Shown here piece after piece: positions 1 to 64,000 of a stretch of DNA of 64,000 nucleotides (position 1 is its first letter; the number at the start of each line of letters is the position of its first letter). Origin of the DNA: Chrysogorgia sp. JL179-B06 (Eukaryota > Cnidaria > Anthozoa > Scleralcyonacea > Chrysogorgiidae); assembly GCA_035772405.1 (NCBI GenBank), contig JAYKKM010000149.1, positions 5,082,501-5,146,500 on the forward strand, given 5' to 3'. Position numbers and translations under genes: made by a program. The notes beneath the pieces were generated by a model. The model saw nothing but the letters and a program-made list of their open reading frames with translations. It was not told where the DNA came from and did no database searches.

Positions 1-699
1 GAACCTAGCGGATTCGTACCTGATCCTAGTAGAGAACATCATAATCAGAACACGGTCGATAGAGCGAACATACAACTTAAATCTTCAAGTCCGTTTCAAG
101 CTGTATTCTGCATTTGTTTTAGTTTGTCTTTTAACGGAATATTAAACCCAGTCCATAATACGTGGTGTCGTCATATCGGATAAAAGCGCTGGATTTAGGT
201 CTGTGGAGGCCCCTAAATTCTTACACTATATCACGAACCTAATTGTACATGAGCACAGTCTACTTTTTATAATTTGCAACACCAATACAATATATCAATT
301 CTATTTCAGAATGCATGCTTGCAGATACAGAAGTGACATAGTCATATAACCAAACAAGCAAGAGGTTGAGTATAAGCAACTGAGACAAGAACTGAAGAAG
401 TTCAACATATTATGTCTACCGAATTGATGGTTTTCAACCATTCCCTTGAGATTCAGAAGACAATGTTTTGGCGGCCATGTTGGAGCCACAAACCAACTAA
501 GTTGATTATATTATTTTGTTATTGTTCTTCCAACTTGGCCGCCGTGACGTCACGTGCAAGCCATCAATTAAGTTTTTTGCCATTAACCATTTAACGCATA
601 GATTTATTTTTAGCAAAAAAAAGTTTTTTGACAATCCTAACAATTTTTCAAACCAAAGATGCAAATATCAATTAAATATAGCAATATTATATATCAAAA
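1..699. other. Unassigned flank
   Basis: No gene recognised. Bases 470-545 hold a weak inverted pair around GGCGGCCATGTTGGA and CCAACTTGGCCGCC, which may be a decayed MITE. A plus-strand frame is open from base 1 to about 180 but matches no family I know. Confidence 0.4.
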
Positions 700-975
700 T
701 GATGCTAAAGTGTTGAGCAACGTTCTTGAGAGGGTTGTATATATACAACTGAATGAGTACTTTGCTCGATTGAACTATTTCCATCCTCGTCAATACGGAT
801 TTAGGCTTGGACACAGTACTACGCAAGCTATTCCAGTATTGGACATGTAAATAATTGGGATTGGGAATCTATGGATACGGGCAAAGTCACTGGTTTACTA
901 AACGTTCGATTCGATAAATCATAAACTCCTTCTGGGAAAGCTTGACAACATGGTACTGTCTGGTAAATTAAAACG
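700..975 (+). pseudogene. LINE reverse transcriptase fragment
   Basis: The plus-strand translation reads VLERVVYIQLNEYF then HPRQYGFRLGHSTTQA, the conserved stretch between RT blocks 2 and 3 of CR1/Jockey-like non-LTR retrotransposons. The frame stops at 850. Near 905-970, after a frame change, the expected motif-A continuation resumes (DSINHKLLLGKLDN). It is a short dead insertion lacking the rest of the RT and any endonuclease. Family membership rests on motifs; the exact clade is not resolved. Confidence 0.8.
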
Positions 976-1023
976 AACTAATTTTCCTGTAATCACCATC
1001 TTTGATGACAATTTGAATTTCAC

Positions 1024-1937
1024 TTATAAGTCCTTTTTTAATTTTCTTAACGCTTTTGGAGGGGTGTAACAAGCTAATTCACCATTACCACTTCCTTGCT
1101 TTGACCATTGAATGGGTACTATTAACAACTCTGCACAACTATGACCAACTAATCCCAATTCTATTTCGTCACAATATATGAACATTTTATTCAAATCATC
1201 GGATATATCAGGCAAGTAATCAGAATATTTAGAAATAAAAGTATGTGCTAATGAATTATTCTTTTTATCTCATTTTGTATCTCATCGTTATTTTTTAGAC
1301 CTAACATAATAGCTAATTTTTTCGAAAACTAAATTGAACATCGTTAAGATAAGATGTACTTGCACTAGACATTTGTAATTCATTTAAACGAGCCCCATCA
1401 ACAGAAACGCCTGATGCACCCGTCTCGTATATCCAGTATTCAATACAAGCATTAACTTTCACTTTCCCATTTGATTCAATTGCCAAAAAAATCAAACACA
1501 TCTAAGATATTATTTAAAGTGCCTATGAAACGTTAAAATAATGAAGAATATAAATTTACAGTTCTTTCATATTTCACTTTGTTCTTGAGATATTTAGACT
1601 TATGTGATATTTAAATGTTTAAGAATTTAAGTAAAGAAGGTAAATCACATATTCCCTCGGAATAATAAACTTATCTGATGTAAAATCGAGATTGCTTTTT
1701 CGAAAATTATTATTGTTTCCTTGAATAAAATCGCTATACAGTAGCTCAAAGCAAATGAAAAAAACATTCTTCACCTACAATATTTTTAGTTGTTTGGGGA
1801 TAACACACTTGAAAAACCTCTAAAAAAGTATCATCATTCAAAGCATCAATAGGTTGTGCAAGTTTCATTTCAAATTTGTTAATATTATTCTCTTTAAAAC
1901 CCCTTGAAACAGAATTACTAGCAATATGTAAGTTCAT
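1024..1937 (-). pseudogene. Polinton/Maverick-associated protein, broken
   Basis: The first segment (1746-1937) begins MNLHIASNSVSRGFKENN and continues to FEMKLAQPID, like the N terminus of an uncharacterised protein that commonly accompanies Polinton integrases. The last segment (1024-1215) contains MFIYCDEIELGLVGHSCAEL, resembling that family's C-terminal 'FVYCDIVE..VGD..AP' stretch. Stops and frame changes separate the segments; the span corresponds to about 300 codons. It lies directly downstream of the integrase remnant on the same strand, which supports one decayed element. The protein's function is unknown to me. Confidence 0.6.
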
Positions 1938-1942
1938 TTTTT

Positions 1943-2450
1943 TTAAAAAAATTGTAATTCAGCACAATAAAGAATTCGTTCAATTTTTTCACATTGTTCG
2001 TCTTCTAATTGGTAGGTGACGTGACAGTACCTGTGATGAATACTTTTTAATAACAAAAATTTCATTGGTCCATCTTTTAAGATTGTTTTTTCAAAAATAT
2101 TATTTTTTGCTCTTACAATACGGAAAAGATCTTTTATCCGAATGGGATAATTTAAGTGATCACGTAATAATTTATATTTCACTTTACGCATTATTTCAAA
2201 CAGAGTTGCACCAGCTAAAGCTTTATGCAGTGAATTATTATAACGGTTAACTATTAGGGGTAAATACTGTATATAATCAAATCCTCCAATCATTGTTAAA
2301 ACGTTGTTTCTAAATTTCCAATAACACGTTCAACATAATACAAAATTATACTTTTTACTTAATTTCGTACGTATATCTTGAAATTCTGTATCTTCATCAA
2401 TAGGAATACTTTCAAATTTATTTTTAACATTATTAGACGTTTTCTTTTTT
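1943..2450 (-). pseudogene. Polinton-type integrase C-terminal remnant
   Basis: The open part (1943-2293) shows YLPLIVNRYNNSLHKALAG, the block after the catalytic glutamate in retroviral-like integrases of Polintons. It ends with a YQLEDEQCEKIERILY stretch like the chromodomain-like tail. Upstream (about 2300-2450) are disrupted pieces resembling a 'GTEF' and a 'VERVI' block, out of frame. The catalytic core is incomplete. Polintons integrate with this enzyme and replicate with their own PolB; I saw no PolB, ATPase or capsid gene in the window. Confidence 0.65.
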
Positions 2451-2649
2451 ATTAATTTCACCCAACATAATCTTGAAAAATATCAATACGCACCAACCAA
2501 TAACGATATTGATTAATATTGTGCAAATCTATATTTTCTGCTCAATCAATTTCCAATTGTTCATTATTATTATTATAACTCTTTCCTGTCGGGCTGAAAA
2601 ACATCCAAAATTGAACACCTGTTTGTTCTATTGATATCTCTGGAAATAA

Positions 2650-2915
2650 CCATAACTGTTGCAAAAGCTATATATTTTTTGAAAGCCCAATAAACCGGCT
2701 TTTAATAGTGCTTTTAAATGTCGCGAACAAGACACATTATGTTGATATAAATTAGCATTAACTATCATAAACAGGTTGAAAAACTTTTAGAAAAGGCCAT
2801 CTTGCACGAACGCGTAGAATCATGAAAATTCAAAATGCCACCAATCGCAGATCTTTTATGAAATCAAATCAAATTTGGCGTGTGAGTGAATCTTGAAGCT
2901 TTTTCAATAAAGTCA
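2650..2915. repeat. Interspersed repeat, inverted copy at 47715-47990
   Basis: The reverse complement contains the 47.7-kb sequence with scattered differences, for example ATAATGTGTCTTGTT, TGGTTTATTGGGCTT-like and TATAGCTTTTGCAACAGTTA. No protein recognised. It lies just upstream of the Polinton remnant and may belong to it. Confidence 0.6.
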
Positions 2916-4766
2916 GCAGAAAACTTGAGCTTCTTTTTATTTTTTATTCATTTATAGAATGACAACAACAAGAAAATAAATTCTTAAGTTCTTCAAGATA
3001 CTGATTATCACGTACTATACTCACAAAATCCATTTCTTTATTTATATTTATCAATTCTTTATTTATAGTATATATTATCCCGATATAAACATAGTGTACC
3101 TTTCATATTTTTTCCAAATTTATCACGCAAATAAAAAAAGTTCTGAAAGAGCTTCATTTGAAAAATCTTTATCATTTGATAAAGTAAAATTATAAATCTC
3201 ATCATCACTAAAATCTTCCGTTTTTAATTTCTCATGAAATGTTTTTTCTTCATCATTATAAATTTCATCATTGATCTCGTTGTTTGGGGTTGATTTATTT
3301 TTCTTCAACGCTCTTTTTTTCTCTACGTATAGTAGTAGCAGATTGCGGTTTCGGATCTATTGCAAGATTATATTTTCTTGAACCAATAATATTTTCATTA
3401 AAAGAATCTTTCTTTTTAATATGAAATCCTCCCCACTGATGTAAGTTCTTCAGAAACCAAGGCTGTTGTTGATGTTGATGTTGATGCTGAAGGTGTTGGA
3501 TCATCGTCAAATACCAAATCTTCAACAGGTAAAATGGTAAGTTTTGCGCATATACAAAAATACCAAGTATTTTGATTGCTGAAGCCAAGAAAAAATTGGA
3601 CTCTAAAAAGACTCTAGTTTTCTTTCGTGCTGTGAATTTGTCCTTTGTAGTATAATATTAATTGTATTTTTCAAGCAATTTATTATATTTATCTTCACGA
3701 TTTTTCAAGGAGACATTTATATTGGAGATACATTGATTAATTACATGGTTTTCACTGCTGAATACAATTATCGGTCAGTTTAAGTAAAATACAATACAAC
3801 ATAGTGTACGACTAGCGAAGCCTCGTTCATGCATCTATGTTGCTAAACGATCAGCTTACGTGGAAGTATTTGTTTCGTCTCTTGTACCATTCCGCCTAAC
3901 GTCCGAAACTGATTGTAAGTTATGGCTTATTCAACATTTTTTATGTTTATCTATGAAACTTAATACAGCGGATAACTCCTGGAATCGTCATGGTCTCTGA
4001 CGGCGTAGTATGAACGTGTGTTGGAGAATTGAAAAATTAAACGAAACTTATCTGTACGTTGACGTTTGATGAAGATTCTACCATAATATACTTACAGAAA
4101 CAAAACGGTCACATACCGCAACCAGTAACTCAGGTGATTCCAATTCCATGGCCTACATACTAAATAACACAACACACATAAAAATGAAGATACTGTAAGG
4201 TACGTTCATGGAATATATGTATGTAACATGGAATATTCACGAACAAATGTCCCAATATTCTCATGAGTAAATCCGATACATGTACCAGGATACGAAATCG
4301 GCTCGTTTAATCGCAGTGAGATAAATGTACCTTTACCAGATAATACCATAAATAAAACGAATTAAGAAACAGAAATAGAAAAGTACTTTAGAATAAAAAT
4401 ATAATAAACTAAATAAATTATTAAATTGTATTTACCTGTACACTCAGGATAATTCTAATCCAGACAACCAACATTGGTCGCCATATTGGAACTTCAACGT
4501 CGTGTATATTATTATTTTATAGTATTCCCATTCCAACTAGGTTATGGTAGATCGACATCAAACATGAATTGCACGCAAGTTTACAAAAACTTTAATTTGT
4601 AAAATATGCAGTAAATAGTTTACAGAAATAAATAGGTGAGATAAAATAAAGTAATTTTGTATTTTTTTGAAAAAAGTAATTTTTTGGTAAATTTGTTGTT
4701 AGATGTTCAAGCGTGAGATCCAATAATATCCTAAGATGTCACAACAACATCACATCACGATTTAAA
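2916..4766. other. Downstream flank of ALKBH3, no gene recognised
   Basis: AT-rich. Minus-strand frames at 3123-3308 and 3295-3588 are open but low in complexity (Q/H-rich, then D/E/K-rich) and unrecognised; they could be further Polinton debris. The region next to 4766 should carry the ALKBH3 3' UTR. I see no AATAAA close to the stop; an ATTAAA on the minus strand near 4590 is a weak polyadenylation candidate. Confidence 0.4.
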
Positions 4767-4847
4767 TTACGAATCACATGGTGTAATATTTCTGAAAGTC
4801 AAATTTATTCGCGGACCTCTGCTGTGGTATTCTTTTGGCACACGATG
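4767..4847 (-). CDS. ALKBH3: ALKBH3 exon 8 (terminal coding exon)
   Basis: The acceptor is a T-rich tract ending TTTTTCAG. The exon starts in phase 0 with H223 (HRVPKEYHSRGPR), the third iron ligand, then INLTFR with R235 and R241, and ends NITPCDS-TAA. This is the family's final double-stranded beta-helix strand, and the stop falls shortly after, as expected. Confidence 0.93.
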   Translation of the reverse strand, partial: HRVPKEYHSRGPRINLTFRNITPCDS

Positions 4848-7800
4848 CTGAAAAACAAAAAAAAATACAGTAAAGCTCCAGGACCTCCGCAAGCTAAGGG
4901 AAAATGCAATTTCTTCAGAGATGATGTTTCATGATGTGTGCGCAAGCGAAGGGATGAACGATGATGCATCGTAATTGGAGATGTAATTCCTTGGCAGATA
5001 ATATTTTATGTTTTATGATGATGTGTGCGCAAGCGAAGATGTAATTGCGAGCAAGCGAAGATGTAAAGATGTAATTGCGAGCAAGCGAAGATGTAATTGT
5101 GTGCGAAGGGAAGATGTGATTGTGCACAAGTGAAGATGTAATTGTACGCAAGCGAAGGTAAGATGTAATTGTGTGCAAGTGAAGATGCGCAAGCGAAGGG
5201 AAGATATAATTGTGCACAAGTGAAGATGTAATTGTGCGCAAGCAAAGAGAAGATGTAATTATGCGAAAGTGAATTTGTAATTTTGCGCAAGTAAAGGGAA
5301 AATGCATTAATTGTGCGCAAGTAAAGGGAAGATGCATTATTGTGCGCAAGTAAAGGGAAGATGCTATTGTGCGCAAGTAAAGGGAATATGTAATTGTGCG
5401 CAAATAAAGGGAAGATATGATTGTGCGCAAGTAAAAGGGAGATATGATTGTGCGCAAGCGAAGATGTAATTGTGCACAAATGAAAATGTAATTGTGCGCA
5501 AGCGCAGAGTTACAAAAAAGCTGCGGGTATGCGGGTACCACCCGTGAGGAAGGTTTACTAGTGAGGCACCAGATGAGGAAGGTTCAAAGTGAAAACACCG
5601 CGTAAAACAATATAGAGCCTGAAAAAGTTATAATTGCTATGGCAGTGTAGTGAGAAGGAAGGTATTGATTGGTTCATTTGCAGGTTAGGAAGATCGGTCA
5701 AAGTGCTGAGGAGGATTAGGTAATTAATAATAATAAAAGTATAGTGAAGGCAGTGTAGTGAGAAGGAAGGTATTGATTGATTCATTTGCAGGTTAGGAAG
5801 ATCGGTCAAAGTGCTGAGGAGGATTAGGTAATTAATAATAATAAAAGTCTTTATTAAAAGAATCATCGCAAACTATCCAAATATATAGTTCCAGTTAATC
5901 AACGAATACATTAAGTAAACATTAAACAAACAAATAAAGGTGAATAAGCACCTATTAAAAATAAGGTATCTGTTGAATGATTGGCTCATTAGGAGTCATT
6001 CGGTTATTAGGAAGATTAGAATTGATCAGGGCTAGGTGATAGTGACAACATTTTCAATATTTATTTAGTACTGGTAACTATTGCAAATGTTATAGCGATT
6101 ACGACTATATATTCATTATATTGCAATTATCTAACTTTATACCAAGTGAATAGAAAATCGAAGAAAATAAGAATGAGTGAATGACTGTGGAATGATCATT
6201 CTGTAAAAAGTAGGAGGTTGTGAGGTGCTCACAACGTCAATACCGGTATTACCAGGTATCCATTATTCCATTCTAGTCATAATTAAAATATTTAAATCCA
6301 AATTTATAGTTATTGTTAATCATATACTGTGCTGAAAATTAAAAAATAAATTGAAAAATCGAAAAACGGTTAATTGTGTCAACAACACAATTGTGATAAT
6401 ATTCAGCATTTCACTGTCGTCTCAGCCTCATTGATTAGTAAATATTAAGTTGAGGAAGGAATTACTCATTTAGAGATGTGGAAAATTATATTACTTCGTC
6501 AGTGAGGCTAGTGAGCGTGGACAGAAATTGAAGAATGAGGACAGCAATCACAGCAGTGACAGCGCATGGCGGTCAAGAAAATATTTCAAGATATGGTCTG
6601 TAAATAGATTTGAATGAGAAATATATGCAATAACCATTTTTGATTACTTCTCGCAGATACTTCCAACACATTATATAATAGTGCAAAGTGCTATAAACTA
6701 ACTAACTAAACACTCTGACTCTTGAATTCCCAAGATTTGCCATGGTAAACCATTAATATGCAACATATTTAGGCTACTTGTGAGTTACTAGTTGTCAACT
6801 TTGTCACTGAAAGTACAAGAAGGTTACATTGTTTTCCGAAACATTTAAGAGCATTTTCACATTGTTAAATTGGTTCCCCATTGCATTTAGCAATTCCCAG
6901 ATGGCAGACGCCTTGAAATACATGGTTTTCGTGCAGCATACGATCTGTAATATCATCCTTCAAGCCTGGATGAGTATCAAACCTGGCCAGCCAGAAACAG
7001 AAATCTTCGCCTGGGATTGCCCCTTCCCCAGAGGGCCGCTACGCAGGCTACAGAAATCTCAGCCTTGTGTGGAGGCGGAGGTGGAGAGATCGATGTTAAC
7101 ATGATCTTAACTGCTGTGATATAACTAAATTTGATTGTAGATTCAAAAATAATTGCGCATTTTATACAAAAATATCCTGACTATCCAGGCAAAAGGGGAA
7201 TGCACTTCGACATCCACGAAAGGTAGCACGCGTTGGAAATCGTCTTCAGAAAACTACTCTCTGATCGCCGAAGTTAGGTTTAGGATTTCGATTTGGATTA
7301 GGGATTCAATGACCACTTATTGTGAAAACTACCTTTGGTGGATGTCGAAGTGAGTCTTCCCAGGCAAAACTGGAAAGCCAAGATAAAATGACGCTTTTAA
7401 TGAATGTCACGGAAACCAAAATTCCCACTATACTATTTTGAGGAAGGTGGAGAAAACATGAAATCCTACCCGGAGGAAGGTTTAAAACTTTTTGCAACTC
7501 TGCGCAAGCGAAGAGAAGATGCAATTGTGCGCAAGTGAATATGTAATTGAGCGCAAGTGAAGATGTAATTGTGCGAAAGCGTAGATATAAGTGTGTGCAA
7601 GTGAAGGGAAGATGTAATTGTGCGCAAGTGAAGGGAAGATGTAATTGTGTGCAAGTGAATATGTAACTGTGCGCAAGTGAAGGGAAGATGTAATTGTGTG
7701 CAAGTGAAGATGTAATTGTGCGCAAGTGAAGAATGTAATTGTGCGCAAGTGAAGAATGTAATTGTGTGCAAGCGAAAGAAATATGTAATTGTTCGCAAGT

Positions 7801-10800
7801 GAAGGGAAGAAGTAATTGTGTGCAAGTGAAGATGTAACTGTGCGCAAGCGAAGGGAAGATGTAATTGTGTGCAAGTGAAGATGTAATTGTGCGCAAGTGA
7901 AGAATGTAATTGTGTGCAAGCGAAAGAAATATGTAATTGTTCGCAAGTGAAGATGTAATTGTGCGCAAGGGAAGGGAAGATGTAATTGTGCGCAAGGGAA
8001 GATGTAATTGTGTGCAAGTGAAGATGTAATTGTGCGCAAGTGAAGAATGTAATTGTGTGCAAGCGAAAGAAATATGTAATTGTTCGCAAGTGAAGATGTA
8101 ATTGTGCGCAAGGGAAGGAAATATGTAATTGTGCGCAAGGGAAGATGTAATTGTGCGCAAGTGAAGATGTAATTGTGCGCAAGTGAAGAATGTAATTGTG
8201 TGCAAGCGATAGAAATATGTAATTGTTCGCAAGTGAAGATGTAATTGTGCGCAAGTGAAGGGAAGATGTAATTGTGTGCAAGTGAATATGTAACTGTGCG
8301 CAAGTGAAGGGAAGATGTAATTGTGTGCAAGTGAAGATGTAATTGTGCGCAAGTGAAGAATGTAATTGTGTGCAAGCGAAAGAAATATGTAATTGTTCGC
8401 AAGTGAAGATGTAATTGTGCGCAAGGGAAGGGAATATGTAATTGTGCGCAAGGGAAGATGTAATTGTGCGCAAGTGAAGATGTAATTGTGCGCAAGGGAA
8501 GATGTAATTGTGCGCAAGTGAAGATGTAATTGTGCGCAAGTGAAGAATGTAATTGTGTGCAAGCGAAAGAAATATGTAATTGTTCGCAAGTGAAGATGTA
8601 ATTGTTCGCAAGGGAAGATGTAATTGTGCGCAAGGGAAGATGTAATTGTGCGCAAGGGAAGATGTAATTGTGCGCAAGTGAAGATGTAATTGTGCGCAAG
8701 TGAAGAATGTAATTGTGTGCAAGCGAAAGAAATATGTAATTGTTCGCAAGTGAAGGGAAGATGTAATTGTGTGCAAGTGAAGATGTAACTGTGCGCAAGT
8801 GAAGAATGTAATTGTGTGCAAGCGAAATAAATATGTAATTGTTCGCAAGTGAAGATGTAATTGTGCGCAAGGGAAGGGAAGATGTAATTGTGCGCAAGGG
8901 AAGATGTAATTGTGCGCAAGGGAAGATGTAATTGTGCGCAAGGGAAGATGTAATTGTGCGCAAGTGAAGATGTAATTGTGCGCAAGTGAAGAATGTAATT
9001 GTGTGCAAGCGAAAGAAATATGTAATTGTTCGCAAGTGAAGGGAAGATGTAATTGTGTGCAAGTGAAGATGTAACTGTGCGCAAGTGAAGAATGTAATTG
9101 TGTGCAAGCGAAATAAATATGTAATTGTTCGCAAGTGAAGATGTAATTGTGCGCAAGGGAAGGGAAGATGTAATTGTGCGCAAGGGAAGATGTAATTGTG
9201 CGCAAGTGAAGATGTAATTGTGCGCAAGTGAAGATGTAATTGTGCGCAAGTGAAGAATGTAATTGTGTGCAAGCGAAAGAAATATGTAATTGTTCGCAAG
9301 TGAAGATGTAATTGTGCGCAAGTGAAGGGAAGATGTAATTGTGCGCAAGGGAAGATGTAATTGTGCGCAAGTGAAGATGTAATTGTGCGAAAGCGAAGAT
9401 GTAATTGTGTGCAAGCGAAAGGTATAGATGTATTTGTGCGCAAGTGAAGATGTAATTGTGCGCAAGCGAAGATGTAATTGTGTGCAAGCGAAGATGTAAT
9501 TGTGTGCAAGCGAAGATGTAATTGTGCGCAAGCGAAAATGTAATTGCGAGCAAGTGAAGGCTATAGATGTAATTGTGCGCAAGTGAAGGAAGATGTAATT
9601 GTGTGAAAGCGAAGGGAAGATATAATGTCTTTACAGACGAACACAGTTATGTCTTCGCAAGCGAAAGGAAGATGTAATTTCTTGGTAGATGAACGATGAT
9701 GCTTCATGATCATATATGCGGAAGTGAATAGGAATATGTAATTTATTTTCAGATGATGCTTTATGGTGTACAATTACCTGCCAATCACATTGAGTCGCCC
9801 CAGCCATCATCAGAAAACTTCCACTAGGCAGAGGGATTTTTACAGTATCCGCCAAAGAAAAGTCGTCTCCCTAGAAATTAAATACACAATATAACTGATG
9901 GAACACAAAATGTTGAAAAAATATGTACGAAACACATACTCTGCTATATATACATGGTACATTTAACTCTGGTACATTTAACTCAACATTTGGTATAAAG
10001 AGTTGGTACTTCCGACTACAGCTTACATACTCTTCTATCTACATGTTACATTTAATTCAACACTTGGTATAAAGACTCGATACTTACGACAACATACACT
10101 ACAGCTTACATACTCTTCTATCTACATTTAAGTCGACATTTGGTATGAAGACTCGGTATACTTACGATAAAAGGGTAAATGATAGAAATGTCAAGTGTAC
10201 ATGTTAGAAAATATAATCCGGAAAATGAGAAAACTTCACTGAAAGTCAAGAATTGGTAAAAGTAACTCTACTTACTACCTTTGACAAGATTTTGGATGGC
10301 GTACTCTTCATCAGGTCAGATGGAAAATGAGAGCTATGAGCGCAATTTATATTTCTGATAGGGTGACGTAATAGTGTACCGTTATAGAAAAAAGTATAAT
10401 AAATAAAGTGTTATAATAAAGTATATTGTAATGGGAAACAATAGGTATTGTAATAGGAAACAATATATAACATAACATAATTACTGCAATTTAACAAGGG
10501 TTAACTGCTAGATATCCTCTGTATTGGAGTAGCATAGGCGGCCAAGCTTGTGCAATCTAGCCGTAGGCAATTGCGTTGAGCAATAGAGCAATTGCGTTGA
10601 GCAATAGAGCAAGCAATGCAGCCATTGCGGCATTGGCAATTGAGTCAGCAATTGAGGGATAGGAACTGCAATAAGAGGTCACCATGACAACTATGCTAAG
10701 GCAGACCTCCCGGAACCTGTCACACTGAAAAATCAGCGGAATATGTACAGTACAAGGTATATATAGCGCTCGTCTATATATAATCTATACTAACCTGATA

Positions 10801-13800
10801 TTGGGTGGGGTAAGGGTGAAGCACAGATTTGAGAGCAACATGGACTGCTGAATGGCATATAAGCAAAGACCGCGGAACAGGCAGTTGTCGAACGTGCTAG
10901 CCCCTTGGCTTTGGGACTCCCCAATCCGTTAAGAAGTCCGCTGGTCAACTAATGTGTTGGAGGTGCTCCAGTTGTTTTAAAGCTGGGAATGCAGTCGCAA
11001 AGGCAAAGAAAACATCACACAACAGAATTCAAACTAAATGCACTTTTTACAAAATGGAGTTATAAAGAGATTTAAAGTTCCATAAATTACGACGACGAAA
11101 CTCAGTGCTCTATTACTATTATACTAGTGTTTGTGGTCTATTCCCTTAACATACAGTTATTTCAATTATAAACGACTAAACAGTTTACATTACTGCTCAG
11201 AAGTAACCTAACGCTGCGTTCTCCTTCAAAACGCGTACCGGAACGCGTTCCCATCGCGTTCCAGAACGCGTTCCGGAAGCGTTCCAGAACGCGTTCCGGA
11301 ACGCGTTCGATTGCGATGGAAATATCTATCGGAAGCTATTACCGAGTTCGGAAAACTCCGAGTGATTAACCAATGTATAAGAAATCACGTTTATACGGAT
11401 GAGAGTGAATTAGAGTAGCGCATAAGTAATGACTGAGCAGTTCAGATACGGACTTAATTTAAAAGATTAATTTGTCTTCAACTATTTTGTTTACTCCGTG
11501 TTTGATTATCACGCCATATATTTTTAAAAACATCAGTTGTGGAATCATTAAATCTTTATTTTATTCATATGTGAATTAAAACGACCGCTATAACAATTAT
11601 TCGTGACTGCCATGCTTTCTCCTATAGGCTTGAAACTACTTTTTAATTTAAACTGCACAGATAAAATGAACGCACTTGTTTCACGCAATGATTTGGTGAC
11701 TTCAAGGAAAAAATCGCAGCACTTTGTAATGTGTGCAATGACATGTTTAATATGTTAAGTCGTGTCGCTACAACAAGAAGTCGTTTCGCTACAAGCGTAA
11801 CAACTTTGTGTCGCCTTGCCAACAAACGATTTCGTTTTAATGGTTTATTGGTAAGTCGTTTCCTGCACTAAGGCCTATCAGTTCAAACGTCGAATTTATC
11901 ATTTGTCCAATCTAATGCACAATAGGTTCGACAAAATTCGACGTCGGTTTCAAACGTCGAATTTATCATGTATCGCAGGCCTCCCGTAAAAAGAACTCGT
12001 TTGGATTGCATTTTAAAAGTACTGAACTTAAATCTTGTCCCAGTTTGTTTATACCAGTTTGTTTGTATTACATTCGACACATCATAAATTTGACATCTGA
12101 AACCACGTCGCACTGAACTTAAATCTTGTCCCAGTTTGTTTGGACCAGTTTGTTTGTATTACATTCGACACATAATAAATTCGACGTCTGAAACCACGTC
12201 GCACTTTGGTCGTTATATCCCCGCTCCCGGCCGAAGCGGTCGAACGTAATATTGCGGTCGACCTGCACAATTAAATAAGTCGAACTTAATTGTTGGCGTT
12301 TGAAACGGGCCTAATATGAGTTTATATCTACGTTTATGTTTCGTTTTGGTTTCATGTTTTGGCTTTTTATTATTCTGAATTCGGATAAATACGTAATCTG
12401 TCTAAGATCGAGTCATCTATCATCTGATATATAAAATTGAGAGCGAATATACTATTAGTACGTTTCTACCAAGATTAAATAGATCATTAATGGCTAACGC
12501 TGGTTCACTCTTTATGAATCATCACTTATTATTTTCAAGCGCCCAACCGCCACTCATGTAAATTGCGGGAAAGTTTCTAATGGAGCACGCGGCAACATCT
12601 TTATGAATCATCACTTATTGTATTCAAGCACTCAACCGCCACTCGTCATGTAAGTTGCGGTTGCAAGCCATTTTCAATATAGAATAGTTGTCAATATCTT
12701 TTGCAAGCGAGCAAAGCAAATTTTAGCAAACGATATTATCAACGCGGAAAAAAATATTAACTGACACTAAAAACTATAGTTCATACTATCATGATATCGT
12801 CGGCCGGTTTTATATTTCATGTTCGAAGGTCGTGTTTACATGCTTATGTTTGGATGAATCGAAACATAAACCGTAGATTATATAAATTCATATTAGTGTA
12901 GAGTGTAGTGTAGCAAAACGACTGATATCCTACGGTGGCCCACAAGGGTCACCTCTTCTCGGTATAAACACGTAGCTTCACTTCTCCGTGGGAATACGCA
13001 CATGTTCCGCGGAAACAGACGCTTTCTCCACAAAAACAGACGTCTTACCCGTAGAAATAGACCCCTTCTCCGCGGAAACAGATGCCTTCTCCGTAGAAAC
13101 AGACCCCTTCTCCGTAGAAATAGACGCCTTCTCTGTAGAAACGGACGCTTTCTCCATAAACATTTTAAAAACTCCCCCCGGAATCACCCCCTGATTTTTT
13201 TCATTCTTGTGATCCGGGGGGCAGAAAATAAAGGTTATAACATTGGCTGATTGGCAGCCACGGTATGTATTGTAAGATGTATATACTCATCTTCAGAAGG
13301 AATAAATTTGAAACAATGCCACTAAGTATTCTTTAGAAAATATTTTTACAGACAAATTAACCATATCCACATGATGACAAAGATGCTTACCCGCAATGTC
13401 ATTCCCGCAATTTTGACAAAAGTCACAGTTTAAAGGTAAATATTAGAGCCCAGCAAATGACTTTGAGACAACTGACAAGACATAATAAAAGAGATAATTT
13501 AATCGCTAAAGTTCGCTAAAGTTAAAAATCGTCGCTATATATACACATAGATGCTAGTGTTAGAATCATTAGAATTTTAGTGTTAGTTACAAACGGTCAA
13601 AGTAGGATAACAAATTTGAAATTTAAACTGTACAAGTAGTCAAATCACTCAAATATACAAGTAGTCAAAGCCCAAAGGTAAATAAGATATCATGTTTCAG
13701 CTAGTCAAACGAAAGATTATTTGAAGATGTTTAGTGAAGACTACGTCTACAAGTACAGAAGTACTGAGCAAATATTAGCGTTAAGAATGGGGTTAAGCTT

Positions 13801-16800
13801 AGAAAGACTTTCCTTTAGTAAGAGTACAAATTTTGAAGTTGATGAGGCGAGTATTTTAAAATCAGAAGACGAGACAGGATGTTTGGTCTTGTTGACACAG
13901 ACTAGGGCGCTCAGTCTTTCCAGTCAAAGGCCGAAACCCCCATATGCTCTGAGATACGTGTTATATAATATATATATACTGATGATGTTATAATATATAT
14001 GATCATGTTGCGCTGCAAGCAACGAAACGTTAGCAATTAAATCTCTTTTACTACGTCTTGTCTCAAAGTCATTTGCTGGGCTCTAATATTTATCTTTAAA
14101 TTACGTTTTCCACCTGGTATATATATCTATTACCACAACACTGAAAAGTTACAGTTCTCCAGAAGCGCACTTTGACAGTTGCCACAATATTGGTTCTCGG
14201 TTCTCCGTAGCCATATTTAAACTAGAAATACGTTCCGCAATTTCTGATGAATTAGATTAACATTAACGGCCATTAACTAAAACATCAATCGCTATACAGC
14301 TATATATTCTTCAAATATTTGCATTTGCGTTATCTACCCCCGGATCACGAGAATAAAACAATTCAGGGGGTGATTCCGGGGGAGATTTTTAAATTTTTAT
14401 GTTGAAGGCGTCCGTTTCTACAGAGAAGGCGTCTATTTCACCAGAGAAGGGGTCCATTTCTACGGAGAAGCGTCTATTTCCCTGGAGAAGGCGTCTGCTT
14501 CTATGGAGAAGGTGTCTGTTCCCCCGGAGAAGGTATCTATTTCAGCGGAGAAGGGGTCTATTTCTACGGGTAAGACGTCTGTTTTTGTGGAGAAAGCGTC
14601 TGTTTCCGCGGAACATGTGCGTATTCCCACGGAGAAGCTCGATTTCTACGGAGAAGCTACGTGTTTGTACGGAGAAGAGGTGACCCTTGTGGGCCACCGT
14701 AGGTATCACCCTCTGTGGCTGTCAACAATGCGCAAGAGCTCGTGAACCAAACAAGAGCTCGAAAACCAAATCGCGGCCCGGTCAACAATGGGAAACCTTT
14801 TCTTTTAATTCCCGAGAAGTTAGTTGGTAATTTTCTTTCATCTTTTCGTCAATAAAATTGATAAGACAGATTGCCGATCTTGAGATTTTAATTCCTTCCT
14901 CGTCTAGAGTGTCTTATTTTTTGAATCTTTACTACAGCAGATCTCAAAGAAATGACTCTATTTCTTGCATATAGCGAAACCTTTGCCATCGTAAAATATC
15001 TCTTGTATACAGTAAATACGGCGGAGCGACGATATGAAACAAGATGACACTACGGATCGGAAAATGGCAAAAACTTCCGGATATGGGCGAACCGATCACG
15101 ACATCGATACCCTGAAAACCGGAACGCGTTCTGGTACGCGTTTTTAGTTAGGTTATTTCTGAGCAGTACTGTAGTGCTCTACAAGGGAAACTTTCTGTTG
15201 TAATTTGAATGTTTCGACACGGCTATTCAGTTCAATCTTATCTGCAATATGTCTTAACTATACTAATATGAACCAGCCTCTCAAGGCTTCATTGGACATT
15301 GACATCTCGAAGATATGAAGAAGATGATCTTCACTTTGCTATGTGCTCGTTCACAAGAGGCAACAGTGGGAGCGAGTGCGACATTCACCAAGTTAAACAA
15401 ATGATGATACAGGCTTCTCATTATATTTTTCCCGAAAACTTTTAGAAGGGTCGGTAGATAAAGCCAATGCTGCGTTTGTTCCGCCAAGGGTTTTTTCCAC
15501 TCAGCTTTCTCTGTCGTTTTGAGAAACTCTTCGTACTTCTTTTTGCAATTTCACTCGATTTGGAGAGCAAAATGAACCGATTTGCGACAACTTCAGCTTC
15601 GATTCCGTAGATTTTGGCCAGCTTTTTGGCATTACCTGAATTTTCTTCGTTGAGAATTTTGGGATGGAAGACGTTGGCCAGCGAAAAAATTGTCACAAGC
15701 TTTAGACGAGAATCTCTTCTCAAGTTCGTTGCACCCAGTCTAAAAACGGGAAGAAAAAGTCTCGTTTAAAGAGATGTCTTTGGCAGACAATTCCTGCAAA
15801 TTGTGCGCCGACGCTTTGGGTAATTCAAATCTTGGTTGTAACAACCAACCACTTTTCCGTGCCGTATTGTCGTGCCTCCTTTAGAAATTCATCCATCTTT
15901 CCTTCGTTCCTAAACGACGATAGCGTTGCTTTAAGAGATTGCACGCCCGATATCGCAGAAAACAAGTCAATGTTTTCATGCTGCAGATATTCTGAAATTG
16001 ATCTCTACGAGCGAAACCCTTCTTCAACACAATATACATGAAGCAAAGAACTTGAACTTTTGTATGCACATGAGCCATCAGCAGCTACTCCCCTCTTCTG
16101 ACATTTCTTCCAGCATGGATATGATAGCAGGCAAGGTGTTTACAACAACATCTAAATTATCTGATCGGACAGTCCATCTTTTGACTGAAAGGGAGTGCAA
16201 CACCTGGTTTCCTTTAATATGCTGGCCTCGCAGCTTCTCTTCATACAATACATGCCTCTTCGTAACGATATATGGAACCAGTATGGCATCAAATATATCA
16301 TAGACATGTAGTAAAAGGGTTTAGACATGCAGTACTTACATGCAGTCTGTAAGCAAAGTTTCATGGAAAAAGAGTTATTTGCACCAGCTACAGTGAGATG
16401 CTGTTGAACACCGCGGCCACGTCCTTGCCAGACATGTTACAGTAAGTCCATATTCGTGAGTATAGCAATGATAATGTCCGCAAGGCTTTTCAGTATTAAA
16501 CTGGTCACACGCGCTAGCTTGATGCACCATAGGAGAAAAATATGACAAATTCTATGGGTGACTTTCCATCCTACGTTCCAAGGACTTATATCTACATCTA
16601 TGTTAATACTCTGCAACGCCGGGTAGCACTACGCAGAGATAAAAAATATGTATATATATATATACATAAGTTTTATGAAATACTAAAAAATTTAACTATA
16701 AAGTACAAATTAAAATAAAATAATAATAATAATAAAATGTTAATGTTAAAAATTAAATTTTTAAATTTTTAAAAAAATCACTAATCTGTGATACCAATCA

Positions 16801-19800
16801 CAGCTGATTTGAATAATTTACTATCATTCAAGTTCAATACGTGGTCTGGCAGACTGTTCCAGTCTCTTATGGATCGAGGCCAAAAACCATTCTTATACGT
16901 ATTAGTTGAGGATTGTAGCTGAATCATACGTAGTGGGTGATACTGACGGGTTTTTACATTAAGAGGCATGACATAATTAGGTATATCAATGGCCATTGAT
17001 CCATGTAATGCATGGTGGACATAAGTTAGGAGCGATACTTTTCTCCTTGACTTTAATGATGGCCATTCTAGTTCGTTCAAAATATGTGTTACTCATGTAC
17101 CGGGTTCACGCTTGTATTCTTTCTTTACAAATCTGGCTGCTTGCCTTTGTACCATTTCTATCTTGTCTATATCCTTCTTAAGATGGGGTCCCATGCTGCA
17201 CTTGCAAATTCAACATGCGGACGTACTAATGCAAAATAAGCGTTTTGTTTAATATTAATTAATAGGTACCATACTCAAGTTTCTTCTCAGGAAACCAAGA
17301 GATCGATGTGCTTTAGCAACTTTGCTGTCGATATGATGATTCCATTTTAAGTCGGACTGAAGTTCTATACACCAAGATAGGGGTGATGGTTAATAGGTTT
17401 TAAACTTTGCTCATTTATTGTGTAGCTATGCCTATACTTAACTGGTTTCGACTTGCGCTGTATACTGAGAGTATAGCATTTGCATGGGTTGAAGTTCATT
17501 TGCCAAATTTCAGACCACTTGTTTAATAAATTCAGATCACTTTGGAGATCCATCGCATCTTCTTCTGTTACTATATTTCCCTAAACAATAGGCAGTCGCC
17601 AGCGAAAAGGCGAATATTGGAGTTTATACCATCCTCTATATCATTTATATATAGGAGGAACATCAGAGGGCACAAGACAGTTCCTTGTGGTAACCCCAGA
17701 TAGTACAGGCACTTTATCGGACTCTTCACCGTCAACTACTACGCGTTGGGTTCTTTTAGTTAACCATTGTTCTATCCATGCAATGATTGGACCTTGGATG
17801 CCATAATGATCTAATTTATGTAGTCTTTGGTGAGGAACAGTGTCAAAGGCTTTCGAAAAGTCCAGTATCAGGGTGTCTATTTATTGACCATTGTCCAAAG
17901 ACCTTGTTATTCTTCTATTGTGTTAATGAGCTGAGTTTCACATGACCTTCCACTCCTAAAACCATGCTGACGACCTGATAAAATTTCATTTGTTTCTAGA
18001 TGAATCATGTTACGATATATAATATGTTCCATTATTTTGCAGGGAATTGAAGTCAGAGAGATTGGTCTGTAATTGGATGGACAGCTCTTGTTGTCTTTCT
18101 TGTAAACAGATGTGATATTAGTATTTAGCCAGTCAGTGGGAAGTTCATCAGATGCAAGTTTAAGGATTCTCGTGGGCAATAAATCAGGACCACATGCTTT
18201 CTTTGGATTTAAATTGTTAATAAGTTTGAAGATACCCTGATTATCGAAAATTATATTCTGTACGACGGAAGACCATACGGTCGATTCTTTGTTGGGAATA
18301 TTGTTAAGGTTTTCTCTAGTAAACACACTTTGGAATTGGTCATTTAGGATTCTTGCCTTGTCACTGCTACTACTATATTCTATGTTGGTCACCTTCAAAG
18401 GAGGGATTCCTATATTATCTCTCTTTCTTCCTTTAAAGTAAGACCAGAAACGTTTGCTAATCACAGGTTTAGGGGTATTGTCGCCTTCATTTGGTCTGAA
18501 GTCCAATAAGTTATTAATATATTCAATATGTGACTTGCGAAGCTCTGTTTTAATTTGTTTCCTCATTCGTTTAAACGCTTTCTTGTCTTCTTTATTCTTT
18601 TTGCTTTGTTGAACATACGTTGTTTACGACGAAGCAAGCGTTTAATATGTTTTGTTATCCACGGCACACCTAATCTACCACTTACAGTTTTTTTGGGTAT
18701 GTGTTTATGAATCAGTTCGCCGAGCTTTGTACAAAAAGAAGACCAGATGCGTTCCACAGTTCATTTGGAGCTGAGTTCAACTAATTCGCTGTTATAAGTT
18801 TTAAGTTCGGCTTTAATGGCATTGATATTGCCTTTCTTAAATAGGTATATAGTTCTTGGTTTTTTCTTGTTGTTTTTTGCCTTTGTGAAAATAGTTGTAA
18901 CTACTACCTGATGATCACTCATTCCCTCACAAACTTTAATGTTTTCAACCAGTTATAGATTAGTTGTGAAAACCAGGTCAAGGATGTTATCATTTCGAGT
19001 TGCCATATTATTACATTGCTCTAGGGAATACTCTTGAGTAATGTTAAGCATTGATTGGTTCACCTCAATGCCATACGCTGGGGAGTTGATTTTATTGACT
19101 CTTATTGATATATGGTACTTAGCAATGAACCTAAGATCTTGACTCATCACAACCACGGAATGAGCGATCAGACGATTCTCTTCTCCCCCCTTCTCTTTTC
19201 TTGCCTTCGCTTCCTCAGCTGAATATATCGATGGGTTTACAAGCACTTTTGCATGCGTTCCATCGACAGAATATGCATTCATGTTTTACTAGCTACCACC
19301 AGAGCCCAGAGTAAATTTTCCACGTCCGAAAGCCTCCCTTTGTGAATGTTTCTTCTGAGCTTCCAACTAAAAATTTAAGTTTAGTTTTCAACAAATTTTC
19401 CAACGCAACCAGGTGATAAATCAGACATAGTTTGACCTACTTTGGCTTAAAGTTTTTTTAACGTAACTTTAAAAGTTACTGTCCATGACCAAACGTTTCA
19501 ACAACCTCGTACCCAGGGTCTTCTCAGTGCCCGGGGAGAGAGCGCTCGGGATAGGAGGGGAGTGGAGCGAGGGAAGAGAAAGAGGGTAAAGGCTGGTCAC
19601 GTGACTCCATGGATATTGGATTATTTTGTAACCTGGCTTATTCTCGCTTATATCATCCGGGGGGCCGGATCGCTGTGAAAACATACCACAAACTTCTATA
19701 ATTGAAAGTATAAACAGTATATGGATAATTTAAAAAGATTACAATTTATTGGAAAGACAGTATGGACTGCAGACAAGTTGAAAGCCTTGAAAGATGGTGG

Positions 19801-22800
19801 ATTACTTCGAAAAATACGTTGATTTACGGACATTTGTTGCTTTTATAAGATAAACATTAGGGACTTTAAGGTCTACGACGGCAACCTAGGACGGGGACGT
19901 CGTTCAAACAAAAGAATCTTCATGCGAAACAATAATGAATAATTTTTATTGCCAAGAGTAATTTCAACGCCGTTCTCGTTCTGTTTACAACGCCACTGGG
20001 AGCATTTTCACGTCTTTCGGACGACGGTAACTCGCGGAGAGATGTGACTTAAGACTGACTTAAACACAGACACTATAATCGTTTTAGAAATATTGAAGCG
20101 TTTTGGATATCATAAAACAAGCTTGGAGTGTCAAATTAGCAGAGTCGAAAACACTTTCCACGTCTTACGCTAGTCAATCGACCGTGGTTTCATTCAAATG
20201 CTAAAATGTGTATTGCTTTTACTGCCGTCGCCGCCCTGATCAACGCCAGAACAGTTCGAATTTACAATTTTAATACAGTCAGACTATGACTATTATTTTA
20301 AATACTAATCATGTTTATTTTATGACAGCAACAAATGTCCAGTAAATCAACGTATTTTTCGAATTAGTAATCCACCATCTTTCAAGGCTTTCAACTTGTC
20401 TGCAGTCCGTACTGTCTTTCCAATAAATTGTAATCTTTTTAAATTATCCATATACTGTTTATACTTTCAATTATAGAAGTTTGTGGTATGTTTTCACAGC
20501 GATCCGGCCCCCCGGATGATATAAGCGAGAATAAGCCAGGTGACCAGCCTTTACCAAGGGTCTTCTCTTCCCTCGCTCCACTCCCCTCCTATCCCGGGCG
20601 CTCCATCCCCAGGCACTGAGAAGACCCTGGGACGAGGTTGACGTTTCAACACTCTAATCTAGAGTGTCTTCATCAGGGGTGATCGTTGTAAGGTTAGGAT
20701 CCCTATTTATCTCAAATTCTTTATATTCTTGTGATATAGACATAATAGTAATGCATTAACAAAATATATAAATATAAACGAAGCCTACGTCCTAGAAGTC
20801 TTTTAGTTTTAGTCTAATTTGTAGAGATACCTGTAACTGAATTAACTTCGCGCGATTTATCGATCAGAATTAAGATCGTGATTTCATAAACTTTTCGTTC
20901 GATTTCGTCAGCAAAAACAGCTTATATATTTGAAATTTGTCTTCACACATTAAACATTTATATGTCTCAAAAGTAAGAAAAAACTTTCGCAGATACAAAC
21001 GCAGAAACGCTGAAATGGTCGCCTTCGGCTCGAGTTTGTATATCACAGAAAGATCGGCTGCTAATGTAGTCATAATTTATCGATTTATTCAATAAACGGT
21101 GACGTATCAAAAACCTACTGTAGTAACTTACCAAGTGTCCAGAAGCACCTACAATGAAAACAAAAAGGCGCATCTTTCGTCAATGAATACTCAAGCCATG
21201 AAAAGTCATTATACACCAGCCTGAAACTTGAAGTTCTCTCTTTCCATATGTTGATCCAGGGAACTCAATAACTGATCTTATGGGACCTAAACTATTGAGA
21301 CTAAAGCTCGATTAAATTCGTTGACGATCTCAGTGGAAGGGTCGCGTGCTTCCATGTTTTGCCATATTTAAATTGTCGGGCAGTATACTATCTGGAAATT
21401 ATTGGGGGTTGGGACCAGTGGTCGAAATAATTCTCAGGAATTCCTACTACAATATACCTATATTGTTTCTTATTAGAACGTCTTATTGTTTCCTACTACA
21501 ATACCTATATATTGTTTCCTACTTCAATACGTATTGCTCCCTAATACAATATCTAGTGCTTCCTCCTATTGTTTCCTACTACAATTTGTTTCCTACTACA
21601 ATATCTATTTTTCCTACTACAATGTCTATTTAATTTGATCCTACTACAATGTCTATTGTTACCTACTATAAGACCTATATTGTTTCCTACTACAATACAT
21701 TCTTTCCTACTATAATACCAAAACTTTCCTACTACAATACGTGTTGTTTCGTATTACAATATCTATATTGTTTCCTACTACAATATCTATTTTTCCTACT
21801 ACAATGTCTATTTAATTTGATCCTACTACAATGTATATTGTTTCCTACTATAATACATATATTGTTTTCTACTACAATACACATACATGTCCAATATAAC
21901 CATCGGTATGCATCTGCATCAGATGGTTACCGATCGCGACCGATTGTAAACTGATCCCTTCCCTTCCTATCCTAAGTGTACTAACCATCGGTATGCATCT
22001 GCATCAGATGGTTACCGATCGCAACCGATTGTAAACTGATCCCTTCCTAAGCGTACTAACCATCGGCATGCATCTGCATCAGATGCCTACCGATCGCGAC
22101 CGATTGTAAACTGATGCTCCTACACATCTGCCAACTTTCCTACCGATGGCACCGATGGCACCGATGGCACCGATGCTACCGATGGCTCCGATCGCTTCAA
22201 TAATAGTGGATACTTTATCTGTCCCTACGCTACAATTCATTCATACCACATACAAGTGTTTCTAAACCCAAATAATTCAGCCATATAGTTTGTGTGTTAT
22301 GTATTTCCTCGTTCTTAAAAAACTTCAAACACATATGTTACGTTACACCATCGCCACCGATAGCTTTAATGATCATGCATAATTTATCTGTTATGTTATT
22401 ATCTCGTTCTTAAAAAAACTTGTAACAAATATCTTACGTTCTTAAATAACCATGTAACAAATATCCTACGCTACAATTCATTCATAACACATATAAATGT
22501 TTCTTAACCCAAACAAACTCTTGACATGTATCACTACTATTTATTACCGCGATGACTTCAATTGTCACATCCATACTTTATCTGTTATGTATTACCTCGT
22601 TCTTAAAAAAACTTGCAACAAATATCTTACGTTCTTAAATAACCATGTATCAAATATCCTACGCTACAATTCATTCATAACACATATAAATGTTTCTTAA
22701 CCGCCCAAACAAACTCTTACGATGACTTCAATTGTCACATGCATACTTTGTCTGTTATGTATTACCTCGTTCTTAAAAATCTTGCAACAAATATCTTACG

Positions 22801-25800
22801 TTCTCAAATAACGTAACCTTGTAACAAATATCCTACGCTACAATTCATTCATAACACATATAAATGTTTCTTAACCCAATCAAACTCTTGACATGTATCA
22901 CTACTATTTATTACGATGACTTCAATTGTCACATGTATATACTTTGTCTGTTATGTATTACAATTCAGCTATATAGTTTGTGTGTTATGTATTACCTCGT
23001 TCTTAAAAAACTTCAAACACATATGTTACGTTACACCATCGCCACCGATAGCTTTAATGATCATGCATAATTTATCTGTTATGTATTATCTCGTTCTTAA
23101 AAAAACATGCGACAAATATCTTACGTTCTCAAATAACCTTGTGACAAATATCCTACGCTACAATTCATTCATAACACATATAAATGTTTCTTAACCCAAA
23201 CAAACTCTTGACATGTATCACTACTATTTATTACCGCGATGACTTCAATTGTCACATGCATACTTTGTCTGTTATGTATTACCTCGTTCTTAAAAATCTT
23301 GCAACAAATATCTTACGTTCTCAAATAACCTTGTAACAAATATCCTACGCTACAATTCATTCATAACACATATAAATGTTTCTTAACCCAAACAAACTCT
23401 TGACATGTATCACTACTATTTATTACGATGACTTCAATTGTCACATGTATACTTTGTCTGTTATGTATTACCTCGTTCTTAAAAACTTCAAACAAATATG
23501 TTTCGCTACACCATCGCTATCGATACTCCATAGCTTTAATGACCATACATAATTTGTCTCTTATGTATTATCTCGTTCTTAAAAAAACTTGCAAAAAATA
23601 TCTTACGTTCTCAAATAACCTTGTAACAAATCCTACGCAACAATTCATTCATACCACATATAAATGTTTCTTAACCCAAAACTATGCCCAAACAAACTCT
23701 TGACATCGTTGCGATCGCTCAATTTTAAAATCGACGATCGTAGCTATCATATGAAAACCACACGCTCAGCGATCCTGTCCATCACAGCGAACGCTCATTC
23801 GAAATATCTGCCGAACCCCAAAACGATAATGTGTCCAATCAAATACATCGCATTATGCACATGATAAGTTCCACCTATGAAACACTGGGACGAGATCTAA
23901 GTTCACTACTTTTAAAATGCAATCCAAACGACTTCTTTTTACGGGAGGTCCATTACTTTCCACAAAATGATAAATTCTATGTTTGAAACCGACGTCCAAT
24001 GTGTCGAACCTAATACACATTATATTCGACACATGATAAATTCGACGTTTCAAATAGACCTTAATGATAACATCAATTACAATGAAAAGCTGTGCTTGCG
24101 ATAGTAAAAGACAGTTGTCTTTGTTTACTTCGTCCATAGCCATAGCTTTGATTAGCTGTGACACGACAAAGCCCGCTATCAATACGGCTGACTATGTTTG
24201 TTTTGCCGCAATCGCAGCGATTATATGGAAACAGGTACGATCGTTAAAGTTTCTTAACACAAACTATTTATGCACATCACTACTATTTGTTATTAACATG
24301 TCTCTTCATTTTCTCCCAAAATTTCTCGCCTTTATTTACATCAATTTACGACCAAACTGGGGAGAAAATAAAAATATCACAACACATTCCTTTCTTTTCT
24401 CCCCACTTCATCACACCCCAATATCCTGTAATAGTAATTAGCTTATAAATATTCACCTTAATCTGTCACATCCTTCTATAATTAATCCGTCATTCTCTGA
24501 CCTTCTAACAAAAACCCTTCCAAAAATTATTAACGTCATACCATATTTAACTTACACAAAAACGTTCACAACAATCCAAAACACGTGTTGTTATAAATAT
24601 TGCTCGCCATCATCACATCATCTAATTCTTAAGTCAAAACAATTCTTTAATCAAAACAAACGTTTCCTCACTTCCGCTAAGTAACACAATCACACTAATA
24701 ACTATTTACATATAAATCTCTCCCCTTAAATACTAATACTCCACTAATAACTATTTTCATATAACTATTCTCATTATCTTGCTCGTCCACTCAACGAAAC
24801 TTACTTTCATTAAAAATATTTTTACTTTCTCCATGCATTTTCTTACAAGTCTACATCCTCCCAATAACTTTTATCACCACACTTCCTTTCCCGTCCGCCC
24901 TATCGCCCATATTTAACCAAAATAAAAATACGCTATATTCCAATCTATCAATACTAATCTATCTCTTAGTTTTCTTACTTCACAATTACAAATGTCTTTC
25001 AACATAATTGATCTAATGCTTACTAACTTAACACACTTATTTTCACTTATATCCTTGGCGCAGTTACAGCTGTTTCAAACGTCGAATTCGTCATGTGTCC
25101 AATCAAATACATCGCATTATCCACATGATAAGTTCGTAATTGCGGTCGAACGAAATATTAAGTTCCACCCCTTCGGACGGATATAACGACCAAAGTGCGA
25201 CGTTTTCAAACGTCCAGTTTATCATGTGTCAAATGTAATAAGGCTCGTCAAAATAAACTGGGACGATATTTAAGTTCAGTACTTTTAAAATGCAATCCGA
25301 ACGACTTATTTTTACGGGAGGCCCATTACGTTCGACAAAATCATAAATTCTATGTTTGAAACCGACGTCCAATTTGTCGAACCTAATACACATTACATTC
25401 GACACATGATAAATTCGACGTTTCAAATAAGCCTTACTAATAACATCAACTGCAATGAAAAGCTGTGCTTGCGATAGTAAAAGACACTTGTCTTTGTTTC
25501 CTTCGTCCATATAGCCAGCTATCAATACCGCTGACTATGTTTGTTTTGCCGCGATCGCTGCAGCTTATTACAGGATATTGGGGTGTGACGAAGTGGGGTG
25601 CCAGAAAGGAATGTGGTGTGATATTTTTATTTTCTCCCCAGTTTGGTCGTAAATGGATGTAAATAAATGCGAGAAATGTTGGTAGAAAATGAAGAGACAT
25701 ATTTATAATAAATAGTAGTGATGTGCAGAAATTGTTTGTGTTAAGAAACTTTAACGATCGCACCTGTTTCCATATAAGAGTGTCCAGCTAATGCTTTGCG

Positions 25801-28800
25801 CGCTTGTGTTATTGTTTTGATTTGTGAAACTGGCCTCTAACCTTCTAACTACCTCAATTTATTACGTTTTCTTGTTGTTTGGTTATCTTCTTACGACATA
25901 ATAAGCTGTTTACAAAAGTCGTTTAAATCAATTTGTATAGTGATGTCTGACTCAAGAGTTTGTCGAATATTGTGAACCGCACTCTTCGTGCCGTCGTCTG
26001 TCAGCGTGTTCTATAATATTCTCAACGGCTTCGATTACGATGGCCTTGTCCAATACAATGGCAATGATTTACATCAGTGAGCGTTCGTTTCTAGCGCAAT
26101 ATCTGTTCCTCTACTCATAGAATATATGGAATATAAGGATCTTGCCATGAAACTGTGCGTCTTGAAGGAAACTTTGAAATTCACGCATCAAACGGCAAAC
26201 AACGAGCGACTGATACCTGTCTCAAAACAGAATCAATCGCACTTTCTGCAACATCTTCCCCAAAAATGAAGTCACATACAAAACGGCGAAACACATCAAC
26301 TTTTAAAAACACTAAACCCAACAACTCATACTACAGGAAAAGCCACCTAGCACTCTCCGACGATAAAACGACGCAATGCCATCACTCCTTCCCAGTACTT
26401 TATTACCGAACCCTCCATCTGTACCAACTGCACCATCGGTGATACTCTCCATCTATTCCAAGTCCCCTACCATCTGTTACAATCTGTTACCGTCTGTTAC
26501 CGTCTGCTACGATCTGCTACGATTTGTTACTACCTGCTACCGTCTGTTACCGTCTGCGCCATCGGTACCATCGGTAGCATCCGTCCTACTCTCCATCTAT
26601 TCTAAGTCCCCTACCATCTGTTACAATCTGTTACCGTCTGTTACCGTCTGCTACCATCTGCTACGATTTGTTACTACCTGCTACCGTCTGTTACCGTCTG
26701 TTACCATCTGCACCATCGGTACCATCGGTAGCATCCGTCCTACCATCTATTCTAAGTCCCCTACCATCTGTTACAATCTGTTACCGTCTGTTACCATCTG
26801 CTACCATCTGCTACGATCTGTTACTACCTGCTACCGTCTGTTACCGTCTGTTACCATCTGCACCATCGGTACCATCGGTAGCATCCGTCCTACTCTCCAT
26901 CTATTCTAAGTTCCCTACCATCTGTTACAATCTGTTACCGTCTGTTACCGTCTGCTACGATCTGTTACGATCTGTTACTACCCGCTACCGTCTGTTACCG
27001 TCGGTTACCATCTGCACCATCGGTACCATCGGTAGCATCCGTCCTACTGTCCATCTATTCTAAGTCCCCTACCATCTGTTACAATCTGTTACCGTCTGTT
27101 ACCGTCTGCTACCATCTGCTACGATCTGTTACTACCTGCTACCGTCTGTTACCATCTGCACCATCGGTACCATCGGTAGCATCCGTCCTACTCTCCATCT
27201 ATTGTAAGTACCCTACCATCTGTTACAATCTGTTACCGTCTGCTATCATCTGCTACGATCTGTTGCTACCTGCTACCGTCTGTTACCGTCTGTTACCATC
27301 TGCACCATCGGTACCATCGGTACCATCGGTAGCATCCATCCTACTCTCCATTTATTCTAAGTCCCCTACCATCTGTTACAATCTGTTACCGTCTGTTACC
27401 GACTGCTACCATCTGCTACGATCTGTTACTACCCGCTACCGTCTGTTACCGTCTGTTACCATCTGCACCATCGGTAGCATCCGTCCTACTCTCCATCTAT
27501 TCTAAGTCCCCTACCATCTGTTACAATCTGTTACCGTCTGTTACCGTCTGCTACCATCTGCTACGATCTGTTACCACCTGCTACCGTCTGTTACCGTCTG
27601 TTACCATCTGCTACGATCTGTTACTACCCGCTACCGTCTGTTACCGTCTGTTACCATCTGCACCATCGGTAGCATCCATCCTACTCTCCATCTATTCTAA
27701 GTCCCCTACCATCTGTTACAATCTGTTACCGTCTGTTACCATCTGCTACCATCTGCTACGATCTGTTACTACCTGCTACCGTCTGTTACCGTCTGTTACC
27801 ATCTGCACCATCGGTACCATCGGTAGCATCCGTCCTACTCTCCATCTATTCTAAGTCCCCTACCATCTGTTACAATCTGTTACCGTCTGTTACCGTCTGC
27901 TACGATCTGTTACGATCTGTTACTACCCGCTACCGTCTGTTACCGTCGGTTACCATCTGCACCATCGGTACCATCGGTAGCATCCGTCCTACTCTCCATC
28001 TATTCTAAGTCCCCTACCATCTGTTACAATCTGTTACCGTCTGTTACCGTCTGCTACCATCTGCTACGATCTGTTACTACCTGCTACCGTCTGTTACCAT
28101 CTGCACCATCGGTACCATCGGTAGCATCCGTCCTACTCTCCATCTATTGTAAGTACCCTACCATCTGTTACAATCTGTTACCGTCTGCTATCATCTGCTA
28201 CGATCTGTTGCTACCTGCTACCGTCTGTTACCGTCTGTTACCATCTGCACCATCGGTACCATCGGTACCATCGGTAGCATCCATCCTACTCTCCATTTAT
28301 TCTAAGTCCCCTACCATCTGTTACAATCTGTTACCGTCTGTTACCGACTGCTACCATCTGCTACGATCTGTTACTACCCGCTACCGTCTGTTACCGTCTG
28401 TTACCATCTGCACCATCGGTAGCATCCGTCCTACTCTCCATCTATTCTAAGTCCCCTACCATCTGTTACAATCTGTTACCGTCTGTTACCGTCTGCTACC
28501 ATCTGCTACGATCTGTTACCACCTGCTACCGTCTGTTACCGTCTGTTACCATCTGCACCATCGGTAGCATCCATCCTACTCTCCATCTATTCTAAGTCCC
28601 CTACCATCTGTTACAATCTGTTACCGTCTGTTACCGACTGCTACCATCTGCTACGATCTGTTACTACCCGCTACCGTCTGTTACCGTCTGTTACCGTCTG
28701 TTACCATCTGCACCATCGGTAGCATCCGTCCTACTCTCCATCTATTCTAAGTCCCCTACCATCTGTTACAATCTGTTACCGTCTGTTACCGTCTGCTACC

Positions 28801-31800
28801 ATCTGCTACGATCTGTTACTACCCGCTACCGTATGTTACCGTCTGTTACCATCTGCACCATCCGTACCATCGGTACCATCGGTAGCATCCGTCCTACTCT
28901 CCATCTATTCTAAGTCCCCTACCATCTGTTACAATCTGTTACCGTCTGTTACCGTCTGCTACCATCTGCTACAATCTGTTACTACCTGCTACCGTCTGTT
29001 ACCGTCTGTTACCATCGGTAGCATCCGTCCTACTCTCCGTCTATTCTAAGTCCCCTACCATCTGTTACAATCTGTTACCGTCTGTTACCGTCTGCTACCA
29101 TCTGCTACGATTTGTTACTACCTGCTACCGTCTGTTACCGTCTGTTACCATCTGCACCATCGGTACCATCGGTAGCATCCGTCCTACTCTCCATCTATTC
29201 TAAGTCCCCTACCATCTGTTACAATCTGTTACCGTCTGTTACCATCTGCTACCATCTGCTACGATCTGTTACTACCCGCTACCGTATGTCACCGTCTGTT
29301 ACCATCTGCACCATCGGTACCATCGGTAGCATCCGTCCTACTCTACATCTATTCTAAGTCCCCTACCATCTGTTACAATCTGTTACCGTCTGTTACCGTC
29401 TGCTACCATCTGCTACGATCTGTTACTACCTGCTACCGTCTGTTACCATCTGCACCATCGGTACCATCGGTAGCATCGGTAGCATCCGGCCTACTCTCCA
29501 TCTATTGTAAGTCCCCTACCATCTGTTACAATCTGTTACCGTCTGTTACCGTCTGCTACCATCTGCTACGATCTGTTGCTACCTGCTACCGTCTGTTACC
29601 GTCTGTTACCATCTGCACCATCGGTACCATCGGTAGCATCCATCCTACTCTCCATCTATTCTAAGTCCCCTACCATCTGTTACAATCTGTTACCGTCTGT
29701 TACCGACTGCTACCATCTGCTACGATCTGTTACTACCTGCTACCGTCTGTTACCGTCTGTTACCGTCTGTTACCGTCTGTTACCGTCTGTTACCATCTGC
29801 ACCATCGGTAGCATCCGTCCTACTCTCCATCTATTCTAAGTCCCCTGCCATCTGTTACAATCTGTTACCGTCTGTTACCGTCTGCTACCATCTGCTACGA
29901 TCCGTTACTACCATACATGTCCAATATAACCATCGGGATGCATCTGCATCAGATGGTTACCGATCGCGACCGATTGTAAACTGATCCCTTCCCTTCCTAA
30001 GTCATGCATCTGCATCAGATGGTTACCGATCGCAACCGATTGTAAACTGATCCCTTCCTAAGCGTACTAAGCATCGGTATGCATCTGCATCAGATGCCTA
30101 CCGATCGCCACCGATTGTAAACTGATGCTCCTACACCTCTGCCAACTTTCCTACCGATGGCACCGATGGCTCCGATCGCTTCAATAATAATGGATACTTT
30201 ATCTGTTCCTACGCTACAATTCATTCATACCACATACAAGAGTTTCTAAACCCAAACAATTCAGCCATATAGTTTGTGTGTTATGTATTACCTCGTTCTT
30301 AAAAAACTTCAAACACATATGTTACGTTACACCATCGACACCGATAGCTTTAATGATCATGCATAATTTATCTGTTATGTATTATCTCGTTCTTATAAAA
30401 ACTTGCAACAACTGTATCTCACGTTCTCAAATAACCTTGTAACAAATATCCTACGCTACAATTCATTCATAACACATATAAATGTTTCTTAACCCAAACA
30501 AACTCTTCACATATATCACTACTATTATTACGATGACTTCAATTGTCACATCCATACTTTATCTGTTATGTACTATTACCTCGTTCTTAAAAAAACTTGC
30601 AACAACTGTATCTTACGTTCTTAAATAACCATGTAACAAATATCCTGCGCTACAATTCATTCATAACACATATAAGTGTTTCTTAACCTAAACAAACTCT
30701 TGACATGTCTCCTTCTTAAAAAACTTCAAACACATATGTTACGTTACACCATCGCCACCGATACCTTTAATGATCATGCATAATTTATCTGTTATGTATT
30801 ATCTCGTTCTTAAAAAAACTTGCAACAACTGTATCTTACGTTCTAAAATAACCATGTAACAAATATCCAACGCTACAATTTCATTCATAACACATATAAA
30901 TGTTTCTTAACCCAAACAAACTCTTCACATCTATCACTACTATGTATTACCTCGTTCTTAAAAAAAATTGCAACAAATATCTCACGTTCTCAAATAACCA
31001 TGTAACAAATATCCTACGCCACAATTCATTAATGATCATGCATAATTTGTCTCTTATGTATTACCTCGTTCTTAAAAATACTTATAAATCAAATATCTTA
31101 CGTTTTCAAATAACATTGTAACAAATATCCTACGCAACAATTCATTCATACCACATATCAATGTTTCTTAACCCAAACAAACTCTTCAAATGGCCTGCTT
31201 GCCATATCATCGCTGCGATCGCTCAATTTTAAAATCGACGATCGTACCTATCATATTAAAACCACACGCTCAGCGATCCTGCCCATCACACCGAACGCTC
31301 ATTCGAAATATCTGTTGAACCCCAAAACGATACTTGCCGCAGTTACGCCTGTTTCAAACGTCCAATTTTTCATGTGTCCAATCAAATACATCGCATTATG
31401 CACATGATAAATTCCACCTATGAAACAATTAATTTACACTTATTTGCAATATTAACCGCTTCCGTAGACGGTCCAATATAACGACCAAAGTGCGATGGTC
31501 TCAAACGTCCAATTTATCATGAGTCGGATGTAATACGGTTCGTCGAAACAAACTGGGACGACATTTAAGTTCACTACTTTTAAAATGCAATCCGAACGAC
31601 TTCTTTTTACGGGAGCTCCATTACTTTCCACAAAATGATAAGTTCTATGTTTCAAACCGACGTGCAATTTCTCCAACCTAATACGCATTATATTCGACAC
31701 ATGATAAATTCCACGTTTCAAATAGGCCTAATACTGATAAGATCGATTACAATGAAAAGCTGTGCTTGTGATAGTAAAGACACTTCTCTTTGTTTACAAA

Positions 31801-34800
31801 GCCCGCTATCAATACCGCTGACTATGTTTGTTTGCCGCGATCGCAGCGATTATATGGAAACAGGTGCGATCGTTAAAGTTTCTTAACACAAACAATTTCT
31901 GCACATCACTACTATTTGTTTTAACATGTCTCTTCATTTTCTCCCAAAATTTCTCGCCTTTATTTACATCAATTTACGACCAAACTGGGCACAAAATAAA
32001 AATATCACACCACATTCCTTTCTTTTCTCCCCACTTCGTCACACCCCAATATCCTGTCTGTCACATCCTTCTATAATTAATCCGTCATTCTCTGACCTTC
32101 TAACAAAAACCCTTCCAAAAATTATTAACGTCATACTTTATTTAACTTACACAAAACGTTCACAACAACCCAAAACACGTGTTGTTATAAATATTGCTCG
32201 CCATCATCTAATTGTTAAGTCAAAACAATTATTTAATAAAAACAAACCTTTCGTCACTTCTGCCAAGTAACATAATCACACTAGCTAATAACTATTTACA
32301 TATAAATCTCCCCTTAAATACTAATACTCCACTAATAACTATTTTGATATAACTACTCTCATTATCTTGCTAGTACACTCAACGAAACTTACTTTCATTA
32401 AAAATATTTTTACTTTCTCCATGCATTTACAAATGTCTTTCAACATAATTTATCTAATGATTACTAACTTAACACACTTATTTTCACTTATATCCTTGGC
32501 GCAGTTATGCTGTTTCAAACGTCCAATTTCTCATGTGTCCAATCAAATACATCTCATTATGCACATGATAAGTTCGTAATTGCGGTCGAACGAAATATTA
32601 AGTTCCACCCCTTCGGACGGATATGAGGACCAATGCAAAGTGCGACGGTTTCAAACGTACAATTTATCATGTGCCAAGTGTAATACGCCTCGTCAAAATA
32701 AACTGGGACGACATTTTAGTTCATCAAAATAAACTTGGACGACATTTAAGTTTACTACTTTTAAAATGCAATCCGAACGACTTCTTTTTACGGAAGGCCG
32801 ATTACGTCTATGAAACAATTAACTTCCACTTGTTTGCAATATTAACTTCCATGCACCGCTTCCGGCGACGGCAATATAACGACCAAAGTGCGATGGTCTC
32901 AAACGTCCAATTTATCATGTGTCCAATGTAATACGGTTCGTGGAAACAAACTGGGACGACATTTAAGTTTACTACTTTTAAAATGCAATCCCAACCACTT
33001 CTTTTTACGGCAGGTCCATCACTTTCCACAAAATGATAAATTCTATGTTTGAAACCGACGTCCAATTTGTCGAACCTAATACACATTATATTCCACACAT
33101 GATAAATTCGACGTTTCAAATAGCCCTTACTGATAACATCAACTACAATGAAAAGCTGTGCTTGCGATACTAAAACACACTTGGGCTTTCTTTCCTTCGA
33201 CTTGTGACACGACAAACCCCGCTATCAATACCGCTGACTATGTTTGTTTTGCCGCGATCGCAGCGATTGCATGGAAACAGGTGCGAGCGTTAAAGTTTCT
33301 TAACACAAACAATTTCTGCACATCACTACTATTTATTATTGATATGTCTCTTCATTTTCTCCCAAAATTTCTCGCCTTTATTTACATCCATTTACGACCA
33401 AACTGCACAGAAACTAAAAATATCACTTTTCTCCCCACTTCGTCACACCCCAATATCCTGTAATACTAATTAGCTTATAGATATTCACCTTAATCTGTCA
33501 CATCCTTCTATAATTAATCCGTCATTCTCTGACCTTCTAACAAAAACCCTTCCACAAATTATTAACGTCATACTTTATTTAACTTACACAAAACGTTCAC
33601 AACAACCCAAAACACGTGTTGTTATAAATATTGCTCGCCATCATCTAATTGTTAAGTCAAAACAATTCTTTAATAAAAACAAACCTTTCGTCACTTCTGC
33701 CAAGTAACATAATCACACTAGCTAATAACTATTTACATATAAATCTCCCCTTAAATACTAATACTCCACTAATAACTATTTTGATATAACTACTCTCATT
33801 ATCTTGCTAGTACACTCAACGAAACTTACTTTCATTAAAAATATTTTTACTTTCTCCATGCATTTACAAATGTCTTTCAACATAATTTATCTAATGATTA
33901 CTAACTTAACACACTTATTTTCACTTATATCCTTGGCGCAGTTATGCTGTTTCAAACGTCCAATTTCTCATGTGTCCAATCAAATACATCGCATTATGTA
34001 CATGATAAGTTCGTAATTGCGGTCGAACGAAACATTAAGTTCCACCCCTTCGGACGGATATGAGGACCAATGCAAAGTGCGACGGTTTCAAACGTACAAT
34101 TTATCATGTGCCAAGTGTAATACGCCTCGTCAAAATAAACTGGGACGATATTTTAGTTCATCAAAATAAACTTGGACGACATTTAAGTTTACTACTTTTA
34201 AAATGCAATCCGAACGACTTCTTTTTACGGAAGGCCGATTACGTCTATGAAACAATTAACTTCCACTTGTTTGCAATATTAACTTCCATGCACCGCTTCC
34301 GGCGACGGCAATATAACGACCAAAGTGCGATGGTCTCAAACGTCCAATTTATCATGTGTCCAATGTAATACGGTTCGTCGAAACAAACTGGGACGACATT
34401 TAAGTTTACTACTTTTAAAATGCAATCCCAACCACTTCTTTTTACGGCAGGTCCATCACTTTCCACAAAATGATAAATTCTATGTTTGAAACCCGACGTC
34501 CAATTTGTCGAACCTAATACACATTATATTCCACACATGAGAAATTCGACGTTTCAAATAACCCTTACTGATAAGATCAACTACAATGAAAAGCTGTGCT
34601 TGCGATACTAAAACACACTTGGGCTTTCTTTCCTTCGACTTGTGACACGACAAACCCCGCTATCAATACCGCTGACTATGTTTGTTTTGCCGCGATCGCA
34701 GCGATTGCATGGAAACAGGTGCGAGCGTTAAAGTTTCTTAACACAAACAATTTCTGCACATCACTACTATTTATTATTAATATGTCTCTTCATTTTCTCC

Positions 34801-37800
34801 CAAAATTTCTCGCCTTTATTTACACCATTTACGACCAAACTGCACAGAAACTAAAAATATCACTTTTCTCCCCACTTCGTCACACCCCAATATCCTGTAA
34901 TACTAATTCGCTTATAGATATTCACCTTAATCTGTCACATCCTTCTATAATTAATCCGTCATGCTCTGACCTTCTAACAAAAACCCTTCCACAAATTATT
35001 AACGTCATACTTTATTTAACTTACACAAAACGTTCTAATAACTATTTACATATAAATACTAATACTCCACCAATAACTATTTTCATAAAAACTACAATTA
35101 ACAAATGTCAAACCATTAAACTAAACAAATCTTTGTATCGCACTTTCTGCAACATCTTCCCCAAAAATGAACTCACATACAAAACGGCGAAACACATCAA
35201 CTTTTAAAAACACTAAACCCAACAACTCATACAAGAAAAGCCACCTAAACATATACCTAGCACTCTCCGACAACGACGCCATGTTTCTTGCAACGATAAA
35301 ACGAGCTTAATGCATCACTCCTTCCCAGTACTTTATTACCGAACCCTCCATCTGTCCATCGGTACCATCGGTACCATCGGTACCATCGGTAGCATCCGTC
35401 ATACTCTCCATCTATTCCAAGTCCCCTACCATCTGTTACAATCTGTTACCGTCTGTTACCGTCTGCTACCATCTGCTACGATCTGTTACTACCTGCTACC
35501 GTCTGTTACCGTCTGTTACCATCTGCACCATCGGTACCATCGGTACCATCGGTAGCATCCGTCCTACTCTCCATCTATTCCAAGTCCCCTACCATCTGTT
35601 ACAATCTGCTACCGTCTGTTACCGTCTGTTACCGTCTGCTTCCATCTGCTACCGTCTGTTACCGTCTGCTACCATCTGCTACCATCTGTTACTACCTGCT
35701 ACCGTCTGTTACCGACTGTTACCATCTGCACCATCGGTACCATCGGTAGCATCCGTCTTACTCTCCATCTATTCTAAGTCCCCTACCATCTGTTACAATC
35801 TGTTACCGTCTGTTACCATCTGCTTCCATCTGCTACCGTCTGTTACCGTCTGCTACCATCTGCTACGATCTGTTACTACCTGCTACCGTCTGTTACCGAC
35901 TGTTACCGTCTGTTACCGTCTGCTACCATCTGCTACCATCTGTTACCATCTGCACCATCGGTACCATCGGTAGCATCCGTCCTACTCTCCATCTATTCTA
36001 AGTCCCCTACCATCTGTTACAATCTGTTACCGTCTGTTACCGTCTGTTACCATCTGCTTCCATCTGCTACCATCTGTTACCGTCTGTTACCGTCTGCTAC
36101 CGTCTGTTACCATCTGTTACCGTCTGTTACCGTCTGCTACCGTCTGTTACCATCTGCTTCCATCTGCTACCATCTGTTACCGTCTGTTACCATCTGCTTC
36201 CATCTGCTACCATCTGTTACTACCTGCTACCGTCTGTCACCGACTGTTACCATCCGCACCATCGGTACCATCGGTGCCATCGGTAGCATCCGTCCTACTC
36301 TCCATCTATTCTAAGTCCCCTACCATCTGTTACAATCTGTAACCGTCTGTTACCATCTGCTTCCATCTGCTACCATCTGTTACCGTCTGTTACCGTCTGT
36401 TACCATCTGCTACCGTCTGTTACCGTCTGTTACCGTCTGCTACCATCTGCTACCGTCTGTTACCGTCTGTTACCATCTGCTTCCATCTGCTACCGTCTGT
36501 TACCGTCTGTTACCATCTGCTTCCATCTGCTACCGTCTGTTACCGTCTGTTACCATCTGCTACCGTCTGTTACCATCTGCTTCCATCTGCTACCATCTGT
36601 TACCGTCTGTTACCAAATGCTTCCATCTGCTACCATCTGTTACTACCTGCTACCGTCTGTCACCGACTGTTACCATCCGCACCATCGGTACCATCGGTGC
36701 CATCGGTAGCATCCGTCCTACTCTCCATCTATTCTAAGTCCCCTACCATCTGTTACAATCTGTAACCGTCTGTTACCATCTGCTTCCATCTGCTACCGTC
36801 TGTTACCGTCTGCTTCCATCTGCTACCGTCTGTTACCGTCTGCTACCATCTGCTACGATCTGTTACTACCTGCTACCGTCTGTTACCGACTGTTACCATC
36901 TGCACCATCGGTACCATCGGTACCATCGGTAGCATCCGTCCTACTCTCCATCTATTCTAAGTCCCCTACCATCTGTTACAATCTGTTACCGTCTGTGACC
37001 GTCTGTTACCATCTGCTTCCATCTGCTACCGTCTGTTACCGTCTGCTACCACCTGCTACGATCTGTTACTACCTGCTACCGTCTGTTACCGACTGTTACC
37101 ATCGGTACCATCGGTAGCAGCCGTCCTACTCTCCATCTATTCTAAGTCCCCTACCATCTGTTACAATCTGTTACCGTCTGTTACCGTCTGTTACCATCTG
37201 CTTCCATCTGCTACCGCCTGTTACCGTCTGCTACCATCTGCTACGATCTGTTACTACCTGCTACCGTCTGTTACCGACTGTTACCATCTGCACCATCGGT
37301 ACCATCGGTACCATCGGTAGCATCCGTCCTACTCTCCATCTATTCTAAGTCCCCTACCATCTGTTACAATCTGTTACCGTCTGTTACCATCTGCTTCCAT
37401 CTGCTACCGTCTGTTACCGTCTGTTACCATCTGCTTCCATCTGCTACAGTCTGTTACCGTCTGCTACCATCTGCTACGATCTGTTACCATCTGCTACCGT
37501 CTGTTACCATCTGTTACCGTCTGTTACTGTCTGCTACCATCTGCTACCATCTGTTACCATCTGCTTCCATCTGCTACCATCTGTTACCGTCTGTTACCAT
37601 CTGCTTCCATCTGCTACCATCTGTTACTACCTGCTACCGTCTGTTACCGACTGTTACCATCTGCACCATCGGTACCATCGGTACCATCGGTAGCATCCGT
37701 CCTACTCTCCATCTATTCTAAGTCCCCTACCATCTGTTACCGTCTGTTACCGTCTGTTACCGTCTGTTACCATCTGCTTCCATCTGCTACCGTCTGTTAC

Positions 37801-40800
37801 CGTCTGCTACCATCTGCTACGATCTGTTACTACCTGCTACCGTCTGTTACCGACTGTTACCATCTGCACCATCGGTACCATCGGTAGCAGCCGTCCTACT
37901 CTCCATCTATTCTAAGTCCCCTACCATCTGTTACAATCTGTTACCGTCTGTTACCGTCTGTTACCGTCTGTTACCATCTGCTTCCATCTGCTACCGCCTG
38001 TTACCGTCTGCTACCATCTGCTACCATCTGTTACTACCTGCTACCGTCTGTTACCGACTGTTACCATCTGCACCATCGGTACCATCCGTCCTACTCTCCA
38101 TCTATTCTAAGTCCCCTACCATCTGTTACCGTCTGTTACCGTCTGCTACCATCTGCTACCGTCTGTTACCATCTGCTACCGTCTGCTACCATCTGCTACC
38201 GTCTGTTACCGTCTGTTACCATCTGCTTCCATCTGCTACCATCTGTTACCGTCTGTTACCATCTGCTTCCATCTGCTACCATCTGTTACCGTCTGTTACT
38301 ATCTGCTTCCATCTGCTACCATCTGTTACTACCTGCTACCGTCTGTTACCGACTGTTACCATCTGCACCATCGGTACCATCGGTAGCATCCGTCCTACTC
38401 TCCATCTATTCTAAGTCCCCTACCATCTGTTACAATCTGTTACCGTCTGTTACCATCTGCTACAGTCTGTTACCGTCTGCTACCATCTGCTACGATCTGT
38501 TACCATCTGCTACCGTCTGTTACCATCTGTTACCGTCTGTTACTGTCTGCTACCATCTGCTACCGTCTGTTACCGTCTGTTACCATCTGCTACCATCTGT
38601 TACCGTCTGTTACCATCTGCTTCCATCTGCTACCATCTGTTACTACCTGCTACCGTCTGTTACCGACTGTTACCATCTGCACCATCGGTACCATCGGTAG
38701 CATCCGTCCTACTCTCCATCTATTCTAAGTCCCCTACCATCTGTTACCGTCTGTTACCGTCTGTTACCATCTGCTTCCATCTGCTACCGCCTGTTACCGT
38801 GTGCTACCATCTGCTACGATCTGTTACTACCTGCTACCGTCTGTTACCGACTGTTACCATCTGCACCATCGGTACCATCGGTAGCAGCCGTCCTACTCTC
38901 CATCTATTCTAAGTCCCCTACCATCTGTTACAATATGTTACCGTCTGTTACCGTCTGTTACCATCTGCTTCCATCTGCTACCGCCTGTTACCGTCTGCTA
39001 CCATCTGCTACGATCTGTTACTACCTGCTACCGTCTGTTACCGACTGTTACCATCTGCACCATCGGTACCATCGGTACCATCGGTAGCATCCGTCCTACT
39101 CTCCATCTATTCTAAGTCCCCTACCATCTGTTACAATCTGTTACCGTCTGTTACCATCTGCTTCCATCTGCTACCGTCTGTTACCGTCTGTTACCATCTG
39201 CTTCCATCTGCTACAGTCTGTTACCGTCTGCTACCATCTGCTACGATCTGTTACCATCTGCTACCGTCTGTTACCATCTGTTACCGTCTGTTACCGTCTG
39301 CTACCATCTGTTACCGTCTGTTACCATCTGCTTCCATCTGCTACCATCTGTTACCGTCTGTTACCATCTGCTTCCATCTGCTACCATCTGTTACTACCTG
39401 CTACCGTCTGTTACCATCTGCTATCCGATGGCTATACTGGACATACCTCGTTACTACCCGCTACCGTATGTTACCGTCTGTTACCATCTGCACCATCGGT
39501 ACCATCGGTAGCATCCGTCCTACTCTCCATCTATTCTAAGTCCCCTACCATCTGTTACAATCTGTTACCGTCTGTTACCGTCTGCTACCATCTGCTACGA
39601 TCTGTTACTACCTGCTACCGTCTGTTACAGTCTGTTACCATTTGCACCATCGGTAGCATCCGTCCTACTCTCCATCTATTCTAAGTCCCCTACCATCTGT
39701 TACAATCTGTTACCGTCTGTTACCGTCTGCTACCATCTGCTACGATTTGTTACTACCTGCTACCGTCTGTTACCGTCTGTTACCATCTGCACCATCGGTC
39801 TCTCCATCTATTCTAAGTCCCCTACCATCTGTTACAATCTGTTACCGTCTGTTACCATCTGCTACCATCTGCTACGATCTGTTACTACCCGCTACCGTAT
39901 GTTACCGTCTGTTACCATCTGCACCATCGGTAGCATCCGTCCTACTCTCCATCTATTCTAAGTCCCCTACCATCTGTTACAATTTGTTACCGTCTGTTAC
40001 CGTCTGCTACCATCTGCTACGATCTGTTACTACCTGCTACCGTCTGTTACCATCTGTTACCATCGGTACCATCGGTACCATCGGTACCATCGGTAGCATC
40101 CATCCTACTCTCCATCTATTCTAAGTCCCCTACCATCTGTTACAATCTGTTACCGTCTGTTACCGACTGCTACCATCTGCTACGATCTGTTACTACCTGC
40201 TACCGTCTGTTAGCGTCTGTTAACGTCTGTTACCGTCTGTTACCATCTGCACCATCGGTAGCATCCGTCCTACTCTCCATCTATTCTAAGTCCCCTACCA
40301 TCTGTTACAATCTGTTACCGTCTGTTACCGTCTGCTACCATCTGCTACGATCTGTTACTACCTGCTACCGTCTGTTACCGTCTGTTACCATCTGCACCAT
40401 CGGTAGCATCCGTCCTACTCTCCATCTATTCTAAGTCCCCTACCATCTGTTACAATCTGTTACCGTCTGTTACCGTCTGCTACCATCTGCTACGATCTGT
40501 TACTACCCGCTACCGTATGTTACCGTCTGTTACCATCTGCACCATCGGTACCATCGGTAGCATCCGTCCTACTCTCCATCTATTCTAAGTCCCCTACCAT
40601 CTGTTACAATCTGTTACCGTCTGTTACCGTCTGCTACCATATGCTACGATCTGTTACTACCTGCTACCGTCTGTTACCGTCTGTTATCATCTGCACCATC
40701 GGTAGCATCCGTCCTACTCTCCGTCTATTCTAAGTCCCCTACCATCTGTTACGATCTGTTACCGTCTGTTACCGTCTGCTACCATCTGCTACGATCTGTT

Positions 40801-43800
40801 ACTACCCGCTACCGTCTGTTACCGTCTGTTACCATCTGCACCATCGGTACCATCGGTAGCATCCGTCCTACTCTCCATCTATTCTAAGTCCCCTACCATC
40901 TGTTACAATCTGTTACCGTCTGTTACCGTCTGCTACCATCTGCTACGATTTGTTACTACCTGCTACCGTCTGTTACCGTCTGTTACCATCTGCACCATCG
41001 GTCTCTCCATCTATTCTAAGTCCCCTACCATCTGTTACAATCTGTTACCGTCTGTTACCATCTGCTACCATCTGCTACGATCTGTTACTACCCGCTACCG
41101 TATGTTACCGTCTGTTACCATCTGCACCATCGGTACCATCGGTAGCATCCGTCCTACTCTCCATCTATTCTAAGTCCCCTACCATCTGTTACAATTTGTT
41201 ACCGTCTGTTACCGTCTGCTACCATCTGCTACGATCTGTTACTACCTGCTACCGTCTGTTACCATCTGTTACCATCTGCACCATCGGTACCATCGGTACC
41301 ATCGGTACCATCGGTAGCATCCATCCTACTCTCCATCTATTCTAAGTCCCCTACCATCTGTTACAATCTGTTACCGTCTGTTACCGACTGCTACCATCTG
41401 CTACGATCTGTTACTACCTGCTACCGTCTGTTAGCGTCTGTTACCGTCTGTTACCGTCTGTTACCATCTGCACCATCGGTAGCATCCGTCCTACTCTCCA
41501 TCTATTCTAAGTCCCCTACCATCTGTTACAATCTGTTACCGTCTGTTACCGTCTGCTACCATCTGCTACGATCTGTTACTACCTGCTACCGTCTGTTACC
41601 GTCTGTTACCATCTGCACCATCGGTAGCATCCGTCCTACTCTCCATCTATTCTAAGTCCCCTACCATCTGTTACAATCTGTTACCGTCTGTTACCGTCTG
41701 CTACCATCTGCTACGATCTGTTACTACCCGCTACCGTATGTTACCGTCTGTTACCATCTGCACCATCGGTACCATCGGTAGCATCCGTCCTACTCTCCAT
41801 CTATTCTAAGTCCCCTACCATCTGTTACAATCTGTTACCGTCTGTTACCGTCTGCTACCATCTGCTACGATCTGTTACTACCTGCTACCGTCTGTTACCG
41901 TCTGTTATCATCTGCACCATCGGTAGCATCCGTCCTACTCTCCGTCTATTCTAAGTCCCCTACCATCTGTTACGATCTGTTACCGTCTGTTACCGTCTGC
42001 TACCATCTGCTACGATCTGTTACTACCCGCTACCGTCTGTTACCATCTGCACCATCGGTATACCATCGGTAGCATCCGTCCTACTCTCCATCTATTCTAA
42101 GTCCCCTACCATCTGTTACAATCTGTTACCGTCTGTTACCGTCTGCTACAATCTGCTACGATCTGTTACTACCTGCTACCGTCTGTTACCGTCTGCTACC
42201 ATCTGCTACGATCTGTTACTGCCCGCTACCGTCTGTTACCGTCTGTTACCATCTGCACCATCGGTACCATCGGTAGCATCCGTCCTACTCTCCATCTATT
42301 CTAAGTCCCCTATCATATGTTACAATCTGTTACCGTCTGTTACCGTCTGCTACAATCTGCTACGATCTGTTACTACCCGCTACCGTCTGTTACCGTCTGT
42401 TACCATCTGCACCATCGGTACCATCGGTAGCATCCGTCCTACTCTCCGTCTATTCTAAGTCCCCTACCATCTGTTACAATCTGTTACCGTCTGTTACCGT
42501 CTGCTACCATCTGCTTCCATCTGCTACCATCTGTTACTACCTGCTACCGTCCGTTACCATCTGCTATCCGATGGCTATACTGGACATACCTCACAATACA
42601 CTACAATACGTATATTGTTTCCTACTACAATATCTATTATTTCCTACTACAATGTCTATTGTTTCCTACTACAATACGAATATTGTTTCCTACGATGTCA
42701 TGGCCGCTATACTGGTGTACATAAACAACAGATTTTTTAAGTAGCTTCTTTCGCGCTTATGTACACCAAAACATGGCTGCCATGTCTATTGTCATTTGAA
42801 GCTCTGGGGATTGAGTGAAAACGTTCTATAATCTATATGTTCCGAGACTACCTTTTTAAACAATTTTTAAAAAGAACCTGTGTCAACCTGACATGAAAGT
42901 AAAAAAAAAGTCCCTTAAAGTGCCTATGAAACGAAAAATTCTACTATGTTTTTATGATCCATTTTGGTACTTCTTGATGCGTTGAATCTTATGGTGGTAT
43001 CGGTTTCTCAATCAGACAAAGCAAAATGCTTTATTTCTTATGTAAAAGGGGAAAAATTACACCAATTTTGTCCCACCTTATCGCGCGGCCACCTTAACGT
43101 CACACGTTAGATTTGGCATAGATTTTATAGATGAAAAAATCATTACTGATCTCGCTTTCAGAGGAAGAAGTTGACTCTAACTCAAACATCAGTAATATTT
43201 CCACAGCTAAGCATTTAACCACCACATAAAATATATCGAAATTATCGACGACTCTAACGTGTGACGTCACTATTGCTGCTGTTTCGGTTCCAGACTCTAT
43301 CAAAATAGCGATGTTTGAACGCCGATAAAAGCACTTTCCCGTACCGTGATTGAAAAACCGATAGCACCAAAGCATCACGAAGTACCAAAGTGGGTCATGA
43401 AAACAGAGTTGAATTTTTCGTCTCATAGATAGATTAGGGGTTGGGTAGCGGGCCGGGGATTGGGGCGAGGGCGGATGGAACGCCTGCTCGAAAGACCCAT
43501 GTTTTTAGATTTCGACGTCCCCAGAAGACGCTAAATTCTGATTGGCTGACTCAACTCATTAGTATTCAGGGTTTGCTGTCAGGAAATAAACATTTAAAAA
43601 ACCAGTGTTGGTAGATGAAAGCTTTAACCGATCTTCAGTTCGTTGCTGGTCGTAGCTTTAAATTAAAACAGGAACAAAAAGTAGCAACGAGGTAGCTGAT
43701 GGGAAAATGTGTTTTGATGGTATTACCAACGGGATTTGGCAGCCACGTTCGTGCGAGCGCGTGATTATCAATTGGCAGGGGAAGCAGCTATTATTGTGAT

Positions 43801-46800
43801 TTCTACCTTGTCCTTGTCTTCAGGTGTTTCTATATCTATCTATCATGCGGACGCATCCGAGATAGATTTCGCAGAATTCCTTCGACGTTTCAGAATAGAG
43901 ACATACGGCTAGACGTATATAAGTGATGGTTTTTACGTTGTCTTGCCTACGAAATTTCTTGGCAGTCAGATGTCGCTTCACTACAATTAATGTTATCGGT
44001 TGGTGGAACTAAGCTGTCTCCTTCTTTTGCATGTGTTAATACACGGATTTAATAAAGTTATAAAGTTCAAAAGCATTTCTTATTTTTTCTACCGCAAGTC
44101 CTACAAACCCGCTCGGACAAAGTTTTACTGCGTAGTAATGCAAAGCCGATTGATTCGCAAGCCACACGATTGCTTGAATAAATATTCAAAATAAATCTTG
44201 TTTCCACCAGATGCAGTCAAGCGTTTTACGGAGTTTCAGACATGGATATTTCACGATTCGGCCTGAAGTGAAATGTTTTATAATCATTGAGGAAAGCCCG
44301 CTAGTCGCTGATTGGTTGTTTTTGACAGTTCTTCATGTGGACGGAAATCCAAAAATATGGGTCTTTCGTGCAGGCGTTCCATCACCAGCCCCTCGCCACT
44401 TCGCCTTTCCGCTTTTCCCCTCCCCCTAACGCCGCCACGCAGGCTAATTAATATGTTAGTAATTGGACATACCCTGTATTTGTAATAATTTGTTTCAATG
44501 TATTAGATTACATATACGGCTCCAAAGAAGAACATATGTTGTGGATTCGATTCCGTATTCAACATACATACGGCAATCAGAATGTAACAGGCTTGAGGAG
44601 CATGCGCATTCACAAACATATCACCATAACGCTAACACAATCGCCAATATACAGAACATAGCATACTTGTTCCGGTTTTTTCCTCATTTCGAAATTTCTG
44701 GTTTCGCCAAAAGATAAAGAACATATCGTTGGCTTACTACCAAGAGAGACTTCATCATCCGAGTGCCAGTCCTTAAACGAAAACAAATATATAAATGTCT
44801 AAAAGCATATGGTAAAGCTTTCTACAAGTGAATTACTAAAATTACCACGCTATCCTTTTCGTTTCTGTAAAGGTTTGCCAGCATTGAATTAAACGAAAGC
44901 CCAGTTCTTTTTAAAATTCTTTCACGCAATACATTTAAAAGTGGGGACCACTAAATAAGGAAAAAATAACAATAGTCCAATTAACAACGTGAAGGTCTGT
45001 AACATTATCTATTATATGGCTCAGCTCCTTTTCAGATCCGCACGGAAAATAACGCACGCTGATTGGTTAAAGTACATTGGCAACAAATTAATTAAGTTTG
45101 TCTAATATGAAAGAACTCGTAAAATGATAGAATAACACCTTTACAACTTTTCGGTATTTTACTTCGTTTTTTAAATATTTCCGTTTGTTTGATATGTAAA
45201 TGAGATGGTCTCTGACGTCATATATAAAGTCTTTATTGAAGAACGTAACTCATACTGCGTCCATCTTACTGCTTTGGAAGGAACACGAGGGAAAACAAGG
45301 CCTGGTGAATGATCCGATCTTATAAGACAACTGCTAACAGACACCTTGGGCCACAAATGAGGAGCATGAGTAATGAATATGTCCAGGATGCGCTGGCCTC
45401 TTGTGGGTGCTTTAACCAATTGTTTAAGACAAAGTTGATCCAAAAGAGGTTTGATATCAAGCTGGTTGATATCACCCCCTATTATAATTTTATCGTTAGG
45501 ATCCATGGATAATATCGATTCACAAGAATCCATAAGATGGTTGATAAAATCAGATGATATCTGATTATTGGTATCAGGCGGGTGGTATACAGCTGCAACA
45601 TAATACACCGAATTAGGTTTTTTTTACACTCAAATGAGTTATAAAAAATTCCTCCTAAACGAAATAATTGCCAGTCATTCCGGCATATTATAGCTACACC
45701 ACCTCCAATCCTATCATCGCGATCTTTCCTCATAATGGTATAACCGCTTGGGCAAATTAAATGATCAGCCACAGTTTTATTTAGCCACGTCTCAGAAATA
45801 ATACAGATGTCAACATTATTTTGGCTAAGTTCTGCATATAGAGCAGCTCATAGTTAGTAGAGGGGGATGGTTTGGAAGCTCCATTGTCTTTCAAGATGAC
45901 GCAATGATCATGTTATTGTTTTGGAGAAAGCGTTTGTTATTGGTTGGAGAAAGGAAATTCTATGGACACGTGACGACGAAGGACTCACAACACGTGACGA
46001 TGAAGGACTACACTAATTAAATCTGAACGTTGTTATTGGATGACTGCTTCATTATACAGAAAATACAATACGTTCAGTGACCGTGAAAGTGAACAATAAC
46101 ATAGAACAATGATTTTGCGGACCTTCCAAACCATCCCCTCTACTAACTATGAGCAGCTGCAGCATCAGCCTTGACTAGCGATCTTGCATTGATAACCATG
46201 CAAACAGGAACACATTTCGGATTGGTCGGCCCAGGTCCAGTGACCTTCACAGACACGAGATTAGATTTGTTGACATACATATCCGTGTATTTATAGTCCC
46301 CGCGGTTTATTGTTCTTGTTGAAGTGTTCCGTATTCTGTTTGACAGCTTGAATCTCAAGGGAGGTTATAATGTTATTCAAATTAACAACTTCGTTGTTTC
46401 TTCCCCTTATCACCACTTGAATATCCGCTTCAAGCTGTTTAGACCACGTTTACACTAGAGGAAAAGTTTCCGGATTCATCATAAACCCGGGAGTATTCGG
46501 ATTCATATCGTTTACACACGCGATGAAATCCGCGAAAAGACAACTCCAAAATGCCGCCCAAAAAGAAGGCTAGAAAGGATGTTACAGAGAGTGTTTATGA
46601 AGTATAACTTCTTCTTGGAGTAGTTCGTGCATCATATGTGCCTGCAACAAAATCAGACAACCAACTACCGACAACAGTGCAATAACAACAACATCCGCCA
46701 TTTTGTCTGCACCGCAAACTCGTGTGATCGCGGGCGGAAAAATATTCGGATTCATTGGAATACCCGTTTACACTACAAAAGATTCGGGATTCATAAGTAT

Positions 46801-49800
46801 CCAGATACAAAATTTCCACTTTAGATTCCGGATTCAAAATCTCCGGAGACGCGACCAAACCGGGACGTTTTATTTCGGATTCATCCTCTTGTGTGTAAAC
46901 GGCAAAACGAATCCGGTACCAAAACGTTCCGGATTTGTGACGAATCCGGAAACTTTTGCTCTAGTGTAAACGCAGTCTTAGATTTCTCTTGTTCGATCAG
47001 AAGTTCGCGTTGAAGACGGCCAATTTCATTGTTAACTCTCGAATCCTTATCGGGTGTTAGATTCACCATGGAGTCAATACGTTTCTCCAAAATGACCAAG
47101 TCCAATTTAACTCCTTCTAGTTCTGCAGTAAGAATACCACACGAACATGGACAATTAGTAACCGATAATGAATTATTCTTTACGGGGTCAAGATTCGCCT
47201 CGACTTTATCCAGAGATCTAAGCGATTTCATCACACATTCAGCAGCCATTTTGGTGATACTTTCAGAATTAATGCTGTGAAAAAGTATATCTATTATTCC
47301 AGATTAATGTGGAAATGTAAGTGCAGCATATTGTTATTGTTGTGAGCGCTAGGCTCATAACTAGAACATTATGACCAGCGGCTGTCTTGCAGAGCCGTGT
47401 TGTTGTGTTTTGGTTGACATCGAAGTAAATGAACTTATGTGTCAAATGATATTATTATAGTAGCAACTATCACATTGTGGGTTGAAGGTGATAAGTTATA
47501 ATAATAAAAATGATTTTCAGAATATAAACTAGATATTCATTAATTATGGATCTGTAAGATGAGTGACAAAAATATTTTGAACTTTTGCCATTATATAACA
47601 TTAATAACACATTCCTGTCCGGCCCTGTCAAAATGGTTCATAGAAGACCCATGAAGTTGTCAATCGAAGTACACGGTAACGCAAGATTCAAAATTGAAAT
47701 TCAACAAGCACCAGGCACATGAGATCCACTCACACACCAAGTTTGATTTGATTTCATAAACAACTCTGTGATTGGTGGCATTTTGAATTTTCATAATGCT
47801 ATATGCATGATGACCTTTTCTAGAAAAATGGAGTTTTTCAAACTCATTTATGATAATTATGCTAATTTATATTAACATAATGTGTCTTGTTTGAAAAATC
47901 TAAAAGCATTGGTAAAAGCTGGTTTATTGGGCTTCAGATGAGAAAATATATAGCTTTTGCAACAGTTATGGTTATCGATAGAACAAGAGGTGGAAAAGTC
48001 TTCTTTAGCATCACTGCATAGTAAAACTTTATTCTTACTCATATTCTTATGAATACAATTGTCAGATCCGATTCTCCTTTTGATGTAATGCTACATGCAT
48101 GTATATAATAGTCACAAAAGTACCAATGAGAGACAAATTGAGTATTTGTGAGCAAGTGACCCAATATCATCGTGAGTTCAACATGAGGAGAATCAGATCT
48201 GACAAATTAGAACATGTGAACAGACCATTATTGAGTATAATTGATGGTAGTTATTTTGCTCAATTATAAGTAGAAGCTTAATATTACCATGACATATTGC
48301 TTACTCATATTCTTTTGAGTAGAATTTACTCAGTTTAGTGAGTTAAACTTACTCATATTAATGAGTAGATTTTACTCAGTCTTGAGTACATTTATGTGCC
48401 TACTCAAAGTATGAGTAAATTTCGACTTTACTCCGAATAATGAGTTGGAGTACTCCAAATTCTAGTTTTACTCACATGTGAGTAAAGTTTACTCAGCATG
48501 TTGAGTAAAATTACTCAACCCACAAATTACTCAAAAATTGAGTAATTGTTTACTCAAATTTTGAGTAGAAAACAACTTACTCAATTTATGAGTAATATTT
48601 ACTCAATATTCTGAGTTGAGCAACATATTTACTCAAACATTGAGTAATTTTACTCGCACTTTTTTTACAGTGTACAAACGATGGTCTGTCCGGGCTAACA
48701 AGAATTTCATTCTGTTGATCATCAAATTGGTTGAGCGACTTTAGACTTGACGAGACTCTTGTTTGGTAGACACGTACAAAGTTTTCTCTTGAAATAATAG
48801 AGTGTTTTGTTTTCCGTAATACCATGTTAAACAAAGGTCGGCATTTGCACGTTTGAATTTCCTCGAACCGCCGCCCTGTGAGGACTATTTTCCTTGTAGC
48901 CCAAGCACTTCATGAATGAGTTTCTTCAAGGATTCAAGATTATCCCTCCACTTAAGGCGCTTTCCGTCATAAGACATGTTTGACAAACCTTTACCGTTAT
49001 TGTCGAAAACAAAAGATGCCAAATTGAGATTCTCAAAGCGGTTATTGAGAAAATCAACAGAGGTACTCGAGACACAACTATCCGACGCCATGACACTTGT
49101 AACTTGAGCAGGGTTAGAGAATTTTCACTCATTAAAAAATGTCTTATATCTCAGTGATTGCTAAGTTTATAACGTTCATTATCATGAGGAGTTATTATAC
49201 GCACATTTTCAAGTAATAATATTTTAATGAGTGAAAATTCTCTAACCTGCACCTGACGTCAGAGACCATCGTTTACATTTCAAACAAACTGAAATATTTC
49301 AAAAACGATGTAAAAGTTGTAAAAGGTGACACACTATCATTTTACGAGTTCTTTCATATTGGACAAACTTAATTTTTGTTGCGAATGTCCTTTAACGAGA
49401 GGTATATAATCTACGATATGGAACTCCCAGCCTATACACTGCGAGGGTAATACGCTTTTTCCGAAAAAGGGTAATACGCATTTTCCGAAAAAGGGTAATA
49501 CGCTTTTTCCGAAAAAGGGCAATACGCTTTTTCCGAAAAAGGGTAATACGCTTTTTCCGAAAAACAACTTAGTGTTTTTTTCAGAAAAAGGATAGTATGC
49601 GTTTCCGAAAAAGTTGATAAAATCTCTCTACACCGATACTATACACCGAATTCATAAAGATGGCGTCCAATTAATATTCTTTTATGTAAATATAAATTAG
49701 CCTTGGAGCCTTGTCGAGGCTCGAAAGGCTAATTTATATGCACATAAAAGAATATTAGTTGGCCGCCATCTTTATGAATTCGGTGTATAGCATTCATGTA

Positions 49801-52800
49801 TATCATCAACGTTTGAATACTCGATCAAATAGCAGCAGAAATGGAGACTGATTTTGCGTCACACTTACTAGCATTTCGGACAAATAAACGTTTATAGAAC
49901 ATCAACACAAAGCTCAAATCATAAAACATTTTGGCATTCAACTATTCTCTTCATGTAAAATTTATATTAGTAATATCATATTTGGGGATTAAAACTGTTC
50001 TAGCCTATACGGACTTTAATATTTTCCTTTGCAACGATTAATAAGAAGCGAGGGGGCCATTTAACAGACACCAATAAAGTATACAAATATCCCAAGCATC
50101 TAAAAACAACACAGAACACGTTTTCTAAAAGTATAAACTCGTTTAATTTTTGAGAACAAAGGACTAAAGCCTGGTTCACACGTGAGCATAGGCATAAGGA
50201 CAAAACAAAAGGCAAAACAAAGGAATGAAGTCAAGCCTCATCCTGCAACATAATGATCGTCATAAGTACCAAACATAAGTCAAGAATAGACAAAAGACGA
50301 AACAAAGAACAATTCTCGTTGTTCAAGTCATGCTTTGTTTTCGTATTGATCTTGTGCTTATGTCGCTCGTGTGAACCAGGCTTACATGAATAACCTAAAC
50401 ATATATTCGCAGTCACTGTTACCTTAGTTCAACAGTGCAATTCTTTTAATACTCGTGGATATGAACAAAACGATCAAAAACGTTTAAGATTTTGACAAGA
50501 TTCACAACGTACTACCGTTATATTTTTAATATACCGAGTCATGATTTTGAGTCAATGAGTGAAGATGTACCAACCTGAAATGGTTGAAGAGTTAGCCCAG
50601 AATATGTATAGGGGAAGTCGCCAAACCATGCGGTAAGACGAGGCTGTCTATGATACTGGCCTGCAGAGGGGAAAAATACATTGAGTTATAATAAGTTAAA
50701 ATTACAATATAATACATGTAAGTTAAAATTACATTGAGTTATATTATGTTATAATACAACGTGAATTGCAAAAAAGTGCAATCGTTGCACACGACTATGC
50801 CACACGTCATATTTTCCATGAAACATGTCTTGACATAAAAAAAATGTTGCCAGTTGCAAAGTACAAAATAAACCTATAATAAAGGCGCTGCAAATAGAGC
50901 TTTCCTATATTCGCGACACCGACTGCCAATGAAACAATGACTTCAAGTCGAGTTTGGGGTGGGAAAAAAATACAGAAAATGTATTAAGGCGATGTATACG
51001 CGGGACGATTTTTAACGATGTCTTTTAAAGTGCTTATGCAGTGAAAATTCAGTTCGAAATAATCTTACTTGAAAGAACTATAGAATTTAATAAAGATTGG
51101 CGTTTACAACTCTTCCATATCTCACTTTGTTCTGGAGATATTAAGATTTGTTTGATATGTAAATGATCCTCACTTTGGCGCGTCAACTGCATAATAACTT
51201 ACTAAAAAGCCTGTATATCTTTGGGATTATCCAATCAAATCACTCGAAACGTAACTTCGTATGTTTAGTATCATGGGACACACACATGACATACTGTACA
51301 TGAATATACACAGTTTCGTAATTTTGTTACATAATCCCAAAGATATACAGGTTTATTCAATAAGTCATTATGCAATGTGACGTCTCAGTGAGGACATTTA
51401 CATATCAAACAAATCTTAATATACCAAGATCGAAGTGAGATAAGGAAGAATTGTAAATGCCAATTTTGATAATTTCTGGAGATATTAAGGTAGCAAGATC
51501 CCTCTGAATACATTTTTAATACCATACAATATAACAATTAACCCTTACAACCATTTGATAGAACATATGACAAATAATATTTCCACACAAAAAGTTTGCA
51601 TAAATTATGCTAATTAGCTGACGAAATGGCCGCCGATTGATTCTCCCTCATTTTCCCATATATTTCAATAACATTTTCACCACAGCCTCCTAACAGGAAT
51701 ATCTAGGGAATGGTGGTAGGAATTTTGAATCTGATTCATACTTGTTGAATTATCTGACATAATTAATATAATTTAGGTGGTGGAAATTGAAAAAAAAAGA
51801 AAAAAAGCATGTCAGAAAATAGCTGAAAGTTTATATTGAAAATGCTACCACCAGAATATGCCTTAGTATATAAGCTATAAACTCAAAAACTTTCATGACC
51901 TTATCTCTAAAACTGCATGAGAAATCTTGTTTGAAGTATATCCCGATTTTGACCAATCGGCGGCCATTTCGTCAGCTAATTAGCATAATTTATGCAAACT
52001 TTTTGTGTGGAAATATTATTTGTCATATGTTCTATCAAATGGTTGTAAGGGTTAATTGTTATATTGTATGGTATTAAAAATGTATTCAGAGGGATCTTGC
52101 TACCTTAAGATTTCTTTGATATGTAAATGATCATCACTTTGACGTCACACTGCATAATGAATTACTAAAAAGCCTGTATATATCTTTGGGATTATGCAAC
52201 CAAGTCACTCGAAACGTGACTTTGTATGTTTAGCATCTTGGGATAAACACACACATACACATGTTCATAATTTCGTTACATAATACCAAAAATATACACG
52301 CTTTTTTGGCAATAAGTCATTATACAGTGTGACGTCAAAGTGAGTATCATTCTATCGATTCTCATTGTATCATGGATCAAAGTGAGATATGAAAGAGTTG
52401 TAAACGACAATCGAAATAATTTTTATAGTTCTTTCAAGTAACAGAGTTTAAACATTGCATAAACACTTTAATGGTTGACTCACATCAACGTAATTTACAT
52501 TAAAACTTGTCGATAAAGATCGTCCGGTGTAACGTCTCCTTTACGATGTCTACTCTTTACGATGTCTACTGGGGGAAGTGCAGCAAATACGAGAAAGGTC
52601 TATTCTCTTTTTGATAGAACTAAACAACCTAAACACAAGAGCGAAGATATTTATTTATTTATATAATCATATTTTAACACGGTAACTCATCAACCTATAA
52701 AGTATATAAAAAGTTCAAAATAAAAAGGTTGCTTTTCATAAGAAAGTATGTTCTATTATAAACCAAGATTACAATTTAAATCTATATTTACAAAGTAACC

Positions 52801-55800
52801 ATTTACTATTTATCTATAATTCACAAAGGTTTAAAAGAGTAAAGGTTAACATAATTTAATAACCATTCAAGCAAGTTTATCATGAATAATCATTAGAGTA
52901 AAAACTACCTGATATCATTTAGTATGTTATTACGATAGGTTTTAGATCGTTGGTTCCAGATCTTGACACATGCATAGCTAAAACTCCTCATCATTGTATA
53001 TTTAGTTTTAAATATTTAACATATTAGAAATGTTTTCGGAATGTTCCTGTCTCAACGGTTTGTTGATAAATTTTGTCATCTGTTACTCTCTGCGTTCTTC
53101 GAGCGTTTCTATTTGATTTTATTTAAAATTTCATGTGATCGAACCTCGTACTGTACGTGTCATCTGATATAATTCTTGCTGCTCTGTTCTGTCTAAAAGG
53201 GCTGCAGTACTGTACGCTTCGATGAGACTTCGGACTCTTTCGGTTGCCAAACTCGTTTGTTCTACTCAATATCTGTCCACTTATCCATAAAACGTTTTGT
53301 AATACAGACCTGAGCTTTATTTTGGTTCATTACATAGCTCTAGCGGTGGACTTGATTATTGAAACGTTTCACTCTTGTAGCATTTGTATATCTAGAGAAA
53401 TTGTGTTTATGATAAGCGCCATATGTTAGGCAAAATAGTTTTCTGGATTTATTGGAAACACGATTTCTTCACTCAGGTAAACTTTGAGAGTATAAAACGT
53501 TTCAGTAAACAAGACCACCACTAGAGCTATGCAATGAACCACTATGAAGCTCAGATCTGCATTACAAACATTTTTATGTGGAAAAATGCAATTTCTCATG
53601 ATTTAGACTATCGAGCCACCTTAATAAAACGCTCAACAATTCATACGGACAGGTACCTTGGACTTTAATATCTTTTTCTGCCCATGGAACATGGCATTTT
53701 AAATCTTTAAACATCCAATTTGTCTCTTCAGAATGAATAAAATTGGGATCAAATTGAACACTGCAAAACGAAAATAAGGGATGTAAATGACTGTTAAGTA
53801 TTGAAGTACTTTATTGAAATACTTTAACTATAGATTGAAGTTATTAAAATATTTTCAAACCTTGCTTCGCCTGATGGCCCATTACTAATAACATAAGTTC
53901 CAGCTTTCCTAGTGAGGTAAAGGAATGAAAACAAATGGAAGTACAGTAATATAAGCCGCATCGAAAGAACTTTCATATGCATTCGTTATCGTTCAATATT
54001 GTTGAGTATTATTAGATATGTTGTATAAGGGAAGTTATTATATACCAAGTGTCAAAGTTCCCTTTTTCTAGTATGTCATTGGTCGAGAGTGTATCACGTG
54101 AAAGTGACGAAATTTAGCTGTTTCCCCCGCAATAGCTCTGAGAGGGCAATAATATGTAGTCGACCGTCAATAATTTCGCCTTAGTTGTATTTAATTTAAT
54201 GTTTGATGAATAAAATATTTCATGTCTTTACGTTTTGTTTTGATAATAAAGCACTTATTTACTGGGACCACGGGAAAGCAGTATGTTTTGTGGTCCCTCG
54301 ACCGATAAAAGCAATTCTAAATGCATTTTAATTTCGATCGAAAACAACAATGTCGGCCAGCTATTTTCCAGACTTACAATAACCAGAGAAACAAAAACAA
54401 ATACATTTTATTTTAACAAATTAACAGAGATTTTCTTGTGCAATATTAAAATAATATATTTCTATCCAGTTGATGTAAAAAATGTCTTAAAAAATGTCGA
54501 AAGGAACATTAGTTTTAGCCTTAAATTTCGGCAGTGAACTTTGTTCTTAGCGAAGCTAACCAGGCATTCAAGATTTTGAAATGTGTTTTGTTTCCAGTTA
54601 TTTCGTTTAAACGAAACCAAATAAACAATATACTGAATTCAATAATATACTGAATTTTCCTACCAAACCACCCCATCACCCTAAAAAAAACCAACCCCAG
54701 AATGTTTTAATTTGGAAATATGAACTAAGTAAACTTGGGGTGGAAAGCATTACATATGTACTGCAGCTTGTTGGTATGGACATGTTGTAAGGATGGTAGA
54801 TGTTTATTGGGTGATGAAATCGAGGAACCTGGAAGTGAGAGTGGTGGGACTAGGAAAATATGGGATCAAGTTATCAATGTTGATCTTCATGAGGGATGTA
54901 GAGAGAGGCAGACGAGCTTCGTCAAGTTAGGGGTACGATTTCCGGAGGACACTTTGTGTGGATTGATGAACCTCATAAGACGAAGATGATTGGCGTAAAC
55001 TCTTGCTCTGGGATGAAGTTTCAGTGTTTCTAAATCTTGTGGTCTATCACAGGACAGCCCCATTGGACATAATTGTTGCACCGCTCGCTCGAGAAATGAT
55101 TTTCCCGCCCTTAGTTTTGCTGCTCTTACGAAACTGGTTTTCCCTTTGACGAGTTTCACTACAATTTCGATGTTCCGTTTCCCTCTATTCCGATCTTTAC
55201 TTTGTATTAGGACCAAAGTTTAGAACTCTAATGGTTGAGATTGGTCTCTCTCTCAAACTCTTCACATATAGTCTACAGACCACCTGTAACGTCGAAGATA
55301 TGTTGTTCTCTATCTCAGGTTTACATTTTCGATTGAATTTACGTCTTCTTCTGGTAATAGATTTGGTGGACCACAGGCAATTGGATGTCGTCTTCCACAC
55401 ATGTTAATGGCCGATAGTACAACTTCTTAAAACTCGCTCCATGTAAGATTGGCTCTTCCAACTGACTTGTACAAGACTTGCTTTATTAGACCCACTAACC
55501 TCTCACTGTCGTCCCCACCAAGGAGCTATACTCAAATTGAACTGCCATATAATATTCTGGTGCGCAAGGTAGTTCTGTAACTTCTCATCCTTCACGATTC
55601 CTTTCATCCATCTCGCGGCGGCAACAAAACGTTTACCATTGTCCGAGTATATTTTCCGAGGCCTGCCACGTCTTGCGATAAACCTCTTTAAACTTCTGAT
55701 GAATCACTCGGTAGCTTGGTCATTTAGCAGCTCGAGATGTATATGGCTCGGGTTAGGCTGCACGTGAACAATAGGATATGAGCTTTACCAAATCTGTTTG

Positions 55801-58607
55801 GACTGATCACCACTGGCACTGTCTTGCAGTGCTCTCTGGCACTTTCACATCCCACGATATGTACAGTATGTTGGTCACAAACCTCACGATACAAAAGCTT
55901 TCCCATCAGAGTTGTGCTTTCAACGGGCGAAGCTGGAAAAGTGGTAGTCTCCTTCGCAGCCGTCAGTTCGAGTTCGTTCTCACTCCCCTCAAGTGGCGGC
56001 TATGGTGTCTTCGGTTTTGTTCCATGGTAGCCCCAATAACTTGGTTTCTTGCGTAACTTTGCTTCTCGTCATCTGGTCCCCTGCTAGTACAGTATGTCCC
56101 CCTGTCCCATATCTCCCCCCTGTGATAACGTCGTCGACGTATAGGCTCTTCGTAATTTCTTCCACTTCATTCGGGTATCAGTCAGACTCTCCAAGTACCG
56201 CTTCAGAGAAGCTCCCAGCAAGAACGGAGGTTGTACTAGGAAAACAAGGCATGGGTAAATCTCATAATGCAGACCTGTAAGAGGGCTTGTTCGAGGTCTC
56301 CCGCCAATGCAACAGCTTTCAGATAATTTCTCACCAACACGTCCCACACGAGGTTTGTTCCAAGCCTGGAAATTACTACTGTACACAAAATATACAGTAC
56401 AAACGCTAATTTGCGAGGGCGAGCTGAATGAGCCAAACAAGGACATTCTGCCTTCACAACCATTCGTAAAATCCTGAGCAATGGTCTTTCTAGACATATG
56501 GTGTACCTGTAAGTGTAGCCAACGTTTTTATCAATGGTATATACATGTTCATCCTTAGATGCAAATTGATGGTATTTCAATAGATTCCTAACTGCGTTCA
56601 TTCAATATAATTCCTAAAAGTGCACTTCTTGTCAAAATATTTGCGGGGTAAATACCCCCTCTGCTCCCGGTTGCGCAACCAATGCAGAAAGGTCTTACTC
56701 AGCATTGATGCGTAATGGAAGTAATGCAGTAATTCCCATGTCTGAGCTGTACAATCAGATATATAAATGATGAGGATGATGATCTATACAACCAAAACTT
56801 AACCAACATGTTTTCCTCTGATGGTCAACTTTGAAATTATGTAAAACAATTAGCCACCTCAGTTTTGGCGATTGTCATTACATTACTGTAATTGTGGATC
56901 GGAACATATTCACAGATAATCACCTCAACTTCATGTGGCTAATTGTTAAATTTTATGTAACTCCCTCTATACAATTTAGTGCTTACTGTAAGTACATGTA
57001 CGTCATGTAGTGTACTTGTTTCAACACTTTAATTATTAATTACCCCAAACCATTTCATGATTAAAATTATTTTAGAAATCAGCATAAAATACAGTAAAAA
57101 GCCAATTAATAAACTTACGTTATTGTTTTCTCAGTCTTCCTTTGAACACTCTACATGTGTGCATAATTTAAAAAATTAATATATTGCGCAAATATATTGA
57201 GTATAAAATATTGCTGTTAAATATTCATGAAAAATTTTTTTTCGACGGCCTTAACGTCAGTCACCAACAATAGTCTTTCTCAAGATACAACAACCTGGAC
57301 GATCAACTTCACACATCTAATGATCACTCCTAGTTTCAAATCATTTACTGTAATACCTGTATGTTTTAACATTAACATAATATATTTTTGCAGTTGCCTG
57401 GTTTAAAATTATACTAAGGGCTATATATCACATGACACATATGATAGATGAAGTACTGTACTCCCTATTTCGGTGAGGAAATTGCTAAGAAATCTACTCA
57501 CATATGAAGTTGTGCCTGCCAAAATGCATCTGATCATCGACAGTCAAATCTTAATTTTTTGGACAAAAATGTTTCCCCCCAAGCAAAACTAGTCAGGTCT
57601 ATGCTTGGCAACATTTTGGTCAGGCTCAAGTATAAGCACATTTTTTTCAATTAACCAACATAAATTAGTTTATACTCAATCTATTGGATTATTTGCTCTC
57701 AATTTCCACAAGGGGAATAACCTTGGGCTTCACCTTAGTCAAATTGTTATTAGTAAAAACTTACTAGTAGTCTATAATGCCCATGCTGCAATCTGATTGG
57801 CTATGATGATGATGATGATGAGATCGATAGCCTGCTAGTATAAGCCAACCAGATTGCAGAATAGCTCATAACTAGTGGATGTATATACCGGTGACCCGGT
57901 ACTGTATATATAACTAACAATTAACTTGAGTCATACATCAGGTCATAGTCAACAATGCACACATTGAGTGCAGAGTTGGCTACATAGGTTCATATATGAT
58001 GAGAGAGAATGCTATTATGAGAGATGAGAATGGCATTATTACAGTAGGTGTTTTTGTGTTGATTTATCAAACAAAAACCTGATTTCTTGCTCATACACTT
58101 TAGCAAAATGTTCTGCCATTTTCACTTTGTATTTTCTACATTACAGAATACTGATGATATATGAGCTGATAGTGTAAGAATGGACAAGACTAAAAAGGAT
58201 GACTGAATTTCAAGAACTAATCCCAATCCTAACCCTAACCTAACCAAGAATAAAGACTAGCCAAAAACAGAAAGGTCCTTTGAGTCATCTCTTTTAGCCA
58301 TTTTGTGTAAGAACCAATGAACGACCAAACGGAAATCAGCAAAAACCAAATCAACATCTATTTTGAGGATATACTGTTTATAGTGCGATAGTCTACAGTA
58401 TTAAACATTATATACATTAACCATTAACCAATATCCTACAAAGTTGTAACTGTTTATTAAGAATCAGAAACATTGTGTACACCTTACAGAAGTATCCGTC
58501 TCTTGGAATATAAAGTTGCTACTGGAACGAACAGCTGGTTTTTGTCGGTTTGCACAATGCTGTTGTGCCCATGAGCTTTGAAGACGGTTTCTTTTCCTTT
58601 TGTCCAT
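4767..58607 (-). CDS. ALKBH3: ALKBH3-like AlkB dioxygenase (8 exons, complete)
   Basis: Fe(II)/2-oxoglutarate-dependent dioxygenase; the ALKBH2/3 family removes alkyl groups such as 1-methyladenine and 3-methylcytosine from DNA or RNA. Exons (high to low): 58483-58607, 53861-53908, 53657-53760, 50575-50660, 44846-44950, 44667-44771, 9778-9870, 4767-4847. All introns are GT-AG, phases match at every join, and the total is 747 nt (248 residues plus TAA). Human ALKBH3 is 286 residues. Residues 1-14 resemble its basic N terminus. Residues 98-104 are QPRLTAW, 106-113 GDFPYTYS, 140-152 SFNSMLANLYRNE. Fe ligands are H159 and D161 (WHSDDE) and H223; 2OG arginines are R235 and R241, at +12 and +18 from H223 as in the human enzyme. 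Introns: 4574, 100, 2996, 5624, 74, 34796 and 4930 bp. ALKBH3 is preferred over ALKBH2 from the N terminus and FEMRKK. Confidence 0.93.
5033..5508. repeat. 22-bp tandem array 1, in intron 7
   Basis: Degenerate head-to-tail copies of a unit close to GATGTAATTGTGCGCAAGTG plus AA (22 bp), with longer variants containing GGGAA. The left edge (4900-5035) has irregular, related sequence (TTCTTCAGAGATGATGTTTC). Minus-strand frames across it are repeat translation, not protein. Confidence 0.9.
5509..7496. other. Non-array part of intron 7
   Basis: No gene recognised. The array edges carry inverted AACTCTGCGC-type junctions (about 5503-5521 and 7484-7504) and both have GAGGAAGGTTTA nearby, so this block may be an insertion that split one array. 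A sequence near 7045 (GCTACGCAGGCTA) resembles the end of the element at 44441. Confidence 0.4.
5641..5848. repeat. 108-bp tandem duplication
   Basis: Two copies offset by exactly 108 bp, starting GGCAGTGTAGTGAGAAGG at 5641 and 5749. They are nearly identical over about 100 bp; one difference is GGTTC versus GATTC. Because 108 is a multiple of three, the minus-strand frame repeats the same peptide; I do not regard it as coding. Confidence 0.9.
7497..9620. repeat. 22-bp tandem array 2, 2.1 kb, in intron 7
   Basis: About 90 head-to-tail units of the same repeat as 5033-5508. Variants are 22 bp (GAAGATGTAATTGTGCGCAA + GT), 23 bp (GAAGAATG...), and 27 bp (with GGGAA or AAGAAATAT). A longer segment ending GCGAAAGAAATATG-TTCGCAAG recurs irregularly every 100-190 bp (for example near 7768, 7918, 8058, 8568, 8718, 9008), so there is a second repeat level. 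No minus-strand frame is stopped by the unit, which yields three overlapping frames of 675-758 codons that are artefacts. Confidence 0.95.
9778..9870 (-). CDS. ALKBH3: ALKBH3 exon 7
   Basis: 31 codons in phase 0 at both ends, between acceptor TTTCTAG and donor GTAATTG. It reads GDDFSLADTVKIPLPSG, then SFLMMAGATQCDWQ. This is the core strand before the third iron ligand; the next codon, H223, lies in exon 8. It is 34.8 kb from exon 6 and 4.9 kb from exon 8. Confidence 0.94.
9928..10172. repeat. Imperfect tandem repeat, about 80-95 bp x 3
   Basis: Three diverged copies containing CATACTCT(G/T)CTAT, CATTTAA, ACATTTGGTAT and a variant of ACTCGGTA, starting near 9928, 10026 and 10108. Inside intron 6, close to exon 7. 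Confidence 0.75.
10173..11190. other. Intron 6, proximal part
   Basis: No gene recognised. Near 10431-10475 there are two reverse-orientation copies of TATTGTTTCCYATTACAA, the unit of the minisatellite at 21.4 kb. At 10569-10612 a 21-bp unit (CAATTGCGTTGAGCAATAGA + G) is repeated twice in tandem. Confidence 0.5.
11231..11312. repeat. Cluster of GAACGCGTTC palindromes
   Basis: Four copies of the perfect palindrome GAACGCGTTC plus half-sites within about 80 bp, just inside the left end of the 4-kb element. The right end has one copy (15122-15131). A subterminal protein-binding array is a reasonable guess. Confidence 0.85.
11871..12313. mobile_element. MITE of the TCAAACGTCGAATTTATC family
   Basis: Ends resemble AGGCC(T/C)A..TTCAAACG in inverse orientation. 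The interior contains repeated TTCAAACGTCGAATTTATCA and TGTCCCAGTTTGTTT segments. The same family recurs in block C of the giant elements (23815-24060, 25075-25440, 31340-31720, 32510-33125, 33950-34565), so this copy shows it can move independently of them. Confidence 0.7.
12505..12665. repeat. Tandem duplication, about 87 bp
   Basis: Two diverged copies containing TTTATGAATCATCACTTATT, TTCAAGC, CAACCGCCACTC and ATGTAA(A/G)TTGCGG, at 12512 and 12599. Confidence 0.8.
12922..14709. mobile_element. Foldback element with 21-bp repeats in its arms
   Basis: Long inverted arms: 12922-13222 and 14333-14709, ending (T)GATA-CCTACGGTGGCCCACA. Each arm contains about 8-12 copies of a 21-bp unit like GACGCCTTCTCCGTAGAAAC. 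A second inverted pair lies inside (13436-13505 and 14032-14098, GCCCAGCAAATGACTTTGAG), so the whole segment can fold on itself. Translated, the units give a 7-residue repeat (VETDAFS), an artefact. A spacer frame (13721-13993) is unrecognised. Foldback elements with tandem repeats in their TIRs are known in insects; the superfamily here is not determined. Confidence 0.85.
14710..15280. other. Right part of the 4-kb element and flank
   Basis: No gene. Contains the right inverted end (15120-15168) of the 11191-15168 element. Nothing else recognised. Confidence 0.5.
15281..16364 (-). pseudogene. hAT-family transposase, degenerate
   Basis: Reading 16364 to 15281 on the minus strand: KRWTVRSDNLDVVVNTLPAI (the conserved 'RW..R' region), a middle part, then KLVTIFSLANVFHPKIL, and at the end NVALAPTVASCERAHSKVK. 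The last is the hAT C-terminal dimerisation motif, usually '..LPVSSAECERSFS.LK'. Several stops and frame changes interrupt it, so it is dead. Similar proteins are often annotated as zinc finger MYM-type or 52 kDa repressor-like, which derive from hAT transposases. No TIRs or 8-bp duplication identified. Confidence 0.75.
16365..16780. other. AT-rich spacer and LINE tail
   Basis: No gene. The end next to 16780 is A/T-rich with ATAATAATAATAATAA and (TA)n runs, consistent with the 3' tail of the minus-strand LINE that follows. Confidence 0.5.
16781..19082 (-). pseudogene. CR1/L2-like LINE, 5'-truncated and inactivated
   Basis: Minus strand. Starts abruptly near 19082 in the end of the endonuclease domain (YGIEVNQSMLNITQ, then NDNILDLVF). 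Then RT: KKACGPDLLP, SNYRPISLTSIPCKIMEHI, GRQHGFRSGRSCETQL (17907-18566), motif A DFSKAFDTVPHQRL (near 17825-17866), and the catalytic box reading LFAGDCLLF instead of FADD (near 17590-17610), so an active-site Asp is lost. Frameshifts occur near 17690 and 17900. The C-terminal block (16781-17080) has NTYKNGFWPRSIRDWNSLP. 5' truncation is typical of target-primed reverse transcription. Confidence 0.88.
19083..19492. other. Spacer left of the 1.1-kb element
   Basis: A minus-strand frame (to 19282) begins MNAYSVDGTHAKVLVNPSIY and runs into the LINE truncation point; I do not recognise it. It may be part of an older element whose other side is at 20641 onward. Confidence 0.35.
19502..20640. mobile_element. 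CAACCTCGT inverted-repeat element, 9-bp target duplication
   Basis: 1139 bp, ends CAACCTCGTACCCAGGGTC and the inverse of CAACCTCGTCCCAGGGTC. Long arms (19502-19838 and 20326-20640) make most of it a hairpin. It is flanked by a perfect 9-bp direct repeat ACGTTTCAA (19493-19501, 20641-20649). The centre has no coding. Same terminal family as 58766-60149. Superfamily uncertain: a 9-bp duplication fits Mutator- or Merlin-like elements, but the termini do not settle it. Confidence 0.88.
20650..21445. other. Intron 6 spacer
   Basis: Near 20650-20690 is ACACTCTAATCTAGAGTGT, an inverted pair. Minus-strand frames at 20870-21173 are short and unrecognised. No gene. Confidence 0.4.
21446..21882. repeat. 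TATTGTTTCCTACTACAA minisatellite (left part)
   Basis: Degenerate tandem units of about 24-28 bp containing TTTCCTACTACAATA. The array continues at 42602-42692 on the far side of the giant element, which therefore inserted into it. Confidence 0.9.
21897..22196. repeat. Block A of element 1: palindromic 75-85-bp repeats
   Basis: Three copies starting at CATCGG 21901, 21986 and 22061, each with CATCTGCATCAGATG (an inverted pair), CCGATCG and GACCGATTGTAAACTGAT. It ends in a run of CACCGATGG units (22140-22190), the inverse of the CCATCGGTA units in block D, which effectively extends the terminal inverted repeat. Confidence 0.88.
22220..23700. repeat. Block B of element 1: irregular tandem repeat
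   Basis: Seven copies of a core marked by CCTACGCTACAATTCATTCA (22224, 22465, 22658, 22832, 23152, 23344, 23632; the last reads CCTACGCAACAATTC), spaced 174-320 bp apart. Recurrent parts are TATGTATTACCTCGTTCTTA and ATAAATGTTTCTTAACCCAA. Non-coding. Confidence 0.88.
23700..26400. repeat. Block C of element 1: 1.4-kb module with MITE-like segments
   Basis: One full module (about 24061-25440) and part of a second. MITE-like TCAAACGTCGAATTTATC segments are at 23815-24060 and 25075-25440. Bases 25563-25775 are inverted relative to 24230-24440, a rearrangement not seen in element 2. Bases 25776-26150 have no counterpart in element 2 and may be captured DNA; not identified. No gene. Confidence 0.75.
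26420..29912. repeat. Block D satellite of element 1, left part
   Basis: Built on a 10-bp unit (CCGTCTGTTA and variants), organised into monomers of about 150 bp with landmarks TCCATCTATTCTAAGTCCCC, CACCATCGGTACCATCGG and TAGCATCCGTCCTACTC. A 945-bp segment is repeated (27263 equals 28208). Reading frames here are repeat translation. The last monomer is cut at 29912 by element 2. Confidence 0.95.
29927..30182. repeat. Block A of element 2
   Basis: Three copies of the palindromic repeat, the second shortened (starts TCATGCATCTGCATCAGATG). The terminal CACCGATGG run is shorter than in element 1. Confidence 0.87.
30200..31190. repeat. Block B of element 2
   Basis: Same irregular repeat as 22220-23700 with fewer copies (landmarks CTACGCTACAATTCATTCAT near 30210 and 30450, degraded further right). 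Confidence 0.85.
31190..35340. repeat. Block C of element 2: 1437-bp tandem duplication
   Basis: Two near-identical modules offset by 1437 bp (32367 matches 33804, 32623 matches 34060), and a partial third from about 34570. Each module has a CTTCATTTTCTCCCAAAATT part and a TCAAACGTCCAATTT MITE-like part. Repeated frames such as the one starting MLVHSTKLTFIKN are carried along by the duplication and show no known domain. Confidence 0.88.
35350..39425. repeat. Block D satellite of element 2
   Basis: Same monomer landmarks as element 1 but a distinct variant: CTTCCATCTGCTACC units are frequent here and nearly absent from element 1, where one occurs at the extreme right end. Spacing between CTAAGTCCCCTACCATCTG landmarks varies from about 160 to 420 bp through expansion of 10-bp units. 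Confidence 0.93.
39459..42560. repeat. Block D satellite of element 1, right part
   Basis: Continues the 26420-29912 satellite after the nested insertion. It shares with that part the CTACCGTATGTTACC variant, not seen in element 2. A 1203-bp segment is duplicated (39747 matches 40950). It ends TACCATCTGCTATCCGATGG at the right TIR. Confidence 0.93.
42602..42692. repeat. TATTGTTTCCTACTACAA minisatellite (right part)
   Basis: Four units continuing the array at 21446-21882, interrupted by the giant element. Confidence 0.88.
42694..42787. repeat. Short hairpin / mini-MITE
   Basis: Inverted pair ATGGCCGCTATACTGGTGTA and TACACCAAAACATGGCTGCC around a 32-bp loop. No clear target duplication. Confidence 0.6.
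42924..43428. mobile_element. MITE, TIR CTATGAAACGAAAAATTC
   Basis: 505 bp with arms of about 100 bp (42924-43020 and 43330-43428, diverged). The left side continues outward as TTAA-AGTGCC, as in the elements at 1517 and 51029; the right outermost bases have decayed. A minus-strand frame across it (43100-43426) is not credited. Confidence 0.75.
43434..44441. mobile_element. 1-kb inverted-repeat element
   Basis: Core inverted arms 43474-43513 and 44343-44382 (GATGGAACGCCTGC, CGAAAGACCCAT), about 37 of 40 identical, with looser similarity outward through G-rich sequence. The right end reads GCCGCCACGCAGGCTA. The interior has short frames (for example 44000-44194) that I cannot assign. Confidence 0.65.
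44667..44771 (-). CDS. ALKBH3: ALKBH3 exon 6 (iron-ligand exon)
   Basis: 35 codons, phase 0 at both ends, acceptor GTTTAAG, donor GTATGC. Begins DWHSDDEVSLG: H159 and D161 are the HxD iron ligands. Continues KPTICSLSFGETRNFEMRKK. It is separated from exon 5 by a 74-bp intron and from exon 7 by 34.8 kb. Confidence 0.95.
44846..44950 (-). CDS. ALKBH3: ALKBH3 exon 5
   Basis: 35 codons in phase 0, acceptor CCTTATTTAG, donor GTAATT. Reads WSPLLNVLRERILKRTG, then LSFNSMLANLYRNEKDSV, the highly conserved 'FNS.L.N.YR...DSV' block before the HxD motif. Confidence 0.95.
45849..46151. mobile_element. MITE with 7-8-bp target duplication, inside the LINE
   Basis: 303 bp, TIR CATAGTTAGTAGAGGGG, flanked by direct repeats AGCAGCT (45842-45848, 46152-46158; 8 bp if GAGCAGCT is counted). 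Removing the element and one duplicate restores the LINE reading frame. The duplication length suggests a hAT-type MITE. Confidence 0.88.
46442..46977. mobile_element. Harbinger-type MITE with TTA duplication, inside the LINE
   Basis: 536 bp, TIR GAC(C/T)(A/G)CGTTTACACTAGAG, then AAAAGTTTCCGGATTC, at both ends. It is flanked by TTA (46439-46441, 46978-46980), the 3-bp TWA duplication typical of PIF/Harbinger. It interrupts the LINE coiled-coil frame. Non-coding. Confidence 0.87.
47250..47714. other. Spacer within the LINE/MITE complex
   Basis: No gene recognised; lies between two LINE segments of the same orientation. Confidence 0.4.
47715..47990. repeat. Interspersed repeat, inverted copy of 2650-2915
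   Basis: Contains TTTGATTTGATTTCATAA, GATTGGTGGCATTTTGAATT and TTTTGCAACAGTTATGGTTA in the same order as the reverse complement of 2650-2915. Coding content unrecognised. Confidence 0.7.
48295..48655. repeat. Alternating ACTCA / TGAGT array
   Basis: Thirteen ACTCA and thirteen TGAGT motifs in 360 bp, mostly as TTACTCA and TGAGTAA, alternating almost strictly so that neighbours form small palindromes with varied 3-12-nt cores. The right edge reads CACTTTTTTTACAGTG, like a transposon terminus (inverse CACTGTAAAAAAA). A weak partner, CACTGCATAGTAAAA, is near 48012. Confidence 0.9.
48680..49091 (-). pseudogene. LINE ORF N-terminal part
   Basis: Begins MASDSCVSSTSVDFLNNRF, then LKWRDNLESLKKLIHEVLGL, then after a frame change WYYGKQNTLLFQ. 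This arrangement is common at the N terminus of CR1-like LINE ORFs in marine invertebrates. Same strand as, and upstream of, the 45171-47249 segments, so probably the same copy. Stops and frame changes make it non-functional. Confidence 0.6.
49112..49239. repeat. Hairpin, 26-bp inverted arms
   Basis: CAGGGTTAGAGAATTTTCAC (plus TCATTAAAA) pairs with its near-exact inverse ending at 49239. Short MITE or a secondary structure in the LINE 5' region. Confidence 0.75.
49444..49566. repeat. 24-bp tandem repeat x 5
   Basis: GGGTAATACGCTTTTTCCGA + AAAA repeated about five times, then two degraded units to 49610. Minus-strand translation gives FFGKSVLP repeats, an artefact of the 24-bp period. Confidence 0.92.
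49638..49791. mobile_element. Near-perfect 154-bp palindrome (MITE)
   Basis: Ends CTATACACCGAATTCATAAA / inverse; arms of about 65 bp with ATTAGCCTT near the centre. Target duplication not clear (a TA dinucleotide is possible). A diverged half-copy lies at 62508-62570. Confidence 0.85.
49792..50168. other. Intron 4 spacer
   Basis: Nothing recognised on either strand. Confidence 0.5.
50169..50382. mobile_element. MITE, TIR AAGCCTGGTTCACACG
   Basis: About 214 bp with inverted ends AAGCCTGGTTCACACG and CGTGTGAACCAGGCTT and further arm similarity (GCATAGGCATAAG / CTTATGTCGCTC). The terminus is Harbinger-like, but the flanking 3-mers do not match perfectly. Confidence 0.78.
50575..50660 (-). CDS. 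ALKBH3: ALKBH3 exon 4
   Basis: 86 bp, acceptor CCTCTGCAG, donor GTTGGTAC. Supplies the last two bases of G93, then QYHRQPRLTAWFGDFPYTYS and GLTLQPFQ, ending in phase 0. QPRLTAW is the family's nucleotide-recognition lid region. The phase matches exon 3 (1 nt) and exon 5 (0) exactly. Confidence 0.95.
51029..52467. mobile_element. MITE with TTAA duplication, TIR AGTG(C/T)TTATGCA
   Basis: Flanked by TTAA (51025-51028, 52468-52471). Excluding the nested insertion it is about 819 bp and looks like two inverted-repeat units fused (centres near 51290 and 52260), each with AAAGTGAGAT-type arms and CTGTATAT...TTTGGGATTA. TTAA fits piggyBac- or Kolobok-type elements. It lies in intron 3. Confidence 0.82.
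51489..52104. mobile_element. 616-bp palindromic element with TTAA duplication, nested
   Basis: TIR GGTAGCAAGATCCCTCTGAA with near-perfect arms of about 160 bp, flanked by TTAA (51485-51488, 52105-52108). Removing it gives GGAGATATTAAGATTT, identical to the corresponding site at 51133-51148 in the sister arm, which confirms the insertion point. Non-coding. Confidence 0.92.
52915..53420 (-). pseudogene. LINE RT C-terminal debris
   Basis: Minus-strand pieces: near 53120-53210 a frame with FRQNRAARIISDDTYSTRF (compare 'LQNRAARII....YDT' of CR1/Jockey RTs) and, further on, FSYACVKIWNQRSKTYRNNI (compare 'FSYRGA.LWNSLP', the C-terminal block). Stops between them. In intron 3. Confidence 0.6.
53657..53760 (-). 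CDS. ALKBH3: ALKBH3 exon 3
   Basis: 104 bp, acceptor CGTTTTGCAG, donor GTACCT. One base completes S58, then VQFDPNFIHSEETNWMFKDL and KCHVPWAEKDIKVQ; one base starts G93. Corresponds to the family's N-terminal helix region ('F....EAD..L..L...VPW'). Confidence 0.94.
53861..53908 (-). CDS. ALKBH3: ALKBH3 exon 2
   Basis: 48 bp, acceptor CCTCACTAG, donor GTTTGA, 100-bp intron to exon 3. Reads KAGTYVISNGPSGEA with split codons at both ends. It matches the ALKBH3 'GVYEIS..P.G.S' segment; the small size makes it invisible to simple ORF finding. Confidence 0.9.
53909..54734. other. Intron 1, 3' part
   Basis: No gene recognised; the plus-strand frame 54283-54537 matches nothing I know. Confidence 0.45.
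54740..54915 (+). pseudogene. LINE RT C-terminal scrap
   Basis: Plus-strand translation VWTCCKDGRCLLGDEIEEPG, then SGGTRKIWDQVINVDLHEG, resembles the 'GHV.R....WV..C...EVEG.R.RGR..KTW..VV..D' tail of non-LTR RT proteins. Very short, no catalytic part. Confidence 0.5.
54950..56601 (-). pseudogene. BEL/Pao retrotransposon pol, collapsed
   Basis: Minus strand. RT part (56601-56084) in alternating frames: WDVLVRNYLKAVALAGDLEQ, SPFLLGASLKRYLESLTDTR, and a YVDD box near 56133-56144 (SLYVDDVITGG). Then directly integrase: LLFTCSLTRAIY, FIRSLKRFIARRGRPRKIYS with SDNG, YLAHQNI, APWWGRQ, and the tail KLRAGKSFLERAVQQL (55100). RNase H and the sequence between RT and integrase are missing, so an internal deletion is likely. 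Multiple stops. No LTRs identified. The layout (RT before integrase) and residues fit BEL/Pao. Confidence 0.85.
56602..58482. other. Intron 1, 5' part
   Basis: No gene. Bases 57764-57886 contain an inverted pair (GCAATCTGATTGGCTAT / AAGCCAACCAGATTGCAG) around (ATG)n. Bases 58225-58247 contain CCTAACCCTAACCTAACC, telomere-like. Confidence 0.5.
58483..58607 (-). CDS. ALKBH3: ALKBH3 exon 1 (start exon)
   Basis: ATG at 58607: MDKRKRNRLQSSWAQQ, then SSNFIFQETDTSV and two bases of R42. The basic 'KR.R.R.Q..WA' start and the 'FIF.E' block match the N terminus of vertebrate ALKBH3. An in-frame ATG 15 nt upstream (58622, MRRKL) is an alternative start. The donor consistent with phase is AAG/GTGTAC, a weak site; the stronger GTAAGG five bases earlier would break the phase with exon 2. 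Confidence 0.82.
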
Positions 58608-58765
58608 CAATTTCCTTCGCATACATGTATGGATCACTGCAACCAGTGCAAGCAAAGATCCATCGCATCAAATACTTCATGTTAGCTCTTATAATATGGT
58701 ATAAGGCTCGCTTTCTGGCCTCGTTACAAAGCAAAGATTCTTTGGGAACGAGGCAGAGGAGGTTG
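58608..58765 (-). promoter_or_regulatory. Probable 5' UTR / promoter-proximal region of ALKBH3
   Basis: Inferred from position upstream of the start exon. GGTTGCAG near 58642 could be an acceptor joining an upstream non-coding exon. The 1.4-kb element at 58766-60149 is inserted directly upstream, so the native promoter may continue after 60411. No TATA box claimed. Confidence 0.35.
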
Positions 58766-60149
58766 CAACCTCGTTCCCAGGGCCTTATCTCCGCTCCCCG
58801 CCCGCCCCCCACGCTCGCTGCGAAAAGACCCTGGGGCTGGTCACATGTATCCCATATTCTGGGATACTTTTACCGAGTGTCGTTAGGGAGGGTAGGAGGG
58901 TTGTTCTCACATGGTGTTTCGTGCTGCGTGTTTTTTCTACATTCGATTTTCTTTTGACGTTTCAAATTTTGTATTAAGTGTTGGTTGTCACAAAAGCAAA
59001 ATAAGTATTTGACATGATCGATTGGGCTCGCCTTTTTCTTTTGTTGCGAGGATTACAATGTTGTGTTTTGTTAGTTTTGATTATCGACGTTGTGCCAAAA
59101 TATCATCAACCTTGCAAGTTATAGTACTAAAAAGCCGTTTGTGGTTATGTCGAAATAACTAAGTTCTTCACAAAGAAGTGTTATAGTTCTGGGAGTTCAA
59201 ATTCGCGTTGTAATATGCATCAATTAATTTGCGATGCGAATCACAGTACAAACATTTTTTGTCGAGGCAATTCTCACATACTTAAATAAGAATTTATACG
59301 CGTTAAAGACCACAATTTCTGACGTACAAGTGTCATTGATAAAGTTCAAGAGGTAGTCTCAAAATTTCAAAGACAAAGCTGGTATTCCACGCCAACGACT
59401 CAGCTTCGCGCACCCTTCGAGCGGAAATCAAGATTGTTTGTTGTTTTAGGCCCGCGCTAGATTATTTCAATCATAATTTATTATCCTAGCACAGAACGAT
59501 CCTACGGATATATATACCGGTATTACTTTGTCACGCGTAATGTGTTTGATTTTGGTATTTAGTTAGAACGTTTTATCATTTTTTCAGAATGACAGATCAG
59601 AAATTTTGGAAACAGCGGCAATATATTAGTCTCTGTAAATACAATGAAATAGGTTTCGCCGCGATGTTAATTTCAGTCTGGGCCGGCATCATGTTTATTT
59701 AAACAAAACGTCTTCCATTTTCTTTAACATGTACAAGCGCATTTAGCGGAGACACCGAGGGAGACATTACAACAATTACGGGGTGAACTACAAATGTTGT
59801 CGCCTGTCGTCCATAGTTTATCTTGTCGTGGAAGGAGGGAAGAAGGTGAAAGATTATCGACTTTCCATAACCCGTTAGAAGCACAGCTAGCCTACAACAA
59901 CTTTTATACCACAGTAGACTGCCTTTAAACACTTAACTTACTTAGGTTTCACTTTATAACTTGAATAGCTGCTATTGACGATTGCAAACTGAAGACTACT
60001 TAAAAACATCGATACTGTGCTTGAAGGACTCCTCCCTGACTCCAACGTTTTGTCAACTAGCACGTGACCAGCCCCGACCAGGGTCTTTTCGCAGCGCGGG
60101 GGGGGGGGGGGGGGCGGGGAGCGGAGATAAGGCCCTGGGAACGAGGTTG
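58766..60149. mobile_element. CAACCTCGTTCCC element with helicase scrap, 9-bp duplication
   Basis: 1384 bp, ends CAACCTCGTTCCCAGGGCC and inverse, arms continuing through CTTATCTCCGCTCCCCGCC, a G-rich run, and GCTGCGAAAAGACCCTGG. Flanked by the 9-bp repeat AGGAGGTTG: 58757-58765 and 60403-60411, the latter displaced by the MITE at 60153-60397. Same family and duplication length as 19502-20640. Contains a RecQ-like helicase fragment. Confidence 0.87.
59699..59932 (-). pseudogene. RecQ-like helicase fragment
   Basis: Reads LLTGYGKSIIFHLLPSF (Walker A GYGKS), then VIVVMSPSVSPLNALV, like the 'SPLNALM.DQ' motif Ia stretch of RecQ-type SF2 helicases. Only motifs I to Ia remain; no DEAH box. It lies inside the CAACCTCG element, so it was probably part of an autonomous relative or a captured segment. 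Confidence 0.7.
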
Positions 60150-60152
60150 AGG

Positions 60153-60397
60153 CAGTGAGCTCTATATATATATATATCTGGAGGGCTATCTGCCAGTCAT
60201 TGGCCAGGCAAAAAGTGAAGCCCAAGATGGCCGACTTTGCACGTCAGTTTCAGTCCCCTACGCGGTTTATATATAAGAAATTGACGTACAAACCGCGCAG
60301 GGGACTGAAACTGACGTGCAAAGTCGGCCATCTTGGGCTTCACTTTTTTCTCGGGCAGATAGCCCTCCAGATATATATATATATATAGAGCTCACTG
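60153..60397. mobile_element. 245-bp palindromic MITE with perfect 8-bp duplication
   Basis: Arms of about 110 bp, ends CAGTGAGCTCTATATATATA / inverse, loop of about 25 bp. Flanked by GGTTGAGG (60145-60152 and 60398-60405). It inserted across the right edge of the 58766-60149 element, splitting that element's target duplicate. The 8-bp duplication and CAGTG terminus suggest hAT. Confidence 0.93.
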
Positions 60398-60506
60398 GGT
60401 TGAGGAGGTTGGACAGCAACGCGCAAAGGATCACGGTTAGTGGGCTTGTTTTTCCGCGCGGTTGTCATTTGTGCTTGGACTGTTTCGAAGGTAACATCTC
60501 CTAAAG

Positions 60507-60629
60507 ATGGACGCTTTTGATACTCAAGGATGTCAGGCTGGAATTTTTGCTGAAGAGAGCGTGATATACCTCTATTGTTGCGATTCTGCTTACGAATTCT
60601 CTTTCACTATGCGTAGTTCGCCATTTTAA
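60507..60629 (+). CDS. Small ORF divergent from ALKBH3, unassigned
   Basis: 40 codons, MDAFDTQGCQAGIFAEESVI to FTMRSSPF-TAA, with AAAG before ATGG. No family recognised. Its interest is only positional: it points away from ALKBH3 on the far side of the transposon cluster and could be a first exon of a divergent gene. It may equally be chance. Confidence 0.2.
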   Translation: MDAFDTQGCQAGIFAEESVIYLYCCDSAYEFSFTMRSSPF

Positions 60630-61279
60630 AGTTTAAACGGGTATTTCTGTCAACATTTTAGTTTTCTAAATTCTGTCTGAAAGACGAAATGTGTGTTTAT
60701 ATCGAGCGTTTATACTTTATATACAGCGAATGTATATAAAGCAAGTATGTTATTCAAGTGTGTTATTAAACGTGTGTTATTCAAAGTGAAACAAGTGTAT
60801 TATTTTTAGTATTTTCAGATTAAATTGTATTCCCAAATAAAAATGGTAGGAAGTATCTGGACTCTAGTACTCTACTGTAATATAAACATATTATGCACTT
60901 GTACATACTCTGGCTTAGAAAATGTGTTTTATGTTTATCATGAACAAGTATTATGATAGTCTTGTTTATAATTGGTATCTAATCATTGTGGTACATCCCA
61001 ACCGCAGGTGATTTATATGTAGTAATGTACTAATGTACCTGTATTTCTTAATTAAATGTTGCATAAATGCAGTGTATATGATAATATTAAATGCACTTTA
61101 TTAATTTGTTTTGAGATTACATGACCAATGATTAATTACCAATCAATTCTGCAAGCAATACTTGCTCTAATCATGTCCTCTATGTATATATTACTTTGTT
61201 AACTTGTTACTCTAAAATCCTCTTTTGAAAATCCTGAAGTGCAGATAATTCCTGCAAATGTAAGAGTTGGCGCAATAAT
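60630..61279. other. AT-rich flank
   Basis: Nothing recognised. Confidence 0.5.
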
Positions 61280-61352
61280 AGTATGCACTAGGAATTGAAC
61301 CTAGTAGCCTTCAAGGCTCCAACCATAGCATGAAAAGCATTCCTGAGATAAG
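61280..61352 (-). repeat. tRNA-like / SINE-like relic
   Basis: On the minus strand, CTAGGTTCAATTCCTAG (61288-61304) forms a perfect T arm with a GGTTCAATTCC B box. Upstream CTCAGGAATGC could be a decayed A box, and AGCCTTGAAGGCT a hairpin. The acceptor and anticodon stems do not form properly, so I do not call a tRNA gene. Confidence 0.35.
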
Positions 61353-61382
61353 AATAACAATTATGTACAATAATTATAGTAA

Positions 61383-61458
61383 AGCAACATATACAAAATG
61401 TTGATACCAGATGTTGATATACCAAATGTTAATACACCAAATGTTGATACTTTACTTA
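61383..61458. repeat. Short tandem repeat, 15-17 bp
   Basis: Four copies of GATA(C/T)ACCAAATGTT-type units (TGTTGATACCAGATGTTGAT onward). Confidence 0.75.
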
Positions 61459-62504
61459 CCAGTATACCTTTAGAAAGGCAAGCAAAATTATATTATGTTT
61501 GGTATAGATCTAGCAGCGAGTTATAGTAAACTATAGCCATAGGCATAACTCATAAGCATAGAAAATAGAAATGGTGCACTGTGAGAGGTAGATACTGCAT
61601 GCAAAGTAGAACCATCCAAAATTTAAAAATGAACTTCATAAACCAAACCAAATTTTCCCAAAGCCTACAGCAGGTCTTCGTTTTGCTATTTTTTCCCAGG
61701 TGTTTGACAAATTGGTGGAGCATGATCCCTTTTTGTAACATCAGATATATTAATCTATAAGCCTAGAAAAGAAACTAACCTCAAGAAGCAAAAATTCCTA
61801 TGTTTACATATCTTCAGACCCTCGACGACAACCAGATACCATCCCAAAATCCAAATTTAAATATATAAAAATAGCCAAATAACAAACTTCACACGTTGAA
61901 TATTCTTCTATAACTCAGTTAACATTTACCTTAAAGAATAAAGCTAGGGACTTCCGAAATTCTTAAAAAATAATTTTTTATAGGTGCAATGTCCCCTCAA
62001 ATACGAGGCGCCATCTCGGTAAAGGCTGAAAATACTACGACCGATTCAAAGGCGAATAACTTGAAAACGGTCGAGGGGTCAAGGGGGGTCGTTCGGATAG
62101 AATCAAAGATTAGACATTTGTTTAACTCATTATGCAAAAATTAGAGAAATCGAACCATGGGAATTCGAGATTTTTTAGTTTGAATATTGTTGACAAACAC
62201 GGACTCGGGTCATCACGTGGCGACGACACGACCTACATAAATGATCAAAACAAGGTAGAAAAAAGACATCTACCTCACAAAATCCTGCAGATATCGATAG
62301 CCCAATAATAGTTTAAACAGTATCGCTGCCTTTTAAAAGGAAAATTTGAATAACAATAGTAAAATATTCGGTATTTCTGCGTCCAATGCAAATATTTCAG
62401 CCGATCAACTTCGCGCAAACGATGAGAAAATAAAGCAATTTCATTGGTCGAGATATGCACGTGACAGCTGTCCACCCTCCTCTGGGAACGAGGTCAGAAA
62501 GGCT
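61459..62504. other. Flank, no gene recognised
   Basis: AT-rich; short frames on both strands show no recognisable domain. Near 62483, CTGGGAACGAGGT resembles the terminal sequence of the CAACCTCG family and may be a solo end. Confidence 0.45.
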
Positions 62505-62507
62505 AAT

Positions 62508-62570
62508 TTAAATGCATATAAAAGAATATTTAATTTGGGTGCCATTATGAAAGAGGTCTATTCACAACGC
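62508..62570. repeat. Half-copy of the 49638 palindrome
   Basis: AAAGGCTAATTTAAATGCAT, then AAAAGAATATTTAATTTGGG and GCCATTATGAA follow the order of the right arm at 49727-49780. Confidence 0.6.
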
Positions 62571-62793
62571 AAAAAAACTAAAGTCATAACGCGAATAAAG
62601 TCTTTATGACGTGCGAAAACAATATTTTTACATGATTTTCAAAATTTATTCTATATTTTAAATATACATTTAAATATTAATTCTAATTTTAAAAAATATG
62701 TTCTATCTCCTCGCGCGTGATAGTTAGGCAGATAAACGTATAATTTCACCGTAACGAGTAAACGGGGATATACTTCATGGTAACAATACATAG

Positions 62794-62866
62794 GGTTGGG
62801 TTACGGTTAAGGTTAGAGTTAGGATTAGGGTTACGGTTATGGGGTATGGTTATGGGGTATAACCAT
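62794..62866. repeat. Degenerate telomere-like repeat
   Basis: GGTTACGGTTAAGGTTAGAG then GGATTAGGGTTACGG: interspersed (TTAGGG)-like hexamers with many substitutions. Interstitial, not a chromosome end. A related run occurs near 63238 (GGGGTTAGGGTTGG). Confidence 0.7.
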
Positions 62867-63159
62867 GTTGTTTTTTTGTTGTCTTTTCTTTGCTTGCTTT
62901 CTTTTCCTACACTACTAATTAATAATAAAAACTATTGGAAACACCGATAAGAACAACTGCGTGTCCTCCATCTTTATCCACCCTAGAGTAGGAAAGCTTC
63001 ACCTCCCAGGAAAGCAAGTGATATATTATTGAATGCTTGCAGTCTGGCGTTGAGCAGTAGATATTGTTATTCTGTAGATATTGTTATTCCCGATGGACGA
63101 TGGTCCTGCTATTGAGAACATGTTGCGTAGTCAATTTATCCCGGGCGTTCTGTTGAACC

Positions 63160-63401
63160 CCTCCAGCAAGCAATCGTCTTCTGGACGATCTTATTATTAG
63201 TATTAAGCTAGTTAGAATTAGAAAACCATTAGGCGTGGGGTTAGGGTTGGATCTAAGTTGTTTTGGGGTTAGCAGTTCTATGATGTATTTCATCATTACA
63301 TCCGATAGTATGATAGCAGTACAATCTCTCATTTCGTCTGATCGTCTCACCTCTCGCGGATACTAAAAAAGATCGTCCAGAAGACGATTGCTTGCTGGAG
63401 G
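63160..63401. mobile_element. MITE with perfect 33-bp terminal inverted repeats
   Basis: Bases 63160-63192 and 63369-63401 are exact reverse complements (CCTCCAGCAAGCAATCGTCT..., 33 of 33). Length 242 bp. No obvious target duplication in the flanks (GTTGAACC / ATTGGCGG). The identity suggests a recent copy or a strongly constrained end. Confidence 0.9.
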
Positions 63402-63571
63402 ATTGGCGGCTAAAATGATTGATGTCTTGCCACCTAAATATATTTAATGCTTCTACATTTATAATTGTATAATAAAATAATTATTAGATTCGGCTTTCGC
63501 ATGATATCAAGAATTATGCAGACTTCGGTTAAATAACACGTACGAGCACGTACGAGATTGCATCGCTGGAA

Positions 63572-64000
63572 GGTCGGCGAAAATGGCCCTGGGATTGGCT
63601 GGTCGATTCCATATTCTTATTGGCCAGTTCTAAAACTCGATTAATTCAGCTAGAGTATAACTTATTCATCTAAATCCACATGTTTGCGGTAAAATTTAAA
63701 GGCGAGGAAAAATAAGAACATAAGGGCTTTGGTTAATTGTCAAGAACTGCATTCAATATATACACTTGTTCGTCCATGATATTTATATCAGATAATCATG
63801 GATTTATTATGAATTAGGTGCTTTTAGGATGAATGCTTTTACATAAACAAGTCTGCAGAGCGTTGCATATTTCTCATTCATTATCACATCAACAGAGTAA
63901 ACAAAGACAAATGACCTAAATTATTATAAATTATTATATCTAAACACCCAGATATTCTGGGTGTCATGTGACCAGCCGATCCCAGGGCCATTTTCACCGA
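63572..64000. mobile_element. Inverted-repeat element touching the window edge
   Basis: GTCGGCGAAAATGGCCCTGG (then GATTGGCTGGTC) at 63571 pairs with the inverse at 63965-64000. The GGCTGGTCA segment also occurs in the two CAACCTCG elements, suggesting a relative. The right end may extend beyond the window. Confidence 0.75.

Follow-up and report, generated by a model that had tools for sequence, protein, structure and literature searches.

The described elements that lie closest to the locus studied here are Tetris, a foldback element of Drosophila virilis; Tm1, a Mutator/Foldback element of root-knot nematodes; Muta1, a Mutator-like element (MULE) of Aedes aegypti; and Rehavkus, which is related to MULEs. 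As portrayed in the portions of PMC4079207 that deal with its structure, Tetris has no transposase, makes 8- to 10-bp target duplications, and bears tandem repeats in its terminal arms that expand to satellite arrays, the length of which varies between two allelic copies. MULEs produce target duplications of 8 to 11 bp, and some of their groups have short or absent terminal repeats, as set out in parts of PMC6446971, where Muta1 is grouped with Phantom; the terminal repeats of MULEs are typically longer than 100 bp, according to a passage in PMC5225508.

The window (the whole 64,000-nucleotide stretch of Chrysogorgia DNA that was analyzed) contains two members of what is very probably a family of apparently non-autonomous cut-and-paste DNA transposons, which make 8-bp target duplications and move satellites along with them. 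Fixed ends, a duplication of constant length, and insertion at unrelated sites show that integration is by cut and paste; together with inverted terminal repeats, these features, all of which are found here, are those of a TIR transposon.

Structure of two nested copies

The outer copy, recognized by its ends, 8-bp duplication, and sequence, lies on the forward strand at 21882..42592 and measures 11,165 bp once the inner copy and one duplicate are subtracted. The inner copy (29912..39449, 9,538 bp), recognized by its ends, 8-bp duplication, and D-monomer neighbors, lies in the same orientation within the outer D array. They belong to subfamilies II and I, respectively, which are defined below. 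The element runs from CATACATGTCC to GGACATACCTC, one base further at each end than in an initial annotation of this DNA. The ends had otherwise been placed rightly: the window has exactly two instances of the left 18-mer, at 21883 and 29913, and exactly two of the right 18-mer, which closes at 39448 and 42591. By comparison of copies and of left ends, the left terminal repeats, CATACATGTCCAATATAACCATCGG in the outer copy, occupy 21882..21906 and 29912..29936 on the forward strand. On the reverse strand, the outer copy has its right terminal repeat at 42568..42592, and the inner copy has its own, which reads GAGGTATGTCCAGTATAGCCATCGG inward, at 39425..39449. Among the 20 core bases of these inverted termini, 18 match those of the left end, and the outermost 5 bases are asymmetric. 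Comparison of the flanks places the target duplication of the outer copy, ACAATACA, at 21874..21881 and 42593..42600, and that of the inner copy, GTTACTAC, at 29904..29911 and 39450..39457, all on the forward strand.

Both copies have the same internal order of four blocks, A-B-C-D, as initially annotated, and the order recurs in all eight of the copies fetched from elsewhere in the genome that have both ends. All blocks are given on the forward strand, and the boundaries of A, B, and C are approximate. Block A consists of ~75-bp repeats in the outer copy (21907..22200) and ~66-bp repeats in the inner copy (29937..30185), and ends in (ACCGATGGN)n at 22142-22168 and 30153-30170, respectively. 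Block B consists of ~174- to 192-bp repeats in the outer copy (22201..23700) and ~194-bp repeats in the inner copy (30186..31200). Block C contains a 213-bp inverted repeat (24221-24433 and 25566-25777) in the outer copy (23701..26400) and a 1,437-bp direct duplication, with starts at 32424 and 33861, in the inner copy (31201..35330). The outer D array is split into a first half at 26401..29911, with monomers mostly of ~145 to 154 bp made of 10-bp and 9-bp subunits, and a second half at 39450..42567. The inner D array (35331..39424) contains tracts of (TACCATCGG)n, inverted versions of the tract with which A ends. The A, B, and C blocks of the two copies are collinear, with 82 to 96% identity in the best blocks, and the ends are no clearly better conserved between the two copies than are A and B. 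The copies are rich in tandem repeats, but not almost wholly composed of them as first described: merged Tandem Repeats Finder rows with periods of up to 500, with three short rows in C excluded, account for 48% of the inner copy, to which the direct duplication in inner C adds 1.44 kb, and for 59% of the 21882..42592 stretch as a whole.

The nesting had been proposed from the junctions, where deleting the inner copy and one duplicate restores a D monomer; the restored site matches the D consensus with three point differences, by eye. Independent support comes from the D sequences themselves. The two outer halves have 321 different 80-mers in common, in comparison with the 58 and 68 that they share with inner D, and the nearest neighbor of a D monomer is in the correct class in 41 of 44 cases, which indicates that the outer halves belong together. 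Within the three D stretches searched, CGTTACTACC occurs solely at the two inner junctions, and the tandem GTTACTACC pair is absent. ACAATACAC is found within the flanking arrays solely at its own two junctions. The outer copy sits in a 22-bp array, in which exact 9-bp matches between flanks at random positions arise at ~1%; its duplication alone is therefore weak evidence. The repaired outer site retains an extra ACTACAATAC, by eye.

Copies and satellite arrays across the genome

A search that tolerated at most two mismatches found 188 matches to the left 24-mer in the genome (781 Mb in 522 contigs) and none to its reversed pattern. About 100 of the 188 left ends were listed, nearly all of them exact, and the other ~88 have one or two mismatches. 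Pairing was sampled in ten of the listed copies, with 20 kb taken for each. Further copies with paired ends and duplications, which the initial annotation had suggested looking for, were indeed found: eight of the ten have a right end within 20 kb, and seven of these eight carry a duplication. The two without a right end within that distance are L026, which is of another type, and L028. The eight paired copies are 6.5 to 13.5 kb long, a wider range than the 9.5 to 11 kb proposed at first, with L014 left aside; L014 measures 17.0 kb including a 7.6-kb foreign insert, and L030 measures 7.2 kb including a foreign insert of 1.27 kb.

Together with the two in the window, this gives ten paired copies, the ends of which read inward as CATACATGTCC on the left and GAGGTATGTCC on the right. 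The termini are alike in all ten, save that L018 has a different first base. On the right, all 25 bp are the same throughout, in a search that tolerated three substitutions, and the left 24 bp are identical partly by selection, as exact matches were listed first. An exact 8-bp target duplication flanks nine of the ten, and mispaired flanks of the same copies agree in 0 of 90 combinations; the exception is again L018, which is paired but has no duplication. The initial annotation had counted 10 bp, and the extra two prove to be the element's own terminal C's, with which the flanks happen to agree. The base 5' of ATACATG is C in 92 of the 94 left ends that were read among the 188 in the genome. 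Outside the duplication, the base 3' of the right-hand repeat differs from C in four of the nine copies with a duplication, and the base 5' of the left-hand repeat is C in only one of the nine. We therefore take the duplication to be 8 bp and the terminal C's to belong to the element. Base preference within the putative duplication is weak: among 92 left flanks, C stands at position 2 in 38%, T at position 4 and A at position 5 in 42% each, and TA at positions 4-5 in 12 (p 0.08).

Helitrons are not known to make a target duplication, and the exact 8-bp duplications, together with the inverted termini, in effect rule out a rolling-circle element of the Helitron or Helentron kind with central tandem arrays, as in bivalves, leaving that origin a very small probability. 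This holds although internal satellite-like arrays are frequent in such elements, as reviewed in PMC12628747.

The copies fall into two subfamilies. Subfamily I comprises the inner copy, L012, L014, L016, L018, L020, and L022, which are 0 to 1.0% apart over ~860 bp of C and may have moved recently. Subfamily II takes in the outer copy, L024, L030, and L028 in its left part; pieces of its B and C align with the inner copy at 82 to 94%. Classified by the adjoining letters, 39 of the 94 left ends are of type I, 41 of type II, and 3 of type III, and 11 are variants; in this count, L012-L023, which are the same places as L004-L009, are counted once, L052-L057 are left out, and an internal second left end of L034, preceded by T, is dropped. 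The type III copies L026 and L054 have ~260 bp in common and are unlike thereafter, and the type IV left ends, L050 and L051, are counted among the 11 variants. In types III and IV, the same end is joined to other interiors, a sign that several kinds of cargo have probably been moved by a single set of ends. In viral contigs, the right 18-mer is not found, and the left 18-mer is found three times in unlike surroundings. A search of Rfam gave no match at the gathering score.

The flanks also bear on whether the copies spread when larger segments were duplicated or when satellite arrays exchanged sequence, the flank repeats then being by-products of tandem arrays. The setting in the window is favorable to such a reading, as both copies lie in tandem arrays, with the rate of chance flank matches given above, and the type IV left ends on contig C35 lie within a 5.2-kb tandem duplication. 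Elsewhere, however, the flanks are unrelated, and in the printed left ends they diverge exactly at the boundary base of the element; an array touches the insertion in just 9 of 94 left flanks; and the nine exact duplications among ten copies stand against none among the mispairings. For the sampled copies, purely segmental spread is contradicted by the duplications and unrelated flanks, and we consider it very improbable. The insertion lies inside D in 2 of the 94 left flanks, one of them that of the window, and these counts do not establish that the family prefers tandem arrays, or its own arrays, as targets.

It has long been asked how satellite arrays come to occupy new chromosomal sites, and here a transposon with precise junctions carries D arrays of 1.1 to 6.6 kb in the ten paired copies. 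The clearest pair is L020 and L022, which are on different contigs and have different duplications: 4,101 of 4,182 bp of D are common to them in collinear exact blocks, and the L020 array is 2.1 kb longer. In six other pairs, less of D is held in common, for example 2,511 of 3,782 bp between L014 and L016 and, at the lowest, 1,230 of 4,120 bp between the inner copy and L016. D arrays can therefore travel whole with the element and also undergo fast remodeling. The near-identical D of this pair at unrelated sites, together with the further paired and duplicated copies, bears out the initial proposal that the satellites travel inside a defined mobile unit. Because one subfamily is nearly identical, dispersal and array growth can be separated copy by copy.

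Mobilization and the source of the transposase

As initially annotated, the element has no recognizable transposase in the frames scanned. Pfam was run on ten frames of the window, three of them in the element, and none of the three matches a transposase. In the fetched loci, frames of at least 170 amino acids lie, as judged by eye, in the D array or in inserted or neighboring sequence, with no transposase among them, and none was recognized by eye in types III and IV, which had been candidates for autonomous partners. No autonomous relative came to light among the copies inspected. Mobilization in trans is what these scanned frames lead us to infer. A transposase supplied from elsewhere would recognize the ~25-bp ends, and perhaps also the CCATCGG/ACCGATGG motifs, which recur in inverted orientation between the A and D arms, and everything between the ends, including kilobases of satellite, would be moved. 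D would then lengthen or shorten by unequal exchange or slippage. At this locus, a subfamily II copy first entered the 22-bp array, and a subfamily I copy later entered the D array of that copy.

The initial annotation left the superfamily unassigned, rightly in our judgment. An 8-bp duplication, which falls within the MULE range, asymmetric ends, and inverted subterminal motifs, all reminiscent of animal Mutator/Foldback elements, incline us toward a Mutator/Foldback-like superfamily, as somewhat the better guess. The terminal repeats, which are 25 bp followed by short inverted motifs, are far shorter than the typical MULE length. The genome has at least 119 matches to the MULE transposase family PF10551, a lower bound from the 150 of 350 candidates that were scored. 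On the contigs that hold both, 24 of them plus C416 (the last by eye), none of the ~100 listed left ends of the 188 lies less than 141 kb from any of these 119 matches, and the two MULE loci inspected, L056 and L057, do not have the family ends. The same non-autonomous element could instead be moved by a hAT or P transposase, or by one from another superfamily that duplicates 8 bp, which we regard as a substantial possibility, if short of an even chance. In line with this, the duplication is exactly 8 bp in nine of nine duplicated copies, and the separate 1.27-kb insert in L030 is also flanked by 8-bp repeats, by eye. Counting against it, the ends CATAC and GAGGT are presumably a poor fit to the usual hAT and P termini. 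Also in favor of this alternative, foldback-like structure is known in the P superfamily, in Galileo, which PMC3169594 takes up in discussing Tm1.

The arms themselves are unlike in length and monomer, their best inverted matches extend over 20 to 28 bp, and their inverted kinship is confined to short motifs such as (ACCGATGGN)n, which closes A, and (TACCATCGG)n, which recurs in D. Inner A and the inverted end of D share 9-bp units, with a score of 37 where 200 shuffles reach at most 23; for forward D, the score is 21 and the shuffles reach up to 26. A rather unlikely idea is that the satellite is a working part rather than cargo, in which A and D multiply a putative transposase-binding motif, CCATCGG, in opposite orientations, and a longer array would recruit more of the borrowed transposase. 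Selection at the level of the element would in that case favor array growth, and would make the family a self-reinforcing distributor of satellite DNA that seeds new kilobase arrays genome-wide, even within its own arrays.

Comparison with described elements

The features of Tetris described at the outset have their counterparts here. By the description in those portions of PMC4079207, it is set apart by long, matched inverted repeats with 220-bp units, whereas the arms of the present family carry different repeats with only short inverted motifs in common, and its repeat modules account for roughly half of its length or more. Tm1, in the passages of PMC3169594 on its ends, likewise has asymmetric outermost bases beyond an inverted core and a tandem motif in its terminal repeats, and many of its members have no transposase. 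It differs in its 9-bp duplications and in having units of ~14 bp in both terminal repeats, and the two elements measured in those passages, of 1.1 and 2.6 kb, are without kilobase arrays. Muta1, as presented in parts of PMC5225508, likewise has subterminal tandem repeats behind a short terminal motif, duplications of 8 or 9 bp, and internally variable non-autonomous derivatives. It differs in its 145-bp terminal repeats and known transposase, and those parts describe no long satellites. Rehavkus, in the account given in a section of PMC6446971, has a one-sided minisatellite before its 3' terminal repeat, which resembles D, but it makes 9-bp duplications, has a transposase with a PHD finger, and is recorded there from arthropods and annelids. 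Among the titles and opening lines of abstracts in the open-licence literature, no element consisting mainly of several satellites with unlike arms, and no description of this family, was found. The family represents a familiar kind of transposon carried to an extreme.

Left ends of the main element in other settings

Among the genome stretches fetched around matches to the left end of the satellite-rich TIR element, four (L026, L032, L033 and L054; type III) carry this end, with one mismatch in L032 and L033, followed by an unrelated interior; no right end was found within 20 kb from L026. In type IV (L052-L053 and L055), the left end has one mismatch, and in the cluster it is followed by a satellite of its own, with units that by eye are near 70 bp. 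The type IV cluster sits in a 5.2-kb tandem duplication containing frames that, inspected by eye, look like a viral packaging ATPase. At L010 (C35:5997322), a left end of subfamily I, the near-identical type, is located in an array of the D satellite, in the same orientation, the second such case.

Other repeats in the window

The 22-bp unit AAGTGAAGATGTAATTGTGCGC and its variants form arrays at 5024-5508 and 7511-9559. A foldback-like element, separate from the main one, lies at 12923-14708; its inverted arms of ~240 bp, which start with TGATATCCTACGGTGGCC, are composed of 21-bp tandem repeats, and no clear target duplication was found for it. Positions 11871-12218 match pieces of module C of the main element at 77-89% identity on the opposite strand, and the surroundings appear MITE-like by eye. 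Because of this match and these surroundings, C may hold old copies of another transposon.

Inserts within copies of the main element

In the subfamily II copy at L030-L031, a 1.27-kb insert (element positions 450-1717) begins with CAGTGGCGG and is flanked by 8-bp repeats, GTTACACC; as judged by eye, it is another element that generates 8-bp duplications. The subfamily I copy at L014-L015 carries a 7.6-kb insert within module B (element positions 636-8280) containing frames that, also read by eye, look like a reverse transcriptase and a tyrosine recombinase, as in DIRS-type elements.
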